Positions 1 through 64,000 of a DNA stretch of 64,000 nt are shown one piece after another (the first letter of the stretch is position 1; each line of letters starts with the position of its first letter). The DNA lies in NCBI RefSeq assembly GCF_003049665.1, contig NZ_PYWM01000021.1:1-64000 (forward strand), in the 5' to 3' direction. The DNA comes from Lysinibacillus mangiferihumi (GTDB taxonomy: Bacteria; Bacillota; Bacilli; Bacillales_A; Planococcaceae). The translations under genes were made by a program, and so were the position numbers. Below the pieces are notes generated by a model. That model was not told where the DNA came from. It did no database searches and saw nothing but the letters and a program-made list of their open reading frames with translations.

Positions 1-1
1 T

Positions 2-493
2 ATTGGTATTACTAAAAAGGTCTCTCTCACACTGACGGAAGATGATTGGACAGCATTAGATGAGAAAGCAAAAGGGAATCGTTCGCTTTTTTTACGCCAA
101 ACGATTGTTAAAGCATTGGACAATGAGGAACCCCCAGCAGGAGAATTGTATTTTAAAAGCGATCTGCATAAAGAACAATCGTTGAAGATATTAAATGTAT
201 TCAACCAACTGAGTATTTCAAGTGACTTGTATTATGGCTGTTTAGCGTATGTAGTAGGAGCGACTTATAAAGCTGATTGTCTTATCAAAAACATCGGTGA
301 AGATAAGAAAGTGGATATGGATGGGTTGTTCAAGGACATGGAAGTGCTTTCGCATAGTGAGCGAGTGATGATAAGGTTTGGTTTGCAGTTATTCAACAGC
401 AATAAGGATGACATTAAATTATCCGATGTGATGCAGTCGTTAGATAGCGATAATATAAAAGTTATTAAACAGGCGATTGATTTATTTTATTAG
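2..493 (+). CDS. Ribbon-helix-helix DNA-binding protein, 5'-partial
   Basis: The reading frame is open to the first base of the window, so the true start lies upstream and about 164 codons are visible. The visible N-terminus (VSLTLTEDDWTALDEKAKG, then a helix with RSLFLRQTIVKAL) has the strand-helix-helix pattern of Arc/MetJ-type repressors. The remaining 120 residues are helical with no recognised motif. Such proteins act as plasmid partition adaptors (ParR-like) or autorepressors. A nearby actin-like ATPase relic fits a partition role, which is inference. A strong terminator follows about 80 bases after the stop. Confidence 0.6.
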   Translation: MGITKKVSLTLTEDDWTALDEKAKGNRSLFLRQTIVKALDNEEPPAGELYFKSDLHKEQSLKILNVFNQLSISSDLYYGCLAYVVGATYKADCLIKNIGEDKKVDMDGLFKDMEVLSHSERVMIRFGLQLFNSNKDDIKLSDVMQSLDSDNIKVIKQAIDLFY

Positions 494-572
494 ATTTTAT
501 CGAAATTCAGATGCATAATGATTATGAACAGTAAATCGTTCACTATCTTTCCCCAAAGGTATGTCAAGGGCA

Positions 573-617
573 AAAACCATTGTTTCTTCGGTAAAAGAAA
601 TAATGGTTTTTTATTTT
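573..617 (+). terminator. Rho-independent terminator of the first gene
   Basis: Arms 573-588 (AAAACCATTGTTTCTT) and 595-610 pair over about 15 positions with one mismatch, and the second arm runs into a T-rich tract. It ends transcription of the ribbon-helix-helix gene. Confidence 0.75.
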
Positions 618-783
618 AGGTAACTTTATATATTCCGAAAAGGTTACCTAAAATAAAAAAACCTTAGCGTATAACGCAGATTCCAAAAGGAATAGGGATT
701 CTTTCCTTTTGGAATCGAGTACAGCAAGCCGGTGTAGCTGGTGCGGTAGCATTTTTTGCTAGGTTTAACCAACGAAAAATGCT
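605..783. other. Cluster of three further hairpins
   Basis: Three inverted repeats follow one another. Arms 605-624 and 643-663 are about 20 bp (one extra A on the right) around a GGTAAC core, and share bases with the preceding terminator, so the two stems exclude each other. Arms 679-692 and 703-716 are a perfect 14 bp. Arms 748-756 and 775-783 are 9 bp. No ORF covers them. A structured RNA, replication signal or attenuator are possible; function is not known. Confidence 0.5.
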
Positions 784-1412
784 ATAATACTAGCAGATAA
801 ACTTTACTTTTTTACATACTCTCGCTGTTCATGCTCACCTTCACTGCCTATTGGTATAACGTGAGATTGCTCGATTAATGCCAGAGTGCTGTGTGTACTT
901 GCCATCACTATTCAGTTGGATATATCGCAAGAAGGCATGGTTATAGAAGCGTTAAAACGCATTAAATGCATCTGGAATCCTTGACAGAGTAAGCAATAGC
1001 CGAAAATCAACGATATGATGCACTGCATAAATACATTGATACTACCAAAAGCGTAGTTGTGTATGGCGGTTTATTAAAAATATGGAGCAAGTTATTAAAT
1101 GTGACTGATTGAGCAAAAAGCCTATCGGTATTTTGTTATGTAAAAAATATATATGGTGGACGTTTAGTGTCCAATTCAAACTGATTGAGCGTTATCGCAC
1201 ATTCGGTTTTTTTGCGTTTTATGTAATTAAAAAAATAAAAACAAAAGAGGAGGATTATAAACAAAAAACAAAAGGAGTTTTGAAAACTTTGCAAGAGTGT
1301 GAAAAGGTAACTTTTATTATTTTGATTAAGTTACTTTATTTAATTTTATGATTTATTAATGGCTCGGTACGAGCAAAGGGTTTTGTAGAAATCACGCACA
1401 TTTGCATACTGG
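784..1412. other. Long stretch without a supportable gene
   Basis: An 80-codon frame at 1109-1351 exists, but it lacks a convincing RBS and its Lys/Phe/Ile-rich composition matches random AT-rich DNA. I see no conserved motif and treat the segment as non-coding or decayed plasmid backbone. Confidence 0.4.
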
Positions 1413-1747
1413 CTATTCTCCACAAAATAAACGATCCCTACTCTTAATAAGCAAGTTAGCACCACCGCCAGTTACGAAAATTAATTGTATACGTCCGAAC
1501 CCTCGGTAAGCGTTCATAATTTCTCCTATAATTTCGCGAGCAAACTTCGTTCTCTGATCCATTACAGCGGACGTAATATTAAAAGTTTGTACGCCGTCCG
1601 GTGATTACATGTATTTTCTTGTTTCATTACCGTCAAAAAGGATTTTTTCGATTCATGCTCACTAGGATACAACTTGATTTCAGAAAGTGCATTTTTGACA
1701 TTCAAATAAAGCATGTATGCACCTTTAGCCAATTGTAAATAACTCAA
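1413..1747 (-). pseudogene. Actin-like (ParM/Alp-type) partition ATPase, decayed
   Basis: Two minus-strand frames give parts of one protein. The 5' part encodes SYLQLAKGAYMLYLNVKNAL. After a frame change near 1590 a second stretch reads FNITSAVMDQRTKFAREIIG and then an FVTGGGANLL motif before a stop at 1413-1415. The Gly-rich GGGAxLL loop lies in the nucleotide-binding cleft near the C-terminus of ParM and related plasmid actins. The N-terminal part is absent and the frame is broken, so it is a relic. With the ribbon-helix-helix gene it suggests a former type II partition system. Assignment rests on motif pattern only. Confidence 0.55.
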
Positions 1748-1759
1748 CTCAATTTCAAA

Positions 1760-1812
1760 GTTAACTTAGTTAACTAGGTTAACCATTGAAAATAAAATAT
1801 TTAGAAGTTAAC
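1760..1812. repeat. GTTAAC repeat cluster A
   Basis: The self-complementary hexamer GTTAAC starts at 1760, 1769 and 1778 (exactly 9-bp steps) and again at 1807. It lies just upstream of the minus-strand actin-like relic, where a partition centromere or operator is expected. Confidence 0.7.
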
Positions 1813-2026
1813 TGAATATAAGAAGACGCATTCCTTCTTTACTCAAATTGAAACTTTTTTATTGAAATACAACCTAGTTCAACAACTTTTATAAATGTAT
1901 ACGGTGTGGTAGACTTCCATCCCTACATTCTTTAAGTTCTAAAAGGGAATCAACGCAAAAATATTCCAATTCGAGGGGTTACTCATTGTTTTCAAGAAAG
2001 AAAAAAGGCATACTATAAATAAGTAA

Positions 2027-2081
2027 GTTAACTATAGTTAACCTAGTTAACCAATTGATAATAGTGATATTTTAAGTTAAC
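2027..2081. promoter_or_regulatory. GTTAAC repeat cluster B, operator or centromere candidate
   Basis: GTTAAC starts at 2027, 2037, 2046 and 2076, the same three-plus-one layout as cluster A. The last copy ends just before the RBS of the downstream coiled-coil gene. It is probably the binding site of that protein's N-terminal domain, which is inference. Confidence 0.65.
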
Positions 2082-2098
2082 TAAAAGGAGGAGAAGAA

Positions 2099-3004
2099 AT
2101 GGCGGATAAAACATTTGGAGTCAAAGTAACTGAGGAAGTTTATGATAAAGCCAAAGCAACAGTCGAAATGAGCGGTTTAACAGGGAAAGATTGGTTAGAA
2201 AAAGTAATATCCTTATATGAATTAAACAGCTTGAAGGACGGAATCTCCAGTGATTATTCAAACGATCTTGCTGAATTAGAAGTACACACGACAAGGATTT
2301 ACTCACTAATTAGCAATATGGTTGCCCGTTCTACCTATTTAAAAGACCATGCAGTGAAAGAAGTAAGCGATAAACTAGATAGTAAAGAGGGCATCATTGC
2401 CGAATTGCAAGAGAAAAACAGGTCATTAAAGTTGAGTATTAGCGACTTAGAAGAACAACATAAGGAGGCTAGCAAACATGCACTAACGTTAGAGAATACT
2501 TTAGTATCTATGCAAAATACGATTGATAATAACCAAGCGTTGATTAACGAATATAAAGAAAAGAACGATACATTAAGCGGGCTTGTAACAAAATATCAGG
2601 GCTATGCTGACGAAAATGAGGCCTTAAAAAAAGCATTTGAAGTTGAAAAGGCGTCTCTCGTACAACAGTTAAACGAACAACAAACAGCATATACGGAACA
2701 AATCCATCAATTAAAACAAGCGAAGCAGCAAGCCTATGAACGTGTACGTGAATTAGAAACGACTTTAGAAAATGCACAGTTGAACTATACTCGCGAACTT
2801 GAAATAATGCAGGAGCGTAAGGATTTAGAGCGTGAGAAGGCACTTGTAGAAGTAGAACGTGAGTATCAAGCGAAGTTACAAGCTCAAAACGACAAATACA
2901 ATGATAAAGTCGCAGAAATGCATGCAGAGAGTGAACGTATTCGCGGGAATTATGAAGCGAAGTTAGAGGCAACAGTAATATCTACTGAAAATAAAAAGAA
3001 ATAG
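2099..3004 (+). CDS. Coiled-coil DNA-binding protein (KfrA-like layout)
   Basis: This 301-residue protein begins after a strong AAAGGAGG site. Residues 1-45 (FGVKVTEEVYDKAKATVEMS then a helix) look like a ribbon-helix-helix or short HTH. From residue 55 almost everything is charged heptad-rich coiled coil, with Glu, Lys and Gln dominating. Plasmid proteins built this way (KfrA type) bind their own promoter and help positioning or partition. The GTTAAC cluster directly upstream supports autoregulation. Family assignment comes from architecture, not detailed similarity. Confidence 0.55.
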   Translation: MADKTFGVKVTEEVYDKAKATVEMSGLTGKDWLEKVISLYELNSLKDGISSDYSNDLAELEVHTTRIYSLISNMVARSTYLKDHAVKEVSDKLDSKEGIIAELQEKNRSLKLSISDLEEQHKEASKHALTLENTLVSMQNTIDNNQALINEYKEKNDTLSGLVTKYQGYADENEALKKAFEVEKASLVQQLNEQQTAYTEQIHQLKQAKQQAYERVRELETTLENAQLNYTRELEIMQERKDLEREKALVEVEREYQAKLQAQNDKYNDKVAEMHAESERIRGNYEAKLEATVISTENKKK

Positions 3005-3063
3005 GACTCACTAATAAAGCAGTATTTTTTACTAACAAACATACAAAAGGACAAATTGTTATG

Positions 3064-3095
3064 TACAGGAGGTATTCATTACCTCCTGTATTTTT
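3064..3095 (+). terminator. Rho-independent terminator
   Basis: A perfect 10-bp stem, TACAGGAGGT (3064-3073) with ACCTCCTGTA (3081-3090), is followed by TTTTTG. It closes the coiled-coil gene. Confidence 0.8.
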
Positions 3096-3144
3096 GTTAT
3101 TTCAAATTACCATTTGCTTTTATTCCTGTGGTAATGAGAGTTTG

Positions 3145-3543
3145 TTAACCACATAGACAGATGGTTTTACCTGTAAATTGACCACATGGCTTACAATATA
3201 CCTTGGATAAAAACCCCCCACATACGCTATGGATACCAACATTTTTTGTTACTTTTAGAGTACCAACATGGTTACACGGCTTAGCAAAAAGAATTTGTTG
3301 ATGATCTTCAGTTATACTATCATCTTCAGTTATACTATCATCTTCAGTTATACTATCATCTCCAGTTAGTACAAAAGAATCGTGTTCGTGTTCGTGTTCT
3401 TCAATTGAAGTTTCTGTGAACAAAGTGGAAGAAAAATCTTCCTTTAGTTCTTGATCTAACTCAGATGCTGATGCGTTCCCCATAATCCCAAATACAATAA
3501 ATAGGGTAAATAATGCTGTCAAGATGGTTGTTATCTTCTTCAT
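3145..3543 (-). CDS. Secreted small protein with DDSITE repeats and a Cys-rich tail
   Basis: This 132-residue precursor has a clear Sec signal peptide (MKKITTILTALFTLF, cleavage after NASAS). A spacer has the His-rich stretch HEHEHD, then three tandem copies of D-D-S-I-T-E encoded by three near-identical 18-bp units (about 3305-3360). The last 45 residues hold six Cys, including CGQ and the terminal CLCG. The layout resembles a leader, acidic spacer and disulfide- or metal-binding domain; a bacteriocin-like or metal-binding role is possible but unproven. A good RBS precedes the start. Confidence 0.6.
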   Translation of the reverse strand: MKKITTILTALFTLFIVFGIMGNASASELDQELKEDFSSTLFTETSIEEHEHEHDSFVLTGDDSITEDDSITEDDSITEDHQQILFAKPCNHVGTLKVTKNVGIHSVCGGFLSKVYCKPCGQFTGKTICLCG

Positions 3544-3795
3544 TTTTCTCTCTCCTAATATGTACTATTTTTACTACATTTTACAATGTATCATATTTTT
3601 TCACCATTTACAAATTTTATTAAAATATAGAATTTTATGTATTTTTACGACGGATTATTCCAACTGAAAACTATCCTTGAAAAGTGTCACAACTTAATAG
3701 TATTGATACTTCTTAATTAGTACAGTAATATCAAGGTATCAAGTGGTGTCATAACCAAGGTTCATAAAAAGGGTATAGAAATGAGGGTTTTTCCC

Positions 3796-4362
3796 ATGAT
3801 TTACGGCTATGCGAGGGTATCAACTGTATCACAAGAATTAGAAGTTCAACTCCAAGCATTGGAGAATGAAGGAGCAACTGTTATTTACAAAGAAAAATTC
3901 ACAGGAATAAAAACAAATCGACCTCAATTAAATGAGCTGCTGTCTACATTAAGAGAAGGTGACAAGCTTGTTGTAACCAAATTGGATAGATTGGCTCGTA
4001 ACACTAAAGAAGGCATCGAAATCATTGAACAGTTATTCGCAAAAGGCGTAAAAGTACATGTGCTTAATGTTGGATTGCTTGAAGATACGACAATGGGGCG
4101 TTTCTTTTTACAGACGTTACTGGCTGTAACTGAAATGGAGAGGAATCTTATTGTTGAACGTACCCAGGAAGGAAAAGCTATTGCTAAACAGCAACCAGGA
4201 TTCCGTGAAGGCAGGCCAAGTAAATACACTAAAAAACAGTTAGATCATGCGATAAGTTTACGAGATACTCATTCATTTAAACAAATAGCTGAGATCACAG
4301 GTATTTCTATCAGTACTTTAAAACGAGAAAGTAAAAAACGAAAAGAAAATAAAAGGCAGTAA
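3796..4362 (+). CDS. Serine recombinase (resolvase/invertase family)
   Basis: From ATG 3796 the protein has 188 residues, the usual resolvase size. The catalytic domain opens with YGYARVST (nucleophile Ser9), followed by KLDRLARN with the active-site Arg cluster, and a long E helix near [10 protein letters not shown]. The C-terminal HTH reads [17 protein letters not shown]. Plasmid resolvases resolve multimers or invert segments. The upstream in-frame ATG (3781) adds only MRVFP and lacks the family start. A terminator overlaps the end. No partner transposase is visible. Confidence 0.9.
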
Positions 4363-4398
4363 TGACAAGGGTTAGTTCTTTGTCATTACTGCCTTTTT
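4355..4398 (+). terminator. Terminator of the resolvase gene
   Basis: A 14-bp stem, GGCAGTAATGACAA (4355-4368) with TTGTCATTACTGCC (4380-4393), is followed by TTTTT. Its first arm overlaps the end of the resolvase gene. Confidence 0.85.
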
Positions 4399-4443
4399 CG
4401 GTTGTTATGTAAACCCAAAATGTATAATGTTTTGTAATGACAC

Positions 4444-4480
4444 AAAAAAGCACCCATTCAACTAAATAGGTGCTTTTTTC
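4444..4480. terminator. Bidirectional terminator between convergent genes
   Basis: AAAAAAGCACC pairs with AGGTGCTTTTTT around a 13-nt loop, giving A/T tracts on both sides. It separates the resolvase from the converging minus-strand gene. Confidence 0.75.
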
Positions 4481-4520
4481 AAATTTTAAATTGGTATCAT
4501 GTGATTTTATTGATGTTTCT

Positions 4521-4937
4521 TTACTTTCTAATAAAGTGATGTACTCTACTTCCAAACTCTACATAGGAATTATTTACTTGTGAAACATTTTGATTTTGGA
4601 ATGTTTGGTTGCTGTTACCAGTTATAAATATAGGCACAATACATAACGGACAACTACCATCATCTTCAATCATAGAACCACATAGCGAGCAATAATTGTT
4701 TTCAAGCTCAACTGTTTGATTAACTTTGTCCTCCAAAAGATGTAATTCCAATGAAGACTTCAAATCGTTAGGATTAGTTATTGCTAATGATTTTTCTTTC
4801 AAAAAATCATTAAACACTGTTGCAAATAAAGAGGTTTTTATTGGAACAGTAGCTACAACATTATTCATTTTGCTATTTGTAAAAATATTAAATGTACTGA
4901 GATTATTAATGTTTATAAAATCCACCTCACATTCCAC
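4521..4937 (-). CDS. Hypothetical protein with a C-terminal zinc-knuckle
   Basis: 138 residues, not recognised. Near residue 82 it carries CSLC then, after about ten residues, CPLC: two CxxC pairs likely forming a structural zinc site. The N-terminal half is helical and Asn/Lys-rich. It is monocistronic and divergent from the next gene. The start (ATG 4937) is the most upstream in frame, with a weak GGTGTGG site. No function can be given. Confidence 0.5.
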   Translation of the reverse strand: MECEVDFININNLSTFNIFTNSKMNNVVATVPIKTSLFATVFNDFLKEKSLAITNPNDLKSSLELHLLEDKVNQTVELENNYCSLCGSMIEDDGSCPLCIVPIFITGNSNQTFQNQNVSQVNNSYVEFGSRVHHFIRK

Positions 4938-5188
4938 ACCCTGAAATTTTATGTGTTTTTTGGTAAAAAAACTAGTTTTTCAGAAAACCTCTTCTTCATA
5001 AACCTAGTTCCTTTTTGTTTTTTTTAAGGAATTGTACAAAACCTTAATTATATAATACTACATCGCATCAAGCAAATAAATGGTAAATTAGTTATTGTTT
5101 TGGTTATTAACTATTTTATAGGTGAATATCTCTAATAATTGACGATAATATTCATAGAAGAAGATATGAATATCTCGAGAAAGGAAGC

Positions 5189-5746
5189 TTGATAACATTG
5201 AATATAAATTTTCCATCTACAGAAAATATACTTTTCACACAAAAACTCCTTCAAGAATTGTCTGAAAACAAAAAATTAAATTTATCAGAAGATCAAAAAA
5301 CTGCTTTCAAAAATGTATTAACAGATACTCTTCTTAATAGTTCCAATATAAAAAAAATATCTGATATACAAAGACAGTCGTTATTAAAAAATCCTAAAGA
5401 ATCAAATATATTAGACTTGTACAGTGAGAATGGTTTTCTAGATCTACTTGAAACTAAATTGGATAAGGATAGTAATTTATCCACTGTACAGAAGCAACTA
5501 ATAAATAGCATTGGTTTAACAAGTAAAGGTTCTATCTCGTCCTCAGCTAAAATTTTTATTGATGACATAGTAAATTCTACGTTGAAACAAAATAAAGTAA
5601 CGGATAAGGTACAAGCTGGAAATAACAACGCTGTTAAAGCAAAGGCAAGATCTTTATATCAGCAACAAATCCCGGTAAGTATAAGCACAAATATGGGAGA
5701 TATGACTTCTAGAATAGAACAAATTAGATCTCATTTCTTTGCATAG
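5189..5746 (+). CDS. Hypothetical protein, helical
   Basis: 185 residues from a TTG start preceded by AAAGGAAG. The composition is Lys/Ser/Asn-rich and mostly alpha-helical, with no signal peptide or membrane segment. The C-terminus reads MTSRIEQIRSHFFA. I do not recognise a family. It is divergent from the zinc-knuckle gene, with about 250 bases between for both promoters. Confidence 0.45.
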   Translation: MITLNINFPSTENILFTQKLLQELSENKKLNLSEDQKTAFKNVLTDTLLNSSNIKKISDIQRQSLLKNPKESNILDLYSENGFLDLLETKLDKDSNLSTVQKQLINSIGLTSKGSISSSAKIFIDDIVNSTLKQNKVTDKVQAGNNNAVKAKARSLYQQQIPVSISTNMGDMTSRIEQIRSHFFA

Positions 5747-6302
5747 AATCAGAGATTTAACTATCTTCTTCTGCTTAAAGTGGTGGTATAACATCGTCAT
5801 TTAGAGAATAGTTCTAACTGAATTGGAAAAACCGACGAAGAAATAGAATTAATAACAAAATTAAAAAGAGAGGATTTTTCAAGCTATACAATCCCATTCA
5901 AAATAACGTTCCCAAATCAAAGTTTGGAAACACATCAAAAAGCCCCGAATGTTGTTAAATCAACGTTTCGTGGTTTTTCTTATGAACATTTTTTATATAC
6001 CTTTTTATACAGGCAACATAAACGCTGATGTAGCAGTATTTTTACTTATCTGGTTTATTCTTCACTTTGCATAAAATCCTGTATATTTCTCTAAGCTTTC
6101 CTCGAGCTTTTTAAGCCCTTTTAAATTAGAGCATTAAGTGAAAAATAAAGCAAAAATAAAATAACCGTCTTAAAACAAACGTAAATGGCCTATAAATTGA
6201 TTTTTTTCATATAACTAGAATAAAAATTGTTAACTTTGCCATGCCTCTAGGAGGAAAATCCATAGCAAACTAGAGGTTCGGTTTTAACTGTTCCTCTTTT
6301 GA
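5747..6302. other. Non-coding stretch with a terminator hairpin
   Basis: No convincing gene is seen. Around 5938-5980 an imperfect hairpin (GCCCCGAAtGTTG with CAACgTTTCGtGG) is followed by a short T-tract and probably ends the preceding transcript. The rest holds short frames without an RBS, possibly remains of a decayed gene near 5800-5900. Confidence 0.4.
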
Positions 6303-6920
6303 TTAAATACTCCCTAACATGGCCAATATTCTTTCACGCTCCTGCGCAAAATAGGCTTTCTTTTCTTCGGTTACTTCTTCTTCTTGCTCATGACGAGTCG
6401 CAAACCATGTAGGTACCAATTCTACTTTTCTAGTTTTATCTTGTTCTGATACTGCAGATGAATTTGAAACCGTTAAATCGTTGATTTTGTTGTGAATAAT
6501 AGCACTTAATAAGGCTAATCGGTTTGTTTTTACGTATTGCAATTTCATAGGCAGTGAGATGATAAACCTCTCTTAAAATGCTCTCAAAATTCACATGTTG
6601 CACATCCAGAATGACCCGACAACCACTATTCGTTTTCCCGGATTTGTTTCTGGAAAGGATAAATAGCTTGGATTGCTCCATATACTTAAAAGCTGTTGAA
6701 ATTGTATTTAAACCAACCTCTAATTTTTTGCTTAAATGTTCTCGACTTACTTTGATAACTCCGTTGTATGTAAGGTCATAAATCAATTTTTCTAGCACTC
6801 TATGGACTTTCCCTCCAGGATAAATACCTTGTGCTGCTAAAGTTTCTTCTAGTTGCTGCAGGCGCTCTTCTTTGAGTGGCCGATCTCCTTTTTGATTGTC
6901 GTATGTAAAATAGGTTTATT
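6303..6920 (-). pseudogene. HTH plasmid regulator or replication-type protein, frameshifted
   Basis: Two overlapping minus frames make one protein. The upstream frame (6436-6920, without a clear start) has a winged-helix segment, VSREHLSKKLEVGLNTISTA followed by FKYMEQSKLFILSRN. The downstream frame (6303-6548) has an acidic tail rich in Glu (EEEVTEEKKAYFAQERERI). Continuity near 6545, AYEIAIRKNKP against MKLQYVKTNRLALLSAI, shows a frameshift. The sequence stops resembling protein at about 6920, so the 5' end is also lost. The family is probably a plasmid HTH protein. Confidence 0.5.
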
Positions 6921-6990
6921 ACAGCCAGATTTCCTTAATTGGAGATTTGGCTGTTTTTATTTGTAATAAAGCAGTTTCTTAAATCATATG

Positions 6991-7107
6991 GATCAAGCCA
7001 GCATCCGATCCGGCCAATGTCAAAAGTCGCTTATGGACCACCGAAAACACCAGGTACCCAGCTGGAAGATTGGTTTCTTATGAACTGCATCGATCAAGTC
7101 AGGCATA
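6991..7107. repeat. Dispersed intergenic repeat, copy 1
   Basis: This segment shares several blocks in order with 48198-48300: GCATCCGATC, GTCAAAAG, TTATGGACCACC, AAAACAC, AGGTACC, AGCTG and CATCaATCAAG. Neither copy is coding. Copy 2 lies just ahead of the conjugation operon, so a plasmid regulatory or transfer-related element is possible. Confidence 0.6.
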
Positions 7108-7539
7108 TTTGCAACTGTTTTTAGTATTTCATTACTTTTGGTTTATTTTTTTTGAAATGAATTAGAAGTTAAATATGATAGTTTATAACGACAAATTGAA
7201 TTTTATAGGTAATTATTACTTATTTTTACTTTGTATTGATACAAAAGATTACTATGGTAAAGAAAAATTTTACGTGATTTTACTCTCGTTTTTTATACAT
7301 ATTTCGACAAAATTTATTCAAAAATTTCAAGAGGAAATACCTATAAAGGAAAAAATTTCTTGATATGTCGAAGCTAGTCGTATGAATTAAATTTCAAAAT
7401 TTTTAGTTTGATTATACAATAATTCTCGATATGTCGAATATTGTCATTAATGGTTTATTAGTGTATAAAAAAACATAATAAACCATACAAAACCCAATTA
7501 TGGTGTAAAAAATTACAAATAAAGGAGTATGCTGCGTTT
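7108..7539. other. Very AT-rich stretch, no supportable gene
   Basis: A 62-codon frame at 7175-7363 has no RBS and low-complexity composition. Two copies of GATATGTCGAA (near 7361 and 7429) are the only structure seen. Confidence 0.35.
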
Positions 7540-7695
7540 ATGACACAACATGAAAGAAATAAAATTGAAGAGTTTAAAATTGCGTTTCAATCATTAGATG
7601 AAGAAACAAAAGAGTATGCATTAACCTTATTAAAGGCACTACAATTCGGACAAACAAGACATAATTTCCTGATAGATAAAATATTTAGAAAATAA
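7540..7695 (+). CDS. Small protein of an XRE switch module
   Basis: 51 codons starting at ATG 7540 after AAAGGAG. It contains the block FQSLDEETKEYALTLLKAL. A decayed relative with LDEETQVFVLSLLPFL sits at about 8340-8473, next to another XRE gene. Small proteins of this kind are found near XRE repressors of plasmids and prophages. Function unknown. Confidence 0.55.
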   Translation: MTQHERNKIEEFKIAFQSLDEETKEYALTLLKALQFGQTRHNFLIDKIFRK

Positions 7696-7851
7696 TGCGC
7701 ATTAAACAAAGTATTGTTATTTAGTTATTGTATATTCATAAGAAGGTGAGGGAAAAGGAATTTTTACTGTGGGAAATGCTCCAGTGGATTGAATAATAGT
7801 GTTTACTTATTTTTTAATAGGGCTACTTTTCATAGCCCTATTTATTAATTC

Positions 7852-8190
7852 TTAGGGTTTTTTATTTTGTAGTTCGGATAGTTTTTTTATTTGTTCCAAA
7901 GCATAATTTTGGAAGTCTGGTTCTAAGTCTTTAAAGATACACATTGCTTCTTCTAACCTCGTGTTAGGATGATTCTCTTCAGAAAACATCTCTCCCTTAC
8001 CTGTAAGTAACCATTCTTCATTAACTGAATACTGTGTACAGATATGTCGAATTAATAGATTTTTATTTTGTGGCTGGACACGATTGTATTCGAGATTACT
8101 AATTACATCTCTACTTACCCCTAATTTTTCTCCAAAAGCTCTTTGAGATAAGCCTAATTTTTCTCTTACAGCTTTGATCCTTTGGTGCAA
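7852..8190 (-). CDS. XRE-family (Cro/CI-like) repressor 1
   Basis: 112 residues. Residues 1-60 form a classic HTH_3 domain: IKAVREKLGLSQRAFGEKLG, then DVISNLEYNRVQPQ. The C-terminal part (LEEAMCIFKDLEPDFQNYAL) is a short helical dimerisation tail also found in the second XRE protein. No peptidase domain is present, so it is not a LexA-type repressor. Spaced half-sites lie in its upstream region (8228-8280), supporting autoregulation and control of the divergent decayed small gene. Confidence 0.85.
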   Translation of the reverse strand: MHQRIKAVREKLGLSQRAFGEKLGVSRDVISNLEYNRVQPQNKNLLIRHICTQYSVNEEWLLTGKGEMFSEENHPNTRLEEAMCIFKDLEPDFQNYALEQIKKLSELQNKKP

Positions 8191-8227
8191 GTTTAATCCC
8201 CCCTTATAAATTAAGATGAATTTAATT

Positions 8228-8280
8228 TACAACACAAAAAACACGAAGTCAACACAACTTTAATACTAAAATGTGTTGTA
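8228..8280. promoter_or_regulatory. Operator candidate of XRE repressor 1
   Basis: Half-sites TACAACACA (8228), CAACACAA (8250) and the reverse complement TGTGTTGTA (8272) are spaced exactly 22 bp, about two helical turns. They lie between the XRE gene and the divergent small-gene relic. Confidence 0.6.
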
Positions 8281-8339
8281 TACTCAAAAAATAGATGGTA
8301 ATATGTGTCTATAACACTTAAAGAGGGGGTGTGTTGAGT

Positions 8340-8473
8340 TGTTGACTCAAAAAATAGGGAAAATAAGTTTGGACAATTACATATTATTCATTAGTCATTG
8401 GATGAAGAAACACAAGTATTTGTGTTGAGTTTATTACCGTTTTTGTATACAGAAAATGGTCAAGAAAAAAGGT
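8340..8473 (+). pseudogene. Decayed copy of the small XRE-associated gene
   Basis: A stretch reading LDEETQVFVLSLLPFLYTEN corresponds to LDEETKEYALTLLKAL of the intact gene at 7540. Its N-terminal part is out of frame (DSQKIGKISLDNYILF-like reading). It is divergent from XRE repressor 1, as expected for the original partner. Confidence 0.5.
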
Positions 8474-8505
8474 GAACAGTTAAGTTCACCATTCTGCTTG
8501 TATTA

Positions 8506-8850
8506 TTAATCGACCTCTTCATGTTTTTGATTTAATAATTTCTTTTGTGTGTTAAGTAGCTCTTTGGCCATAACAATTAAATATTGTTGTGTTTCAGGAT
8601 TAAGATTATCAAAAACATCTATTAATTCCTTTTCGTAAAGAGAAGAATTAAACATTTCACCTTCGCCAGTTCTTAACCAATTTTCATTGATGTTAAAAGT
8701 GGAACAGATTATTTTAATATGTTTGTCACTAAATTTACGTTTTCCAACTTCAATCATAGCAAGAGTTGATTGACTCAATCCTAAATGTTGAGCAAATTCG
8801 GTTTGGTTCATTTTTAAAGAGTTTCTGATTTCTTTTATTCGGTTATACAA
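8506..8850 (-). CDS. XRE-family (Cro/CI-like) repressor 2
   Basis: 114 residues with an HTH_3 domain: IKEIRNSLKMNQTEFAQHLG, then STLAMIEVGKRKFSD. The tail ELIDVFDNLNPETQQYLIVM parallels the tail of XRE repressor 1, so the two are paralogues (both have the WLxTGEGEMF-type segment). It is divergent from the gene at 9004, with a perfect operator between. Likely autorepressor and switch for the downstream phage-like operon. Confidence 0.88.
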   Translation of the reverse strand: MYNRIKEIRNSLKMNQTEFAQHLGLSQSTLAMIEVGKRKFSDKHIKIICSTFNINENWLRTGEGEMFNSSLYEKELIDVFDNLNPETQQYLIVMAKELLNTQKKLLNQKHEEVD

Positions 8851-8940
8851 ATTAGATTCACCTCTTTTCTGTAATTATAATTTATCACAAATAAAGTAAA
8901 TGCTCAATTATTACAAAAGAATTTTTTTTGTTTAAATATG

Positions 8941-8985
8941 ACTAAATTTGTGATATTATGAAAACATAAATATCACAAATTTAGT
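8941..8985. promoter_or_regulatory. Perfect operator palindrome of XRE repressor 2
   Basis: ACTAAATTTGTGATA (8941-8955) is the exact reverse complement of TATCACAAATTTAGT (8971-8985), with 15 bp between. A third, imperfect half-site TTATCACAAATAAAGT lies near 8882, close to the repressor start. The layout controls both divergent promoters. Confidence 0.85.
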
Positions 8986-9003
8986 TAAAAAGGTGGTGTA
9001 AAT

Positions 9004-9171
9004 ATGCGTAATGAAGTTATAACTTCCGAAATTGCTAGTATCGTAAAACAAATGACAACTGAAAATCAGCAGTATTTTCTTACATTAGTTCGAGTTGCAG
9101 CTGTAGCAGAAAATGCAGTAAAAAAGAACGAACGATATGAAAAGCCTAAAGAAGATTTAGTTGAATGTTAA
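9004..9171 (+). CDS. Small protein under the XRE switch
   Basis: 55 codons from ATG 9004 after AAAAAGGTGG. It is helical (ITSEIASIVKQMTTENQQYF) and acidic at the end. It is the first gene right of the operator, the place of Cro or a small activator in phage switches, but it has no visible HTH. Confidence 0.55.
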   Translation: MRNEVITSEIASIVKQMTTENQQYFLTLVRVAAVAENAVKKNERYEKPKEDLVEC

Positions 9172-9239
9172 CTGAATAGGGCTACATTTGATAGCCCTAT
9201 TAGTAAACTGTGCTTCTTATATGAAGGGTGGACAATTGA

Positions 9240-9617
9240 ATGCAAAGATTAGAGGAAATTCAAGCCTTTATTCAAAGAGTTTTAAAGGTACAGCAAGAAT
9301 TTGAGGATTATTTTAGAACACATCAAGATGTATTTTTTTTCGATCTTAATCCACGATTTGTGAGACTACAACAGGATTTATACACTCATGCTATAAAACT
9401 AGGCATTATAAGTATTTCTAGAGATAAAGATAACAATATTGGACATGTATTACTCACTAAAGAGGCTTTTAATGCCATTACAACAAAGGAGCAACAGGTG
9501 CCCTGGTATATAGACGAAAGCAATAAGGATTGGATTGCTGAACATTATAAAGTCACAATAGATGGAATCGAAATGTGGAATGTAGATGGCAGACATAAAG
9601 AGCGAGTGTATCAGTAG
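9240..9617 (+). CDS. Hypothetical phage-like protein
   Basis: 125 residues, preceded by GAAGGGTGG. The N-terminus is an amphipathic helix (LEEIQAFIQRVLKVQQEFED). The C-terminus is Trp-rich (VPWYIDESNKDWIAEHYKV). It is not recognised. It opens a run of same-strand genes reaching 20976, with the next start only 15 bases away, so it is probably co-transcribed with the Rha gene. Confidence 0.5.
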   Translation: MQRLEEIQAFIQRVLKVQQEFEDYFRTHQDVFFFDLNPRFVRLQQDLYTHAIKLGIISISRDKDNNIGHVLLTKEAFNAITTKEQQVPWYIDESNKDWIAEHYKVTIDGIEMWNVDGRHKERVYQ

Positions 9618-9632
9618 AAAGGAGCATTGATT

Positions 9633-10241
9633 TTGAGTTTAAAACAATTACTGGAAGGACCACGTGGAATTGTTTTTGTGAATGATAATCAAGCTTTTAC
9701 AGATAGTCGGATTATTGCAGAGGTATTTCAAAAAGGGCATGACAAGGTTTTACGTGATATACGCAGTTTAAAATGTTCAGATGCCTTTCGTCTCGCTAAT
9801 TTTGGTGAGGCTGAATATGTAAATGGACAAGGCCGAAAAATGCCTATGTATGTACTAACATTTAATGGATTTGCAGTATTAGCAATGGGATATACAGGTG
9901 AAAAAGCTATGCAATTTAAAGAATTATACATAGAGGAATTTGACCGTACACATCGATTGCTGGCAGACCTTCAAGTGACATTGTTATCCAAAGAACAAAA
10001 GATGATTCGTCTTGCTGTGAGAAACCGGATATTACTGCTCTATCCAAATTTGTCGATTCACTCCCGAAAAAAATACTTTGCTGCTCTATATAAAGATCTG
10101 AAGCAACAATTTCAGGTGTTGTCCTATAAAGATATTCCACGTAATGCAATGGATGAAGCATTAGCTTTTATTTGTGGTTGGGTCTCGCCAAAATTGGTGA
10201 GTCGGAACGTGAACGAGGAGGTGGAATATGTTGAATGCTAG
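9633..10241 (+). CDS. Rha family phage regulatory protein
   Basis: From TTG 9633 (RBS AAAGGAG at ideal spacing) the protein has 202 residues. The N-terminal 100 residues match the Rha domain: FVNDNQAFTDSRIIAEVF, KGHDKVLRDIR, then NGQGRKMPMYVLTFNGFAVL and GYTGEKAMQFKELYI. Rha-domain proteins are lambdoid and Firmicute phage regulators whose expression affects phage growth. The C-terminal 80 residues look like a separate Bacillus-type domain. Its end overlaps the next gene, which suggests translational coupling. Confidence 0.88.
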   Translation: MSLKQLLEGPRGIVFVNDNQAFTDSRIIAEVFQKGHDKVLRDIRSLKCSDAFRLANFGEAEYVNGQGRKMPMYVLTFNGFAVLAMGYTGEKAMQFKELYIEEFDRTHRLLADLQVTLLSKEQKMIRLAVRNRILLLYPNLSIHSRKKYFAALYKDLKQQFQVLSYKDIPRNAMDEALAFICGWVSPKLVSRNVNEEVEYVEC

Positions 10242-10500
10242 TATCCAACATTTAGATTCATTGTTTCAATTTCTCTCTTCATTAGAAGTAAAAGTAAATC
10301 AAGCACAGCCACCAGTAAAACATGGCGATTTCATTTTTAGTTATGACAATGAGTTGCATTGGGTCGAAGAGTTTATATCGGATTCAAGTTTTACAGCTTT
10401 ACGTGTAAACGATCAAAGGATTGTGACATTACAAGTACGACACGTTAAGCGATTTGCTTCTAAACGTGAGATAAATCGGATTTTGAATATTGCAAATTAA
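10228..10500 (+). CDS. Hypothetical protein coupled to Rha
   Basis: 90 residues with the RBS (GAGGAGGTGG) inside the Rha gene and a 14-base overlap. The sequence GDFIFSYDNELHWVEEFISD is followed by short strands, suggesting a small beta-barrel fold. I do not recognise a family. Confidence 0.5.
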   Translation: MLNASIQHLDSLFQFLSSLEVKVNQAQPPVKHGDFIFSYDNELHWVEEFISDSSFTALRVNDQRIVTLQVRHVKRFASKREINRILNIAN

Positions 10501-10514
10501 GAAGGGGTGGTCTT

Positions 10515-10670
10515 ATGAAGAATGGAAAAAAGCTAACAGTTTATCAACGCAATTATCTCCACTCATTAGGATTAAACCCGAATGAGTGGTTACTAAGTAA
10601 AAAAACAAATATTGAATGGGTACTAATCGAACGAAGTTCTGGTGAGCCACATGTTATTCCTGCCCCTTAA
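10515..10670 (+). CDS. Small phage-type protein (DUF6906-like)
   Basis: 51 codons. It begins MKNGKKLTVYQRNYLHSLGL and continues NPNEWLLSKK and EWVLIERSSGE, the pattern of small Firmicute phage proteins in which a 'LNPxEWL' turn links a helix to a beta hairpin. The RBS is GAAGGGGTGG. It is common next to ArpU and Rha genes. Function unknown. Confidence 0.6.
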   Translation: MKNGKKLTVYQRNYLHSLGLNPNEWLLSKKTNIEWVLIERSSGEPHVIPAP

Positions 10671-10690
10671 AAATGGGAAGGTGTGTAGCC

Positions 10691-10756
10691 AATGCTGTTA
10701 GATATATTAAGTTTTCTAATAATTTTATTTTGTTGTTTTTATTTATATTTACTTTA
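10691..10756 (+). CDS. Possible 21-residue membrane peptide
   Basis: ATG 10691 opens MLLDILSFLIILFCCFYLYL, one hydrophobic segment, after a GGAAGGTG site. It is too short to call with certainty. Single-span micropeptides are common in phage early operons. Confidence 0.25.
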
Positions 10757-10777
10757 AAAAGATTTGGAGAGTTGCAA

Positions 10778-10999
10778 ATGATACCAGAATCAATACCAAA
10801 ATCACAAAAGGGTACACTCGTTTCGTTACTGACAATGCAATTTCCAGACGGAATAGTCCATAAAGTTGGCTTTGTTGTATCAAAACGTAGGAAGTATGGA
10901 GATTTAACAACTGTAGTACAGCAAACAGCAGCTGCCAAGCATAGTAGTTTATCAAAATATGGACAATCCTTATTTGATGCTTGTTTTAAAGGTTGGTAA
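10778..10999 (+). CDS. Hypothetical small protein
   Basis: 74 residues. I chose ATG 10778, after GGAGAG, over the in-frame upstream ATG at 10673, whose extension overlaps a hydrophobic peptide frame. It is basic with a beta-rich start (GTLVSLLTMQFPDGIVHKVG) and a helical tail. Unrecognised. Confidence 0.45.
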   Translation: MIPESIPKSQKGTLVSLLTMQFPDGIVHKVGFVVSKRRKYGDLTTVVQQTAAAKHSSLSKYGQSLFDACFKGW

Positions 11000-11094
11000 T
11001 GGCTAGGTACTACATATGGAGTTGAGAACTAAACCAATAAAGTCTTTAGTTCTCAACTTATTTCTATTTTTTAAGGAGGGTCGTCACTATTGAA

Positions 11095-11532
11095 ATGGCT
11101 AATCAAAAAAATAAGAAAGAATTAACTACATGGGTACTCGACAAATGTTTGCCCAAATATTTTGAAATGGAATTACAGGCTAATTCCAGCCAGTTACCAA
11201 GCATGACCAGTCGTTGGAAAGAAACGCCGAGTCATTCTAATGATTTTCATAGTTCTACAGAATCGACAGCAATCAAAAGAGCAGCCGCAGCTGAATGGGT
11301 GGAGGCCTTTCATTCAAACTTAAATAGTTTACCAGAGTTACACCGTAAGCTGATACAGCTTAAATATTTATCCAGAAGTGCTGAGGGCAAGTATCAAGGA
11401 GATGAATTTGTTTATCCTGAACTAAATTTAAGTCGTTCTGCCTATTATATTGAAAAAAAATCAGCACTCTATTGGTTAGGTCTTCAGCTTGCGGATGATT
11501 CCATAATCCAAAGCGTGATCCAAAGTGAATAA
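11095..11532 (+). CDS. ArpU-family phage transcriptional regulator
   Basis: 145 residues. The core LNSLPELHRKLIQLKYLS is followed by YPELNLSRSAYYIEKKSAL, the sigma-like helical pattern of ArpU proteins, which control late gene expression (muramidase export in Enterococcus) in Firmicute phages. Length fits the family. A GGAGG site lies 15 bases upstream of the ATG, longer than usual. It supports a phage origin for this region. Confidence 0.75.
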   Translation: MANQKNKKELTTWVLDKCLPKYFEMELQANSSQLPSMTSRWKETPSHSNDFHSSTESTAIKRAAAAEWVEAFHSNLNSLPELHRKLIQLKYLSRSAEGKYQGDEFVYPELNLSRSAYYIEKKSALYWLGLQLADDSIIQSVIQSE

Positions 11533-11546
11533 GAGGGTGATGTTAT

Positions 11547-11915
11547 ATGAAGATAAAAATAATGTTAGTCATCTTGGGCTTATCAACATTATTTTTTCTA
11601 AGTGGTTGTGCAGAAGAGGAGGAAAAGATTTCAGTAACCTTTCTTCAGTTAGCAAAACAAGACAATGGGACATTTGCAATTCTTGTAGATGATGCCAATG
11701 AAGTTTATTACAAAATGGCCATTAGTTCCTATGAGTATAACCATTGGGACTTAGAGGAAAATACGGTTTTAGATAATCTTCCTATACAAGAAAGTTATGA
11801 TAATTCCCTTAGTTTGTTTAGTGTTACTGTGTTAGAAATTCAGTTCAATGATAAATGGCATCGAATGTATGAAACTGACTATTTTGAAGAAGAAAATGAA
11901 ATATTTTCAAAATAA
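11547..11915 (+). CDS. Small lipoprotein
   Basis: 122 residues. The N-terminus MKIKIMLVILGLSTLFFLSG ends in the lipobox LSGC, with Cys at residue 21, so it should be lipidated and anchored outside the cytoplasmic membrane. The mature part is acidic. The RBS is AAGAGGGTGATG. It resembles other plasmid-borne small lipoproteins. Function unknown. Confidence 0.65.
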   Translation: MKIKIMLVILGLSTLFFLSGCAEEEEKISVTFLQLAKQDNGTFAILVDDANEVYYKMAISSYEYNHWDLEENTVLDNLPIQESYDNSLSLFSVTVLEIQFNDKWHRMYETDYFEEENEIFSK

Positions 11916-11933
11916 AAAGGAGGTTATCAACGA

Positions 11934-12263
11934 ATGAACACAGAGTATCCAAACAGCCCATTACGTTTTTTAGATATTACGGATAGGAAATACAATGCTG
12001 TTGTCATTGGAAAAGTGGGGAGAGGTGCTGCCTTTCATATGACAAAAACATTCCTCGATGTTTTTGTCAGTGGCAAAACAAGTACAGGTTGCAGAGAATT
12101 ACAATTATTTTTACCAGCCCCAAAGAATCAAACCAACTTGTTTCCTAGGGTATTAACCTTTCAAGAAAAAATGCTACGGATATTTGAAGATCAAAAAAGA
12201 CTTAGACTTATCCATTCTGAATTTAGGGCACGTTATATTTTATTAAATTCCCTCTATGAATGA
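11934..12263 (+). CDS. Hypothetical protein
   Basis: 109 residues after AAAAGGAGG. It has SPLRFLDITDRKYNAVVIGK and a C-terminus LIHSEFRARYILLNSLYE. About 500 bases downstream (12785-12840) a short stretch repeats a version of this ending (LIHSQFKAQKELYIFYLEY), apparently the tail of a lost paralogue. Function unknown. Confidence 0.45.
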   Translation: MNTEYPNSPLRFLDITDRKYNAVVIGKVGRGAAFHMTKTFLDVFVSGKTSTGCRELQLFLPAPKNQTNLFPRVLTFQEKMLRIFEDQKRLRLIHSEFRARYILLNSLYE

Positions 12264-12285
12264 AAAAAGCAGGTGATAGATTACT

Positions 12286-12783
12286 ATGTTATCGGTATTA
12301 CTTACAATTTTAGTGTTTTTACCTTTGACACTACTTTTGATACTACTAATGCTTGGTGAACGATTTATTGAAATTTTAGATTTTATTGAACTTAAGATAG
12401 ATATTTTAAGGAATAAACGGAGCGAATTATTTAAAGAATACAAGGATTTAATCGATCCCTTTGATAGTAAATCTGTAGTTAATTATTTTCAGACGATTAT
12501 ACGAGTGTCAGAACTAGAAAATAATCGGAAATTAGACTTTTTAAAGAGCGCTTTTGAAAAACATGGTTCGGAATTGTCAACATTAAAAATTCAATTGGAC
12601 TACCTGAAAACTGGAGTTAAGCGAGGACTAACTAAAAAGGGTATATCGAATGGTCTAAACATTGTGAATGATAGAGTGGGTGAAATTTTTGTCGACATAC
12701 TAGAGGGATTTTACAAATTTGAACGAGATGCTCTTACCCAAGAAGAAAATGAACTCAGAAGCATGCTTAATGAAATACAATGA
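12286..12783 (+). CDS. Membrane-anchored helical protein
   Basis: 165 residues. Residues 1-27 are a strong membrane segment (MLSVLLTILVFLPLTLLLIL), followed by about 135 cytoplasmic, charged helical residues. Unrecognised. It is in the same transcription unit as its neighbours. Confidence 0.5.
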   Translation: MLSVLLTILVFLPLTLLLILLMLGERFIEILDFIELKIDILRNKRSELFKEYKDLIDPFDSKSVVNYFQTIIRVSELENNRKLDFLKSAFEKHGSELSTLKIQLDYLKTGVKRGLTKKGISNGLNIVNDRVGEIFVDILEGFYKFERDALTQEENELRSMLNEIQ

Positions 12784-12858
12784 CTTATCCATTCTCAATT
12801 TAAAGCGCAAAAGGAGCTTTACATATTTTATCTAGAGTATGGGAGGAAAGATACGAAT

Positions 12859-13164
12859 ATGACGCATTTTGAAGAAATGGAAGCATTAGGACAAGTAACA
12901 ATTTTTGATGTATTAAATTTTGCAGTAGGTGATAGGGTGCGTGTCATTATTACACAGGAAAGTGATGATGAAGCTTATACGTGTTTAAAGGCATATCATC
13001 CACGTGTGTTTGAAAATCCTGGAAAGATAGTGGAGGTTCTACCTAAAAATCAATACAGGGTCAACTTCGCTGGAGAGCTGCACATTATGCGATTACAAGA
13101 ACTTCAGTTTGACCAGGGGGAGGAAAATTTCAAACGTGAATTTAAAACTAATATCAGAAAATGA
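12859..13164 (+). CDS. Hypothetical SH3/KOW-like small protein
   Basis: 101 residues with RBS GGGAGGAAAG. The segment FAVGDRVRVIITQES, then NPGKIVEVLPKNQYRVNFAG, is typical of a small SH3-like barrel of the KOW type, often nucleic-acid or protein binding. This is fold inference from strand pattern and Gly positions only. Confidence 0.45.
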   Translation: MTHFEEMEALGQVTIFDVLNFAVGDRVRVIITQESDDEAYTCLKAYHPRVFENPGKIVEVLPKNQYRVNFAGELHIMRLQELQFDQGEENFKREFKTNIRK

Positions 13165-13176
13165 GGCAAAAATAAA

Positions 13177-13782
13177 ATGAGACACCTATTAAAAATCTTA
13201 ATTGTTGCTGTTTTAGTATTCATATTATCAGCTTGTAACTTTTTAGAGTATGAAGTTGGGAACTTAAAGGAAGAATTAGCCGGACGTACTATGTTGATTC
13301 AATCCTATGATGAAGATAGCCAGTTAATTGATCGTATACAAGGAGAAAGCATTAGCGTAAATGCTGATCGTAAATTCGCTATCAAAGATTCAGAAGGAAA
13401 CACAGTTGAAAAGTCATCTGTTCTCAATATTACGGTTGGAGGGAAACAAATGCTACATGTTGGCAGTAGCTTATTAGCATTTGAATCAGGACTTTCAAAT
13501 TTATTTGAAGAGTATAGCCAAAAGGTTGATATTAAAAATTTTGACAGGTCTGTCCCTTTTTTAAATCGCTTAGTTAATGATCTTCAAAATGCGACTGTAG
13601 GAAAAAGTAAAATTGTGCTGATTCGAAGTCAATCAGGACAACCACTTGCGACCTTTGCTGGTGATGATGTCAGTTATTTTGCTACAGACATTGATAAATC
13701 AACGGCCTTGTTGATAGACGGAAAATTTCTTTTAATCTATCGATGCGATTATACGATTTATGATACCGAGTTACTTCAGTGA
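13177..13782 (+). CDS. Lipoprotein (DUF5052-like)
   Basis: 201 residues. The signal RHLLKILIVAVLVFIL ends in the lipobox LSAC, with Cys at residue 20. The mature part has LKEELAGRTMLIQSYDEDSQ, a long beta-rich body, and closes with FLLIYRCDYTIYDTELLQ. It resembles the DUF5052 lipoproteins of Firmicute mobile elements, by memory of the pattern only. Function unknown. Confidence 0.55.
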   Translation: MRHLLKILIVAVLVFILSACNFLEYEVGNLKEELAGRTMLIQSYDEDSQLIDRIQGESISVNADRKFAIKDSEGNTVEKSSVLNITVGGKQMLHVGSSLLAFESGLSNLFEEYSQKVDIKNFDRSVPFLNRLVNDLQNATVGKSKIVLIRSQSGQPLATFAGDDVSYFATDIDKSTALLIDGKFLLIYRCDYTIYDTELLQ

Positions 13783-13853
13783 TTTATTAGAAGATATTTA
13801 TGGTGCAAGGATGATTGAAACTATTTTAATACTTATTTTGAGGAGGATGTTAC

Positions 13854-14093
13854 ATGTTAAAACAGTATTTTGAGAATCGAAGAAAGCGTGAAGAGAATAA
13901 AAGAGTAAATAAAAGAGTGGTACATCGTTCAATACAGGAAACAACCAATGCAAGTCACGTTGATAACACATTAAACACAATCAACGCAGTTAATATTGCT
14001 TCAAGCGATTCGAGTGGGCGTTGCGATTCACACAGTTCAGACTATAACAGTTATTCAAGTGATTCCGGCGGCAGTTCATCCTCTTGTGACTGA
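13854..14093 (+). CDS. Ser-rich low-complexity small protein
   Basis: 79 residues with a clear AGGAGG site. The first 28 residues are strongly basic (NRRKREENKRVNKRVVHRS). The tail is almost all Ser, Asp, Gly and Tyr and ends SSSSCD. No signal peptide. A disordered DNA- or protein-binding tail is likely. Unrecognised. Confidence 0.4.
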   Translation: MLKQYFENRRKREENKRVNKRVVHRSIQETTNASHVDNTLNTINAVNIASSDSSGRCDSHSSDYNSYSSDSGGSSSSCD

Positions 14094-14100
14094 TTTATAA

Positions 14101-14147
14101 AACTGATAGGGAACATTAAGCTACATTAGTGTTCCTCATTGAGTTTC
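14101..14147 (+). repeat. Repeated intergenic hairpin, copy 1
   Basis: Almost identical to 15427-15474 (GGGAACATTAAGCT, one base change, then CATTAGTGTTCCTCATTGAG). GGAACATTA can pair with TAGTGTTCC. No T-tract follows, so it is a processing site or duplicated spacer rather than a standard terminator. Confidence 0.6.
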
Positions 14148-14177
14148 TATAAATCAGTGGATAGGAGGTGTTAAAAA

Positions 14178-14516
14178 ATGATGTTGTGGAAGGAACAGGT
14201 TTTTATAATTGTACTATTTGTCGTTATGTTGATTGCAGGGGGATGGTATTTATTCTTTACACCAGACCCACTTAGAATGTATAGCGATTATCCGTCAATT
14301 GGTTCAACTTCAATTGACAAAATAAAAAGTTTTGAAGTAGGCGAGGATAAAACATTAATTCAAAAAGAGATTGGGGAAGGGTATGAAACTAGTAGGTTAG
14401 ATGAAAAGGGCATTTGGGAATCAACAGTTGTTTATAAAAAGATTGAGAATAGAGAAGTTAGATTAATCAAATTTTATTTCACAGGTGAAAAGCTATCTTC
14501 GGTAGTGATTAATTGA
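14178..14516 (+). CDS. Single-pass membrane protein, hypothetical
   Basis: 112 residues after GGAGGTG. Residues 7-27 are a membrane anchor (FIIVLFVVMLIAGGWYLFF). The extracytoplasmic part has a beta-rich ending (RLIKFYFTGEKLSSVVIN). The organisation resembles small SmpA/YjgB-type lipoprotein folds, but no lipobox is present. Function unknown. Confidence 0.45.
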   Translation: MMLWKEQVFIIVLFVVMLIAGGWYLFFTPDPLRMYSDYPSIGSTSIDKIKSFEVGEDKTLIQKEIGEGYETSRLDEKGIWESTVVYKKIENREVRLIKFYFTGEKLSSVVIN

Positions 14517-14681
14517 AATCGTTAACTAGCGCTTACTTGTACAGAAGGTAAAAAGGTTGGACTAGGGCAAGAGCTTCCTGGAAATATAAAAAATTGTAAT
14601 GACATTAAAAATATTAGATGAATCAGATTCAGAGATTTAAACAAAAGATGAAAAATGTTCAATACGAAGGGAGCAAATGAA

Positions 14682-14933
14682 ATGCCACAAAATCAAACGG
14701 ATTCACATGCAAACGACAGAGTTTTAGGTGATGAAAAGCGCAAAGATAAACCCATTCGTTTCAAGGCAAAGAAAAACATCTACTGGGAAGATTGGGGGCA
14801 TATGAGACGAGTTTTTATAGCTGGTCGAGTATATGACGGTGTGCTTCATTCAGATGGTAAAGTAACAGGTTATTCACCATATTTCGATGTAGACGACTAT
14901 GTAAGTGCAGACGAAATTGAAATCGTTAACTAG
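14682..14933 (+). CDS. Hypothetical small protein, paralogue A
   Basis: 83 residues from ATG 14682 (GAAGGGAG site). It shares the pattern IRFKAKKNIYWEDWGHMRRV then YFDVDDYVSADEIEIVN with the gene at 15217, so they are paralogues. The 21 bases around its stop (from GAAATCGTTAAC) recur at 14514-14534 at the end of the preceding gene, the scar of another lost copy. Function unknown. Confidence 0.5.
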   Translation: MPQNQTDSHANDRVLGDEKRKDKPIRFKAKKNIYWEDWGHMRRVFIAGRVYDGVLHSDGKVTGYSPYFDVDDYVSADEIEIVN

Positions 14934-15011
14934 CGCTTATTCGAATGAAATTGTGCAGTAAGGACGACGGAGTGATGCACATGTATTTCAAAGTGAGAGA
15001 AACGAAAAGAA

Positions 15012-15037
15012 GAGATTAATATACATTAATTAATCTC
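15012..15037 (-). terminator. Hairpin after a minus-strand micro-gene
   Basis: GAGATTAAT (15012-15020) pairs with ATTAATCTC (15029-15037) just downstream of the small minus-strand gene. The T-tract is poor, so function as a terminator is tentative. Confidence 0.4.
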
Positions 15038-15052
15038 AAATAAGTTTAACTA

Positions 15053-15136
15053 CTACTTCTTCTTTTTTCTACTATTTGCGGCGAATATTCCTGCAAATAG
15101 AGCGACAGCAATAGCTAGCCAAGTACCAAAGCTCAT
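15053..15136 (-). CDS. 27-residue membrane micropeptide
   Basis: ATG at 15136 (minus) has a perfect GGAGG site seven bases upstream. It encodes MSFGTWLAIAVALFAGIFAA followed by NSRKKKK: one membrane span with a basic cytoplasmic end. It runs against the surrounding operon and has its own downstream hairpin. Function unknown. Confidence 0.5.
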   Translation of the reverse strand: MSFGTWLAIAVALFAGIFAANSRKKKK

Positions 15137-15216
15137 TGCATTACCTCCAATCTGGATAATAATAGTTACGTATAGAACAGTAAAAAGTTTCTATTTTTTT
15201 AGAAAGGGTGAAGGGA

Positions 15217-15417
15217 ATGGGAACAATAAAATTTCGACCAATTCGAAATATTTATTGGGATAACAACGGACGAGCAGTTTTAGTTTTTCATGAAGGGAAG
15301 TCTTACGAAGGTGAGTTTCACGAAAGTGGAAAAATAACAGCTACAACACCGTATTATGATGCAGATGATTATATAAATGAAAGTGATATTGAAATCATCA
15401 GCTACTGCACAATATGA
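15217..15417 (+). CDS. Hypothetical small protein, paralogue B
   Basis: 66 residues from ATG 15217 (GAAAGGGTGAAGGG). IKFRPIRNIYWDNNGRAVLV and YYDADDYINESDIEII align with paralogue A along the full length. Two tandem diverged copies in a small phage-like operon suggest local duplication. Function unknown. Confidence 0.5.
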   Translation: MGTIKFRPIRNIYWDNNGRAVLVFHEGKSYEGEFHESGKITATTPYYDADDYINESDIEIISYCTI

Positions 15418-15426
15418 GGATTAAAA

Positions 15427-15474
15427 ACTGAACAGGGAACATTAAGCTGCATTAGTGTTCCTCATTGAGTTATT
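15427..15474 (+). repeat. Repeated intergenic hairpin, copy 2
   Basis: Second copy of the element at 14101-14147, again just after a small gene. The flanking words CTGCACAA.ATGAG and GAGTTATTAATTG recur near 16905-16930. Confidence 0.6.
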
Positions 15475-15517
15475 AATTGAAATAAAGAAAAAAGATTATA
15501 TGTAGGGTGGTGAGTAT

Positions 15518-16336
15518 TTGAAGAGAATCTTAAACTATGCAGGTTCAAAATGGAATATGGCTAGCTGGATAGTTAAACAAATGCCCGAACATGAGGTGTA
15601 TCTTGAACCGTTCTTCGGGAGTGGTGCTGTCCTTTTCAATAAACCAGCTGCACGCATAGAAACAGTAAATGATTTAGACGGCAACATTGTCAATCTGTTC
15701 AAGGTCATTCGTGAGCAACCTGAAGCATTAGCTAGAGCAGTAGAGCTTACACCATATTCGCGCCAAGAATATTACCAGGCTTTCGAATTGTTAGAAAGTG
15801 ATTTATCTGAACTTGAACGTGCTCGAGTATTTCTGGTGCGCTGTTGGATGGCGAGGGGCGGTAAAACGTCTGATAGAACAGGCTGGCGACACAATATAGA
15901 TACGGTTACAGTGAATGCTTTACCCGATTGGATAGGGCTTCCTCATGCGATTCTTGAAGCAACGAATAGGCTAAAAAAGGCACAAATCGAAAACCAAGAT
16001 GCAGTGACGTTAATCGAACGTTACAACCGCAAGGACTGTTTAATCTATGCTGATCCACCGTATTTATTAGAAACTCGAACTAAACGTCACTATGCTCATG
16101 AAATGAAAGATTCAGAGCATGAAGAATTACTCCTCACATTAAATAAACATAAGGGTTTCGTATTGCTAAGTGGTTACGATAACGATTTATATAATGACCT
16201 GTTACAAGGTTGGAGCAGGTTAACGAAGATGTCCACAACTGACGCTGCTACGTCAAAGCAGGAAGTTTTATGGTTGAATCCAGCTGTGACTGAGCGGAAT
16301 AAACAGTTAAGCTTTTTTGATATTGTACAGAGATGA
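15518..16336 (+). CDS. Dam-type DNA adenine N6-methyltransferase (D12 class)
   Basis: 272 residues from TTG 15518 (GGGTGGTGAG). It transfers methyl groups from S-adenosylmethionine to adenine. Motif I/X region: LNYAGSKWNMASWIV and then EPFFGSGAVLF at residues 29-39. The catalytic DPPY (YADPPYL) is near residue 177. NDLDGNIVNLFKVIRE is the usual Asp-containing motif. The length suits phage Dam enzymes. No cognate restriction enzyme is adjacent, so it is an orphan, perhaps for anti-restriction. Specificity (GATC or other) cannot be read. Confidence 0.88.
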   Translation: MKRILNYAGSKWNMASWIVKQMPEHEVYLEPFFGSGAVLFNKPAARIETVNDLDGNIVNLFKVIREQPEALARAVELTPYSRQEYYQAFELLESDLSELERARVFLVRCWMARGGKTSDRTGWRHNIDTVTVNALPDWIGLPHAILEATNRLKKAQIENQDAVTLIERYNRKDCLIYADPPYLLETRTKRHYAHEMKDSEHEELLLTLNKHKGFVLLSGYDNDLYNDLLQGWSRLTKMSTTDAATSKQEVLWLNPAVTERNKQLSFFDIVQR

Positions 16337-16352
16337 AATGGAGGAATATAAA

Positions 16353-16526
16353 TTGGGAGGATCATTTCCTAAGTTATCGTATAAAAATTTAAAGACACTC
16401 AAGCATGCACTTCAGGAATATCTGAAACGTGAAGGTATTTCTGAAAATGACAAAAAAAGCGAACAAGCCTTATTACTAAAAATTAATGATGAAATTAAAT
16501 TAATGCGTGAACGGTATCGCTTTTGA
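16353..16526 (+). CDS. Hypothetical helical small protein
   Basis: 57 residues. I chose TTG 16353, eight bases after GGAGG, over ATG 16338, which is itself just ahead of that site. Lys/Glu-rich helices (LKTLKHALQEYLKREGI; LLKINDEIKLMRERYRF) form a likely helical hairpin. Unrecognised. Confidence 0.4.
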   Translation: MGGSFPKLSYKNLKTLKHALQEYLKREGISENDKKSEQALLLKINDEIKLMRERYRF

Positions 16527-16553
16527 AATATTATGTGGAGGAAGTGAAATTGC

Positions 16554-16733
16554 ATGAAAAGGCTAGGATTAAACAATAAGTGTATTGGTTGTGGAGCAGA
16601 TGAAAAAGCACCACAGTGTGATTGCAAGTGGGATACTTGTAATTGTGGTTATCCAGATTGTTGGATAAGGGAAGATGGTACTTATCATTGTAAAAATTGC
16701 GATCACGACACACATCCAAAAGCAAACGTATAG
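16554..16733 (+). CDS. Cys-rich zinc-ribbon micro-protein
   Basis: 59 residues with nine Cys in the pattern CxxC (10, 13), CxC (22, 24), CxC (29, 31), C36 and CxxC (46, 49), plus a C-terminal HDTH. It probably binds one or two zinc ions. The RBS GGAGGAAG lies 13 bases upstream. Unknown role; phage-encoded zinc ribbons are common. Confidence 0.5.
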   Translation: MKRLGLNNKCIGCGADEKAPQCDCKWDTCNCGYPDCWIREDGTYHCKNCDHDTHPKANV

Positions 16734-16773
16734 CTTGTACATATGGTGAATTTGAAATTGCGGAGGGATACAT

Positions 16774-16896
16774 TTGAGGTTAGAAAATATCATTGAGCTA
16801 ATGATTATGAATCCTATATTAACAACAATAGCCCTTATTGTTTTAGTACTAATAGTTGGTGCATGGGCAGGTAAAGTTATACGAGCTAACCAGTAA
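16774..16896 (+). CDS. Small single-span membrane protein
   Basis: 40 residues from TTG 16774 after CGGAGGG. MNPILTTIALIVLVLIVGAW is one span, followed by a short basic end (KVIRANQ). Function unknown. Confidence 0.45.
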   Translation: MRLENIIELMIMNPILTTIALIVLVLIVGAWAGKVIRANQ

Positions 16897-16944
16897 AGCA
16901 AATACTGCACAACATGAGTTATTAATTGCAAGGGAGGATTAAGT

Positions 16945-17253
16945 GTGACTCGGTTATCCGAAGAAGCATTAAAAAAATTTACTAAAGAAGAACTGATTTA
17001 TTATTTAAAGAAAATAGAATTTTATCTGCCAACTGGAAAAACTGACTCTATAGAATATTGCATACTTAATAAACGTCATGCTGACTTATCAAAAGAGATC
17101 GATAACATATTTTCTAAGGTTACAAAATCACTAGAAGAATATAAAAAGACTCAAAATATCGACAAACTTATAGAAGTACAAAAATTGAATACGCAACGAG
17201 AACGTTTGTGGAACAAACAACGGAAAATAGAAAAAGAATTATGGGGAATTTGA
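16945..17253 (+). CDS. Hypothetical coiled-coil protein
   Basis: 102 residues from GTG 16945 with GGGAGG upstream. It begins LSEEALKKFTKEELIYYLKK and is helical with long charged segments (IDNIFSKVTKSLEEYKKT). Unrecognised. Confidence 0.45.
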   Translation: MTRLSEEALKKFTKEELIYYLKKIEFYLPTGKTDSIEYCILNKRHADLSKEIDNIFSKVTKSLEEYKKTQNIDKLIEVQKLNTQRERLWNKQRKIEKELWGI

Positions 17254-17348
17254 AAATTGGGTTGTTTAACACCATTAATTGGAGCATTAGAAACGCTTAT
17301 TGGATAGAAAAACACCTATATTGATGCATGAAAAAGGAGGAGCGTGAA

Positions 17349-17846
17349 ATGCGAGGGAAATGTATTGATCCAAGTAGCTCTACAAACCTTAGAGCCAATG
17401 AAATTTACTATTTATATCCGGCTGGAGGCTCAAGCTATCATGTTAGTCGCTTTCCACGCCCAGGTTCTCATTTTGGTACCTATCAAAAGAGTCGTTTTGA
17501 CATCATTGAAGAAGATGCTTGGCCACCCGAGCCAAAAAATCCATATGTGCTGCCAGTATTGGAATCAGGAAAAGTATACGAAGCAGAGCTGGTTTGGAAA
17601 AAGGAAGGCTATAATGCTCCGTTAGGTAAATATTTTATTAGATCCACTTATGGTTGTTATACAAATATGCAAGATTGCTATTTTTACGATGATTCCACGA
17701 ATAAACAAGCAAGGGGCAGGTACCCCATTCATTGGTTCACAAACATAAAAGAGTTTGGAGTGGAAGCTGTAAAAGAATTACCACAGAAGGATTGGAAACA
17801 GATGGATCTATTCAACCTTTCAATCATTTCAAAATTAGATCGTTGA
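17349..17846 (+). CDS. Hypothetical phage-like protein
   Basis: 165 residues. ATG 17349 follows AAAGGAGGAGCG; the upstream in-frame extension overlaps that site. The start MRGKCIDPSSSTNLRANEIY, then YYLYPAGGSSYHVSRFPR, suggests a small beta domain. It ends QMDLFNLSIISKLDR. It is of a type seen in Bacillales phage and plasmid small-gene clusters. No function is known to me. Confidence 0.45.
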   Translation: MRGKCIDPSSSTNLRANEIYYLYPAGGSSYHVSRFPRPGSHFGTYQKSRFDIIEEDAWPPEPKNPYVLPVLESGKVYEAELVWKKEGYNAPLGKYFIRSTYGCYTNMQDCYFYDDSTNKQARGRYPIHWFTNIKEFGVEAVKELPQKDWKQMDLFNLSIISKLDR

Positions 17847-17871
17847 AAAATGAAGAGGAGGTACATGTAAA

Positions 17872-18234
17872 TTGAATTTTTTTAAAAAGAATAATTCTAC
17901 AGCTTCAAGTAGCACAGTGGTTATAAATGGGAAATCAATTTCAGTTACAGGTAATAACATATCCGTTATAAACGATAAAGTTTATGTTGATGGGAAATTG
18001 GTTGAAGAAGGTCTTGTGGGACACATCACTGTTGAATTCAAAGGTGTTTTAGCTAATTTGAAAGTGAGCGGTGCAGCAAATGTAGTTGGCAATGTACAGG
18101 GCTATATAGATGCTGGTGGTTCAGTATCTATTACAGGAAATGTAGATGGCAATGTGGATGCAGGTGGTAGTGTTACTTGCGGTGATGTAAAAGGTTATGT
18201 AGATGCAGGCGGTAGTGTTCGTATAAACAAATAA
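17872..18234 (+). CDS. Bactofilin-like beta-solenoid protein
   Basis: 120 residues from TTG 17872 (GAGGAGG). Residues 60-118 contain short repeats: GNVQGYIDAGGSV, GNVDGNVDAGGSV and GDVKGYVDAGGSV. These 11-13 residue rungs with Gly, Asn and Val predict a right-handed beta helix, as in polymer-forming bactofilins. The N-terminus is basic and Ser/Thr-rich. Self-assembly is plausible; biological role unknown. Confidence 0.55.
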   Translation: MNFFKKNNSTASSSTVVINGKSISVTGNNISVINDKVYVDGKLVEEGLVGHITVEFKGVLANLKVSGAANVVGNVQGYIDAGGSVSITGNVDGNVDAGGSVTCGDVKGYVDAGGSVRINK

Positions 18235-18281
18235 GTTTATAGAAAGAAAATGTGCTGTCTATGGAATGGAAGGTGTTATGA

Positions 18282-18533
18282 ATGGAGACACAGCGAGCTA
18301 AAGAAATAATTCGAGCTGGGTTATCGTGGGCTGATTGGACAGATGAACAAAAAGAAGCGTTTAAAGTGGCTTATGATGCTATCGACAATTATGGTAAATT
18401 GCAATTTGATTTTAACCAGTTAAATCAAGAGTGGCTTGAATTAGCTACCTTTAAACGAATAGCAGAGCAAATACTGACAGAAAAACAATTTGAAAAAATT
18501 CTATTGGAGATGTATCGACAATTTGAAAAATAA
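18282..18533 (+). CDS. Hypothetical helical protein
   Basis: 83 residues. RAKEIIRAGLSWADWTDEQK is followed by helices. Acidic, with no membrane span. Unrecognised. A preceding frame-word 'AGAAAGAAAATGT' recurs before the next gene, suggesting duplicated leaders. Confidence 0.4.
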   Translation: METQRAKEIIRAGLSWADWTDEQKEAFKVAYDAIDNYGKLQFDFNQLNQEWLELATFKRIAEQILTEKQFEKILLEMYRQFEK

Positions 18534-18643
18534 CTACTGCCATTTTGCAGGTTTAATCGAAAGAAAATGTTCAAGAAGGTGACTGACAATGGCATACGAA
18601 AATGTAATTAATATAGAAAATTTAAAAGCTCATATGATGGGAC

Positions 18644-19075
18644 GTGTTAAAAATGTTTTCAGATTATCAAGGCGGACCAATAAACGGGTGGGGATATTTA
18701 TTTCTGCTCGCTTTAGGTGGACTATTCTTTTTTTGTGTTGGTATTACCCCTCTTAAGAATGATATAGAGGCAGCGCCTTTACATGGGAATATATGTATTA
18801 AAGAAATAGAAGGTGCGATTTTGGAAGAAAAACCTAGATCGTTAATAATGAAATATACAATGCAATCCGAAAAATTTGACATATTTTGTTATAACGAGTT
18901 GGTTGCAAATATGAATATTCAAAAAGTAAGCAATATATGGGTCTCCATCTATGCTAGTAGTGCAATTATTAGATGGAATGAAAAAGAATACTTCTTTACA
19001 AGACCTTATAAAAGTTTAGTTATAACGGATTCTAATGTTAGTACTTTATTAAAAGAAGAAAAAGAAGGAGAGTAA
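18644..19075 (+). CDS. Membrane-anchored hypothetical protein
   Basis: 143 residues from a GTG at 18644; an overlapping frame from ATG 18590 (with a better RBS) also exists, so the start is uncertain. Residues 17-36 form a membrane segment (YLFLLALGGLFFFCVGI). The rest has KFDIFCYNELVANMNI, whose coding DNA is echoed at 19799-19840. Function unknown. Confidence 0.4.
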   Translation: MLKMFSDYQGGPINGWGYLFLLALGGLFFFCVGITPLKNDIEAAPLHGNICIKEIEGAILEEKPRSLIMKYTMQSEKFDIFCYNELVANMNIQKVSNIWVSIYASSAIIRWNEKEYFFTRPYKSLVITDSNVSTLLKEEKEGE

Positions 19076-19079
19076 CGGT

Positions 19080-19451
19080 ATGTTAACTAAAAAAGAAATT
19101 GAATTGTTAGAGTATATGGACTATCAAGTCCTGAATAATGGAATGGATGGATGGCTTGGTAATCGAGCGTATGACAAAATGTTTGAGTTCCTTGAAATAT
19201 TACATAAGAGAAATTCTGAATTAGATCAGAAAGTGGCAGCTATATTTGTCAAAGCTGCTGTATAAGGTTTAGGGTATTACCAACATCAAAATTCTACATT
19301 TATTCCCGAAATAAAAGAATTATATAACGAATATGAAAAGGCCATTGAAGAATGCAATAACCAGTATCAGCAGGTCGCTAAAGACTTTATGAATAGCTAT
19401 GATTTAGAAGATCATTGTACTAAATTTATCATACAGTTTGATACTAAATAG
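19080..19451 (+). pseudogene. DUF4375-like protein interrupted by an in-frame stop
   Basis: The frame from ATG 19080 reads LEYMDYQVLNNGMDGWLGNR, a DUF4375-like pattern (ends at TAA 19263-19265). The same frame then continues without a further stop to 19451 as protein-like sequence (IKELYNEYEKAIEECNNQYQ; AKDFMNSYDLEDH). The first part has a good RBS and ends abruptly. A nonsense mutation in a 123-codon gene is the simplest reading; the 61-residue product may still be made. Confidence 0.6.
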
Positions 19452-19466
19452 AAAGGAGAAATTTCA

Positions 19467-19784
19467 ATGAATGATATTACGAATGACATTGTAAAGGAAT
19501 TAAAAAAAATTGAACAACAGGAGCAACAGAAAGAAATAAATTTTGCTATTTCAAATATTAAAAATGAAATGAATGAAATTAGAAACAAATTTTATTCAGT
19601 ACAGATTGTTATGCTGCTTATTCCTACAATCGTTTTAATATTAGTAGAAAGTCCAATACGATTTCTATTAATGCATTGGATAATTCAATTTACAATAGGA
19701 GTTTTAGTGATTACGTACATGTATCGTATACAGAATAAATCTATATCCAATTTTTATAGAAGGCTGGCTGATTTTGTTGAGTAG
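19467..19784 (+). CDS. Two-span membrane protein, hypothetical
   Basis: 105 residues after AAAGGAG. The N-terminal 50 residues are a charged coiled coil (VKELKKIEQQEQQKEINFAI). Residues 48-64 and 67-87 are two membrane segments. Unrecognised. Confidence 0.5.
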   Translation: MNDITNDIVKELKKIEQQEQQKEINFAISNIKNEMNEIRNKFYSVQIVMLLIPTIVLILVESPIRFLLMHWIIQFTIGVLVITYMYRIQNKSISNFYRRLADFVE

Positions 19785-19794
19785 ATTGCAATCT

Positions 19795-19840
19795 GAACGA
19801 TTTGACATATTTTCTTATAACGAGTTGATTGCAGATATGT
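19795..19840 (+). repeat. Fragment duplicated from the gene at 18644
   Basis: The bases ATTTGACATATTTT.TTATAACGAGTTG.TTGCA.ATATG match about 18887-18915 with few changes. It is a decayed partial copy between genes. Confidence 0.6.
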
Positions 19841-19923
19841 GTAGATCAATTGGGTAACATTTTTGTACGAATATCATAATAGTTTCTTTATAACTTAAAT
19901 GACTAAGAAAGGAGGAGCAGGAA

Positions 19924-20976
19924 ATGAATGAAAAAGTAGTAGATGGTATTCAGTTTTTTGACAAAGAATTAGAGTGTTTAAACAAGTATGAATTTGAGTA
20001 TGTACATGAACCGAAGAAAAAATTGACTGCTTCCTCTTTAGTTACTTACTTATTATTACGTTCGCTTTGTGATGAAGTAGGGCTTATTTTGGAGCAAGAT
20101 TTTAATTTAAAGGAAGAATGTGAAAAACGTAATCTTCCATATAGCTCGATACATAACGGTTATCATCGACTTTTTGATATTGGTTTATTAAATATTGACC
20201 GTATAAATGGTCGTACATATATTCAATTGCCAGCAGTGGCTGCTTATGTGCCAACTGCAAAAAATCCTAAGATACCTGGTTATTTCCTTGTGCCAAAAGC
20301 TATTTTTAATAGTGGCTTTTTAAGGGGTTTTATTAAAGCACGTGATGTACGGGGGGTATTAGGGTTACTTGACCTTATAAATGGTCTTTATAGGGAGCTT
20401 AAACGTAAAGGGAAATGGTTAAAACGTAAGAAAATCACGTTATACAATAAATATAAGCAGTCTAAGCAAGTGTTTAATAAATGGCTGAAACGTGTGTTCT
20501 ATGGTAAGAATAGTTTGATTCAGGTCAAACAAGAACTAGAAGGTTTGTACGAATTGAAGTTTATAGATACAGTCTATAGAGAAAGAAAGCATGATGCGAA
20601 GTTTGACCAATTCCAGGCATCTTCACACCATACATTGTCATATCTATTAAAATCAAGTAGTGTAAATTATACAAACGATGATTTACAAGACATGCAGTTT
20701 GCTTGTAAGCAAGAGGTCATTACGCCAATGTATTATGCTGTGGAGTCGAATGAAAACGCGATGTCTACGGTGAAAGCTGTCATGGCCGACATTTTAAGTA
20801 CAACTGTGCGAGAGATTGAACGACAAACTGGTAATATTCAAGCACTAGGGGCGTATTTCCGCAAGACCTTACGGCTTCAGACAAAACGTATTTTGCAGGA
20901 GGAGCAGCCGTTACGCTATCTCATCGCCAGCTCATACAAAAATGCACAGTGGGATGTACCAGAGCAGTTTAAATAA
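19924..20976 (+). CDS. Hypothetical protein, possible DNA-binding/replication factor
   Basis: 350 residues with an excellent AAAGGAGGAG site. Residues 30-100 look like a winged helix (LTASSLVTYLLLRSLCDEVG; LPYSSIHNGYHRLFDIGLL). The middle is highly basic (LKRKGKWLKRKKITLYNKYK) and the C-terminus has QTGNIQALGAYFRKTLRLQT. A replication or transcription factor is likely from this build, but I know no precise family. It ends the phage-like operon; a hairpin follows at once. Confidence 0.5.
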   Translation: MNEKVVDGIQFFDKELECLNKYEFEYVHEPKKKLTASSLVTYLLLRSLCDEVGLILEQDFNLKEECEKRNLPYSSIHNGYHRLFDIGLLNIDRINGRTYIQLPAVAAYVPTAKNPKIPGYFLVPKAIFNSGFLRGFIKARDVRGVLGLLDLINGLYRELKRKGKWLKRKKITLYNKYKQSKQVFNKWLKRVFYGKNSLIQVKQELEGLYELKFIDTVYRERKHDAKFDQFQASSHHTLSYLLKSSSVNYTNDDLQDMQFACKQEVITPMYYAVESNENAMSTVKAVMADILSTTVREIERQTGNIQALGAYFRKTLRLQTKRILQEEQPLRYLIASSYKNAQWDVPEQFK

Positions 20977-20977
20977 G

Positions 20978-21010
20978 AGCCTTTTCTGAAAAAAGTATTC
21001 AGAAAGGGCT
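20978..21010 (+). terminator. Hairpin ending the phage-like operon
   Basis: AGCCTTTTCTGAA pairs with TTCAGAAAGGGCT around a 7-nt loop two bases after the stop codon. The following T-tract is weak. Confidence 0.6.
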
Positions 21011-21720
21011 ATTTGTCATGCAGTTATATATGAGTCTTTACCATATATGGTTTTAAAAGTTTAGAGGAATACAAAAATTGTCGGTAGCATCAGGAGAATG
21101 TCCAGGAGCTACCTTTTTTGATGGCTTTTCAATCCAATTCGAGCTGTGGAATAGTCGGCTTTTGAAAATGAAATCCATTTAGGTATGTGGATGACTTATT
21201 TCGAAATTTCTTATTTCGTGGATAATTGAAGTGGTTGTGTGAATGAATCATTTCATTTCGTCTTTTTAAGGTGATAAACCATTTCCTGAAAATAATAAGT
21301 CGTAAAAGCCTTGCTATCACTGGATTTTTCAGCATTGTAATTGCTCTCTATTAATATATGAGTACTATATTGATTACTATGCGCTGTTTTTTCTCTATCT
21401 TTTTTCTATTATACTTTCCTCATCGATGATGATGATGTTGAAGTTGGTTATGTTTTTCTTTCTATCAAGGAAAGAATGAAAATCTTTAAGTTATAAATAA
21501 TGCTTATCTTTTTTATAAGGCTATAAAGGAAAAGTTAAGAGAGTTTTTATAAACAATCATTGCTGAAGTTTAGCACAGTAACCTGTTTGCTTAATCTACA
21601 CGAATCAATTTTGAAATTTATGTAATATATTTAAGCCACTTTAAATATATTAATATTAGAGGTAAATAAAGGTTCAAATATATTAACATCTACTAAAACT
21701 AATTAATAAGGGGTGATCTT
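21011..21720. other. Long intergenic stretch
   Basis: It holds a second hairpin (GGTAGC near 21084 with GCTACC before TTTTTT at 21110-21119), probably a terminator. A 68-codon minus-strand frame at 21129-21335 lacks an RBS and is not called. The remainder is AT-rich without evident genes. Confidence 0.4.
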
Positions 21721-22350
21721 ATAAATAAACGTCTAGTCTATTTACTATTTTTCACTTCCATCATACTAGTAGGAGCAGCAATCTATGTGAATTATGCCAA
21801 TCAACAAACCAGTAGCAAAATTGAAACTTATGCTGAAAATAGCACAGAACTATCAATACTAGAAGCGATTAAACTTGCATTTTCATCTGCGTTAGAATGG
21901 AACGATAAAGCTCAATTGTTATCAGCGGTTAATATTGACTTAGATGAGAAGGACGATAAAGGGATTGGAATTAATGGGAAAAGGAAGTATTGGAATATTG
22001 CATTCGCAGTACCAGATACGAACAAGTACTTTTTGGTAACAATTCATAAAGGGAAAATTGACGATGCTAGTGATTTTACTGTAGAAAGTTCATCTCCTTA
22101 TCCTAAAAATGAACTTATGCAAATAAAAGATATTAAGCATGATTCACCAGAGTTGCTTAAAAAAGCCCTCGAATTGGGCGGAATTCATCCTGGTGAGGAT
22201 TGGGCGAAAGGATATAATTTCATGATTAAAAAAGATCCTGAGTCTGGAATCCCTTTAATGTTAGTAATAGGTTGGAATAAAGAATTAAAAAATACAGTAG
22301 CAGTTTATTTTAATGTAACAACTGGAGAACACCTTGTTTCATCAAATTAA
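21721..22350 (+). CDS. Membrane-anchored exported protein with an ATA start?
   Basis: The reading frame extends upstream of GTG/ATG 21787 to an ATA at 21721 placed like a start, five bases after AAGGGGTG. From there it would read NKRLVYLLFFTSIILVGAAI, a convincing signal anchor that the later starts cut off. Either ATA is used or an ATG start has mutated. The 187-residue body ends with a PepSY-like or lipoprotein-like beta part (LMLVIGWNKELKNTVAVYFN). Probably extracellular. Family unknown. Confidence 0.45.
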   Translation: MNKRLVYLLFFTSIILVGAAIYVNYANQQTSSKIETYAENSTELSILEAIKLAFSSALEWNDKAQLLSAVNIDLDEKDDKGIGINGKRKYWNIAFAVPDTNKYFLVTIHKGKIDDASDFTVESSSPYPKNELMQIKDIKHDSPELLKKALELGGIHPGEDWAKGYNFMIKKDPESGIPLMLVIGWNKELKNTVAVYFNVTTGEHLVSSN

Positions 22351-22365
22351 AAGGAGATGGTTAAA

Positions 22366-22785
22366 ATGAAGAAGGTTTTATTTGTTTTGGGAACCTTATT
22401 ATTTGGAATGGTATTTAGCTTTACATCAGAAGCTAATGCTGCTAAACATGAGCATTTAATGCAAAGTGCCACTGCTTATGTAGGTTCAACAACTGGACAT
22501 GGAGCCACTTATGGATTTTACAATGTGCAATATAGCACTGTTGCAGTGAAAAAAAAGTATGGTACTACCGTTCCTATAATTCCTTTCGGTACTGCCATAA
22601 ATCTTACGGAATCAATAACATTAGACGGTGCTAATATTAGTAAAAGTTCATTTACTGATACTGGATTAGGTTCAGATTATGGCTCATATTGGATAGATTT
22701 TTATTATGGATTTGACTCTGCTCAAAACCGAACTAATGCTTCTCTTTTTGGAGTAAAGCCAGTATCGTATACTGCTAGCTATTAA
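22366..22785 (+). CDS. Secreted protein with a 3D-like fold
   Basis: 139 residues from ATG 22366 (AAAAGGAGATGG). The signal peptide ends at SEANAA. The body resembles the 3D domain of cell-wall-active proteins: ATAYVG..TGHGATYGF, IPFGTAINLT, then FTDTGLGSDYGSYWIDFYYG, in which the second and third Asp of the '3D' motif are kept. The first Asp of the usual VAVDP is replaced (VAVKKKY). Likely cell-wall associated; catalysis doubtful. It lies seven bases after the preceding gene's end. Confidence 0.5.
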   Translation: MKKVLFVLGTLLFGMVFSFTSEANAAKHEHLMQSATAYVGSTTGHGATYGFYNVQYSTVAVKKKYGTTVPIIPFGTAINLTESITLDGANISKSSFTDTGLGSDYGSYWIDFYYGFDSAQNRTNASLFGVKPVSYTASY

Positions 22786-22867
22786 GTTGATGGTACTTTG
22801 CTATTCAATAACTTGACACACTTTATTAACCAAATGGTTAGAATTATAGATGAAGTTAGTTAATTGG

Positions 22868-22912
22868 CAATTTGCGCTATAAGTAATGATAAAAGCGCCA
22901 GATTGTTGAAAA
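22868..22912. repeat. Partial copy of the 141-bp repeat family
   Basis: The words AATTTGCGCTATAAGTAA and AAAAGCGCCAGATTGTTGAAAA match the outer parts of the repeats at 42908 and 44625, with the middle missing. Confidence 0.45.
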
Positions 22913-23021
22913 TTGTTTTTCTGTATCCCCAAAACTTTCATTTTGGAAAGCCATTTTGTAAGGATATGTAGAAAATTTATTTTAATATTGGTTTTTGAGT
23001 ATCTGACTTCCAATCTAAAAT

Positions 23022-23270
23022 AAATGGTGCAGAGGGAAGGGGTATGGTACGCAATTAATGTTAGCAGCATTAAAATTTGCCTTTGAAGAACTTAAGTTAC
23101 ATAAAGTTACTCTAGGTGTATTTGACTTTAATACTTCTGCAATTAGATGCTATGAAAAAGTAGGCTTTAAACAAGAAGGTATACTAAGAGATGCTAGAAA
23201 AAATGGGGATAAATATTTGAATTTAATAGAAATCGGCATCCTAGAGAATGAATGGTCAGCTAAATCTTAA
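23022..23270 (+). pseudogene. C-terminal fragment of a GNAT acetyltransferase
   Basis: The frame contains the acetyl-CoA site RGKGYGTQLM and the RimJ/RimL ending FNTSAIRCYEKVGFKQEGIL followed by RDARKNGDKYLNLIEIGIL. The N-terminal 90 residues are missing. Only about 60 bases upstream lies sequence resembling the repeat found at 42908 and 44625, so an insertion or recombination probably removed the 5' part. Confidence 0.7.
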
Positions 23271-23412
23271 ACTTAAATATTCGAGTTAAGTTTATAATTC
23301 TAACCCCTTTGGATTACTGCCACTGAAATGTACATTAATGACATCTTTTTTACCATCCCTTGACAAAAACTTTACCAACGAATGACAAGCCCTTTACCAT
23401 ACACCTCTATAC

Positions 23413-24272
23413 GGTTCTGGTGCAAAAAATATAAACAACTGCAATTCACCTCTAAAGTAAGGGTATATTAACACTATTACTCTAAATAGGGACGTGATTA
23501 GTATGGAAAAGGAACAACTATTCAAGCGGAAACACTTTCAACCTGAAATCATTTTGTTAACAGTGAGATGGTACCTGCGGTACAACTTGAGCTTTCGTAA
23601 TTTAGTTGAGATAATGGAAGAACGTGGCTTAGCAATGGCCCACACAACCATTATGCGATGGGTTCATCAATATGGACCGGAATTAGATAAAAGAGTTCGA
23701 CGTCATCTTAAGCCAACAAATGATTCCTAGAGAGTCGATGAAACCTATATCAAAGTAAAAGGTCAATGGATGTATCTATATCGTTCGGTTGATTCAGAAG
23801 GGAATACCATAGATTTTTATTTAAGTGAATCAAGAGATAAACAAGCAGCCAAGCGCTTTTTTAAGAAGGCCTTGGCTTTTTCTTACGTTTCTAAGCCTCG
23901 AGTGATAACAGTAGACAAGAACCCAGCTTATCCCATTGCTATCCAAGAATTAAAAGAAGAAAAGCAGATACCCGAAGGCATCCAACTAAGGTAAGTTAAA
24001 TATCTCAACAATATCGTGGAGCAGGATCATCGCTTTATTAAAAAACGAATTCGCTCGATGCTTGGATTAAAGTCTATACGGACTGCCAAACGAATTATTG
24101 CTGGGATAGAGGCTATGCACATGATCAAAAAAGGACAAACTCTCCAAGGGGAGAAGTCCGTCCAAAATCAAAAGGAATTCATCCATCAACTGTTTGGGTT
24201 AGTTGCTTAGACCAGGGGTCACTGGAAATCATTCACTTTTTTATATTTTCTTCAAGTGTTTGCACCAGAACC
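23413..24272 (+). mobile_element. IS240-like IS6-family element, complete ends
   Basis: Perfect 14-bp terminal inverted repeats: GGTTCTGGTGCAAA at 23413-23426 and TTTGCACCAGAACC at 24259-24272. Total length 860 bp matches IS240-type elements. The single transposase frame carries two stops. Flanking 8-mers (CTCTATAC and AAATTATA) differ, so no target duplication remains. It forms the left border of the biosynthetic island. Confidence 0.9.
23503..24210 (+). pseudogene. IS6-family transposase with two in-frame stop codons
   Basis: One frame throughout encodes about 235 residues, the IS240 transposase length. It is interrupted by TAG at 23728-23730 and TAA at 23992-23994. The DDE residues are readable: D in RVDETYIKVKG, D in ITVDKNPAYP and E in NIVEQDHRFIKKR. 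Loss by point nonsense mutations with otherwise intact sequence suggests fairly recent inactivation. Mobilisation would need a transposase in trans. Confidence 0.9.
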
Positions 24273-24303
24273 AAATTATAACTATAAGAACGAGGTGTTA
24301 ATT

Positions 24304-25179
24304 TTGAAGTCCATAGGAGAAGAGATACGTAGAATTAGAATAGAAAAAAAAATTACACAAAAACAATTAAGTGAAGGAATATGTACTCAACCAACTATTA
24401 GTATGATTGAAAAAGGTATTATAATGCCTGGAATTGATATTTTAGTAGATATTGCAGCGAAGCTTCAAGTAACATTAGATTATTTCACAGAATTTATAAA
24501 TAATGCTGATTATGAAGATAAAAAAAGATTAATACTGAAACTAGAAGATTTAGCACTTAGACAAAAATTTGTAGATATACATAATATAGTGAAAATAGAG
24601 TTACAAAATAAAATAGAGGACAGGTGGTTAGAGGCTTATTTAAAATGGTTATATTTTTTAAGTAGATATTATATAAAAAAAGAATCTTTGGATTTGGTTA
24701 TAGGGAATATATTACAGTTAATTCGTAATGTCCCATCAAATATTTTAAATCGAGAATATTTATTATATCGTATTTATAATTCAATAGCATTTTTACATGC
24801 CATTAATAAAAATTATTCGAAGGCATTATTTTATTATAGGAAGATTGATTTTGATTCTGTAGAAGAGACCCGACTGCCTAGTAGGCAAATCTTTGAATTG
24901 AGGTTTTTGTATAATCAAGTAAAAACTCTATATGATATGGGGGAATATGGAGAAGCGATAAGACTTTCAGAGTTAGGTATAACTAAATCGATTAATTATG
25001 AAAATATGTCTTTAATTGGAAATTTTTATTATTATCTTGCACAGACACATGAAAAAACAAGTAAAAATCGAGAGTTGATAGTATATTTTTACAAAAAATC
25101 GTTATTCTTTTTTGAATTATTAAATCGTGAACTGTATGTTGAAATACTAAAAAATAAAAATATCACGTCTGTTGATTAA
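24304..25179 (+). CDS. PlcR-like quorum-sensing transcription regulator (RRNPP family)
   Basis: From TTG 24304 (CGAGGTG site) it has 291 residues; PlcR has about 285. Residues 3-62 are an XRE HTH: IGEEIRRIRIEKKITQKQLS, then STISMIEKG-like PTISMIEKG and DILVDIAAKLQVTLDYF. Residues 75-290 are helical TPR-type repeats; the ending ALIGNFYYYLAQT-like segment and KKSLFFFELLNRELYVEIL follow PlcR closely. Such regulators bind an imported C-terminal peptide (PapR in Bacillus cereus) and then activate promoters. Here it stands beside a PapR-like peptide gene and a biosynthetic operon, its likely target. The start lies only 32 bp from the IS end, so IS sequence may influence its expression. Confidence 0.85.
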   Translation: MKSIGEEIRRIRIEKKITQKQLSEGICTQPTISMIEKGIIMPGIDILVDIAAKLQVTLDYFTEFINNADYEDKKRLILKLEDLALRQKFVDIHNIVKIELQNKIEDRWLEAYLKWLYFLSRYYIKKESLDLVIGNILQLIRNVPSNILNREYLLYRIYNSIAFLHAINKNYSKALFYYRKIDFDSVEETRLPSRQIFELRFLYNQVKTLYDMGEYGEAIRLSELGITKSINYENMSLIGNFYYYLAQTHEKTSKNRELIVYFYKKSLFFFELLNRELYVEILKNKNITSVD

Positions 25180-25262
25180 CTAAGTTTTACTATAAAAAGA
25201 TTCTACGATTTTTACATTGCTTCAACTTTATTTCATAGGAAGAAATCGCAGGGATTCTCGCT

Positions 25263-25736
25263 GAATTTGGCTTTGAGGATACGCTCGTAAATGCGAAGTG
25301 CCAACGCTTTTAGCTATTTAGTGGGTGCACGATTTGAAAGGAGAAGCTTGCGTAACGCAACGGATGTCACACCTGCACAAGGCTTGAAATCAGTGGATTA
25401 TTCAACGCTTTCGAAACGTTTAGGTGAGATTGTCGAAAAACTTGAGGACAAGCGTGTTATCCTCGTGGCAGACCGAGCTTATTTTTGATTAATAAAGTGA
25501 ATTGTTATGTGAATAAAGGGCCAAGATTTGGTGATTCGTTTAAAAGAAAATATCCAACTGCACGTAAAAGATCGTTAATACATATGTCTGTAGAAGATTC
25601 CAACATAATGCTGATTTCACCTGCACAATCGGCACAGCGCAAAAAGAAAAAGCGTCATCGTATGGCGGAATTTACGGATTACGAAGGCGCCCTTGTACGC
25701 GTGGTGACCAACCTTTTAAACTGTGAATTGACTTGA
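25263..25736 (+). pseudogene. IS4-type transposase fragments
   Basis: Pieces of a DDE transposase in shifting frames: RSANAFSYLVGARFERRSLR with STLSKRLGEIVEKLEDKRVI and LVADRAYF, then QDLVIRLKENIQLHVK and finally RHRMAEFTDYEGALVRVVTN. The ends are missing. It separates the PlcR-like gene from the signal-peptide gene and may have been inserted between a once adjacent pair. Confidence 0.65.
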
Positions 25737-26018
25737 AGAAGTTGTTTTGGATACATTCCTTTGATACAAATCCTTTTCGGTTACTATACCCAAATAGTAA
25801 TCGAATCCATATTCAATAAATGTGAAATGAAATTGCTTTCGAAATACTAGCAATATGTTTCTATACCTCCTAATAAAAGTTTCCTATCTCAATCAGCTAC
25901 TAATATTTAAATTCAACTGAACTGATAATTACCTCTTACGTCAAAATACGTTAAAAATTAATGCCCATTATACTTGCGTAACTGTAAAATTTAAATTTCC
26001 CGACTATATTTTCCGTAG
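25737..26018. other. Intergenic stretch
   Basis: AT-rich, no RBS-linked frame seen. It probably holds the remaining decayed end of the transposase fragment and spacer before the terminator of the minus-strand peptide gene. Confidence 0.3.
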
Positions 26019-26060
26019 AAAAACCTCCAAAAGCTAGAGTTGAAATCTAACTTTTGGAGG
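26017..26060 (-). terminator. Terminator of the PapR-like gene
   Basis: On the minus strand CCTCCAAAAG (26060-26051) pairs with CTTTTGGAGG (26033-26024), extended by a TAGA/TCTA pairing, and is followed by TTTTTCT. It lies 40 bases beyond the peptide gene's stop, giving that gene a complete transcription unit. Confidence 0.85.
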
Positions 26061-26099
26061 TGCAATACTTAGCGCATATTTATGACCCAAGCAATCTTA

Positions 26100-26192
26100 T
26101 TATATTTCATAAGGTAAATCTAGAGGAAGGGCTATAAAATCACCTGTAATAAGAAAAGCTGCTAATAAACTTACAAATAGTAATTTTTTCAT
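26100..26192 (-). CDS. PapR-like signalling peptide precursor
   Basis: 30 codons from ATG 26192 with GAGGTG eight bases upstream. The N-terminus MKKLLFVSLLAAFLITGDF is a short Sec export signal, and the precursor ends LPLDLPYEI. PapR of the Bacillus cereus group also begins MKKLL and ends in (S/A)DLPFE(F/Y/H), whose last 5-7 residues are imported and bind PlcR. The closing DLPYEI here is a clear variant. PapR is about 48 residues; this one lacks most of the spacer. It has its own TATAAT box and terminator, and it diverges from the biosynthetic operon. Import would need a host oligopeptide permease. Confidence 0.8.
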   Translation of the reverse strand: MKKLLFVSLLAAFLITGDFIALPLDLPYEI

Positions 26193-26404
26193 TTTGTAAT
26201 CACCTCAATTATTCTGTAAATTAACATTTCTTACCCATAATTATACATATATGTTTTTTAAAAAAAATAAAATATAGGAATCCTTATATTTATTTAAGTG
26301 GAAACCCCTTTTAAAAAATAATAAAAACATCATAATTGAAAAATGTAGGTTATTTACATAATTGAAAAGTATAGGTTATTTAATATAAGCGAGGTGCTTT
26401 AAAG
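26193..26404. promoter_or_regulatory. Divergent promoter region of peptide gene and biosynthetic operon
   Basis: Leftward: TATAAT (26245-26240, minus) lies about 47 bases from the peptide start, preceded by the palindrome ACATATATGT (26245-26254); its -35 is poor, as expected for an activated promoter. Rightward: TTGAAA (26336-26341) and CATAAT (26357-26362), spacing 15, would give a leader of about 35 bases that includes the GAGGTG site of the first gene. I could not find a canonical PlcR box (TATGNANNNNTNCATA) by eye. Confidence 0.5.
26331..26382 (+). repeat. Tandem 26-bp direct repeat ahead of the operon
   Basis: Two abutting 26-bp units, 26331-26356 and 26357-26382, begin CATAATTGAAAA and end TAGGTTATTTA and differ at two positions. 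They overlap the proposed -35/-10 region, 23 bases before the first start codon. Probably regulator-binding sites. Confidence 0.8.
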
Positions 26405-27058
26405 TTGGAAGACTATAAATTTAATCATATCTTAGAGATGCTCTTTTCAGGAGAAGAGCTTACTAAGGATGAAAAAATGTGGGCAGAACAAGTAGTTGCC
26501 TTTAAAGAGGCAACTTCAGGACAAATAGGAGCTTATAAGATAGGTTCTGTCCCTGGTTTCAATATTAAAAATTCTCTAGCTTCTACCATTCCAAAGATAG
26601 AGAGATTATTAGAACAATGTCCTAATGAGGGATATGATATTAAACCTGCTCCTAATAAATGGTCCATACATCAGATTGTTGGGCATTTAGCTGATAATGA
26701 GGTTTGTAATTCAATTAGGGTTCGATGTATTTTGACCGAAGAAACGCCAGTGTTAGTGGGGTATGATTCAGATGATTGGCAAAGATGGTTTACTATAAAT
26801 GATATTTGGACCTGTTTTAATCGGTTTAAACAAGAGCGTTTAAATTTAATAGCTTTACTAGAAACCTTACAAGAAAAAGAATGGGAAAGAATGGGGTTTT
26901 TAGATTATAGAGGCAATGAACAATTGCGTGTATTGTTAGGCGTGCTAGCAGGTCATGATGAAAATCATATAGGACAGTTAACTAGAACACTTCGGTATGT
27001 GGAAGAAAATCTAGCTATTATCAATAGTAATAAAAGTTGTACTAACAAAGGGAGTTGA
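26405..27058 (+). CDS. DinB-family protein, first gene of the biosynthetic operon
   Basis: 217 residues from TTG 26405 (GAGGTG, eight bases upstream). After about 55 residues it has the DinB four-helix pattern: PAPNKWSIHQIVGHLADNEV with the first metal His, and LLGVLAGHDENHIGQLTRTL with the other two. DinB proteins bind a divalent metal and include bacillithiol- or mycothiol-dependent transferases. It may open or conjugate a reactive intermediate, or give self-protection (inference). It overlaps the next gene's region by a few bases. Confidence 0.75.
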   Translation: MEDYKFNHILEMLFSGEELTKDEKMWAEQVVAFKEATSGQIGAYKIGSVPGFNIKNSLASTIPKIERLLEQCPNEGYDIKPAPNKWSIHQIVGHLADNEVCNSIRVRCILTEETPVLVGYDSDDWQRWFTINDIWTCFNRFKQERLNLIALLETLQEKEWERMGFLDYRGNEQLRVLLGVLAGHDENHIGQLTRTLRYVEENLAIINSNKSCTNKGS

Positions 27059-27063
27059 TATAT

Positions 27064-28269
27064 TTGACTTATTTACAACTTAAAGAAGAAATTATAGATA
27101 ATGATCTTTGTACTAGTTGTGGGGCATGTGTAGCTGTTTGCCCTGCTAATATAATCCAATTAAATAAAAATAGTATACCTAATGTTTACTTAGATTCTAA
27201 ATCTTTATCGGAGGTTTGTGGATCATGTAATCTTTGTAGAGATATATGTCCAGGTAAAGAAACAGATGTACCTGCATCTGAGTTATCACTGTTTGGACGT
27301 ACAAGAACATCTACTGAACGTTGGACAGGAATTATAAATGAAACTAATTTAGTTTCAGTTGTAGATCCCAATGTACGTAATCATGCTACTGCTGGTGGAG
27401 CCGTAACTGGTTTATTAATTACCGCACTACGTTCTGGGTTAATTGATGCAGCACTAGTTATTGATCGTGATAAAGAGAAACCTTGGATTCCCCAAGCAAT
27501 ATTGACTAATGACGAAGAAACTATAATTAAATGTGCCCAATCCACATATTGTATAGCCCCAAATTTACATCTATTAAATGATACAAGATATGAAAGTGTA
27601 GGTGTAGTGGGCTTAGCTTGTGAAATCCAGGCTATCAGGAAAATGCAGAGGAATCCGGAAACAGAGGCCTTAGGGAAAAAAATTGTATTTTCAATTGAGA
27701 TAGGGTGTTCATCTAATACTAAATTATCTGGGACAGAACATCTTATAACTGATATTTTGAACATTCCTTTAGATGAGGTTTCTGATGTTAGATATCGTGA
27801 TGGAGACTACCCAGGAGAGTTTACCGTATATACTAAAAATAATGAGTCGAATTCATTACCTTTTTTTGAATTAGTTGAAGAATTCAAAAAATTCAAAACA
27901 TTCAGGTGTTTATCTTGTAGGGACTGGTGGTCTGGAGTTGCTGATATATCTGTTTCAGATGGAGATCCTAATATATATGCGTCTAGTCAGTATGGTATTC
28001 TTCCAAGTAGATTTTCAATGGTTGCAACTAGAACAGAAATTGGACAGAGATTACTTGAACTAGGAATATTAATGGGAATCTTGGTAGCAGAACCAACAAA
28101 ATTTGATCCAGAAGAAAGTTTAGGTTTACAGAGAAAAAGATTCCGTAGTGCAAGTTATAAAAGAAAATATCCTAATGGAGTACCAGATTCTTCTGTATTG
28201 TTTAATGATAATGATGGTGAAAGGGAAGACGATGAAGTAATTGCGAAGATGTCTAACCGTATTACTTAA
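27064..28269 (+). CDS. FrhB/FdhB-type iron-sulfur flavoprotein
   Basis: 401 residues from TTG 27064 (nine bases after GGGAG; TTG 27055 sits too close). Two 4Fe-4S motifs come first: C16-x2-C19-x2-C22-x3-CP and C52-x2-C55-x2-C58-x3-CP. Then follow the FrhB N-domain and the C-domain with FRCLSCRDWW and VADISVSDGDP. The family holds F420 hydrogenase beta subunits and ferredoxin-dependent reductases such as BciB-type chlorophyllide vinyl reductase. In this operon a reduction of a C=C bond or removal of a hydroxyl from a cyclic precursor is plausible, but the substrate is unknown. Confidence 0.8.
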   Translation: MTYLQLKEEIIDNDLCTSCGACVAVCPANIIQLNKNSIPNVYLDSKSLSEVCGSCNLCRDICPGKETDVPASELSLFGRTRTSTERWTGIINETNLVSVVDPNVRNHATAGGAVTGLLITALRSGLIDAALVIDRDKEKPWIPQAILTNDEETIIKCAQSTYCIAPNLHLLNDTRYESVGVVGLACEIQAIRKMQRNPETEALGKKIVFSIEIGCSSNTKLSGTEHLITDILNIPLDEVSDVRYRDGDYPGEFTVYTKNNESNSLPFFELVEEFKKFKTFRCLSCRDWWSGVADISVSDGDPNIYASSQYGILPSRFSMVATRTEIGQRLLELGILMGILVAEPTKFDPEESLGLQRKRFRSASYKRKYPNGVPDSSVLFNDNDGEREDDEVIAKMSNRIT

Positions 28270-28304
28270 TACTCAGATTTTATTATGAAGAAGGAATGAT
28301 TTTT

Positions 28305-29675
28305 TTGGAGTTGAATAAAATTACAGTTTCCCCGATTAAAGAATCAAGTAAAAGCATTTATTGGCATCCCCCAGGAGATAAGTCTATTAGTCAACGTGCT
28401 ACTTTTTTAGCTAGTTTAGCAGAAGGAACTAGTCGAATATCAGATATATTGTGGTCAGAAGATACAGTAAATAATTTAATCGCCCTTAAGAAATTGGGGG
28501 TAGGTATAGAAATTGATAATAATGATGTTTTGGTGACTGGTGTAGGTAAATTTGGTTATAGAGCATCAAATAATACTGTTTATTTAGGGAATTCTGCTAC
28601 GTCATCTCGTATTATGATTTCACTACTTAGTGCTCAAAAGGGGAGATTTAAGGTTGATGGCAATAAAATGTTACGTAATCGCCCTATGGAATGGGTTGTA
28701 GAACCTTTAAAGGATATGGGGGCGCAAATTGAGTGGTTGAATAATTATGGATGTCTCCCTGTGGGAATTACTGGGTCTAGACTAGATGGGATGCATCATC
28801 GAATTAAGGTGTCTAGTGCACAAGCGGTATCTGCATTACTTTACGCAGCGTTATTGGCAGATAAGAAGACTCGTATTTATAAAAAGACTAAAGCAAGAGA
28901 TCATACAGAACGAATTTTTAAATATTTTGACCTTGATTTGATAGATACAGGAGATTATCTTGAGTTAACTCCTCCTGAAAAAATATTACCACATGATATC
29001 TTTGTACCAGGTGACATATCGTCAGCGGCATTTCTCATTGGTTTAGTGGCTATGCAAAAATCATCGGGTTTAGAGTTAACAGTAAAAAAAGTTAATCTTA
29101 ATCCAACACGAACAGGATTCTTAGAAATTCTTCAGAGGATGGGAGCAGATTTAACTATAATAAATCAAGGTGAATTATGCGGAGAGCCGATAGGAGAAGT
29201 AATTATCCGTTCGGGAAGTGAGCTTTCGGGTGTAAAAGTTTCAGGTGATGTGTTTGTACAGAGCATGATAGATGAAATACCTATACTTGCTGCAGTTGCA
29301 GCTACAGCTAAAGGTGAAACTGTAATTACAGATGCATTTGAATTAGCTAATAAAGATACTAATCGTATTATAACAACTATTGAATTACTAAATAACTTTG
29401 GCATAGAAGCTTATCCTATTGAGGGGGGATTAGTAGTTACACCAGGAGAATTTACTAGCCCAGGGAACTTAGAAGTACCTAATGATCATAGAATATCAAT
29501 GGTCGCTATGATTATTGCAAGCTTTTGTAATAAAAAAACAGAAATTTATAATTGGGATACTGTTCGTGTTTCTTTTCCAGGTTTTTTAGAGGCTTTCAAT
29601 CTTATAGGATTAGCTTCAACAGATGATGATTCAAGTTCATTAGGTCCTAGTATTTATATGGAGATGGTGGAGTGA
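28305..29675 (+). CDS. EPSP-synthase-fold enzyme (AroA-like) of the operon
   Basis: From TTG 28305 (AAGAAGGA at good spacing) it has 456 residues, slightly longer than the usual 430. It keeps most EPSP synthase sites: HPPGDKSISQR (Lys26), LGNSATSSR (94-102), RNRPM (124-128), SSAQ (170-173), GDISSAAFLIG, the catalytic Asp in MIDEIPILAA, and DHRISM near the end. The usual RVKESDR is replaced by ANKDTNR, so the Glu is Asp. The family transfers enolpyruvate from PEP to shikimate-3-phosphate. No other shikimate genes are here, so either a modified substrate is used or it is a resistant copy of the target. Confidence 0.85.
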   Translation: MELNKITVSPIKESSKSIYWHPPGDKSISQRATFLASLAEGTSRISDILWSEDTVNNLIALKKLGVGIEIDNNDVLVTGVGKFGYRASNNTVYLGNSATSSRIMISLLSAQKGRFKVDGNKMLRNRPMEWVVEPLKDMGAQIEWLNNYGCLPVGITGSRLDGMHHRIKVSSAQAVSALLYAALLADKKTRIYKKTKARDHTERIFKYFDLDLIDTGDYLELTPPEKILPHDIFVPGDISSAAFLIGLVAMQKSSGLELTVKKVNLNPTRTGFLEILQRMGADLTIINQGELCGEPIGEVIIRSGSELSGVKVSGDVFVQSMIDEIPILAAVAATAKGETVITDAFELANKDTNRIITTIELLNNFGIEAYPIEGGLVVTPGEFTSPGNLEVPNDHRISMVAMIIASFCNKKTEIYNWDTVRVSFPGFLEAFNLIGLASTDDDSSSLGPSIYMEMVE

Positions 29676-30424
29676 TGAAAAAAACAGTTGTAATTTTAGG
29701 GGGAGCAGGGTTTATTGGAAGAAGTATAGCAAAGTGTTTTGGGAAAGATGGATATTCTATAAGTTTATTAGACAAGGACGAAGAAGCATTAAATTCTGCT
29801 ACAACGTTTTTACGAGATCTTGGAATAGAATGTTATCCGAAAAAGGTAGACGCTCTTAATGAAAAACAATTAAAACAAGAAGCAAATAATTTGTTTGAGG
29901 AATTTGGATCTATAGCAGTTTTAGTTAGTGCAATAGGCTATTCACCAAAATTAAATGGAAAACGGCCAAATACTTTAGATATACAAGGTGAAGAGTGGAG
30001 ATTAGTAATGGATATTAATCTAAATGCAGTATATTACGGCATTTCAGCTTTTCTACCGAAAATGTTGGCAAGTAAAGGTGGACGCATAGTTATTATTTCT
30101 TCTGTGGCTGGCTTGGCTGGCTCTTTAACGGCGGGAATACATTATTGTGCAGCGAAATCAGCTTTAGTTGGATTGACAAAATCATTAGCTACAGAATTTG
30201 CATCTGAGGGTATATTAGTGAATTCTGTAGCCCCAGGAAAAATAGAAAATTCTGACTGGGGGGATGATTCATATGAGATAGAAAAATATACAAGTACGGT
30301 TCCTTTAGGACGACTTGCGAAAGTAGAAGAAGTATCGGAAGTCATAAAGTTCTTAGGGAGTGAAAAAAATACTTATATAACCGGAAAAGTTGTAACTATA
30401 GATGGTGGACGGACCCCTATCTAA
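29675..30424 (+). CDS. Short-chain dehydrogenase/reductase
   Basis: 249-250 residues, the classic SDR length. NAD(P)-binding loop ILGGAGFIGRSIA; acidic residue D after strand 2 (LLDKDEEAL) suggests NAD(H). Catalytic Ser in IVIISSVAGLAG, then Tyr and Lys in HYCAAKSALVG. The C-terminal ITGKVVTIDGG is typical. ATG 29675 overlaps the stop of the previous gene, so it is coupled. It likely oxidises or reduces a ring hydroxyl/ketone, as BacC does in bacilysin biosynthesis (analogy). Confidence 0.88.
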   Translation: MKKTVVILGGAGFIGRSIAKCFGKDGYSISLLDKDEEALNSATTFLRDLGIECYPKKVDALNEKQLKQEANNLFEEFGSIAVLVSAIGYSPKLNGKRPNTLDIQGEEWRLVMDINLNAVYYGISAFLPKMLASKGGRIVIISSVAGLAGSLTAGIHYCAAKSALVGLTKSLATEFASEGILVNSVAPGKIENSDWGDDSYEIEKYTSTVPLGRLAKVEEVSEVIKFLGSEKNTYITGKVVTIDGGRTPI

Positions 30425-30446
30425 ATAAATAGGAGATGATTGTAGT

Positions 30447-31202
30447 TTGATAAATAATAAAAGTTTATTAAATATTCCGTGGGTAGATTTAAATTCAAAC
30501 CAACCAGATTTTATGATTATTGCAACGGGAAGTATTGAACAACACGGACCACATTTACCTCTTGGCGCTGATTTTTTTGTAGCCAATAGGATTGCTCAAG
30601 AAATTACAAAGCGCTATTCTGCTGTACAGCTACCTTTTACATCAGTAGGTGTAAATTTTATGTTTGAAGATTGGCCGGGTACGATTAGTATTTCAGCAGA
30701 AACGTACACTAATTTAATTATTGAAATTGGAGAAAAGGCTAGGAGAATTTGTCAACGAATTTTGATAATTAATGGGCATGATGAGAATCAACCGTCCCTA
30801 ATAACAGCCTCTCAACGATTAGTTAAGGAATATGGAATGGAAGTAGTAGTCCTTGAATGGGCAGAGTTTGTTCTCGATATCCTTCGAAATATTTGCGAAT
30901 CTAAGTATGAAATGCATGCAGGTGAAGGGCTGACATCGATTTTCCTCCATTGGTTTCCTGAAATGGTAATAAAAGAAAATATTGAAAAAGGTGCTTCTGT
31001 TATTGGTGGTATAATCTCGGATGATATTCATCTTGATCATAGAGCATATAACCCACAAATAATAAGTAAAAATAATGGAAGTACAGGTGTATTTGGAGAT
31101 CCTACTATAGCTAATGAAGATAAAGGCTCAAAAATAGCAGAAGCTTTAATAAAGCGTGTTAATGAATTAATAGAAGAATTAAATTGGGGGACAGCTAAGT
31201 GA
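30447..31202 (+). CDS. Creatininase-family amidohydrolase
   Basis: 251 residues from TTG 30447 (AGGAGATG). All metal-binding signatures of the creatininase/MftE/ArfB superfamily are present: GSIEQHGPHLPLGAD (residues 28-42), IINGHDEN (about 107-114) and MHAGEGLTS (about 154-162). These are Zn/Mn enzymes that hydrolyse amide or lactam bonds. In cofactor pathways they trim peptides (MftE) or deformylate (ArfB). Here it may open a lactam or release a protected amine. Its last four bases overlap the aminotransferase start. Confidence 0.85.
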   Translation: MINNKSLLNIPWVDLNSNQPDFMIIATGSIEQHGPHLPLGADFFVANRIAQEITKRYSAVQLPFTSVGVNFMFEDWPGTISISAETYTNLIIEIGEKARRICQRILIINGHDENQPSLITASQRLVKEYGMEVVVLEWAEFVLDILRNICESKYEMHAGEGLTSIFLHWFPEMVIKENIEKGASVIGGIISDDIHLDHRAYNPQIISKNNGSTGVFGDPTIANEDKGSKIAEALIKRVNELIEELNWGTAK

Positions 31203-32524
31203 CAAAAAAGAAAATTATAGATATTGTTTCAAATTTAGAATCCCCTTCCACATCTGAAATAATTTCTAATGATACTAAATTAGATTGGGAGAAAGGTTTA
31301 AATTTTTGCGTATGGACTGAAGAAGGGACAGAATATATAGATTTGACCGCTGGGTCAGGGGTACATAATGTGGGATATAATAATTCAAAGGTTAATGAAG
31401 AAATTATCAAACAACTTCAATCTCTTTCTCATACAGGGTGGCAATTTCCTACTCGTTCTCGAGCGACACTTTTGGAAAAGTTATGCAATATACTTCCTTT
31501 TAAAAATCCAAAATTTATATTTACTGTTACTGGATCTGAGGCGGTAGAGGCTGCATTAAAATTGTCGCGCCTTGTCAAGGGAAAATCGGCCGTATTGAGC
31601 TTTCAAGGTGGATTTCATGGTAAAACAGGTGGTTCCCTAGCTGTAACTGCAAATCCGAAGCTACGTGACAAAGTTACAAATTATGCTGCTGATATTATTC
31701 GCCTACCTTTTCCGGAAGATGATGCTTTACGCAGACATGGTTATAATGTGCCTTCTGTGGATGAATATCTAAAGTGGATTAAGCGCTTTATTTTGCATCC
31801 AGATTTCCCACTAGATCAAGTTGCAGGCATTATAGTGGAACCGATACAAGGCTCTTCTGGAATGACTGCTGCTCCACCTAATTTTCTTAAAGCACTTAGA
31901 AAATTAACAAGCGATGAAGATATGTTATTAATAATGGATGAAATATATACAGGTTTTGGTAGAACAGGGAAAATGTTCGGTTTCCAACATGATGATATTA
32001 TTCCGGATATCGTAATAATGGGAAAATCGTTAGGTGGAGGGTTACCTATTTCTGTAGTAGCAGCCCCTTCTGATCTAATGAATAAAATGCCGGCATATAA
32101 ACAAACTAGTACATTTTCAGGTCATCCAGTAGCATGTGCAGCTGGTTCTAAAGTTCTTGAAATAATAGTAGATGATAATCTTTCACAGAATGCTTTAGAA
32201 AGAGGAGAACAATTTAGGGAAAGGTTAGAAGAAATAAATACTCTGCTTTTGAAGGAAAGCAAAATTCACTTTGTTGTTACAGGTAAAGGGCTAATGTTGG
32301 GGCTTCATATTGAAGCAGATACATCTGCTGATTCTGAGAGAATTGCTAGAGTTCTAAACGATTGCCTAAAAGAACAATTCGTCATTTGTTTATTAGGAGG
32401 CACTTTTAATAATGTTATTAAAATTACCCCACCACTTACTTTAACTCCTGATGATGTAGATATGATCTGCGATCGTTTTATTTTAGCTGTTAAGAAAATG
32501 CTTTACCTTGAGTCAATTTCGTAA
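31199..32524 (+). CDS. Class III PLP aminotransferase
   Basis: 441 residues from GTG 31199, in a GTGA overlap with the previous stop. The fold-type I signature is clear: TGSEAVEAALKLSR, SFQGGFHGKTGGSLA, LLIMDEIYTGFGRTG, and VIMGKSLGGGLP with PLP Lys276. The class includes ornithine, 4-aminobutyrate and diaminobutyrate aminotransferases that act on omega or ring ketones. Probably installs the amino group on the product made by the preceding SDR or enolpyruvyl enzyme. Confidence 0.9.
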   Translation: MTKKKIIDIVSNLESPSTSEIISNDTKLDWEKGLNFCVWTEEGTEYIDLTAGSGVHNVGYNNSKVNEEIIKQLQSLSHTGWQFPTRSRATLLEKLCNILPFKNPKFIFTVTGSEAVEAALKLSRLVKGKSAVLSFQGGFHGKTGGSLAVTANPKLRDKVTNYAADIIRLPFPEDDALRRHGYNVPSVDEYLKWIKRFILHPDFPLDQVAGIIVEPIQGSSGMTAAPPNFLKALRKLTSDEDMLLIMDEIYTGFGRTGKMFGFQHDDIIPDIVIMGKSLGGGLPISVVAAPSDLMNKMPAYKQTSTFSGHPVACAAGSKVLEIIVDDNLSQNALERGEQFRERLEEINTLLLKESKIHFVVTGKGLMLGLHIEADTSADSERIARVLNDCLKEQFVICLLGGTFNNVIKITPPLTLTPDDVDMICDRFILAVKKMLYLESIS

Positions 32525-32542
32525 AGGAAAAGAGGCTAATTT

Positions 32543-33367
32543 ATGAGTAGTTTCTGGATGGCACGTGTATTTTATAACGAAGGTATTTCAGGAAATCTAA
32601 CAGGAGTTGTTCAGTTAGAAAAGGATATAGGAGATATTGCCAGTAAAAAAATGGCTACTAGATTACAGTTGCCAGATACAGCATTTATTTGGAAAGAAAA
32701 TTCAATGAAACATAGAACATATTCTCCATATGAAGAGTTGGAATTTTGTACGCAGACTTTGCTAGCTACGGGAGCAGTACAAAAAATACAATCTAAAAAT
32801 CTCGAACGTTTCGAATTTGAAGGAGCTACAGGATTAATCTCTGTATTCACACAAGGGGATGACATTTGGTGGATTGAACAAACTCCTGGCGAGATTTCAC
32901 CTTATTATAATTATGACGTTTTGAATGAGTTAAGTATATCTAAAAATATATTAGGTGGAATGCTTGGGGTTGGAGGTAATGGTCGAAAGAGACTTTATAT
33001 TCCGATAAACTCGGAGGAAAATCTGTATATTGTTCACTTGAAACCTTCTTTAGTTATGAATATATGCCAACGTATGGGTATAAATGGAATTGTTTTATTT
33101 GTGAAAAAGGACCAATCAAATGTTTTATTAAGGGTATTCACTACGTCATTAGCAGGCAATGAAGATGCTGCCACGGGTGGTGCAGCATTAGGCCTGTTGG
33201 GATATAATCAACTTTTTTCTTTTGGTCTATCTAATAACATACGAGTAGATCAAGGGCATATAGATTCTTCAAGTAGAGGGTGTATCTACCTGAAAAATGA
33301 TGTTGAGAATAACCAAAATTTAATAGGTTCTAAGGTGGATGTACTAATAGAAGGATTAATTTTATAA
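32543..33367 (+). CDS. PhzF-family isomerase-like protein
   Basis: 274 residues; PhzF proteins have 260-300. Two-domain diaminopimelate-epimerase-like fold: GNLTGVVQL, LPDTAFIW, and YSPYEELEFC with the catalytic Glu64 at the right place; in the second half EDAATGGAALGLLG. The normally invariant GHAT after CxxC-type Cys is TQTL. PhzF moves double bonds and protonates in phenazine synthesis from a chorismate-derived diene. A related isomerisation on a cyclohexadienyl intermediate is possible. Confidence 0.8.
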   Translation: MSSFWMARVFYNEGISGNLTGVVQLEKDIGDIASKKMATRLQLPDTAFIWKENSMKHRTYSPYEELEFCTQTLLATGAVQKIQSKNLERFEFEGATGLISVFTQGDDIWWIEQTPGEISPYYNYDVLNELSISKNILGGMLGVGGNGRKRLYIPINSEENLYIVHLKPSLVMNICQRMGINGIVLFVKKDQSNVLLRVFTTSLAGNEDAATGGAALGLLGYNQLFSFGLSNNIRVDQGHIDSSSRGCIYLKNDVENNQNLIGSKVDVLIEGLIL

Positions 33368-33390
33368 AATCTAACGTGAAAGGAAAATAG

Positions 33391-34695
33391 ATGGAGAATA
33401 GAAAAAATGATGAATTATTAATAAAATTAGAATCATTTATATCAAAAAAAATAGAAATAAACGGATTTATAGGTAGAAGCTATAAGAGAATCAGAGAAAT
33501 CTCCTCTGTTGATTTGAAAAAGATGTTTCCAGAACAATTTTGGTCTTCTATTCAATGGTTGTCTTATATAGAAAACACATTAGATACACATTTATTATAC
33601 CTTGTAATCGAAGATGAGAATAATAATTTGATGGGAATAATTCCTTGCCAGATTGTCACAGATTCTAAAGGATTATTGTTTTATAATCTTCCACGTAGTT
33701 TCACTAAAGGAGGAAACTTTGGAAATTTAGATTTTTTGAATTTACAACAGCTGCAAGCATTAAAGGAGTATCAAATAAAGTTAGAAAATGAAAATTTATA
33801 TCCTTCTTTAATAGCTGCCATACCTAATTCATATTGTGGTATTTTAATTAATCCTGATATCGCAACTAACGAAAGGAAAAGTGTTTTAAAGGCTTTAATG
33901 TATTTCTTTAACATTTTAGCCGAACATATTGACAGTAAAATTCATGGATTGTGTTATATACCTGAACATATATATGGTGATATTAATGAACACCTCCCAG
34001 AAGGATATTGTAAATTGACTGTAGGAGCTGATTCAGTTTTATCAATCCCTTGGTTATCATTTGATGAATACTTAATGAATTTTAACGATAAGAGAAGGAA
34101 TAAAATTAGAAGGGAAATAAAGGAGTTTAAAAGTTCTGGATTAAAAGTTGAGGTTTTATGTGGAGCGCAAGCACTTTCTGAAGATTTAATTAAATTGCAA
34201 TTATCATTACGTTCTAAATATGGTCATGGAGGCGATCCTGAAAAATTAAGCAAAAGCTTTCAGATTATGAAAGACTATTTGGACGATAGTATTGTAGTAT
34301 TTAATGCCATACTTAAAGATGAAATTGTAGGATTTGTTCTATTTTTTAGACAAGATAATAAAATGTATGCTCACTTATCAGGATTTGATTACGAAAAGTT
34401 AGTTAATGCGTTTTGCTATCCTAATTTGTGTTTTTATGAACCCATAAAATACGCGATAAATGAGGGAATTAATCAAATCTATTATGGATTATCTTCTTAT
34501 GAAGCAAAAGTAAGACGAGGTTGTGAATTAGTAGAGTTAGGTGCATATATATCTTTTAATACTAAAATAAGGAATAATGCTATATTGGAGGAAATTTCAG
34601 AGCTTTTATCTTTTAGTGAAAAACAACAACTAAATCACTTTCACGAAATGGTTTCTAAACCCAAAAATACAAAAATAGGTAGGTATTATTTATGA
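33391..34695 (+). CDS. FemAB/GNAT-like aminoacyl transferase
   Basis: 434 residues. The C-terminal half has the 'FemAB-like' GNAT pattern: LQLSLRSKYGHGGDPEKLSK, FLFFRQDNKMYAHLSGFDYE-type strands, and IYYGLSSYEAKVRRGCELVE, characteristic of PF04339-type proteins. Relatives transfer amino acids from aminoacyl-tRNA to a peptide or amine, or acylate. In a peptide pathway it could add one residue from a charged tRNA, complementing the ATP-grasp ligases. Its end overlaps the next start (ATGA). Confidence 0.65.
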   Translation: MENRKNDELLIKLESFISKKIEINGFIGRSYKRIREISSVDLKKMFPEQFWSSIQWLSYIENTLDTHLLYLVIEDENNNLMGIIPCQIVTDSKGLLFYNLPRSFTKGGNFGNLDFLNLQQLQALKEYQIKLENENLYPSLIAAIPNSYCGILINPDIATNERKSVLKALMYFFNILAEHIDSKIHGLCYIPEHIYGDINEHLPEGYCKLTVGADSVLSIPWLSFDEYLMNFNDKRRNKIRREIKEFKSSGLKVEVLCGAQALSEDLIKLQLSLRSKYGHGGDPEKLSKSFQIMKDYLDDSIVVFNAILKDEIVGFVLFFRQDNKMYAHLSGFDYEKLVNAFCYPNLCFYEPIKYAINEGINQIYYGLSSYEAKVRRGCELVELGAYISFNTKIRNNAILEEISELLSFSEKQQLNHFHEMVSKPKNTKIGRYYL

Positions 34696-35966
34696 GAAAT
34701 ACTCGTAATCGCCTTTTAATAGTCGATGCACCTGGAGGTCCTGCACCATCTGTATATTTGCCCATGCTTTCAGATGAGTTTGAAGTAGGGGTAGCCTTGG
34801 TTGTATCTGAAAATTCAGTTGTTTTAGAAGAAAGATTAAACTTTTTGGGAGAAAGAGTGCAAGTATATATAATTGAAAATCGTTTAAATCTTAAAGAAGA
34901 ACTTGAAGAAATTTCTAATTTATTTAATGCAGAAGGGTTGCTCGCTTTTAGTGAAAGAATTGTTCATGATGTAAATGAAGTAGCTAGAAAATTAAATTTG
35001 CCATCAAATCCCACCTGGGTTCAAAAATGTTTATATAATAAGGAGCACCAGCGTACTGCTTTATCTCATGGCGGATTGGTTATTCCAAAAGTATATAAAA
35101 TATTAGATTATCCAGACTTGAAAGCTGCAGCAAAAGAGGTTGGATTTCCAGCAGTATTAAAGCCATTAATCGGAATTGGTAGTTTATCTACTTATGAAGT
35201 TCAATCAATAGAAGAATTAGAAGAAATTTATTATACAGCAATAGATTTATATAAAACTGATGCTCGTATACAAGCCGTACCTAATTTTTTATTGGAAGAA
35301 AAGATACCCGGGTTTAATTGGCATGGTGATGACCGTTATGGAGATCATGTTAGCGTTGAATCTATAGTGTCAAATGGAGAGATAGTACATCTAACTGTTA
35401 CTGATAAATTACCATTAGCATTTCCTTTTCGTGAAACGGGTGACATTATGCCGACTATTTTATCTGATTTTCAAGTTGAAAATTTATATAAGGAAGCAGA
35501 GCTTGCTATCCGTGCGCTTGGTATAGAAGTCGGGGCTGTACATACTGAAATTAAATTGACAAAAGAGGGTCCTAGAATAATAGAGGTCAATGGCCGTGTT
35601 GGCGGTGGAATTACAGAGATGTTATCTTATTCTGCTGACTATAATATTATAAATGAATTAGCTAAAGTTGCTGTTGGTATGCCTCTTTCAAAGAAAAAGC
35701 CAGATTTTAAATCATATTGTGGATTTTTCACTCCTCAGCCTCCAGCATTAGACATTGAATTAGAGAAAGTGCCTAATCTGGATGAATTATTGGCTATGGA
35801 AAGTGTAAGAGAGGCTGTGATAGTGTATTCAGTTGGAATGAAACCTGATTGGAAAATTGGTACGGGAAGTAATTTACTTAGAGTATTAGCAGTTTCAGAT
35901 AATAAAGAAGAAATTTTAGCACTAGGTACTAGACTAATAAATCTTAGCTTATTTAGCTTTAAGTAA
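34692..35966 (+). CDS. ATP-grasp ligase 1
   Basis: 424 residues, ATGA-coupled to the previous gene. Layout of a biotin-carboxylase-like ATP-grasp enzyme: an N-terminal Rossmann-like domain, FPAVLKPLIGIGSLSTYEVQ (nucleotide Lys and Gly-rich loop), FLLEEKIPG, then HTEIKLTKEGPRIIEVNGRV with the Mg-binding Glu and Asn. Such enzymes (BacD/YwfE) form dipeptides from free amino acids via acyl phosphates. Probable peptide-bond-forming ligase of the pathway. Confidence 0.88.
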   Translation: MRNTRNRLLIVDAPGGPAPSVYLPMLSDEFEVGVALVVSENSVVLEERLNFLGERVQVYIIENRLNLKEELEEISNLFNAEGLLAFSERIVHDVNEVARKLNLPSNPTWVQKCLYNKEHQRTALSHGGLVIPKVYKILDYPDLKAAAKEVGFPAVLKPLIGIGSLSTYEVQSIEELEEIYYTAIDLYKTDARIQAVPNFLLEEKIPGFNWHGDDRYGDHVSVESIVSNGEIVHLTVTDKLPLAFPFRETGDIMPTILSDFQVENLYKEAELAIRALGIEVGAVHTEIKLTKEGPRIIEVNGRVGGGITEMLSYSADYNIINELAKVAVGMPLSKKKPDFKSYCGFFTPQPPALDIELEKVPNLDELLAMESVREAVIVYSVGMKPDWKIGTGSNLLRVLAVSDNKEEILALGTRLINLSLFSFK

Positions 35967-35997
35967 TAAATAATTTATTATAGAAAGGTTGAAAGAA

Positions 35998-37545
35998 ATG
36001 GATAAAAAGAATGCAATAAGTGTATTTATGGGTGAGCCAACTTCCATCGATCCTTGTTATGGATCCGAACATGATGGTGCATTAGTATTACGATTTTTGA
36101 GCGATCCATTAATAGATTTCACTCCCGATACCGGAGAAGCTAAACCAGCGGCGGCTAAATCATGGCAAGTAGAGGATGATGGATATACTATACGTTTATT
36201 TTTACGTGAAAATGTTTTCTTTCATCATGGTAGAAATGTTACTGCTGAAGATTATATTTATTCATGGAATCGATTAGTAAGCCCTTCTCAAAATTCAGAA
36301 CTTTCGTATCATTTAAGCAGTATAAAAGGGTTTGATGAAGTTCGTTCCGGTATATCAAATCAAATGAGTGGTTTGAAAGCAATAGGAACATTTGAGTTAT
36401 TAGTGTCTATGAGTGAACCTTTTGCGGAAGTTCCGGCCCTTTTTGGACACCATTGTATAGCTGCTGTACCTAAAGAGTTAGTCGAATCAAATCCTGAGAA
36501 ATTTAAAGATAATGTTATTTCTACAGGCCCATATATGTTGGCTGAACCTTGGGCACATAATAAATATGTTCGTTTAAAACGTTTTGATAAGTATTATGAA
36601 GGTAATGAAGCATTTATAGATGGGGGAAAGGGATATTTAGATGAAATAGAATTCCGTATTTACGAGGATATTAATGATGCATATTCAGATTGGAAGGAAG
36701 GAAAATTAGATATTACCAAAGTACCGCCTACATGTTTGAATGAAGCAATGTCTTATGGAGATAATTTCCGTAGTACTCAATGTGCATTAATGCAATATAT
36801 TGGATTTCCTAATAATATCCCTCCTTTTAATAATAAATTAGTTAGACAAGCAATAGCATTGGGAACGAAACGTAAAAATATAATTGACAAGGTGTTTTCT
36901 GGTACTCGTCCTTTAGCAACTAGTATAATTCCACCAAATATAAAATCTAATCACGAAGAAGATATTAATAATAATGAAAATATTTTACTTTGTGAGCCAG
37001 ATGTGGATAAAGCTCTTAATTTACTTGAACAGGCGGGTATGAAGCTACCTTTAAAAGTTCCTTTTTATTATAACTCTGGTTTAGGACATGAATCATGGAT
37101 TAATGAGATAAAACAGCAGCTCGCACAAATAAAAATCGAACTTGATTTAAAACCTTTACCTTGGGGAGGATTTTTAAATAAACTTCAAAATGGGATAGAT
37201 GGTATGTTTAGAATGACCTGGGCAATTGATTGTCCAAGTCCGGATAATGTATTATTTTCTCTATTTCATTCAAATTCTATTGGTATGGACAATTTTTCTA
37301 ATTTCTCTGATGTTAAATTTGATGCTACTTTAAAAGAGGCACGTTCAATTCTCGACACTGAACAACGAATGTTAAAATATCAAGAAGCCGAGAATATAAT
37401 TATTAATCAATTACCTATTTTGCCGTTATGGTACGGAATACAGTATCACATGGTTTCTTTAAACCGCTTTGAATTTTTAGGGAATCGAGTTATTGATATT
37501 TTTGGCGAACCTGTTTTACGCCATGTAAAAATGAGGATTGATTAA
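35998..37545 (+). CDS. OppA/DppA-like substrate-binding protein without a signal peptide
   Basis: 515 residues from ATG 35998 (GAAAGG, nine bases upstream). The body is a full SBP_bac_5 protein: EPTSIDPCYGSEHDGALVLR, GEAKPAAAKSWQVEDDGYTI, FHHGRNVTAEDYIYSWNRL, and GMFRMTWAIDCPSPDNVLFS. It starts directly with the mature fold (DKKNAISVFMGEPTS) and has no signal peptide or lipobox. No permease or ATPase genes are near. A cytoplasmic peptide binder, carrier or recruited enzyme is implied. Its place between two ligases suggests a part in assembly or immunity. Confidence 0.8.
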   Translation: MDKKNAISVFMGEPTSIDPCYGSEHDGALVLRFLSDPLIDFTPDTGEAKPAAAKSWQVEDDGYTIRLFLRENVFFHHGRNVTAEDYIYSWNRLVSPSQNSELSYHLSSIKGFDEVRSGISNQMSGLKAIGTFELLVSMSEPFAEVPALFGHHCIAAVPKELVESNPEKFKDNVISTGPYMLAEPWAHNKYVRLKRFDKYYEGNEAFIDGGKGYLDEIEFRIYEDINDAYSDWKEGKLDITKVPPTCLNEAMSYGDNFRSTQCALMQYIGFPNNIPPFNNKLVRQAIALGTKRKNIIDKVFSGTRPLATSIIPPNIKSNHEEDINNNENILLCEPDVDKALNLLEQAGMKLPLKVPFYYNSGLGHESWINEIKQQLAQIKIELDLKPLPWGGFLNKLQNGIDGMFRMTWAIDCPSPDNVLFSLFHSNSIGMDNFSNFSDVKFDATLKEARSILDTEQRMLKYQEAENIIINQLPILPLWYGIQYHMVSLNRFEFLGNRVIDIFGEPVLRHVKMRID

Positions 37546-37579
37546 TCAAAATTTAACTCTAAAGGGGGATCTATTCATA

Positions 37580-38860
37580 ATGAATCGTAATGAAAAATCA
37601 AGTGAACCATTATTTGGGGATTGTAAGCATGTTTTAATTATTGGAGGGGGTTCTGACCTTGTTCCTATGCTACGTAATGTAGATAAAAATATTAGAACTT
37701 CCGTTTTTTGCCGGCCTTCTATACTAAATTTTGTTTATGAAATTGAAAAAAATAATACGGTTTTAATAATCAAAGAAGAAGCAAGTATACAAGAATGGAT
37801 AGAATATGCTAGGTCCCTTCACAAGGTTGATCCTTTTGATTCAGTTGTTTCTTTTGCAGAAATCGATCAAGATAAAGCAGCAGCCATAAGTGAATCATTA
37901 GGGTTAAATTATCATAGTGTTTCCACAGTTGAATGGGTTCACAATAAGTTTCAAATGCGAAATCGTTTACGGATGACAGGGGTAGAAGATATCCCTAATA
38001 AATTGGTTATCTATGCTGAAGAAATAAATGAATTTGGAAATAAATATGGATACCCATTAATTGTTAAGCCTAGTAAAGGACGTGCTAGTGTTGGAGTTTC
38101 AATAATTCAAGAATCAGAAGAAATTTTTGAGAAAATGGATTATTCAATCAAAAGTAAAATTCCTCGATTAGAGCAATCTTCATTGATAGTAGAACCTTAT
38201 TTAAAAGGTAAGGAATATAGTGTAGAGGCAATTTCTGAAAATGGGCAACATTTAATACTTGCAATTGTCGAAAAATATAAACATGAGCTTAATAAAGTGG
38301 AAATAGGTCATATGGTACCAGCTGAATTAGATTTAAACACTTATAAGGAAATTGAGAATCATATTATTAAGGTATTAGATGCATTAGAAATTAAATTTGG
38401 GGTAACTCATACTGAGATTATGTTAACGGATAAGGGACCTCGTGTTATTGAAACGCATGTTAGATTAGCTGGAGATGATATTCCTTTGTTAATTAAAGAT
38501 TCGTTAGGCGTTGATATGATGAAATATATTGTGGAACAGGCGGCGGGTTACTCTATTTATGATAGATTAAAACAGGAGATTGAAAAGGGAAAGAAAACTC
38601 AAAAAGGCGCAGCAATATGGTTTATTAACACAGAATTAGAAGGCAAATTATGTGGTATAGAAAATATTGACCAAATAACTAAAACTGTAGGAGTTGTTGA
38701 ATTTATACCGTCTTATGAAATTGGTATGTATCTAGAAGGTCTTAAGAGCTCATATTCTCGATTAGGTTCAATTCGTACTACTGCCGAAACTCCTGTAAAA
38801 GCTATAAATTTAGCAAAAGACTTAGCAGATAAAGTGAAGATATCTATAAGTAATAAATAA
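37580..38860 (+). CDS. ATP-grasp ligase 2
   Basis: 426 residues from ATG 37580 (GGGGG, 11 bases upstream). Similar layout to ligase 1 but diverged: YPLIVKPSKGRASVGVSIIQ, LIVEPYLKGKEYSVEAIS, FGVTHTEIMLTDKGPRVIET, and then RLAGDDIPLL. Two ATP-grasp enzymes in one operon fit a product with two amide bonds, or one ligase for a dipeptide and one for a protective or tailoring amide. Confidence 0.88.
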   Translation: MNRNEKSSEPLFGDCKHVLIIGGGSDLVPMLRNVDKNIRTSVFCRPSILNFVYEIEKNNTVLIIKEEASIQEWIEYARSLHKVDPFDSVVSFAEIDQDKAAAISESLGLNYHSVSTVEWVHNKFQMRNRLRMTGVEDIPNKLVIYAEEINEFGNKYGYPLIVKPSKGRASVGVSIIQESEEIFEKMDYSIKSKIPRLEQSSLIVEPYLKGKEYSVEAISENGQHLILAIVEKYKHELNKVEIGHMVPAELDLNTYKEIENHIIKVLDALEIKFGVTHTEIMLTDKGPRVIETHVRLAGDDIPLLIKDSLGVDMMKYIVEQAAGYSIYDRLKQEIEKGKKTQKGAAIWFINTELEGKLCGIENIDQITKTVGVVEFIPSYEIGMYLEGLKSSYSRLGSIRTTAETPVKAINLAKDLADKVKISISNK

Positions 38861-38896
38861 TTAGAGGCACCATTGTAATTAATAGGAGGATACCCG

Positions 38897-40168
38897 ATGG
38901 CGTTAACGCGCTTTATATTACAACACATAGATAGAAAATCTAAATACTTATTATTAAATGTGCTATTCACTAATATAGGACTTAGCGGTCTTACTTTGCT
39001 GACTGGTATTCTAATATATGATATAACAGGTTCATTAATGGCATTTGCCTTTACGCTGGTTTCCGGGTTTATTATAGATTTAGCTGGACAATTCTTTGCT
39101 GGGGGAATTCTTGATCGTATAAATCCAAATAAGGTTTCTATTATTATTAATCTTTCTAGGGGATTGCTAATAATTATAGCAGGTCTTATTGTTATAATAA
39201 TGGGTAGTGTTACAAGTGTAATATTTCTTTCTTTATTTATGTCGTTAGTGGGACCTGCGTATCGTGCAAGCGTCTTTGCAATTTCACCATTACTGGTAAA
39301 TCAGAAGTTTCTCAGCCAATTCAATGCATTTCGTGTAGGAGTTATGCAAGTTGGCCAGTTAATAGGATTAGGTCTAGCAACCCTTGTTTTGGCATTAACT
39401 AATCAGGAAATAGCTTTTACTTCTATTGCGATATGGTTTTTATTGGGGGCACTTATGATGATTCTTCTAGGAGATTTACCGCTTAAGAATAAAGTATTAT
39501 TAAATAGGGTATTCAGTATAAAAAATACCTTATTAGAATGGAAAGAGTTATTTTTGGCATTTAAAGTAGCTCCAAGTATATATTTCCATATATTAATATC
39601 CAGTAGTGGATTATTAATTGCCTCTATATTTAGTTTATTAATTGTTCCATTAAATGAATTTTTTCAAGGAAAAGAAATTGGATATTTAATATTAGATGGT
39701 GGATTTACAGTAGGGGCTATTCTTGCATCACTAATTCTTTCCAAATTAAGTAATTTAAATAGTTATACTTATATAGTTGTTAATGTTTGTTTGTTAGTGT
39801 CTACAGTTTCGATTTTTATATTAGGTTATGGTAATATAATTCTTGCTGGATTGTTGATGTTTGTTATAGGTATATCAACTACAAGTTTAATGATATGTTT
39901 AGATAGCTCCCTACAAATACGAGTAGGAAATAAATTTCTTGGCAGAACGGCTTTATTTCAAGATATGTTTATGTCACTAATTTCTATAATATTTGTACCT
40001 ATTATTGCTAATACAATGGAGAGACAAGGAATCCAAACAGCCTTAAATTTCTCTTCGCTAGTATTATTAATATATCTTATTATAACTGTTTTTTTAGGTT
40101 CTAATATAATTTTTGGCAAACAAATGTTTAAAAAACCTATAAAAAATAATATAACTATTGAACCTTAG
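38897..40168 (+). CDS. MFS transporter, likely product exporter
   Basis: 423 residues with about 12 membrane segments. The MFS loop 2-3 motif is recognisable as GGILDRINPNKVSIIINLSR. The type resembles MFS_3/BacE-like drug exporters. Last gene of the operon, 36 bases after ligase 2, with RBS AGGAGG. Probably expels the product and gives self-resistance (inference from position). No terminator hairpin is obvious before the IS fragment. Confidence 0.88.
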   Translation: MALTRFILQHIDRKSKYLLLNVLFTNIGLSGLTLLTGILIYDITGSLMAFAFTLVSGFIIDLAGQFFAGGILDRINPNKVSIIINLSRGLLIIIAGLIVIIMGSVTSVIFLSLFMSLVGPAYRASVFAISPLLVNQKFLSQFNAFRVGVMQVGQLIGLGLATLVLALTNQEIAFTSIAIWFLLGALMMILLGDLPLKNKVLLNRVFSIKNTLLEWKELFLAFKVAPSIYFHILISSSGLLIASIFSLLIVPLNEFFQGKEIGYLILDGGFTVGAILASLILSKLSNLNSYTYIVVNVCLLVSTVSIFILGYGNIILAGLLMFVIGISTTSLMICLDSSLQIRVGNKFLGRTALFQDMFMSLISIIFVPIIANTMERQGIQTALNFSSLVLLIYLIITVFLGSNIIFGKQMFKKPIKNNITIEP

Positions 40169-40204
40169 AGGTTGCAACAAAGTCATATGACATAGGCTTT
40201 AAAG

Positions 40205-40440
40205 GGTTCTGTTGCAAACACTTGAAGAAAATATAAAAAAGTGAATGATTTCCAGTGACCCCTGGTCTAAGCAACTAACCCAAACAGTTGATGGATGAAT
40301 TCCTTTTTTGATCATGTGCATAGCCTCTACCAGCAATAATTCGTTTGGCAGTCCGTATGGACTTTAATCCAAGCATCGAGCGAATTCGTTTTTTAATAAA
40401 GAGATAATCCTGCTCCACGATATTGTTGAGATATTTAACT
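40205..40440 (-). mobile_element. Truncated IS240-like element, right border of the island
   Basis: GGTTCTGTTGCAAA at 40205-40218 (one mismatch to the left element's end) is followed by sequence nearly identical, in reverse orientation, to 24258-23996 of the complete copy. It includes the transposase C-terminal codons but lacks about 40 bp internally (near 40303) and stops at about 40440, where IS21 sequence begins. The C-terminal ends of both IS copies face the biosynthetic island. Confidence 0.88.
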
Positions 40441-41571
40441 TGCCTGCGATGAGCTCCGTGTTATAATAAATCCATACTTGATCATCATATACTTGTAACC
40501 CTACTTTCTTACCTTCATACTTTGCAGATACTGAATACTGGTTCAATCTGTAGGAAATCATGTTGGATGCATTGACTTTTACAAGCGTATGTTTGATGCG
40601 ATAGGAATCTCTTACTTTTTAGTTGGTAACTGGAGTAAGTGATTCCTTTCTTTTTTAAATTCAAAAATCGGAATTTTCCCAGTGCCTTGATGAATTTCAC
40701 GGTTGATACGATTACATAAATCTTGAACAAATTGATGCAGTTCTTCTAAGGTCAATAGACCTTGATACGCATGGATTTCATCTAATATTTTCATTGTGGT
40801 TTCTACTTTTCCTTTTGTACGTGGACGCCCAGTGATACATGGCCGGACTATAAAGCCAAAGTCTTTTGCGAATTGTGCAAATTTCGTATTCACTTTGCCT
40901 GGAAAGTGTTCTGTTCGGGCCTCATCCATGACGGTTTTCATATTGTCAGTCACTAATTCCGCAGGCACATCACCAAGCGCTTCAAATGTTTCTGTTAAGA
41001 AGGAAAGTAGAACACTTTGCGACTTCGATATACTCAAATGGAATGTACGTAATCTTGATTGTGCAAGGATTAGTACTGCTACGTTCACTTCAACTTGTTC
41101 ACCATCTTTTGTTTCGTATGAAATGCTCTCTTTCCAATCTAATTGCGCTTGTTTTCCAGGCGGTGTTTCGAAACGTGCTGCTCCTTTAGGGGAGACAATT
41201 CGTTTATCTTCCTCAAAATACGCCTTAAATTCAGGTGTTCGCGCAATATATGCTCTAAAGGCAGATGCTGAACAATCCAGTTCATGATTGTCTTTTAAAT
41301 ATTGCCAGAGCACTCGACGATAATAGAACTTCTGCGTGGAATCTTCAGAAAGAAGAGCTGCGATTATTTGATAGTGTTCATCTATTTTCGATGGCTTATT
41401 ACGCGTCCTTTTAGGAATAAAACCATCCAAATAGTGATCAATCGTTCTACGATCTACGTCTAATTCCCTAGCTAATTGACTCTTATTAATTTTCATTTTT
41501 AACTGCTCCATTAGTTGTTTAAATTTTTGGTAAGTCTGAAAGACTCTTGATTTCCAAATCCATTTCAACAT
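40441..41571 (-). pseudogene. istA: IS21-family IstA transposase, frameshifted and truncated
   Basis: The main frame (41571 to 40612, 319 residues) has the IstA layout: HTH INKSQLARELDVDRRTIDHY, DDE core with LDWKESISYETKDGE, ELVTDNMKTVMDEA and RPRTKGKVETTMKIL. After a frameshift near 40615 the frame SYRLNQYSVSAKYEGKKVGL continues to about 40441 and then runs into the IS6 fragment. IstB is missing. The element was cut when it joined the IS6 fragment. Confidence 0.88.
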
Positions 41572-41807
41572 TTAGCGCCATGTGCATACTAATCACCTCT
41601 AGATTAGTATGAAAAAGAAAATCAATTCTGTACATAGTTATTCAAGCAAAAGTGTGCATATTTACATTATCATTTGTAATTTGGGAACGTTATTAGGTTT
41701 ATTTATGTATACGATATAAATCCTTAATGCACTATGCACCCGTTGAACGACTAATCTTACGCATAACATCCTCATAAAAACAGATAATATGGTGAGGTGA
41801 CTAAAAT

Positions 41808-42593
41808 ATGTTAAAGACTAAGATTAGTTATATTATTTGTTTTTCAATTATTTTAAACTTGTTTGTTTACAGTAAGTCCATAAATGCAAACTCGATTGAG
41901 TTACCCTTTTCGCAAACGAATAGTGATCAAAGTAAACACAAACAAATTCAGGAATTAGAACAACGTTTAGATAGCCTCGAACCACCTAAACCCACCACTA
42001 TTCTTGATTCACCCTTTCCCTTTGAAAAAGGGGCAGATCAGCATTTTCCTACTGATGACCTTCCCATTCCAGTAGCAATAAAAGAAGGAACAAAAATTCC
42101 ATTCAATGTAATAGTAAGGGAGCCAGACTATATTAGACCAATATACGAAGAACAATGGCATAGCACATATTGGGGTGGGAGATGGAGTTACGTTCCCTCT
42201 AGAATCCATTATGCTCAACACCGCATATTTCCTTTTTACGCCATTGGAATTTCTGCTGAATTAAATTTCCAGCAGAATGTGGGTATAGCTTTTCCTACTG
42301 AAATAAATGAAACAGACCTTGACCTGTATATAGTTGTATTTCAAACAAATATCACAGATGTTTATACAAAAGGTAATCAAGTTGTTGTTGTTGGAACACC
42401 TAAACGAAATGGAGTTGATGTTATTAGCATTAAAACAGGTGATATAAACCCAAGTAATATAGAGAAGTATTTATTAGTTCAATTAGCAACGGATGGAGCT
42501 GAACTTGATTATTCTTTAATTGAGTATGAACCACCAGATTATTGGTTACAGCAAAAACAAAGAAATGAACATGAAAAATCTAAAAAAAAGTGA
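41808..42593 (+). CDS. Exported hypothetical protein
   Basis: 261 residues. A signal peptide or anchor spans residues 5-27 (ISYIICFSIILNLFVYSKSI), followed by a short coiled coil (KQIQELEQRLDSLEPPKP). The body (FNVIVREPDYIRPIYEEQWH; TYWGGRWSYVPSRIHYAQH) is beta-rich, with a basic tail KSKKK. I do not recognise a family. A 25-base hairpin follows as terminator. Confidence 0.5.
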   Translation: MLKTKISYIICFSIILNLFVYSKSINANSIELPFSQTNSDQSKHKQIQELEQRLDSLEPPKPTTILDSPFPFEKGADQHFPTDDLPIPVAIKEGTKIPFNVIVREPDYIRPIYEEQWHSTYWGGRWSYVPSRIHYAQHRIFPFYAIGISAELNFQQNVGIAFPTEINETDLDLYIVVFQTNITDVYTKGNQVVVVGTPKRNGVDVISIKTGDINPSNIEKYLLVQLATDGAELDYSLIEYEPPDYWLQQKQRNEHEKSKKK

Positions 42594-42599
42594 ACCTTT

Positions 42600-42628
42600 G
42601 CCTTATCAAGTTACTTGATAAGGCTGTT
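42600..42628 (+). terminator. Terminator after the exported protein gene
   Basis: CCTTATCAAG (42601-42610) pairs perfectly with CTTGATAAGG (42614-42623), followed by a weak CTGTTAT. Immediately downstream of the stop codon. Confidence 0.65.
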
Positions 42629-42689
42629 ATATTAAATAATCAATCTTCTTCAACACTTTGCTTCGTTAGTCGAATAAAAAACCTCCCCA

Positions 42690-42714
42690 AAGCGTCGTTT
42701 GAGGACGCTTTTAT
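42690..42714 (+). terminator. Second small hairpin with T-tract
   Basis: AAGCGTC (42690-42696) pairs with GACGCTT (42704-42710) followed by TTAT. Back-up terminator or remnant. Confidence 0.45.
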
Positions 42715-42793
42715 CGTTCAGTCACCAAAGTGGTGTTTGGTACTTTATCTATCTTCATAAATAACTAAAATTATCTTACCACTCATAATTAAT

Positions 42794-42907
42794 CTACGTT
42801 GTCCAATGGTAATTGCCAGTACCGATAAGACCGATACGAGGTGCAAAGAAATCATTGTAAATGCCGAATAATGCAATGCACAAAACGGCAACACCACAAA
42901 AGATAAT
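42794..42907 (-). pseudogene. C-terminal fragment of a membrane protein, cut by the repeat
   Basis: On the minus strand a frame ending at TAG 42796-42794 reads GVAVLCIALFGIYNDFFAPR and ends GLIGTGNYHWTT. It begins exactly where the repeat at 42908 starts, so the repeat replaced or interrupted the rest of the gene. The family is not recognised. Confidence 0.5.
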
Positions 42908-43048
42908 GTCACTTTAGGAGGTAAATTGCGCTTATTTCAAGTGTTATTTTGCACTATAAGTAAATATAAAAAAGCCCAATTTCTCGCATTAAAATTAAGA
43001 AATTGGGCTTTTATTGTTGCTCCGGAAAAGCGCCCGATTGTTGAAAAT
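42908..43048 (+). repeat. 141-bp repeat, copy 1
   Basis: It begins GTCACTTTAGGAGGTAA and ends CCGATTGTTGAAAAT, and matches 44625-44767 along its whole length at high identity. An internal stem (GCCCAATTTCTC with GAAATTGGGC) is present in both. No coding potential. A MITE-like or REP-like element is likely. Confidence 0.85.
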
Positions 43049-43130
43049 CGTTATTGAACCAAAGTACCCGTTAGTGAAAAAGCTAAGATATTATAAAATA
43101 ATTGCTCCTATAAACGAACTAATGAAATTT

Positions 43131-43925
43131 TCAATAGGGTAATGTGATTTCAATTCCTTTTGTAGATTTTTCCGTTCCTTGAGTCCATTGTTCTATTAAT
43201 TCTTTCGTATTATCATCTATATCAGCAACTGTCACACTTATTTTTTTATTAGTAATCCATTCAATATTAGTTATGGGCCAATTATAGTAACTAAAATACT
43301 CATGATATAGAGTTGGAATTCTAGATTCACCATTTGAATCAAAATTAATTACGACAATTCGTTGTTTTGTTTTTTCACTATTTGAAAGTAAAAACATGAC
43401 ATTATCTTGATTTGGAGAATAGATGAGTTCACTTGTAATAATACCTTCTCCTAAAGGAGCCATTGTACTCGTTTGACTATCTAAAGTAAGATACGCACTA
43501 GCACAAACAGCTTTTCCGCAATCAAATGTTACTAGATATGATGATGAAAATTCATTTTTTATGGGTTTATATTTTAAAGTCGATAATACATCTTCCTGTT
43601 TGCCATATTTATTTTCTAATATATAATTCAAGAAAACACTATACTCTTGATAATCAAGTTCTATAACTTCACCATTTGATGGATCAATCATTGGAATTGA
43701 GTCAGGAAGGTTTGCTGAAGTAATAGGCTTACTTTTTTCACTAATCATAGAAAAAACAAAAATAAGTGTGGCTGCGAAAACAGCTATACTTACTATAGCA
43801 GGGAACAATGGTTTACTCTTTTTTGAATAAGTTGGATTTTGTAGTTGAATTTTATGAACAACATTTCTCTGTTGCTGCGTTGTATCACCGATTTTCATTT
43901 TTAATTGTCGTTTGATTTCATTCAT
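43131..43925 (-). CDS. Membrane-bound anti-sigma factor candidate
   Basis: 264 residues. About 40 cytoplasmic residues come first (LKMKIGDTTQQQRNVVHKIQ), then one membrane span at 42-62 (FPAIVSIAVFAATLIFVFSM), and a 200-residue extracytoplasmic sensor domain. It overlaps the end of the ECF sigma gene by eight bases, the usual sigma/anti-sigma layout, so it should hold that sigma factor inactive until an envelope signal releases it. The cytoplasmic part lacks the ZAS zinc motif. Confidence 0.7.
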   Translation of the reverse strand: MNEIKRQLKMKIGDTTQQQRNVVHKIQLQNPTYSKKSKPLFPAIVSIAVFAATLIFVFSMISEKSKPITSANLPDSIPMIDPSNGEVIELDYQEYSVFLNYILENKYGKQEDVLSTLKYKPIKNEFSSSYLVTFDCGKAVCASAYLTLDSQTSTMAPLGEGIITSELIYSPNQDNVMFLLSNSEKTKQRIVVINFDSNGESRIPTLYHEYFSYYNWPITNIEWITNKKISVTVADIDDNTKELIEQWTQGTEKSTKGIEITLPY

Positions 43926-44436
43926 TTAAAAGCACCTCCCATTGTTGAGTAGATAGCAGATCCTTCAATCGTTCCCTCGCTTTTTTTAATCGATAGTTAA
44001 TCGTACTTTCTGACGTATTTAAGATATTGGAGATTTTCTGTATAGTTAGTTCATTATAGTAATACAGAATAATGACTTCTCGAAATTTAATAGGCAACGA
44101 TAAGATCGCTTCTGCCACAATCAATTTTTCATCTTGTAGAATAAGTTGATTTTTGTTTCGTATAATATCTGTAAAAATATTGGTTAATGTTTGTGTCCTG
44201 TATCGCCAGCTTTTCAAATAATCCTTACATCGATTAATTGCCATTCGCGTTAAGTACGTTCTCAAACTTGCTTGAGCTTGAAATTGCTCCGACTTAACCC
44301 AATATTTAATAAATACCTCTTGTACAATATCCTCAGCAGTATTCCAATCTTTCACGTAAAGATAGCTTAGCTTAAGTAAATAATCATTATTTTCATTGAC
44401 AATAGATTGAAATCTTTCATCCTCTAGTGGGTTCAT
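43918..44436 (-). CDS. ECF RNA polymerase sigma factor
   Basis: From ATG 44436 (AAAGGAGATG, correct spacing; ATG 44442 is inside the site) it has 172 residues. Region 2: LLKLSYLYVKDWNTAEDIVQ, then EVFIKYW, the DNA-melting helix. Region 4: LSLPIKFREVIILYYYNELT, then ISNILNTSESTINYRLKKAR. It directs transcription of a small regulon, commonly for envelope stress. Region 44500-44580 probably carries its own autoregulated promoter, which I could not define. Confidence 0.92.
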   Translation of the reverse strand: MNPLEDERFQSIVNENNDYLLKLSYLYVKDWNTAEDIVQEVFIKYWVKSEQFQAQASLRTYLTRMAINRCKDYLKSWRYRTQTLTNIFTDIIRNKNQLILQDEKLIVAEAILSLPIKFREVIILYYYNELTIQKISNILNTSESTINYRLKKARERLKDLLSTQQWEVLLNE

Positions 44437-44624
44437 AAGCATCTCCTTTCTACATATTAGACGAATTGAAAAGCATGAAAATCTAATTTTTATTTTTAAA
44501 AAATAAAATTCCAAACCTAAAAGCATTGGCTTGGAATAAAACCTGTTATTATTGTTCTAAGTGAAAGTGTATTCTTTAGAATGCTTCATATACTTCTTCC
44601 TAAATCAATCGCTTTCTTAGATTT

Positions 44625-44767
44625 GTCACTTTAGGAGGTAATTTGCGCTTATTTTAAGCGTTATTTTGCACTATAAGTAAACATAAATAAGCCCAATTTC
44701 TCGCATTAAAATTGAGAAATTGGGCTTGTATCGTTACTCCGGAAAAGCGTCCGATTGTTGAAGATTC
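44625..44767 (+). repeat. 143-bp repeat, copy 2
   Basis: Same orientation and nearly same sequence as 42908-43048. The two copies flank the sigma/anti-sigma pair exactly. Confidence 0.85.
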
Positions 44768-44771
44768 AAAT

Positions 44772-45326
44772 TCAATTAAGGTCCAAATTTTTAAAGAACT
44801 CATCTTTAAGAATACTCATTCTTAAACGATCAACAAACTCACCATTCCTTAAGCGATCTTGTCTTAAAATTCCTTCTTCAACATAACCTATTCGTTTGTA
44901 TGATTTAATCGCATTTACATTATCAACTTCTACTCTTAGCCAAATTTTATTAAGTTCTAATTCATTAAAGCCCCATAAAAGCATTTCTTTCATTGCAGAT
45001 AATCCATATCCTTTACCCAAAAAGTATTTATTACCTATTGCTATGCCTAATTCAGCGTGTTTATTTGATTTATCAATGTTCTTCAAATCAACCCACCCTA
45101 TATGTTTTCCTTGTTCAGTTACTATCGCTTTTTGTTCATACCCATTTGTTTTATCAATACACATCTTAATCCAGTTTTGAGTTTCTTCTCTGCTAAATGG
45201 TGGATATTTATCTGGTATATTTAAGTGTTTTGTTATTTCTTTATCTAAACACCATTGATATCGGTCTTCCACGTCATCAAGAGTTAATTCTCTTAGTATA
45301 ACTTTCGGCAGTATTTTATTTTCCAT
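44772..45326 (-). CDS. RimJ/RimL-type GNAT acetyltransferase
   Basis: 184 residues, a complete GNAT domain. KVILRELTLDDVEDRYQWCL starts the fold, the acetyl-CoA loop is FLGKGYGLSAMKEML, and the end NAIKSYKRIGYVEEGILRQD is the RimL hallmark. Transfers acetyl to an amino group of protein, antibiotic or small molecule. Its 3' end lies five bases from a repeat copy. The fragment at 23022 is a relative with the same ending next to a partial repeat. Confidence 0.88.
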   Translation of the reverse strand: MENKILPKVILRELTLDDVEDRYQWCLDKEITKHLNIPDKYPPFSREETQNWIKMCIDKTNGYEQKAIVTEQGKHIGWVDLKNIDKSNKHAELGIAIGNKYFLGKGYGLSAMKEMLLWGFNELELNKIWLRVEVDNVNAIKSYKRIGYVEEGILRQDRLRNGEFVDRLRMSILKDEFFKNLDLN

Positions 45327-45646
45327 TTTTTATATGCCTCTTTTAAATGAAAATAGTATTTTATAATTTATAAAGTATACCATATTTTAACATAAATACC
45401 TATTATCCAAGAGATGTTATTCAACAATCTGGCCCGATTGCTGAATAAAGTTAAAAAAGCACACATATTATTATTTGTTCCAAAACTCGTCCTTTTCTGA
45501 ACACGCTAACTTTTGATTAGAAAAGGGAGTTTTATAATGTCTTGAATGTAATAAAACCCTGTTCAATATTCTATGTTCAATAACCTACTCATTTCCATCT
45601 TATGTTACAATGAAATCAGAGTAAAAATGAGAAAGAGTGATAACTG
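45327..45646. other. Intergenic stretch ahead of the resolvase
   Basis: It contains the inverted repeat TTCAACAATC...GATTGCTGAA (45422-45446), another relic of the 141-bp repeat family's end. The segment 45560-45640 (AATGTAATAA, ATGTTCAATAACCTA) is where a res site for the resolvase would be expected; repeats there are weak. Confidence 0.4.
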
Positions 45647-46201
45647 GTGTTAATTGGATATGCACGTGTATCGACAGGATTGCAAAATTTGGATTTACAA
45701 ACAGATGCGTTAACGCAACATGGCTGTACAAAAATTTTTCACGATAAAATGAGTGGGGCAAAAAAACAAAGACCAGGTTTAGAGGAAGCACTTCAATATG
45801 TACGTGAAGGCGATACAATTGTTGTTTGGCGTTTGGACCGATTAGGACGCAACATGCAAGACTTGATTCAAATTGTGAACAACTTAAATGAACGAGGTGT
45901 AGGCTTTCATAGTCTTCAAGAAAATTTAACAATGGACAAAAGTAATGCAACAGGACAATTAATGTTTCACTTGTTCGCAGCGTTTGCGGAATTTGAGCGT
46001 AATCTTATTGAAGAACGATCGGCTGCTGGACGAGCAGCTGCAAAAGCTCGTGGGCGACTTGGTGGGCGTCCAGAGAAGTATGGACCAAAAGATATTGAAA
46101 TGATGAAAGCTTTAATTGAAAGTGGGACACCGATTAAAGATGTTGCGGAAAAATGGGGTGTTTCTCGCACGACGATTTATCGCTATTTAGAAAAACAGTA
46201 A
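45647..46201 (+). CDS. Serine resolvase, Tn3/plasmid type
   Basis: 184 residues from GTG 45647. Catalytic domain GYARVST with Ser9, KIFHDKMSGAKKQRPGLEEA, VVWRLDRLGRNMQDLI; long helix FAEFERNLIEERSAAGRAAA; GRLGGRPEKYG linker and HTH PIKDVAEKWGVSRTTIYRYL. A typical TnpR/Pin-like protein. No tnpA is in the window, so it acts in plasmid multimer resolution or is left from a transposon. Confidence 0.92.
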   Translation: MLIGYARVSTGLQNLDLQTDALTQHGCTKIFHDKMSGAKKQRPGLEEALQYVREGDTIVVWRLDRLGRNMQDLIQIVNNLNERGVGFHSLQENLTMDKSNATGQLMFHLFAAFAEFERNLIEERSAAGRAAAKARGRLGGRPEKYGPKDIEMMKALIESGTPIKDVAEKWGVSRTTIYRYLEKQ

Positions 46202-46403
46202 ACCAGAAGGGTGGTTGCTGTCTATGCAAAATGAATATTTTCTTAATAGGCTTCGAATCTAATGTTGAACAAAAGGCATATTGCTAATGGTGAATCTATA
46301 TTGAAAGCAAATCATTTATTCACATTTTATAATGAAGAATAAACGATAAAAGTAAAAACAATTCATCTGGTATAAAAAGAGGTAAAAACAATGTCCATAG
46401 AAA

Positions 46404-46453
46404 AACTGCACCTCCAATTTGTTAGATTTTGTCTAACAATTGGGGTGCAGTTC
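46404..46453. terminator. Strong convergent terminator
   Basis: AACTGCACC, CCAATTTGTTAGA and their complements form a 22-bp stem with a 5-nt loop (TTTTG) between the resolvase and the minus-strand SIR2-like gene. Transcripts from both sides would end here. Confidence 0.7.
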
Positions 46454-46499
46454 ACATTCGTGGCTTTTTAAAGTATTTCCAAACTTACATGTGGGAACG

Positions 46500-47534
46500 T
46501 TATTTGTATGGATTATTAAGTATCTCGATTGTGCCTTTTTTTGAGATTTCGTCAATAAGTAGTTCTTTAATGGCGATATCTATATCTTCAAAACTCATAT
46601 TCTCCCTAAAACCTTTTGTTGAATCAAGCCACTCGCAATTCATTGTCCTATCAAATGTTGCTTCACATGTTCGTCTTGGAAACATCCCTAATGTGGTATC
46701 AAAAAAATTAGTAGCATATTTGTAATGATGAGTATGAATGAAATTATTCCATGAATCCAAAACATCATCTTCATCTCTAATATCAATTATTTCAATTTCC
46801 TCTAAGCTTCGTGTATCAATTGAACCCCATGCTTGTTTCATCATTTCAATTGCAGCAATATCGCTTGCTGGAGCACTATATCCAAAAATAGTAACCATAT
46901 ATGCTTTCTCGAGAGCATTGTTTAAACTTTTCCATGATTTTTGGATAGCAATATCACTGTTATAATCCTTTTGCTTAACTGGATATAATAATTTTATTGG
47001 TTTAAGTGGTTTGTTACACTTACATTTACTTCCAATATAACCTATAGCATTATCTTCTTCACAGTAACCCACAGCAACGTTTCCATGTAAAAAAACAAGA
47101 TTAGGAAGATTTTTAGTATATGAAAGAGCACGTTGAAAAGCTTGAACTAGAAGAGGGTCCCAGTTAAATGTGGCGATTAGATCTTTTTGGGTAAGACTTA
47201 GTATTAGAAAATCATAAATAGTGGGTTCGCTTGGTAGCTTATAGTCACTCATAAATTTATTAATAATTACTTCTAATTCAGATTTCACCTCGAGACACAT
47301 AGGTTCAGTTGCGCTACGTTCATCTAATTCCATATAAATATCTTCAAGGTTATCTGATTGTGTATGAATAGAAACTTTGTTAAGGATATGTCCAAGCCCT
47401 AACCTTTCTATAAATCCACTCATTGCAGATATTTTCTTACCATACTTATCCCCATTTGGTATAGCAGCACAACTTGCGCCTGCTCCTAGAATTACTACAT
47501 GAGGTCTTTGCTTCATTTTAGTTTCATAATTCAC
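46500..47534 (-). CDS. Lone SIR2-like protein
   Basis: 344 residues. The Rossmann start VVILGAGASCAAIPNGDKYG matches the SIR2-like NAD-binding loop, ATFNWDPLLVQAFQRAL supplies the conserved N-D, and LVFLHGNVAVGY the His. A CKCNKPLKP stretch may be a zinc remnant; the C-terminal 120 residues are unassigned. SIR2-domain proteins outside histone deacetylation include NAD-depleting anti-phage effectors (Thoeris ThsA, DSR). With no partner gene nearby it may act alone, but defence is only inferred. Confidence 0.7.
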   Translation of the reverse strand: MNYETKMKQRPHVVILGAGASCAAIPNGDKYGKKISAMSGFIERLGLGHILNKVSIHTQSDNLEDIYMELDERSATEPMCLEVKSELEVIINKFMSDYKLPSEPTIYDFLILSLTQKDLIATFNWDPLLVQAFQRALSYTKNLPNLVFLHGNVAVGYCEEDNAIGYIGSKCKCNKPLKPIKLLYPVKQKDYNSDIAIQKSWKSLNNALEKAYMVTIFGYSAPASDIAAIEMMKQAWGSIDTRSLEEIEIIDIRDEDDVLDSWNNFIHTHHYKYATNFFDTTLGMFPRRTCEATFDRTMNCEWLDSTKGFRENMSFEDIDIAIKELLIDEISKKGTIEILNNPYK

Positions 47535-47701
47535 TTAAACACCGCCTTTACTAATAAATTTATACTTAATTCCACTTTAAATCCATTAATTATTATTTAT
47601 CGAGAAACAGATATTACTAGGAACACTATTTTTTTATTAAAAACCAATTGAAATTGGAAGAAAACAGTTCACCTTAAGGCGAACTGTTCATTAATGAAGG
47701 G

Positions 47702-47872
47702 TCATTTATTTTTGTCTTTATTCTCTTTTTGAAGCAATAATTGAATAGCAGTTGTATTGTTATTAACAGCTTCGGTTAAAAGTCCAAGAGATTTATCAAA
47801 CTTCCAAAAAATCAACAAAAACGCCACTATAGGAAATCCTACGGTTGAAATCGCTTGAATTAGTCCTTCCAT
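47702..47872 (-). CDS. BhlA/UviB-type holin-like small membrane protein
   Basis: 56 residues from ATG 47872 (GAGGGGG, about ten bases upstream). LIQAISTVGFPIVAFLLIFW is one membrane span, followed by FDKSLGLLTEAVNNNTTAIQ and a Lys-rich tail. Such peptides occur next to phage endolysins and bacteriocins. The amidase fragment just upstream on the same strand supports a lysis-module relic. Confidence 0.6.
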   Translation of the reverse strand: MEGLIQAISTVGFPIVAFLLIFWKFDKSLGLLTEAVNNNTTAIQLLLQKENKDKNK

Positions 47873-47887
47873 ACGTCAAATACCCCC

Positions 47888-48001
47888 TCATGACGAAAAT
47901 TCCAACTCTTCAAAATCTCTATCTGTGGCACGAGACATGTAAACAGTAGCCCCTTTAGCTTCCAATTTCTTTTGAAGAATTTTAGCCATATTTAAAGTGA
48001 C
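47888..48001 (-). pseudogene. N-acetylmuramoyl-L-alanine amidase (Amidase_3) fragment
   Basis: Minus-strand frame reading TLNMAKILQKKLEAKGATVY, then MSRATDRDFEELEF. This is the helix-strand segment before the second zinc ligand in Amidase_3 enzymes (LxxALxxxGAxVxMTRxxD). Only about 37 codons remain. With the holin-like gene it is a truncated lysis cassette. Confidence 0.6.
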
Positions 48002-48197
48002 TACTTTTTCTTTTTACGCTCATTTAAAATTCCACCTTTATTTTTTTTTGAAAACCGGCTTTCAATAATAAAGGTAAAAATCCACGTAAAATAACAACTG
48101 GAATTTTAAAAAAGTTTACACCTCTCATTTAACATCAAGTACGCAACTGAAAAAGATTGTTTCTTATGCGCTCATCGTAAAAGCCAGGTACCTCTGC
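48002..48197. other. Intergenic stretch
   Basis: No gene seen. It leads into the dispersed repeat and the iteron array upstream of the conjugation operon. Confidence 0.3.
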
Positions 48198-48300
48198 AGC
48201 ATCCGATCTAGTCAAAAGCTGAAGCCTTTTTATGGACCACCAAAAACACTAGGTACCTAGCTGATAAACTTGTTCCTTCTGAACGCATCAATCAAGCTGG
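48198..48300. repeat. Dispersed intergenic repeat, copy 2
   Basis: Shares ordered blocks with 6991-7107. The words CTCTGCAGCA and GGTA.CT recur again at 48301-48315, so a second, shorter unit may follow directly. Confidence 0.6.
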
Positions 48301-48396
48301 TATCTCTGCAGCACACAAGCCGGCCAATACTGAAGTTTGTTTTTGACCAAAGAAAATTCTGCCTTTACGGTGATCCTTTGATCACATTAGGTTATT

Positions 48397-48462
48397 GGAC
48401 TTTTTCTGGACTTTTCTTGGACTTTTCTTGGACTTTTTCTGGACTTTTCTTGGACTTTTTTT
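48397..48462 (+). repeat. Six iterons of 11 bp (GGACTTTTCTT type)
   Basis: GGACTTTT starts at 48397, 48408, 48419, 48430, 48441 and 48452: a perfect 11-bp period, near one helical turn. Units alternate GGACTTTTTCT and GGACTTTTCTT. They lie about 150 bp ahead of the conjugation operon and suit a binding array for a replication, transfer or transcription protein. Confidence 0.85.
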
Positions 48463-48609
48463 GCGAAAAACTGTGCTAAAGTATTAGTATCAGAAGATTA
48501 GGATATTACAAATAAGCAACTACATCTATGATAAATCAGGATCTTTCCTCTATAGGGAAGGTCCTTTTCTCTTCTGATCTACTTTTAGTGAAAAGGAGGT
48601 GAATAGAAA

Positions 48610-49494
48610 ATGAAGGACCTTACTAAACAACAGATTTATGGTTATGGTGCTGAGCCTGTACAAATTTCAGACGTATTATCCTATGTAGAAAGTAGAAAAG
48701 AAGCATATGGGAATAAGCCAAACATTAAAATTTTCATGTATGGTGATGCTGGAAAGTGGCATGTGGATGCTGGTGTTCACTATAAAGGACATAATGGTAG
48801 AGAAGAGTATCAACCTTTTCTATTAAAGGCATATAAGCAGTATGGACGCGCTGAAAATTATGCAAAGGCTCTTGCTAAGGAACATGGTTTTTCATTTGAA
48901 GGACTTAATCAAGAACTAACAGATGAAAGCATGTGGTTACAGTATCAGAAACGGATATACGGAAGAGATACATTAACAGACAACCTAGAAGATGAAATGG
49001 CGAAGCATGGTTCAGAGTTGATGCAGACGATTGAAACATATGTGGTTGGTGATGAAAAGGAGAAAGCGTTCCTATCCAAACAAGAGCTTGAACAAATGTT
49101 AAATGATCATTTTACACGCATCGAAGAAAGCATGGCAAGTTTACTTAAATCCAATGAGTTGCAGAATAAAAAATCATTCGGTCACTATTTAGTGGAGATG
49201 AAGAAGCAACTGAAGGACCATAGTCAACATTTTAAAGACAGTATCATTGAACGTACTACAGTAACCAAACAAAAACTGAAGGACAATGCAAACGGATTAC
49301 TGAATAATGTTCGAGATGGTATCACAGAAGTAAAAGAATCAGCTAAAAACACTGTGAAACAGGCCATTATCAATATGAATGAACACTTAAAGGATTTTTC
49401 TACAGCGATTGATCAGAAATTATATGAACATGAACCTGTACAACTTGATAGAAAAAGTAATAAAGCTATGGCTGCTCTGGAACTTGAACGATAG
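48610..49494 (+). CDS. Coiled-coil protein, first gene of the conjugation operon
   Basis: 294 residues after AAAAGGAGGTG. The N-terminal 115 residues are globular (KPNIKIFMYGDAGKWHVDAG and GHNGREEYQPFLLKAYKQYG). The rest is long helices (YLVEMKKQLKDHSQHFKDSI; KQAIINMNEHLKDFSTAIDQ). I recognise the type from Firmicute conjugative plasmids but not its function. It ends AALELER, similar to two other proteins of the region, and a hairpin follows at once. Confidence 0.5.
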   Translation: MKDLTKQQIYGYGAEPVQISDVLSYVESRKEAYGNKPNIKIFMYGDAGKWHVDAGVHYKGHNGREEYQPFLLKAYKQYGRAENYAKALAKEHGFSFEGLNQELTDESMWLQYQKRIYGRDTLTDNLEDEMAKHGSELMQTIETYVVGDEKEKAFLSKQELEQMLNDHFTRIEESMASLLKSNELQNKKSFGHYLVEMKKQLKDHSQHFKDSIIERTTVTKQKLKDNANGLLNNVRDGITEVKESAKNTVKQAIINMNEHLKDFSTAIDQKLYEHEPVQLDRKSNKAMAALELER

Positions 49495-49526
49495 GGATTC
49501 ACCAAAAATGGGGGATTCCTTTTTTC
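49494..49526 (+). terminator. Operon hairpin H1
   Basis: GGATTCACC and GGGGGATTCC form an imperfect stem followed by TTTTTTC. It is a weaker member of the 'GGATTCGCC' hairpin family of this operon and may reduce rather than stop transcription. Confidence 0.5.
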
Positions 49527-49557
49527 GTATCAAAAATGGGAGGGGGATATGTAATTC

Positions 49558-49986
49558 ATGGGTTCACAAGCTGTTCTAGTGAATGGAAAACATTTAGATT
49601 TAGCCATATTAGTGGAATAAATGAATGATGAACTACGTGAAAGGTTACATGATGAAATGATTGTACCAAGCGATCAATTATATATCGACTGTTACATTCA
49701 ACGTGCCTTTTTGAAAGATCCAGAATTTATTCAAGTATTAAAATCTGAATTTGGTGCTTCACCCAACGAACTAGATCCTTATGAAGAAGCATTTGTTATT
49801 CAGGAGAATTACGGTTTATCATCGAATACTGTTGAGTGGGGAAATGAAAACCTTCTAAATATTTTGAAGGAAAACGTCCCTGAAGATTATCAGAAGTTTT
49901 TAAACTACCAATCTGTATATGAACAACAGCAGAAAGAAAAAGAGCCTTCTAAAAAGGTAACTAAATTATGCGACTTGGAGCGTTAA
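49558..49986 (+). pseudogene. Hypothetical conjugation gene with an in-frame stop near its start
   Basis: ATG 49558 has the only good RBS (GGAGGGGG). The frame reads GSQAVLVNGKHLDLAILVE, meets TAA at 49618-49620, and continues at once as MNDELRERLHDEMIVPSDQL and on to 49986 (121 residues from ATG 49621). Either one 142-codon gene carries a nonsense mutation or the second ATG restarts translation after a leader peptide. The protein is acidic and helical and ends KLCDLER. Function unknown. Confidence 0.5.
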
Positions 49987-49989
49987 ATT

Positions 49990-50018
49990 AGGATTCGCCA
50001 GAAATGGTGAGTCCTTAT
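49990..50018 (+). terminator. Operon hairpin H2
   Basis: GGATTCGCC pairs with GGTGAGTCC (two G-U pairs) around AGAAAT. Same family as H1, H3 and H4; the T-tract is weak. Confidence 0.5.
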
Positions 50019-50054
50019 CTTTTGGCCCACACACAAATAAATATTGCGAACTCA

Positions 50055-50082
50055 AAAGAGGCTGCTAACCTCTTTTTTTATT
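50055..50082 (+). terminator. Hairpin ahead of the first pilin-like peptide gene
   Basis: AAAAGAGG pairs with CCTCTTTTTTT around a 7-nt loop, ending in a T-run. Similar T-run hairpins stand before and after the second peptide gene (about 50340-50370 and 50583-50614). Confidence 0.6.
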
Positions 50083-50104
50083 GCCTTAAAAGGAGGTGAA
50101 AAAT

Positions 50105-50266
50105 TTGAATAACTACAAAGCAGAGATTACGTTAGTTATCATCGTACTGGTTCTATTCGGTAGTATGGTAGCATTCTCAACGGGCATTATAGATCCGTTA
50201 ATGGCAAAAATCGGAGCAGGCTGGACAAAGATGGTAGACAACGTGTTCAGTGGGCTAGGCATTTAA
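50105..50266 (+). CDS. 53-residue membrane peptide, copy 1 (pilin-like)
   Basis: TTG 50105 after AAAGGAGGTG. EITLVIIVLVLFGSMVAFST is one hydrophobic segment, followed by IIDPLMAKIGAGWTKMVDNV and FSGLGI. It resembles short class III/Tad-type or VirB2-like pilin subunits, without an obvious prepilin cleavage site. The protein sequence is identical to the second copy. Likely a structural subunit of the transfer apparatus made in high amount. Confidence 0.55.
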   Translation: MNNYKAEITLVIIVLVLFGSMVAFSTGIIDPLMAKIGAGWTKMVDNVFSGLGI

Positions 50267-50393
50267 ATAACCATATTACTTTCTTTTAAAGTTCGACAGG
50301 CAGCTTAGGACATGGCCGGAACTAAATAGGATGAACTCAGAAGAGGGCGTTGTGCACTCTTTTTTTTTATGCCATTAAAAGGAGGTGAAAAAT

Positions 50394-50555
50394 TTGAATA
50401 ACTACAAAGCAGAGATTACGTTAGTTATCATCGTACTGGTTCTATTCGGTAGTATGGTAGCATTCTCAACGGGCATTATAGATCCGTTAATGGCAAAAAT
50501 CGGAGCAGGCTGGACGAAGATGGTAGACAACGTATTTAGCGGATTAGGTATTTAA
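50394..50555 (+). CDS. 53-residue membrane peptide, copy 2
   Basis: Same protein as copy 1, 289 bp downstream. The DNA, including the leader AAAGGAGGTGAAAAA, is identical for about 130 bases and then shows only synonymous changes (ACGAAG against ACAAAG; GTATTTAGC against GTGTTCAGT). Tandem gene duplication kept under protein-level selection. Confidence 0.6.
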   Translation: MNNYKAEITLVIIVLVLFGSMVAFSTGIIDPLMAKIGAGWTKMVDNVFSGLGI

Positions 50556-50582
50556 CAAAGAATATTCTTTGTTGAATTTAGG

Positions 50583-50614
50583 GAGCAGAAGATATTAATC
50601 TTCTGCTTTTTTTT
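50583..50614 (+). terminator. Hairpin after the second pilin-like gene
   Basis: GCAGAAGAT pairs with ATCTTCTGC around a 4-nt loop and is followed by TTTTTTT. It could set the ratio between the peptide genes and downstream genes. Confidence 0.75.
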
Positions 50615-50632
50615 ATGGGAGGAGAGTAAGAA

Positions 50633-50833
50633 TTGACACAAACAGATAGAAAGCGTCTAAAGGCTAAACCAGACGGTTTTGTTGAAATGGAATCGTTAGT
50701 AAAAGAAATATTTGCGGCACAAGAATTGTCTTATTTTGAATGGTTACATCAACAACATCAGGCATGTGTATTGGATTTCAATATAAAGAATAAAGGGAGC
50801 ATCGCTTCATTGGCTAAAGATAAAGAAAGGTAG
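50633..50833 (+). CDS. Hypothetical conjugation-operon protein
   Basis: 66 residues from TTG 50633 (GGGAGGAGAG). Basic N-terminus (TDRKRLKAKPDGFVEMESLV), helical, no membrane span. Ends AKDKER. Unrecognised. The next gene starts nine bases later. Confidence 0.45.
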   Translation: MTQTDRKRLKAKPDGFVEMESLVKEIFAAQELSYFEWLHQQHQACVLDFNIKNKGSIASLAKDKER

Positions 50834-50842
50834 GGATTCAAC

Positions 50843-51076
50843 ATGGATAATGCCATTACGCTTATTAATAATATTGCAACTGACGTACAGAAATTTGCTC
50901 CTGCAGTAGCTGGCTTGGTCTTAATTTTTATTGGACTAGTCTGGATGTTTGCTAAAGATCCGCAAAAGAAGGAAAGTGCACAATCTTGGCTAATGAATGT
51001 ATTCATCGGATTTGCCATTGTTTATCTAGCTGCGTCTTTTGTTGCTTGGATGACAGGAAAAGTATCAGGGTTCTAA
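50843..51076 (+). CDS. VirB2/TrbC-like pilin-type membrane protein
   Basis: 77 residues with two membrane spans, APAVAGLVLIFIGLVWMF and MNVFIGFAIVYLAASFVAWM, joined by a short charged loop (AKDPQKKESAQS). Two-span proteins of this size early in T4SS operons are the VirB2/TrbC pilin or its Gram-positive counterpart. No long signal peptide, as in Gram-positive versions. Probable pore or pilus subunit of the transfer channel. Confidence 0.65.
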   Translation: MDNAITLINNIATDVQKFAPAVAGLVLIFIGLVWMFAKDPQKKESAQSWLMNVFIGFAIVYLAASFVAWMTGKVSGF

Positions 51077-51109
51077 TCTAAATGCTTTGGTGAGGAAGGA
51101 GAATGTGAT

Positions 51110-52087
51110 GTGTTACGAAAAGTTTTGATTCGTTTCAAGGATGACGGTGATTACTTTAGAGAGATTGACGAAGAGCGAAATTATTTTTTTACCGAAGCTG
51201 AGGAAATTATTGATAGGATTCGAGACAGACTTATAAAAGAAAAAAGAGAAGCCTCCACTAAGTCTTTTGAATTTTGGCTTGATGGACAATGTTTAGTCAT
51301 TAGCCAAGTCCATTTTGACAAAAAAGAAAGTCTCCAAAAGCAATTAGAACATACAATTCTAACATTCGATAGTTGGGAAGAGGACATGCGCCATAAGTAT
51401 GTCAATACTTTAAAGGGTTATGTTGAGGAAGAAAAGCAGCTGTTCATCAATAAAGAATTTGTAACATTTGTGACTCGCTATGATCAACTCTTTGGTATTT
51501 CTACCTTTGCACCATTTCCAATTTGTTTAGATACTTCACAATTGAATCAAATATATGGAACTATGCAGCCACTTGTTAAAACAGGTTTTTATTCGGAATT
51601 AGAGCAAATGATGGCAGCAATAAAAACTGCGTTGGAAAAGGTAATATATGATGCTGGAAAAAATCTAGACGGTGCAGAAAAAGATTTTCTTCAACAACAA
51701 AAGTTGTTAGAGGAAAAAGTAAATACCCTGCTACAAGAGGAGACAATCTTTAAATCATTTACTCAATATGCCGGAGCTAGTTTTCAGTCTGTAGGAAAAC
51801 ATCGCATCGATGCATTATGCCCTAATTTTAAACTGTACCAAACTTTACAGCTGACGCTGTTTTCAACTTTTGTAGAAAAAAACAGCTTTGCTGAAGCGTA
51901 CGAGATACATTTAACGTTTACTTCTGCTTTAAAGGAAAAATACGATGCTATTTTGACACAAGGCTTTGCATTAGCCAATGATGAAATGATTGAATCTCTT
52001 GTTCTAAATCCAGTTTTACAACAGTTTAAGATAGATATTGAACAGCAATTACAAAGAGATGAGGTGAAGGAGGATGAGCCACAATAA
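51110..52087 (+). CDS. Hypothetical conjugation-operon protein
   Basis: 325 residues, acidic and mostly helical. FRDDG-type start [20 protein letters not shown], later [20 protein letters not shown]. No membrane span or nucleotide motif. Its last 14 bases overlap the primase-like gene, so the two are coupled. Not recognised. Confidence 0.45.
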
Positions 52088-53474
52088 ATTAATTTATCAA
52101 GATATAAATGAGATGTTGGCAGAACTGAATGCAAAGGATCGAGGCCGATATTTTATTTGTACTTGTCCAGAGTGCCAGCAACAGGAAGCGTTTATTTATA
52201 AGAACAATATGAATTTTATTCAATGTAATCGTGAAAATACCTGCGGTGAGCGTTTTATTTTAACATATGAGGAAAAAGAGACTGAAATCTCTTATTCTAC
52301 TGAAAAAGAAAAAAGTAAAGGTCTTACAGTTAAACAGGCTAAACAATTGGATGAGTTTACATCGTTAATTAATCATGTTCTACACAATATAGAAAGTGAT
52401 ACATTGGACAATGGCTATCGAGGTCTTTCACGCTCAACAACTACACCGTTCATTGCTGATTTTTCGAAACCAGAAGGCGTAAAATTAATGTTTGATTATG
52501 CGAATGGGCTATTACCGAAAAATTATGCAGATAATGATTGGATGTGTCAAAGAAATCTTGTATTACCTCTTTTCGAGGAAGATGGTCGTGTAGGTAGAAT
52601 ATTATTACGTTCATCAATCAATCCGAACCTTGAACCTAAAGAAATCCAATTAATTGTTAATCCCTCAAATGATGCGAGGGATTTTTTTGTGGATATTCCT
52701 GAAGAATCACAAACTATTGTGATTGGAGAGGCAATATTAGACTCTCTATCATTTCGTGAAGTAGATGAACAGGTTGGGATTATGGCGTTAACTGGTTCAC
52801 GTAAATACAAAAGTCTTTGCAATTACATCAAAGACAACAAGGAAAAATTACGTCAGAAACGATTTCTTGTTGCAATGGATGATGATGCTGCTGGCTATAA
52901 ATCTGCAAAAGAAATAAGTAGTTGTCTCGAAGAAGAACAAGTTGATTATCAAATTTTTATATACCCTGAAAATTGTAAAGACGGTAATGATTTTTTAGTA
53001 AAAGAGACAGAAAAGTTCCATCGATATTTTCAGTTTTTTGATAAGAAATTTGAAGTAAACAGCAGGAATTACATTGACATTAAGAAGTCGATGCAGCATG
53101 TAGTTATATGTGATTCTAGATTAGATGCCTTATCATTCCGAAGTGCTCATCCAGAGTGTGGTGCATTGGTTTTAGAGGAAGAGGGAAAAGTTGATTTTAA
53201 AGAACCAATCATGAAGTTACTATTATCCAAGGAATTACAACAAAAAACGTTTATTTTGGCTATGCCACATACAACTGAGGGCCAAGAAGTAACGAGAGAA
53301 TTGATTGATTTTTTTAATAATATGGATTTGAAATACAAAGTTTTCGAATATCCTGCTGATGCCTTATCGCCATTAGAATTTTCAGTGGATGATCCTAAGT
53401 GTTTCAAGAAATGTGTTGAGCAACAATTTTTCAAAAAAGAACATCTAATGCAGAAAGTTCCATATGACCGGTAA
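52074..53474 (+). CDS. Primase-like protein with zinc ribbon and TOPRIM domains
   Basis: 466 residues. Residues 25-65 have a CHC2-like zinc site (CTCPEC ... [11 protein letters not shown]). A TOPRIM domain follows with [12 protein letters not shown] near 220 and [13 protein letters not shown] near 265. The part after 340 repeats a weaker version ([40 protein letters not shown]) that has lost the Asp residues. No helicase or polymerase domain is present. Such proteins prime the transferred strand in conjugation. Fused duplicated TOPRIM is unusual. Confidence 0.75.
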
Positions 53475-53500
53475 GACATAGGAAAGGAGAATTTTATCCC

Positions 53501-53926
53501 ATGACGATTTTTTTAAGGTGGCTTATACCGCCATTGGCAGTCGTAGTTTTTATAGGTTTTATTGTCTATGGGGCAACTATCCAAAATATATCTACACGTA
53601 CAATGGCTGAAACAGAAGTTACATTGGAAGCTGCTCATGTAGGTGCAATTCGTACACAGCTTGATGAACAGGGTCAACTAGAACAGGATACTTTGTATTT
53701 AGACAAAAATGAGTTATTGGAAAATTTGCTTGCTGAAATAGCAACAACTCAAAAAAACCTTAACTATAAACTTCAAGTAAGTTACGTTTTTGTAGATGCT
53801 GCAAGGAATGCAACAACCATCGATAAAGATATTCGAGGCATTCAGTACCGAACGCAATATATTGATAAAGATGGCACAGTGAAGGGAACTGCCGAACGAC
53901 ACTTAACATTGAATGAAATGGAGTAG
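53501..53926 (+). CDS. Single-span membrane protein of the transfer apparatus
   Basis: 141 residues after AAAGGAG. Membrane segment at 5-25 (LRWLIPPLAVVVFIGFIVYG), then an extracytoplasmic domain (SYVFVDAARNATTIDKDIRG; RTQYIDKDGTVKGTAERHLT). The build resembles TadE/TadG-type minor pilins or similar. Ends in the hairpin H3. Function inferred from context. Confidence 0.5.
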   Translation: MTIFLRWLIPPLAVVVFIGFIVYGATIQNISTRTMAETEVTLEAAHVGAIRTQLDEQGQLEQDTLYLDKNELLENLLAEIATTQKNLNYKLQVSYVFVDAARNATTIDKDIRGIQYRTQYIDKDGTVKGTAERHLTLNEME

Positions 53927-53956
53927 GCACTCGCCAATTTTGGTGAGTGCCTTTTA
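53926..53956 (+). terminator. Operon hairpin H3
   Basis: GGCACTCGCC (53926-53935) pairs with GGTGAGTGCC (53942-53951) followed by TTTTACTT. Best T-tract of the internal operon hairpins; about 35 bases before the next gene. Confidence 0.7.
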
Positions 53957-53986
53957 CTTAAAAAGGGATGGGGGTGAATCACTAAC

Positions 53987-55846
53987 ATGTCAAATCTAAA
54001 AGGTGCAGTTTTAGCTATGGCACTTTGGGTTGGTGCAGTGTTTCCTTTCTTATTAATGTTAGGAATAGATTCCTTTCAACAGCGTATTTATCTGAGTACA
54101 ACAGAAAAAGTAGCAGATCTTGTGAGGCAAGAAGGTGGCGTTTCTAATCAAGTAATTCAGGTAGCAAATAAATTAAAAAACAAAGGTTACACAGTGACCT
54201 TTTCAAAATCAGGCCTTGTTCAGTTTGGAGAAGAAGTTGTCATTCGTTATAGGTATGAATATCCAAATGTACGAGGCAAGCAAACGTTAGATACACAAAA
54301 TAAAGTAGTGATTACTAAGCGTTCTATGGTTGCAGAAGGTGGTAGTAATCCACCAGTGTCGTCAATCAAAACATATACTGGGACAACATCTGAATCGTTA
54401 AATTCTAATGGAGAATATACATTTAGGATTCCAGGATTAAAAAATTTACAACATGTTACTTCAAATACTGGGAATGTTGAAATTGTCTCTGTTAATGGCG
54501 AGAACGTTACCGTTAAGGTATCAAAAGGCGCAGTCATTAGAACTGTTCAAACAGGTGGAGTATATGTACCTACTGATTCAAAATTTGTTACCGGAGAAGA
54601 ATCACCTGATTACAATAAAGATGGTTATACAGGGAGATTAGAACAATACCTTCATAGTGGAAGCCTACTGCCTGTTGATAGTAAGCAAATTACAGATGTA
54701 AAAACATCGCTATTGCCTAATAACTTCCCTGGGTCAATCGTTTATGCTATGAATGGGTATAGTGGCATTTTGATGAAAAATGGTGGCCCAAGTAGGAAGG
54801 TTATAGCAGGAGAATATATTCCTGCGGATACCAAGTGGATAGATGGTGCTACAGCTGAAGAATGCAACCAGAATGGTTATGCAGGGACATTAGAACCCTA
54901 TGTGATAAGTGGGGAGTATATTCCAGAAAAAATCATAACTGATTCATTGACAAATAAAACAAATATATTTCCTAATACCATAGTAAAAGATGGAGTAACA
55001 CTGCATAAGACAGGTAATCCGATCCGACAGGTAGTTACAGAAAAAGAAACCAAGAATGTATCCGTAAAAATAGAAGAATCTGAATGGAGTTTCAAGAAAA
55101 ATACCGTTCCAGTGACTTATCAGTATTCTAAAGATGGTTATACAGGAATATTGGAGGCTACCGGGGAATCTAGTTTTCTATTTAAAAGTGTAACACATTG
55201 GCGACCAAGTGATCCTTATGCGGTCATGCACTATGTGACAGACTCAAGTCAAGCTATAGGCGATTTTGAAAACTTGAAATTTGAAAAACGTATAGAAGGA
55301 GAGAGTCTCGTTGATTTTTTTAAACGTACTGCACTCTCTAATTATATTAATCCAGAAGTAATTCCAAATAGTTGGCGATGGGCGAGTGATATAGACTATA
55401 AAGATTCTATGGGTGAGGCATCTATCTACTATGATAAGGTTCCTGGAGTTTGGAAAAATAGTGTAGTATCATGGTTTTCAAATTGGGGTTACGACAAATA
55501 TTCTGTTAGACGTTTGTATATATTTGACTTCATATTCGATTATGTCAAATGGCAACAAACTTATAGCGGAACAGTAACTAAAGAAGCAACATATCAATAT
55601 ACACAAGAATACAGTGCTGTAATACCAGAATCAGATTCGCGAGTGTATGCCTATAAAGGATATGTAACAAAACCAGCTGTTGATACACAAATTTATGAGT
55701 ATATACAGAATTATGCAGGTATAGTCACAAGACCTGAAATAGATACTCGTGTTTATAAGTATCAAGGAAAGGTAATAAGACCCTCCTCTGATTCTCGAAT
55801 ATATGAGAATTACTATCAATATGAATTGAATTTTGATTATCTTTGA
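53987..55846 (+). CDS. Large repeat-containing surface/pilus protein with TadE-like start
   Basis: 619 residues. An N-terminal anchor (GAVLAMALWVGAVFPFLLML) and a pilin-like first 110 residues are followed by beta-rich repeats. Two units of the type VPTDSKFVTGEES..DGYTGRLEQYLHSG and PADTKWIDGATAEE..GYAGTLEPYVISG occur in the middle, and about three units of the type YKGYVTKPAVDTQIYEY at the end. No LPXTG motif. Probably an exposed adhesin or tip protein of the conjugation machinery. A truncated relative follows at 55887. Confidence 0.6.
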   Translation: MSNLKGAVLAMALWVGAVFPFLLMLGIDSFQQRIYLSTTEKVADLVRQEGGVSNQVIQVANKLKNKGYTVTFSKSGLVQFGEEVVIRYRYEYPNVRGKQTLDTQNKVVITKRSMVAEGGSNPPVSSIKTYTGTTSESLNSNGEYTFRIPGLKNLQHVTSNTGNVEIVSVNGENVTVKVSKGAVIRTVQTGGVYVPTDSKFVTGEESPDYNKDGYTGRLEQYLHSGSLLPVDSKQITDVKTSLLPNNFPGSIVYAMNGYSGILMKNGGPSRKVIAGEYIPADTKWIDGATAEECNQNGYAGTLEPYVISGEYIPEKIITDSLTNKTNIFPNTIVKDGVTLHKTGNPIRQVVTEKETKNVSVKIEESEWSFKKNTVPVTYQYSKDGYTGILEATGESSFLFKSVTHWRPSDPYAVMHYVTDSSQAIGDFENLKFEKRIEGESLVDFFKRTALSNYINPEVIPNSWRWASDIDYKDSMGEASIYYDKVPGVWKNSVVSWFSNWGYDKYSVRRLYIFDFIFDYVKWQQTYSGTVTKEATYQYTQEYSAVIPESDSRVYAYKGYVTKPAVDTQIYEYIQNYAGIVTRPEIDTRVYKYQGKVIRPSSDSRIYENYYQYELNFDYL

Positions 55847-55886
55847 TAACCTTTCATAGTGAACAGAAAGGAGTGAACTATTTCGT

Positions 55887-56333
55887 ATGTCTAACCTAAA
55901 AGGTGCCATTTTAGCCACAGCGATTTTTGTTGCTGTGGTTTTCCCTTTTCTACTAATGATCTCTATTGATACTTTTCAGCAACATGTTTTTCTGAAGGTA
56001 ACGGAAGAGGTTACAGAGCTAGTCAAAGAAGAGGGGGGCGTATCAGAAAAAGTTGCACAAGTAACTGATCGATTAAACAGAAACGGATACACTATTACTT
56101 TCTCAAAGCCAGGGACTGTCAAGTTTGGCGAAGAAATTGTCATTAGATATAAGTATGACTATCAAAATGTGCGTGGTAAGAAAAGGTTAGACGTTCAAGA
56201 TAAAGTCGTCATTATGAAGCGATAGTTGGAGAGGTTTCACCTGGCTACTACTACAAAGTGGATAGATGATATTGTAGTTGAAGATTATCACCAAAACAGT
56301 TAAAAAGGGACACTTGAACGTTATCTGAATTAA
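55887..56333 (+). pseudogene. Truncated copy of the surface protein
   Basis: The 112 codons to 56225 parallel the first 110 residues of the preceding protein (MSNLKGAILATAIFVAVVFP; FSKPGTVKFGEEIVIRYKYD). After the stop, codon-like remains of one repeat unit persist (TTTKWIDDIVVEDYHQNS, then KGTLERYLN) to 56333. The short product may still be made, as its RBS AAAGGAGTG is intact. It is a diverged duplicate that lost the repeat body. Confidence 0.65.
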
Positions 56334-56362
56334 AATTCCAATATATGTAGGTGGGAAAACCG

Positions 56363-56488
56363 ATGAAAAAGAGACTACTAACACTTTTGTTTTTTCTATG
56401 TGTTGCTTTTGTAGCTTATGTAAATATGGATAACAAAGATATAACTCCACAAGGAGAAGAACAAGAAATCAAACACGTTCGGATGTAG
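56363..56488 (+). CDS. Small exported or single-span peptide
   Basis: 41 residues from ATG 56363 (GTAGGTGGG). KKRLLTLLFFLCVAFVAYVN is a signal anchor, followed by an acidic tail EGEEQEIKHVRM-like (QGEEQEIKHVRM). The end of the gene lies inside a terminator hairpin (AACACGT near 56472 with ACGTGTTTTTT near 56502-56512). Unknown function. Confidence 0.5.
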   Translation: MKKRLLTLLFFLCVAFVAYVNMDNKDITPQGEEQEIKHVRM

Positions 56489-56514
56489 TAACTACATCTA
56501 GGACGTGTTTTTTG
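56471..56514 (+). terminator. Terminator ahead of the VirD4-like gene
   Basis: AACACGT...ATGTAGT pairs with ACTACAT...ACGTGTT, followed by TTTTT. It sits between the small peptide gene and the coupling protein RBS. Confidence 0.65.
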
Positions 56515-56543
56515 TTGGAATTTTAAAGAAAGGAGAAAGGACG

Positions 56544-58754
56544 ATGTATGAGACAAAATATTTAGAGCGTTTGGCGCAACCTAAAATGCTGCTTTTGTTT
56601 TCCATCATTTATTGGTTTGTCATGTTTTTTGTTGCGAATTTTGTACTTGCATTCCTTCAATCCATACTGGAATCGATTCAACAATTCAAGGAAGATCCAA
56701 AGAGTGTATCTTTTTCGATGGATTGGTTAAGTGTCTTTGATTTTCAAACCAGTTGGATGCCTTTTTATATAGGATTTGCGATTATTTGTGCTATAGGATT
56801 TGTGAAATTCCTTTATAGAATCCGTCTGAACTTTGTGAATCTAAATACAGGGCAGCACGGTACAAGTGAATTTGAACAAGTACGTGAATTAAAAAAGCAA
56901 TACAAGATTATACCTGCAGCAACCAAAGAATATGACGGTGACGGTGGCGTGATTATTTCAGCTTTACAGGAAAAAAGGCGTCCGTATCGTCTTTTAATTG
57001 ATGAGGGACCCATTCATACAATGGTGATTGGGATTACAAGGTCAGGTAAAGGTGAAACCTTTGTATTTCCTATGATCGATGTATTGAGCCGAGCTAAAAA
57101 TAAGCCCTCGTTAGTTGTGAATGATCCAAAAGGGGAGCTTGCAGCAGCTAGTTATGACACGCTAATAGCTAGGGGTTATGAAGTTCATGTATTTAACTTG
57201 ATTCAACAGTACATGGGCATGGGTTTTAATCCATTGCAATTAGTAGTAGATGCGTGGAAATCAGGAAATACGAGTTTAGCCCAACAATATGCAAATAGCG
57301 TAGCGTTTATGTTATACAATGATCCATCAGCAAAGGATAAGTTTTGGTCAAACTCAGCTCAATCATTGGTGACTGCAATCATTTTGGCATTGACTGAAGA
57401 TGCCCTTGCTACAGGTAAAGAGGAAACGATTAACTTATATTCTGTGGCTAATTTCCTTTCTACACTTGGAAGTGACAATGATGATGAAGAGGGCACAAAC
57501 GCACTAGATCAATTCTTCCAAGCTAGAGATGAAATCAATCCAGCGCGAATGATGTATGCAACAAGTAACTTTGCTGCTGGAAATACACGTGCAGGAATAT
57601 TCTCGTCTGCAATGGATAAATTGCAAATTTTCACATTAGAACCTAATGCGAAACTAACAAGTTACAACAGTTTAGATTTAAGTGAAATCGGATTTGGCGA
57701 CAAACCAATTGCAGTCTTTATGGTAACGCCAGACTTCGATAAATCAAACCACGTTTTAGCAAGTATCTTTGTGAGTCAAATATATCGAGTAAATGCTGAA
57801 AAGGCTACGATGAGTCCAAGTGGCAAAATGAAACGTAACGTTCACCTTTTGTTAGATGAATTTGGGAATATGCCAGTAGTGGAAGGAATGGACGGAATGG
57901 TGACTGTAGGCGCTGGTCGTGGGTTTAGAATCCATTTAATTATTCAAGCCTATTCTCAATTAAAGTCATTGTATGGCGATGATGCGGATACGATTATTGG
58001 TAACTGTTCCAACCAAATTTATATTTTAACAAAAGATAAAGCAACAGCTGAACAATTCTCAGCATTAATTGGGACAAAAACAATTACTGATATTAGTCGA
58101 AGTGGACAATTACTTTCTACAGATAAGTCACACAGCGAATCTGTTAAAGAGCGTGCGTTACTAATGCCAGATGAGTTAATGCGACTCAAAGAGGGCGAAT
58201 CAGTAGTAGTGCGAGCCAATAAACGACAGGATAATGAACGTAATAAAATTGAGCCTAAGCCAATTTTTAATAAAGGCATTACAGCTGCTAAATTCCGTTG
58301 GGAGTATTTAGCTGAAAACTTTGATAATAGTAATTCAATATTATCACTACCAATTATGTCTACTCAGTATCACAATTTAAAAATGTCTGATATGGTCTTT
58401 ACTTCTAAAAGTGAAAGAGACCTTTACGTATGCATGTCTTCAGCAATGAGTACAGCCGATTTTTCTAAATTGACAAAAAGCCTGTATCGGGCCTTATCAA
58501 CTACTGGTGACTACCTAGATGAGATTCCTCAATGGTCATTTTTACAACTTTTTAGTTATCTTGCTTACGGTACGACCATCCCTGTAAAAATAGTTGAGCA
58601 TAGTATTTATCCAATCTTGAAAACATACTTGCCTGATCAAGTTCTAAAAGAATGGAAAGAGATTATTCAGGAACAACGAAATCAGGAACAACGAGAAAAT
58701 ATTCAAGATGATACAGTGATGGCCATTCAAAAAATGATTACGGAAGGGAGCTAA
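56544..58754 (+). CDS. VirD4/TraG-family type IV coupling protein
   Basis: From ATG 56544 (AAAGGAGAAAGG) it has 736 residues. Two N-terminal membrane spans (about 15-40 and 70-92) are followed by the hexameric ATPase: Walker A GITRSGKGET at about 163-172, NDPKGELAAAS, Walker B VHLLLDEFGNMPVVEG, and GAGRGFRIHLIIQAYSQLKS. It docks the relaxase-DNA complex to the secretion channel and drives transfer. The 110-residue C-terminal tail has no assigned domain. Together with the VirB11-like ATPase it identifies the region as a conjugation system. Confidence 0.93.
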   Translation: MYETKYLERLAQPKMLLLFSIIYWFVMFFVANFVLAFLQSILESIQQFKEDPKSVSFSMDWLSVFDFQTSWMPFYIGFAIICAIGFVKFLYRIRLNFVNLNTGQHGTSEFEQVRELKKQYKIIPAATKEYDGDGGVIISALQEKRRPYRLLIDEGPIHTMVIGITRSGKGETFVFPMIDVLSRAKNKPSLVVNDPKGELAAASYDTLIARGYEVHVFNLIQQYMGMGFNPLQLVVDAWKSGNTSLAQQYANSVAFMLYNDPSAKDKFWSNSAQSLVTAIILALTEDALATGKEETINLYSVANFLSTLGSDNDDEEGTNALDQFFQARDEINPARMMYATSNFAAGNTRAGIFSSAMDKLQIFTLEPNAKLTSYNSLDLSEIGFGDKPIAVFMVTPDFDKSNHVLASIFVSQIYRVNAEKATMSPSGKMKRNVHLLLDEFGNMPVVEGMDGMVTVGAGRGFRIHLIIQAYSQLKSLYGDDADTIIGNCSNQIYILTKDKATAEQFSALIGTKTITDISRSGQLLSTDKSHSESVKERALLMPDELMRLKEGESVVVRANKRQDNERNKIEPKPIFNKGITAAKFRWEYLAENFDNSNSILSLPIMSTQYHNLKMSDMVFTSKSERDLYVCMSSAMSTADFSKLTKSLYRALSTTGDYLDEIPQWSFLQLFSYLAYGTTIPVKIVEHSIYPILKTYLPDQVLKEWKEIIQEQRNQEQRENIQDDTVMAIQKMITEGS

Positions 58755-58759
58755 GAAAA

Positions 58760-59671
58760 GTGTTTGAACAGGTACAAGAATTGAAAAAACAATATCAAAT
58801 TATTCCGGCTAAATCAAAAGAATTTAATGGTGATGGTGGCGTTATTATTTCAGCCCTGCAAGAAAAATTGCGGCCATACCGTCTACTAATTGATACTAGG
58901 CCAGGCCATACGATAGTTACTGGAACGACACGTTCAGGTAAAGGTGAGGCCTTTGTATTCCCTATGATTGATGTACAAAGCCGAGCAAAAAATAAGCCCT
59001 CCTTAGTTATTAATGATCCGAGAGGAGAACTGGCGAATGCAAGTCATGACACGTTAGTTGTTCGTGGTTATGATGTTAAGATTATCAACTTAAATCACCA
59101 AAAAGAAATGGATATAGACTTAACCGGTGTAGGATTTGGAGATAAACCAATCGCCATTTTCTTGATTTCATCAAAATATGATTATTCAATCAGTATGTTA
59201 GCCAGTAAGTTTATGAGTCATCTGTTTTGCGCCAATATGGAAAAGGCGCAAATCGATCCTAGTGGTAAAACGAAACGCACAATCCATTATTTATTAGATG
59301 ATTTAGGTGATATGCCACCTATTGAAGACATGGCTAAGATGGTTGAAATTGGAGCTAGTAGAGGATTCAGATTTCATTTGATCTTTCAAACAATTTCTCA
59401 GTTAGAATATTTGTATGGTGATGATGCAGACACTATCGTCGGCAACTGTTCAAACCAGATTTATCTTCTCGGTCCTGATATTGCAACAATTGCGGGATTG
59501 CCACATCGAGAAATAATGCACTTGAAAACTGGTGAATCTATAGTAGTACGGGCACGTGCCAAAATGCACCAGGGAAATTCAACTGGAACTAAACCAATTT
59601 ACAATAGAGGCATTACTGCAGCAAAATTTCGTTTTGAGTATTTAACAAAGGACTTTGATAATAATTATTAA
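58760..59671 (+). CDS. Shortened VirD4 paralogue without membrane anchor
   Basis: 303 residues from GTG 58760 (GAAGGGAG). It parallels the full coupling protein in three blocks: FEQVQELKKQYQIIPAKSKE to the Walker A GTTRSGKGEA, then directly GVGFGDKPIAIFLISSKYDY and LLDDLGDMPPIEDMAKM (Walker B Glu changed to Asp), and GITAAKFRFEYL. The membrane spans, about 180 residues of the all-alpha/ATPase middle and the tail are gone, but the frame is open. It is either a decaying duplicate or a soluble regulatory subunit. Confidence 0.75.
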   Translation: MFEQVQELKKQYQIIPAKSKEFNGDGGVIISALQEKLRPYRLLIDTRPGHTIVTGTTRSGKGEAFVFPMIDVQSRAKNKPSLVINDPRGELANASHDTLVVRGYDVKIINLNHQKEMDIDLTGVGFGDKPIAIFLISSKYDYSISMLASKFMSHLFCANMEKAQIDPSGKTKRTIHYLLDDLGDMPPIEDMAKMVEIGASRGFRFHLIFQTISQLEYLYGDDADTIVGNCSNQIYLLGPDIATIAGLPHREIMHLKTGESIVVRARAKMHQGNSTGTKPIYNRGITAAKFRFEYLTKDFDNNY

Positions 59672-59712
59672 ACTTGAAACAGAAAAATTCACTTGGAGGG
59701 GGTTATTGGAAG

Positions 59713-60420
59713 ATGTTTAATGAGTTACTAAAGGAAAGCTTACTTGATGCTCATTTGGATTTCTTTAGAAAGCCGAAAAAAAAGTTTTTTATTCAGCGAA
59801 TTTTATATGGTGTCATTGTATCTATGCTCTTTGCAATGATAATCATGGTGTTAAAAACACCGATATGGTTAATTGCTACTCCAGCTACCTTTTATCTAGG
59901 ATGGAAGTTTGCTTATTTTAAATTGCTATACACAAAAAACAATATTGATGTAAAAAATTCATTTCTATTTCCACAGTTCCTACAAAGTTTCATTGCTTTA
60001 TTGCCTAGTTCGGGGAATGTCTATCAAACATTAAAAACAACAGTGAATTATACCCCCGATCCGTTAGATAAAGAACTGGTCAAACTAATAAAGAAAATTG
60101 AACAAGGTAATGATCGAAATGCCTATTTAGAATTTGCGGAATATATAGGTTCCAGCGAGGCTTATATGGTTATGAATATGATTTACCAATTTAGTGAACA
60201 AGGCGTAGAAAAGAAATCAATCCAGGAGTTAGAACGATATATCCAAAACCTTCAAGAAAATAAGGTAGATGAATTAATTCAATATAAGATGAATGCGAGC
60301 GATAAGTTTGGTTTATTTCCAATCCTTATATCGCTTTTTTTAGTGGGCGGATTTGCTGCTGTAATCTTCCTACACTACATGAGAGATGTAACAGACGCAT
60401 TAAATGTCATGCCTAAATGA
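59713..60420 (+). CDS. TadB-like inner-membrane platform protein
   Basis: 235 residues from ATG 59713 (GGAGGGGG). Two spans near the N-terminus (LYGVIVSMLFAMIIMVLKT; IWLIATPATFYLGWKFAYF), a cytoplasmic helical domain (PSSGNVYQTLKTTVNYTPDP; IEQGNDRNAYLEFAEYIGSS) and a C-terminal span (LFPILISLFLVGGFAAVIFL). This is the type II secretion F/TadB layout. It should form the platform with the TadC-like protein at 62226, next to the secretion ATPase. Confidence 0.7.
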   Translation: MFNELLKESLLDAHLDFFRKPKKKFFIQRILYGVIVSMLFAMIIMVLKTPIWLIATPATFYLGWKFAYFKLLYTKNNIDVKNSFLFPQFLQSFIALLPSSGNVYQTLKTTVNYTPDPLDKELVKLIKKIEQGNDRNAYLEFAEYIGSSEAYMVMNMIYQFSEQGVEKKSIQELERYIQNLQENKVDELIQYKMNASDKFGLFPILISLFLVGGFAAVIFLHYMRDVTDALNVMPK

Positions 60421-60451
60421 TTTTAATAAAAAAGTAAAGGAGGAAGGTGAA

Positions 60452-60697
60452 ATGGCTAATGAAACAGTTGGAAAAACATATGAAATTGTTGAAAATGTAG
60501 CACTCTTACGGACTGCTAGTGATACAGGTTGGACAAGGGAATTGACAAAAGTAAGATGGTATCACAAGCCAACAACCATTGATATTCGCTGGTGGTCCCC
60601 TCAAAAAGAGAAAGCTGGAAAAGGCGTTTCGCTCACGATGGAAGAAGCCCAACTATTGTTTGAGGGATTACAAAAATGTTTGATTCAAAATCAATAA
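60452..60697 (+). CDS. PC4/YdbC-like single-strand DNA-binding protein
   Basis: 81 residues from ATG 60452 (AAAGGAGGAAGG). LTKVRWYHKPTTIDIRWWSP and KGVSLTMEEAQLLFEGLQKC follow the PC4/YdbC pattern: curved beta-sheet then a helix. These dimers bind single-stranded DNA, which would suit a conjugation operon. Family assignment from pattern. Confidence 0.6.
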   Translation: MANETVGKTYEIVENVALLRTASDTGWTRELTKVRWYHKPTTIDIRWWSPQKEKAGKGVSLTMEEAQLLFEGLQKCLIQNQ

Positions 60698-60718
60698 ATA
60701 AAAAAAGGGGAAATGAAA

Positions 60719-60886
60719 ATGAACATCGAAACGGAAGGGTTAATCATAATCGAAGCCAGGGGTGAAGTTGCATTAAAGCATCTCGAATTATTAAAGAACG
60801 TCGAAGAAAATCGTGCATTCAGGATTAATACAAATACTTGGAATAATAAGCGTCTTGAATCTATTTTAGGGAGGTTTAAAAAATGA
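60719..60886 (+). CDS. Small hypothetical protein
   Basis: 55 residues from ATG 60719 (AAAGGGG). Helical and charged (ALKHLELLKNVEENRAFRIN). Its stop overlaps the VirB11-like start as ATGA, so the two are coupled, and its last codons contain the RBS GGGAGG of that gene. Unrecognised. Confidence 0.5.
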   Translation: MNIETEGLIIIEARGEVALKHLELLKNVEENRAFRINTNTWNNKRLESILGRFKK

Positions 60887-61986
60887 ATGATCAAGAACTT
60901 CAAGAAAAAAGGATTAATGAAATATTAGATAAGAGCTTTCTAGGGCCACTTCTAAAAATCGAAAGCATTACAGATATTAAGTTTAATGGTACACATTTAC
61001 GGATACAAGACAACGAAAAAGGACGATATTTAGCACCAGATCAACCGTCTGAAGAGATGGTAAAGACGCTAATTAAACAAATCGCAGATGTTCAAAAGAG
61101 CACGTTCACTTATATAGAGCCACAACTTGATACAGAAATTGGTATCCTGCGTATCAGTGCTACACATAGAAGAATTAGTCCAGATGGTACTACATTAGCA
61201 GTTCGTATCTCTCGTCCACGTCTTGCTATTGAATCTATTGGAAATATAATTTCAGGAGATTATAAAGACATTGAACAATTATTTAAGGTACTCATGTTGT
61301 CTGAAAATAACTTAGTCATAGCAGGACGAACAGGTTCAGGAAAAACAGAGTTTCAAAAACTATTAGTAGGTTATACAGCTGATGATGCGAATATTGTTCT
61401 GATAGAAGATACACGTGATAGCCACATAAAAGAACTTTATCCCGAAAAAGATATTTCGAGTTGGAAAACGGTACCTGGACTATTCGAAATGTCAGATGGT
61501 GTACAAGCAGGATTACGTAATAATCCAGATTGGACGATTATTGCAGAAACACGCGGGAAGGTATCAGCAGATGTATTAGATAGTGCTAAAACCGACCATG
61601 CCATTATTACAACTGTTCATGCTAAGGGAGCTATGAATATTCCATCTCGCTTAATTCCAATGATTCGTCAATCTCCAGCTTACGCCATTATTGATGACCA
61701 ATTAATTGGTAATGAGATTGTGGAGTTTTTACGTTTTGGTTGTTATCTACAAGGAACAAGGACTAAAGAAGGGAAAACAATTCGAAGAATCAAAGAGTTA
61801 GTAGAATATACGGATTTTACTTCAAAAGGTGCAACAGGGAATTATGTATATCGAGAAGTAAAAGTAAGGGATTCAGAATCAGGAGAATACCGTACAGAAC
61901 AACGATTCCATCCTTTATCAGAGAAAACATTGACAGAATTAGAGGATAAAGAATTGATTCACTTAGTACCTGATGTTTTTAAATAG
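60883..61986 (+). CDS. VirB11/TadA/CpaF-family secretion ATPase
   Basis: 367 residues. The N-domain has ITDIKFNGTHLRIQDNEKGR. The catalytic domain carries Walker A GRTGSGKTE (148-156), the Asp box IVLIEDTRDSHIKEL, Walker B-like WTIIAETRGKVSADVLDSAK, and the His box ITTVHAKGAMNIPSRLIPM. The hexameric ATPase energises assembly of T4SS or Tad pili. With neighbouring TadB/TadC-like proteins the assembly resembles Tad. A rearranged echo of its 3' part follows. Confidence 0.92.
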   Translation: MNDQELQEKRINEILDKSFLGPLLKIESITDIKFNGTHLRIQDNEKGRYLAPDQPSEEMVKTLIKQIADVQKSTFTYIEPQLDTEIGILRISATHRRISPDGTTLAVRISRPRLAIESIGNIISGDYKDIEQLFKVLMLSENNLVIAGRTGSGKTEFQKLLVGYTADDANIVLIEDTRDSHIKELYPEKDISSWKTVPGLFEMSDGVQAGLRNNPDWTIIAETRGKVSADVLDSAKTDHAIITTVHAKGAMNIPSRLIPMIRQSPAYAIIDDQLIGNEIVEFLRFGCYLQGTRTKEGKTIRRIKELVEYTDFTSKGATGNYVYREVKVRDSESGEYRTEQRFHPLSEKTLTELEDKELIHLVPDVFK

Positions 61987-62007
61987 CAAAGGAGGCAGTA
62001 AACAATC

Positions 62008-62229
62008 ATGAAACAAGTATTAAAAGAAGCTCGTGTTCAGTTCTGTGGTTGGGAAGATGTATTAGATAGTGCTAAAACCGATCATGCCATTATCACTACT
62101 ATACACGCTAAAGATGCCATGAATATCCCATCTCGCTTGATTCCGATATTGGCAGAACTAGAAGACAAAGAGTTGATCCATTTAGTTCCAGACGAATTTT
62201 TGCCAAAAGGAGGCAGTAAACAGTCATGA
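62008..62229 (+). pseudogene. Chimeric ORF from ATPase and TadC-like gene pieces
   Basis: 73 codons, in frame throughout. Residues 1-16 (MKQVLKEARVQFCGWE) copy the start of the downstream TadC-like protein. Residues 17-46 (DVLDSAKTDHAIITTIHAKD) copy an internal ATPase piece. Residues 48-60 (ELEDKELIHLVPDE) copy the ATPase end. The leader AAAGGAGGCAGTAAACA is duplicated too. It is the collapsed remains of a second ATPase-TadC unit. Confidence 0.8.
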
Positions 62230-62966
62230 AACAACTTTTAAAAGAAGCACGGGTTCTATTTTATGGTTGGGAAATCGTGTTTTATTTACTCTTATGGTTC
62301 TGTGCGAACTATCAGTTTTTCTATCTTGCCTCCAAAGAGCGTACCCTAAGTATTATTGTTGGTTGCATAGGTGCTCTTTTTTTCTTTATTGTATTTACTT
62401 TGCAAAATCGTAAATTAAAGAAATATCAAATGCATTTAAGTGAGCTTTTAAAGTATGTCACAAACATGATTTTCTTTCTTCAGACAGGTGAAAATGTGCT
62501 TCATGCATTTAAAGCAACGAAAGCGACTGTTCATCCTGACTTGCAAAAAGTGATAGAAGTCAGTATTGAACAACTAGAAAAAGAGGCAGAATTAAAAACT
62601 AATCAGTTTGAAAAGTACGATTTTCCAACTTTAGATCAGTTTCATCAAAATCTAAAGATTAAATATGAGCATGGTGGTAATCCAGATGACTTATTTAGCC
62701 AAATACACAAAAATATGATTTTTGAGCTAAAGAAACGGGATGAATTATACCGTAAACGCAAAGGTTTCGCGATGGCCGTGTATATATTACTTGGCATGGT
62801 CATGGGTATTCCAATTATGCTACGCTTTATTGTCGGTGAACTGTGGGATACGTTTTTAAGCGTAGGTATACCAGGTATAGGCGTGCTGCTGGCAACCCAA
62901 GTTTTTGCCTTTTTAAACCTCTATTTCTTACAGAAAAGAAGCGTGGATATATCAGTGCGATTCTAA
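62226..62966 (+). CDS. TadC-like inner-membrane platform protein
   Basis: 246 residues, overlapping the chimeric ORF by four bases. Two N-terminal spans (IVFYLLLWFCANYQFFYLAS; LSIIVGCIGALFFFIVFTL), a cytoplasmic T2SSF-like domain (YVTNMIFFLQTGENVLHAFK) and two C-terminal spans (AVYILLGMVMGIPIMLRFIV; GIPGIGVLLATQVFAFLNLY). Pairs with the TadB-like protein. About 200 non-coding bases and hairpin H4 follow; the operon probably ends here. Confidence 0.7.
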   Translation: MKQLLKEARVLFYGWEIVFYLLLWFCANYQFFYLASKERTLSIIVGCIGALFFFIVFTLQNRKLKKYQMHLSELLKYVTNMIFFLQTGENVLHAFKATKATVHPDLQKVIEVSIEQLEKEAELKTNQFEKYDFPTLDQFHQNLKIKYEHGGNPDDLFSQIHKNMIFELKKRDELYRKRKGFAMAVYILLGMVMGIPIMLRFIVGELWDTFLSVGIPGIGVLLATQVFAFLNLYFLQKRSVDISVRF

Positions 62967-63041
62967 AGAAAGGGGGCTTAAAAACAAATGGATTGGTGCT
63001 GAATTAGATTAAGAGGAATTCATTGATACTTTAGGAACAGC

Positions 63042-63071
63042 GGATTCGCCAAATATGGCGAATCCTTTTTG
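63042..63071 (+). terminator. Operon hairpin H4, end of the conjugation operon
   Basis: GGATTCGCC (63042-63050) pairs perfectly with GGCGAATCC (63057-63065), followed by TTTTTG. The strongest member of the recurring hairpin family. Confidence 0.8.
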
Positions 63072-63101
63072 ATAGGTGTAAGTTTAAATTATTGTGCTTA
63101 G

Positions 63102-63144
63102 TTTTGTTGATATTATCAACAAAAGGTGTTATGTTTAACATAAC
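63102..63144. promoter_or_regulatory. Two palindromic operators of the toxin-antitoxin pair
   Basis: TTTTGTTGAT (63102-63111) and ATCAACAAAA (63115-63124) form one palindrome. GTTATGTT/AACATAAC around a single T (63128-63144) form a second, four bases later. They overlap the expected promoter ahead of the antitoxin, as in autoregulated toxin-antitoxin operons. Confidence 0.75.
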
Positions 63145-63167
63145 AACTTAAACAGGGGGCGTATGTT

Positions 63168-63362
63168 ATGTCTAAACAGAAAAAAGCTTTAGAGGATATG
63201 TCTATTGAAGAACTTACAGCTGAACTGAGTAAAGTGCATAAGCAAACTAAATTTAAAGCAGAAAAAGTGAAAACTGATGAAAATGGTACAATCCTTCTGG
63301 ATCCTACAAAAAAAGATGATAGAGAGTGGTATGAGAATGATGAGGATTATGATTTGGTGTGA
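63168..63362 (+). CDS. Antitoxin candidate
   Basis: 64 residues, acidic. SIEELTAELSKVHKQTKFKA, then DPTKKDDREWYENDEDYDLV. It has the position (upstream, six bases from the toxin), size and acidic tail of an antitoxin that wraps a MazF-type dimer. A DNA-binding part is not obvious, but the palindromic operators suggest one. ATG 63168 has GGGGGCG upstream. Confidence 0.65.
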   Translation: MSKQKKALEDMSIEELTAELSKVHKQTKFKAEKVKTDENGTILLDPTKKDDREWYENDEDYDLV

Positions 63363-63368
63363 TTTCGC

Positions 63369-63779
63369 ATGACGAAGGAAAACGAATTAGAAAATGGTGA
63401 AGTGTATATCGGTTTTGTTCGGTATATAGAGGATATTGATAATGACATTAATCCTAAAGGTAAACTTCGACCAGTTGTTATTTTTCAAGATCCGGAAGAG
63501 AATCAGCTATTTGCATGTAAGGTTTCCAGTCGTATTGATAAACCATTGGAACGAAAAAATGGTTATATCATTCAAGATTGGCAAGAGACAGGGCTTAAAA
63601 AGCCCTCCATTGTTGCCTGTAATAAAGAGAACATTCGTGAAATAGTGAAAACTGATGTACACGACTATGTGGGACGACTAACAGATAGGGACATTAAAGG
63701 TATGTTAGTAAAACGTATTAAGATGTCTAAACTTGAATATAAAAAAGAATTAGAAAAGAAAAACAGCTTAGAACGTTAA
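63369..63779 (+). CDS. PemK/MazF-like toxin
   Basis: 136 residues. GEVYIGFVRYIEDID, then KGKLRPVVIFQDPEENQLFA with the conserved R-P-V-V strand, CKVSSRIDKP, and a beta-rich core follow the MazF/PemK or related plasmid-maintenance barrel. Family members are mRNA endonucleases. Length is longer than MazF (about 115) owing to a Lys/Glu-rich C-terminal helix ending NSLER. Catalytic residues cannot be fixed with certainty. Confidence 0.65.
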   Translation: MTKENELENGEVYIGFVRYIEDIDNDINPKGKLRPVVIFQDPEENQLFACKVSSRIDKPLERKNGYIIQDWQETGLKKPSIVACNKENIREIVKTDVHDYVGRLTDRDIKGMLVKRIKMSKLEYKKELEKKNSLER

Positions 63780-63793
63780 GGAAGTGGCGTTGT

Positions 63794-64000
63794 TTGGAAA
63801 AGGTGTATTTGAGTCAAACGGACATTGGGAAAATGACTGAAAAAGTTGGATGGGGTGATCAGCGAAAAATAGCTGTATTAAGAGCCAGAAATCAATTTCC
63901 AAAACACGATGTCCGTATTGGCAGTACTAAAGGTTGGAAGAAAGAAACCATCGATAAATGGTTTAAAGAAGTAGTAGAAAAAGATTTACAGAAAAGAGAG
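63794..64000 (+). CDS. HTH (AlpA/MerR-like) DNA-binding protein, 3'-partial
   Basis: TTG 63794 (AAGGAAGTGG) opens a frame continuing past the window end; 69 codons visible. MEKVYLSQTDIGKMTEKVGW, then GDQRKIAVLRARNQFPKHDV and GWKKETIDKWFKEVVEK, follow the winged-helix plan of excisionase/MerR-like plasmid regulators. It starts 15 bases after the toxin and may be co-transcribed. Confidence 0.55.
   Translation, partial: MEKVYLSQTDIGKMTEKVGWGDQRKIAVLRARNQFPKHDVRIGSTKGWKKETIDKWFKEVVEKDLQKRE

Follow-up and report, generated by a model that had tools for sequence, protein, structure and literature searches.

What does the twelve-gene operon of this Lysinibacillus mangiferihumi contig make, and from which precursor? 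In the window analyzed (the whole stretch of 64,000 nucleotides), genes A to L span positions 26405 to 40168, all on the + strand, with intergenic spacings from A to L of -4, 26, -4, 22, -4, 18, 23, -4, 22, -8, and 36 nt (range -8 to +36). The first-pass annotation described twelve tightly packed same-strand genes of named families, and this layout was borne out by the Pfam and NCBIfam matches, by the coordinates (Table), and by a copy in the same order in a second genome. We favor the explanation that this is a plasmid-borne biosynthetic operon drawing on the shikimate pathway, and we give this explanation, including the route set out below, roughly an even chance. The product would most likely be a ring amino acid derived from shikimate-3-phosphate, which two ligases would link to further amino acids.

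Table. Features of the operon and its upstream region, in window coordinates.
Feature	Position	Strand	Support
PlcR-like RNPP regulator (HTH + TPR), candidate controller	24256..25179	+	PF18768 RNPP_C 4.6e-33; PlcR structure 2qfc E 2e-32
30-aa PapR-like signalling peptide gene, C-terminus LDLPYEI	26100..26192	-	ORF with Shine-Dalgarno, basic N-end, hydrophobic stretch
Two tandem 26-bp repeats, possible regulator site	26331..26382	+	92% identical copies, spacing 26, just 5' of operon
A: DinB/YfiT-like, bacillithiol S-transferase superfamily	26405..27058	+	PF12867 (DinB_2) 5.5e-14; 65% identical in G022
B: FrhB-type flavin/Fe-S reductase, two N-terminal ferredoxin Cys4 motifs	27055..28269	+	PF04432/PF04422 (FrhB N+C)
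C: EPSPS-like enzyme with G96A + E341D signature	28296..29675	+	EPSP_synthase PF00275 2.7e-85; clade support 97/94
D: short-chain dehydrogenase (SDR)	29672..30424	+	PF13561 2.2e-47
E: creatininase-family metal amidohydrolase	30447..31202	+	PF02633 3.8e-46; 1q3k E 4.7e-11; EQHGPH + NGHDEN motifs
F: class-III aminotransferase	31199..32524	+	PF00202 1.1e-90
G: PhzF-fold protein, altered catalytic positions	32543..33367	+	PhzC-PhzF PF02567 1.6e-16
H: FemAB/GNAT-like aminoacyl- or acyltransferase	33391..34695	+	PF04339 (FemAB_like) 1.5e-17, PF13480 (Acetyltransf_6) 3e-8
I: ATP-grasp L-amino-acid-ligase-like (ATP-grasp_4)	34692..35966	+	BacD structures 8e-21
J: OppA-like binding protein without signal peptide	35989..37545	+	PF00496 (SBP_bac_5) 1.2e-71
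K: ATP-grasp L-amino acid ligase with LAL_C2	37538..38860	+	PF13535 (ATP-grasp_4) 8.7e-22, PF18603 1.4e-11; BL00235 3vot 1.9e-17
L: MFS transporter (MFS_1), taken as exporter	38897..40168	+	PF07690 1e-12

Of 32 genomes of the genus, 2 have the whole operon. In the second, G022, all 12 genes follow the identical order, share 54-75% identity with those of the window, and contain no internal stops, and dN/dS between the window and G022 is 0.06-0.19 where computable (dS for genes A and E is saturated, so these two give no value). Because the whole operon is kept in G022 with open frames and these dN/dS values, we conclude from the sequence comparison that it is a genuine unit under selection, though a rare one. 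The first-pass annotation was aware of no described pathway that combines these enzymes, and a search of the openly available PMC literature likewise gave none among the matches listed. Features that lie beyond that annotation are the upstream PlcR/PapR-like pair, the FrhB-EPSPS module, and the plasmid setting of the operon.

The module consists of genes B and C. B has both FrhB domains, and its cysteines C19/22/25/29, C55/58/61/65, and C189/C218/C285/C288 are invariant in 17 of 17 aligned sequences (among them 5 from the set of 18 more remote FrhB loci), as in an FrhB/F420-type flavin/Fe-S reductase. Bacillota are not known to use F420, and ferredoxin is a more likely electron donor for B than F420. 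A TAG in the G022 FrhB gene lies before the start codon and is not internal. C exceeds the NCBI AroA cut-off (TIGR01356; 322.2 versus 287.25 bits), and therefore C may still carry out ordinary EPSP synthesis. At the AroA residues Gly96 and Glu341 (E. coli numbering), Ala and Asp stand in 12 of 12 FrhB-paired EPSPS proteins and in 0 of 12 unpaired ones (8 in the main alignment and 4 compared separately); these counts and the tree exclude the aligned MurA-type rows L002 (a wrong-frame ORF) and L004, and the L065 frame lacks its N-terminus, which leaves three of its signature-alignment positions blank. Compared with the host AroA, the remaining active-site positions of C agree and the shikimate-3-phosphate-site residues are kept; the variable Lys411 site differs. 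In the tree, the 12 paired EPSPS proteins group as a single clade (97/94).

FrhB and EPSPS genes are adjacent in 12 of 12 loci of the paired subfamily, comprising 4 of 4 loci found through FrhB and 8 of 8 Paenibacillus genomes found through EPSPS (two loci are common to both sets). Outside the operon, the pair occurs at ten Paenibacillus loci in two other gene settings. The main Paenibacillus type has DUF1611, GT4, and often amylase genes in place of ligases, and therefore the pair by itself is no proof of a peptide product; at L021 an alcohol dehydrogenase gene and one for a class-III aminotransferase accompany the pair. Among 18 FrhB loci of the phylum that are more remote (28-35% identity), none has an EPSPS match within flanks of about 1.5 kb. 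Four further candidates from genomes of the class (E 9.7e-131 to 6.1e-135) were rejected as ordinary AroA (GNSGT/KETDR), with FrhB absent from the available flanks; in the same search of the class, G747 has the coordinates of G597, and the two were counted as one. Because the paired EPSPS proteins form one clade with a G96A and E341D signature that is absent from unpaired ones, it seems that the pair is a portable enzyme module rather than a spare AroA. We regard it as new here, having found no description of the paired set.

DAHP synthase, the entry enzyme of the shikimate pathway, is encoded by one gene each in 31 of the 32 genomes of the genus (the other operon-bearing genome, G000, included); G022 alone has a second gene, directly after the exporter gene. 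Because this gene adjoins the operon in G022, it supports a shikimate-type precursor, with the counterpoint that just one of the two genomes carrying the operon has the extra copy. Neither shikimate kinase nor chorismate synthase is among the 12 operon genes. Together with the retained shikimate-3-phosphate site of C, the linked DAHP synthase supports the earlier proposal of a natural-product-type operon with a shikimate link.

The nearest solved relatives of I and K are L-amino acid ligases and BacD, which places both in the ATP-grasp L-amino acid ligase superfamily (LAL_C2 in K only) and agrees with the earlier suggestion of coupling by peptide-forming ligases; both a free non-proteinogenic amino acid and a peptide product are putative here. 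The PhzF isomerase catalytic residues are Glu45 and His74. Aligned to 4dun and 1s7j, G has DT for ET and CTQ for CGH in both the window and G022, so that its usual His is lost, and it may not act as an isomerase. A matches the YfiT bacillithiol transferase model NF009807 at 53.5 bits, below the cut-off of 160, and the YfiT structure 1rxq at 1.1e-9, and the host genome carries the bacillithiol gene bshC (BshC). For H, no solved relative was found at E<=0.1 in a search of solved structures. J, found at E<=1e-110 in 2 of 261 genomes of the order, was annotated as cytoplasmic, and the sequence agrees with this in both species: its start codon has no more than 5 (window) or 7 (G022) codons in frame ahead of it, and no signal-peptide-like stretch was seen (best 12-aa hydropathy 1.51, versus 2.47 and 2.80 in two exported-type control ORFs). 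The best NCBIfam match of L is the H+ antiporter model TIGR00900 (1.4e-14, 54 bits, below the cut-off of 319.6).

In the route that we propose, C, with its substrate-site residues kept and its phosphoenolpyruvate side remodelled, would take host shikimate-3-phosphate or a close analogue, whose supply in G022 would be raised by the linked DAHP synthase, and the FAD/Fe-S enzyme B would reduce the product of C directly. A ring hydroxyl would then be oxidized by the SDR D and aminated by F, and a double bond shifted by the PhzF-like G, to give an amino-carbocycle. Attachment of amino acids to this ring would fall to H (FemAB-like) and to the ligases I and K, and the metal hydrolase E would trim an amide. 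L would export the product, J may bind the product or a peptide in the cytosol, and A may handle thiol adducts. A bolder version, which we advance tentatively and think rather unlikely to hold as a whole, is that the pair is a new portable module in which an enolpyruvyl transferase and its flavin/Fe-S reductase partner work together on shikimate-3-phosphate, by a MurA/MurB-like or reductive-elimination reaction not known in biology, and feed at least three unrelated Bacillota small-molecule pathways; here the outcome would be a peptide of the pseudo-muropeptide-like or amino-carbocycle type, with spread through a conjugative plasmid and control by a pheromone.

EPSP synthase is the much-studied target of glyphosate. 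If the proposal is true, an FrhB-coupled EPSPS clade with a changed catalytic residue would be a new exit from the shikimate pathway. GN[ST]ATS[SA]R with KDT[ND]R beside FrhB would serve as a genome-mining mark for small molecules that NRPS/PKS rules miss. Because the operon is self-contained, with a transporter and a candidate inducer peptide, the product should be accessible to direct experiment.

The signature of C could instead reflect self-resistance, in which EPSP synthase would be inhibited by the product, or by the equivalent products in Paenibacillus, and C would sustain aromatic synthesis. G96A is a change to low glyphosate sensitivity, and C retains the shikimate-3-phosphate residues and passes the AroA cut-off. 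Several papers name G96A with EPSPS and glyphosate. However, the catalytic Glu341 is also replaced in every paired protein; C always adjoins B across three dissimilar gene settings, and at 9 of 10 Paenibacillus loci their reading frames overlap, an arrangement not required for resistance; and the linked DAHP synthase fits supply more than defence. We consider self-resistance quite unlikely.

By MurA/MurB logic, in which enolpyruvyl transfer is followed by flavin reduction, C would add enolpyruvyl to a shikimate-type alcohol, B would reduce it to a lactyl ether, and the ligases would extend its carboxylate with amino acids, in the way that MurC extends UDP-MurNAc. In favor of this scheme, C is a member of the MurA/AroA superfamily, its partner is a flavin/Fe-S reductase, and ligases and a FemAB-like transferase lie downstream. 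This scheme is unlikely, since B matches FrhB families and not MurB, and its FrhB-type relatives HCAR (structure 5dqr) and BciB act on conjugated rings or hydroxymethyl groups, which makes a reductive ring step equally likely. Breakdown of an imported amide or peptide by the OppA-like, creatininase-like, aminotransferase, and MFS proteins has only a slight chance of being correct: SBP_bac_5, creatininase, and class-III aminotransferase families are widespread in catabolic operons, and the direction of L is putative, but J has no signal peptide, the best, below-cut-off match of L is an antiporter model, and two ATP-consuming ligases, an EPSPS, and a linked DAHP synthase indicate synthesis.

The shikimate-fed biosynthetic operon that we favor resembles bacilysin (bacABCDEFG) in its SDR, aminotransferase, ATP-grasp ligase, exporter, shikimate-pathway precursor, and putative cell-density control, the last of which is described for the bacilysin operon in PMC9147277. 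The bacilysin comparison of the first-pass annotation stands only as an analogy, and membership was rejected: neither a BacA prephenate decarboxylase nor a BacB cupin isomerase was matched among the 12 proteins in Pfam and NCBIfam (best 25 NCBIfam matches for B, D, F, and K), and I (77.9 bits) and K (65.9 bits) lie far below the BacD cut-off of 850 and share with BacD the superfamily alone. EPSPS and FrhB take the place of BacA and BacB, and the operon has a class-III aminotransferase, two ligases, and creatininase, PhzF, FemAB, OppA, and DinB genes. In clusters that have their own DAHP synthase, such as the phenazine cluster with phzC, this dedicated enzyme feeds a chorismate or shikimate product, according to PMC8772962; the DAHP synthase of G022 and the PhzF fold recall this arrangement. 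Unlike those clusters, no other phz-type genes were seen among the 12, the DAHP synthase is linked in G022 alone, and G lacks the usual His. The MurA/MurB step shares an enolpyruvyl-transferase superfamily member and a flavin reductase followed by amino acid ligases, but here C is of the AroA type, B is an FrhB-type protein that carries Fe-S clusters, and ATP-grasp enzymes replace Mur ligases. An EPSPS homologue is also employed outside aromatic synthesis in the cyclohexanecarboxyl-CoA pathway (ansatrienin/asukamycin), whose CoA ligase and acyl-CoA dehydrogenase are absent from the 12, a distinction made by description only.

Upstream, a PlcR-fold regulator and a small exported-type peptide ending xDLP[YF]Ex resemble PlcR-PapR, with the difference that the peptide gene lies about 0.9 kb from the regulator gene, in convergent orientation; their joint action is putative. 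The regulator gene is found in 5 of 32 genus genomes at E<=1e-15, this one included (best other 46%, G025), and has no match in G022, so that PlcR-like control lies outside the operon core. The peptide gene, one of 13 small frames of its type in the whole window, is followed by a terminator-like hairpin (26061-26023). At L078 of G020, a peptide ending LDLPYEA lies beside an RNPP remnant, and PapR7 is given as ADLPFEF in PMC6568020; no cognate peptide was found beside the closest PlcR-like relative (L077, 46%). The 26-bp repeat has no further copy with <=6 mismatches within the window. A PlcR box at the operon was rejected, as the PlcR-box pattern gave 80 loose matches in the window versus a mean of 69.9 in shuffles, which is not above chance, and sigma-70 promoter matches (79 versus 83.2 expected) gave no signal. 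The PlcR-like regulator and its own exported peptide probably time expression by cell density in this strain.

The contig ends are identical over 404/404 bp, as in a circular molecule, and a profile scan of the larger ORFs identified a MobL relaxase and a T4SS-DNA_transf coupling protein in low-GC DNA. The contig is thus most likely a plasmid, and probably a transferable one. Against a plasmid collection, the operon stretch matched only IS6-transposase fragments (12 records), B reached about 30% identity at most (19 records), and C stayed below 60% identity among the matches listed (best 15 of 68 records). The right flank of the operon gave short-stretch matches in 27 plasmid records (8 among the matches listed).

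The twelve genes A to L of the operon all lie on the plus strand at the positions claimed by the first-pass annotation, as borne out by the ORFs, and neighboring genes either overlap by 4 or 8 nt or stand 18-36 nt apart. Pfam and NCBIfam searches upheld the families assigned to them, with refinements. The FrhB-type reductase B has two N-terminal ferredoxin Cys4 sites and four Cys residues in its FrhB part, none of which varies across the alignment (17/17 sequences). E contains the creatininase motifs EQHGPH and NGHDEN, and G has the PhzF fold with alterations at the usual Glu and His positions, which are catalytic in PhzF. A signal peptide was sought in both the window and G022 versions of the OppA-like protein J and was found in neither species (G022 being a same-genus genome).

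The twelve-gene operon is one unit. Only the window's genome (G000) and G022 contain the FrhB gene among 32 genus genomes (E<=1e-40), and J among 261 genomes of the order (E<=1e-110). G022 carries all twelve genes in unchanged order with every frame open, at identities of 54-75%, with dN of 0.17-0.34 (12/12 genes) and dS of 1.5-4.0 (the 10 of 12 genes where computable). That so rare a gene set has stayed together and intact while its synonymous sites came close to saturation implies that selection acts on all twelve genes.

Beyond the genus, searching genome contigs with B recovered four Paenibacillus loci, each with an EPSPS-like gene directly after FrhB (4/4). When 100 genomes from the P. 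jilunlii genus were searched with the EPSPS profile, eight matched, all with FrhB directly upstream (8/8); two of these eight genomes were already among the four loci. The locus types are listed in the table, where gene families at most Paenibacillus loci were assigned by clustering. A GH13 amylase gene, fragmented in L060, is present in seven of the eight main-type loci; at L020, the locus checked by Pfam and for a signal peptide, the amylase is GH13 with CBM20 and lacks a signal peptide. The DUF1611, GT4, and amylase set possibly points to a carbocycle-sugar product. Among FrhB loci found further afield in the phylum (18 loci at 28-35% identity), none has an EPSPS match within flanks of about 1.5 kb.

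Features and locus types of the operon, its contig, and related loci
Feature	Location	Strand	Content or remark
Operon, genes A-L	window 26405-40168	+	
Candidate signaling-peptide gene	gap before operon	opposite to operon	30 codons; ends LDLPYEI
Transposase remnant	window 23494-24210		transposase-like by eye only
Transposase remnant	window 25291-25736		transposase-like by eye only
Transposase remnant	window 40301-40445		matches IS6 transposases
Transposase remnant	window 40612-41571		rve domain
Twin frame 1	window 50105-50266		53 codons, TTG start
Twin frame 2	window 50394-50555		identical to twin frame 1; 289 bp start to start
T4SS coupling protein	window 56505-58754		
Chorismate mutase-DAHP synthase	L023:2196-3275		G022; directly after MFS gene
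Third EPSPS-like paralogue of G000	L066:8210-11364 (G000:C65)		Lys340 to His
Main Paenibacillus type (8 loci)	L019, L020, L060-L065		MFS, LacI, two DUF1611, GH13 amylase (7 of 8 loci), small protein, GT4, FrhB, EPSPS
Short Paenibacillus form	L018		MFS, two DUF1611, FrhB, EPSPS
Other Paenibacillus locus	L021		class-III aminotransferase, alcohol dehydrogenase, two ABC transporters, FrhB, EPSPS

The FrhB-paired EPSPS proteins form a clade of their own. All twelve have Ala at the position of E. coli Gly96 and Asp at that of Glu341, within a KDT[ND]R motif compared to KETDR in host AroA, whereas unpaired EPSPS (eight from the same genomes and four more of the class) have Gly and Glu. The paired proteins keep equivalents of Lys22, Ser23, Arg27, Asn94, Thr97, Arg100, Arg124, Ser169, Gln171, Asp313, Lys340, Arg344, Asp384, His385, and Arg386, except that the called frame of L065 lacks the first three positions. 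In a 20-row tree, they form one group with support of 97/94, for which the program issued a long-branch warning. That C is instead a self-resistance or spare AroA copy is a real rival reading, because G96A is a change known from glyphosate work and named in papers, and because C scores above the cut-off of TIGR01356 (general AroA), the sole NCBIfam model passed at cut-off by the 12 proteins among the matches listed (at most 25 for each of B, D, F, and K). By contrast, the additional E341D change and the strict coupling of C to FrhB favor a new reaction. Downstream of the third EPSPS-like paralogue of G000, in overlapping frames, come a 383-aa protein with weak resemblance to PEPCK and a methyltransferase; a relative, L073, occurs in a Paenibacillus MAG that also has an FrhB-EPSPS pair.

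A link to the shikimate pathway appears in G022, the only one of 32 genus genomes with two DAHP synthase copies (31/32 have one), and its second copy is the operon-linked one. The linked gene is absent from G000, so that just one of the two genomes with the operon supports the link. On the boldest reading, C and B would act on a shikimate alcohol, either as MurA and MurB do or through a reductive elimination. Our preferred product, at about even odds, is an amino-carbocycle that derives from shikimate-3-phosphate and is coupled to further amino acids. Among the biosynthetic steps, whose order we infer, we favor ring oxidation and amination, because a dehydrogenase and a class-III aminotransferase accompany the pair in the window operon and again at L021. 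Pathways with L-amino-acid ligases are of a known kind, and the nearest solved structures to I and K are BacD and other such ligases. None of the papers listed by the literature searches describes the enzyme set or the FrhB-EPSPS module. Possibly, the operon includes a new reaction within a known kind of pathway.

The start and end of the 97,776-bp contig share an identical 404 bp (404/404), and the contig is therefore most likely circular, at about 97.4 kb. It has genes for a MobL relaxase, a T4SS coupling protein, a topoisomerase, and a primase, and is probably a conjugative plasmid of that size. It also encodes an NlpC/P60-glucosaminidase and an S-layer-homology protein. The twin 53-codon frames, each with a strong ribosome site and a highly hydrophobic stretch, possibly encode a plasmid pilin-like or secretion subunit. 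GC content is 33% in the operon compared to 39-40% at host loci L001, L002, L004, and L067; it is 34% at L066 in the same genome and 41% in the G022 operon, which is part of a 320-kb contig. Remnants of transposases lie on both sides of the regulator and operon.

A PlcR-like regulator gene lies upstream of the operon, and the 30-codon peptide gene has a good ribosome site, a signal-type N-terminus, and a terminator-like hairpin. At a G020 locus, a peptide ending LDLPYEA lies beside the remnant of a similar regulator, and longer peptides ending IPDLPSQH lie beside the PlcR-like genes of G023 and G029; a search beside the closest regulator relative (G025) found no peptide gene. PapR7 of B. cereus is ADLPFEF (PMC6568020). 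A pair of tandem 26-bp repeats stops 22 bp short of the operon's first start codon, and PlcR boxes were not above chance in a pattern search of the window. G022 has no regulator match, which implies that PlcR-like control belongs to the plasmid and not to the operon core. Three other genus genomes (at loci L078, L079, and L080) contain PlcR-like genes or remnants with small exported-type peptide genes nearby, and such genes and peptides perhaps form a family of pheromone circuits in the genus.
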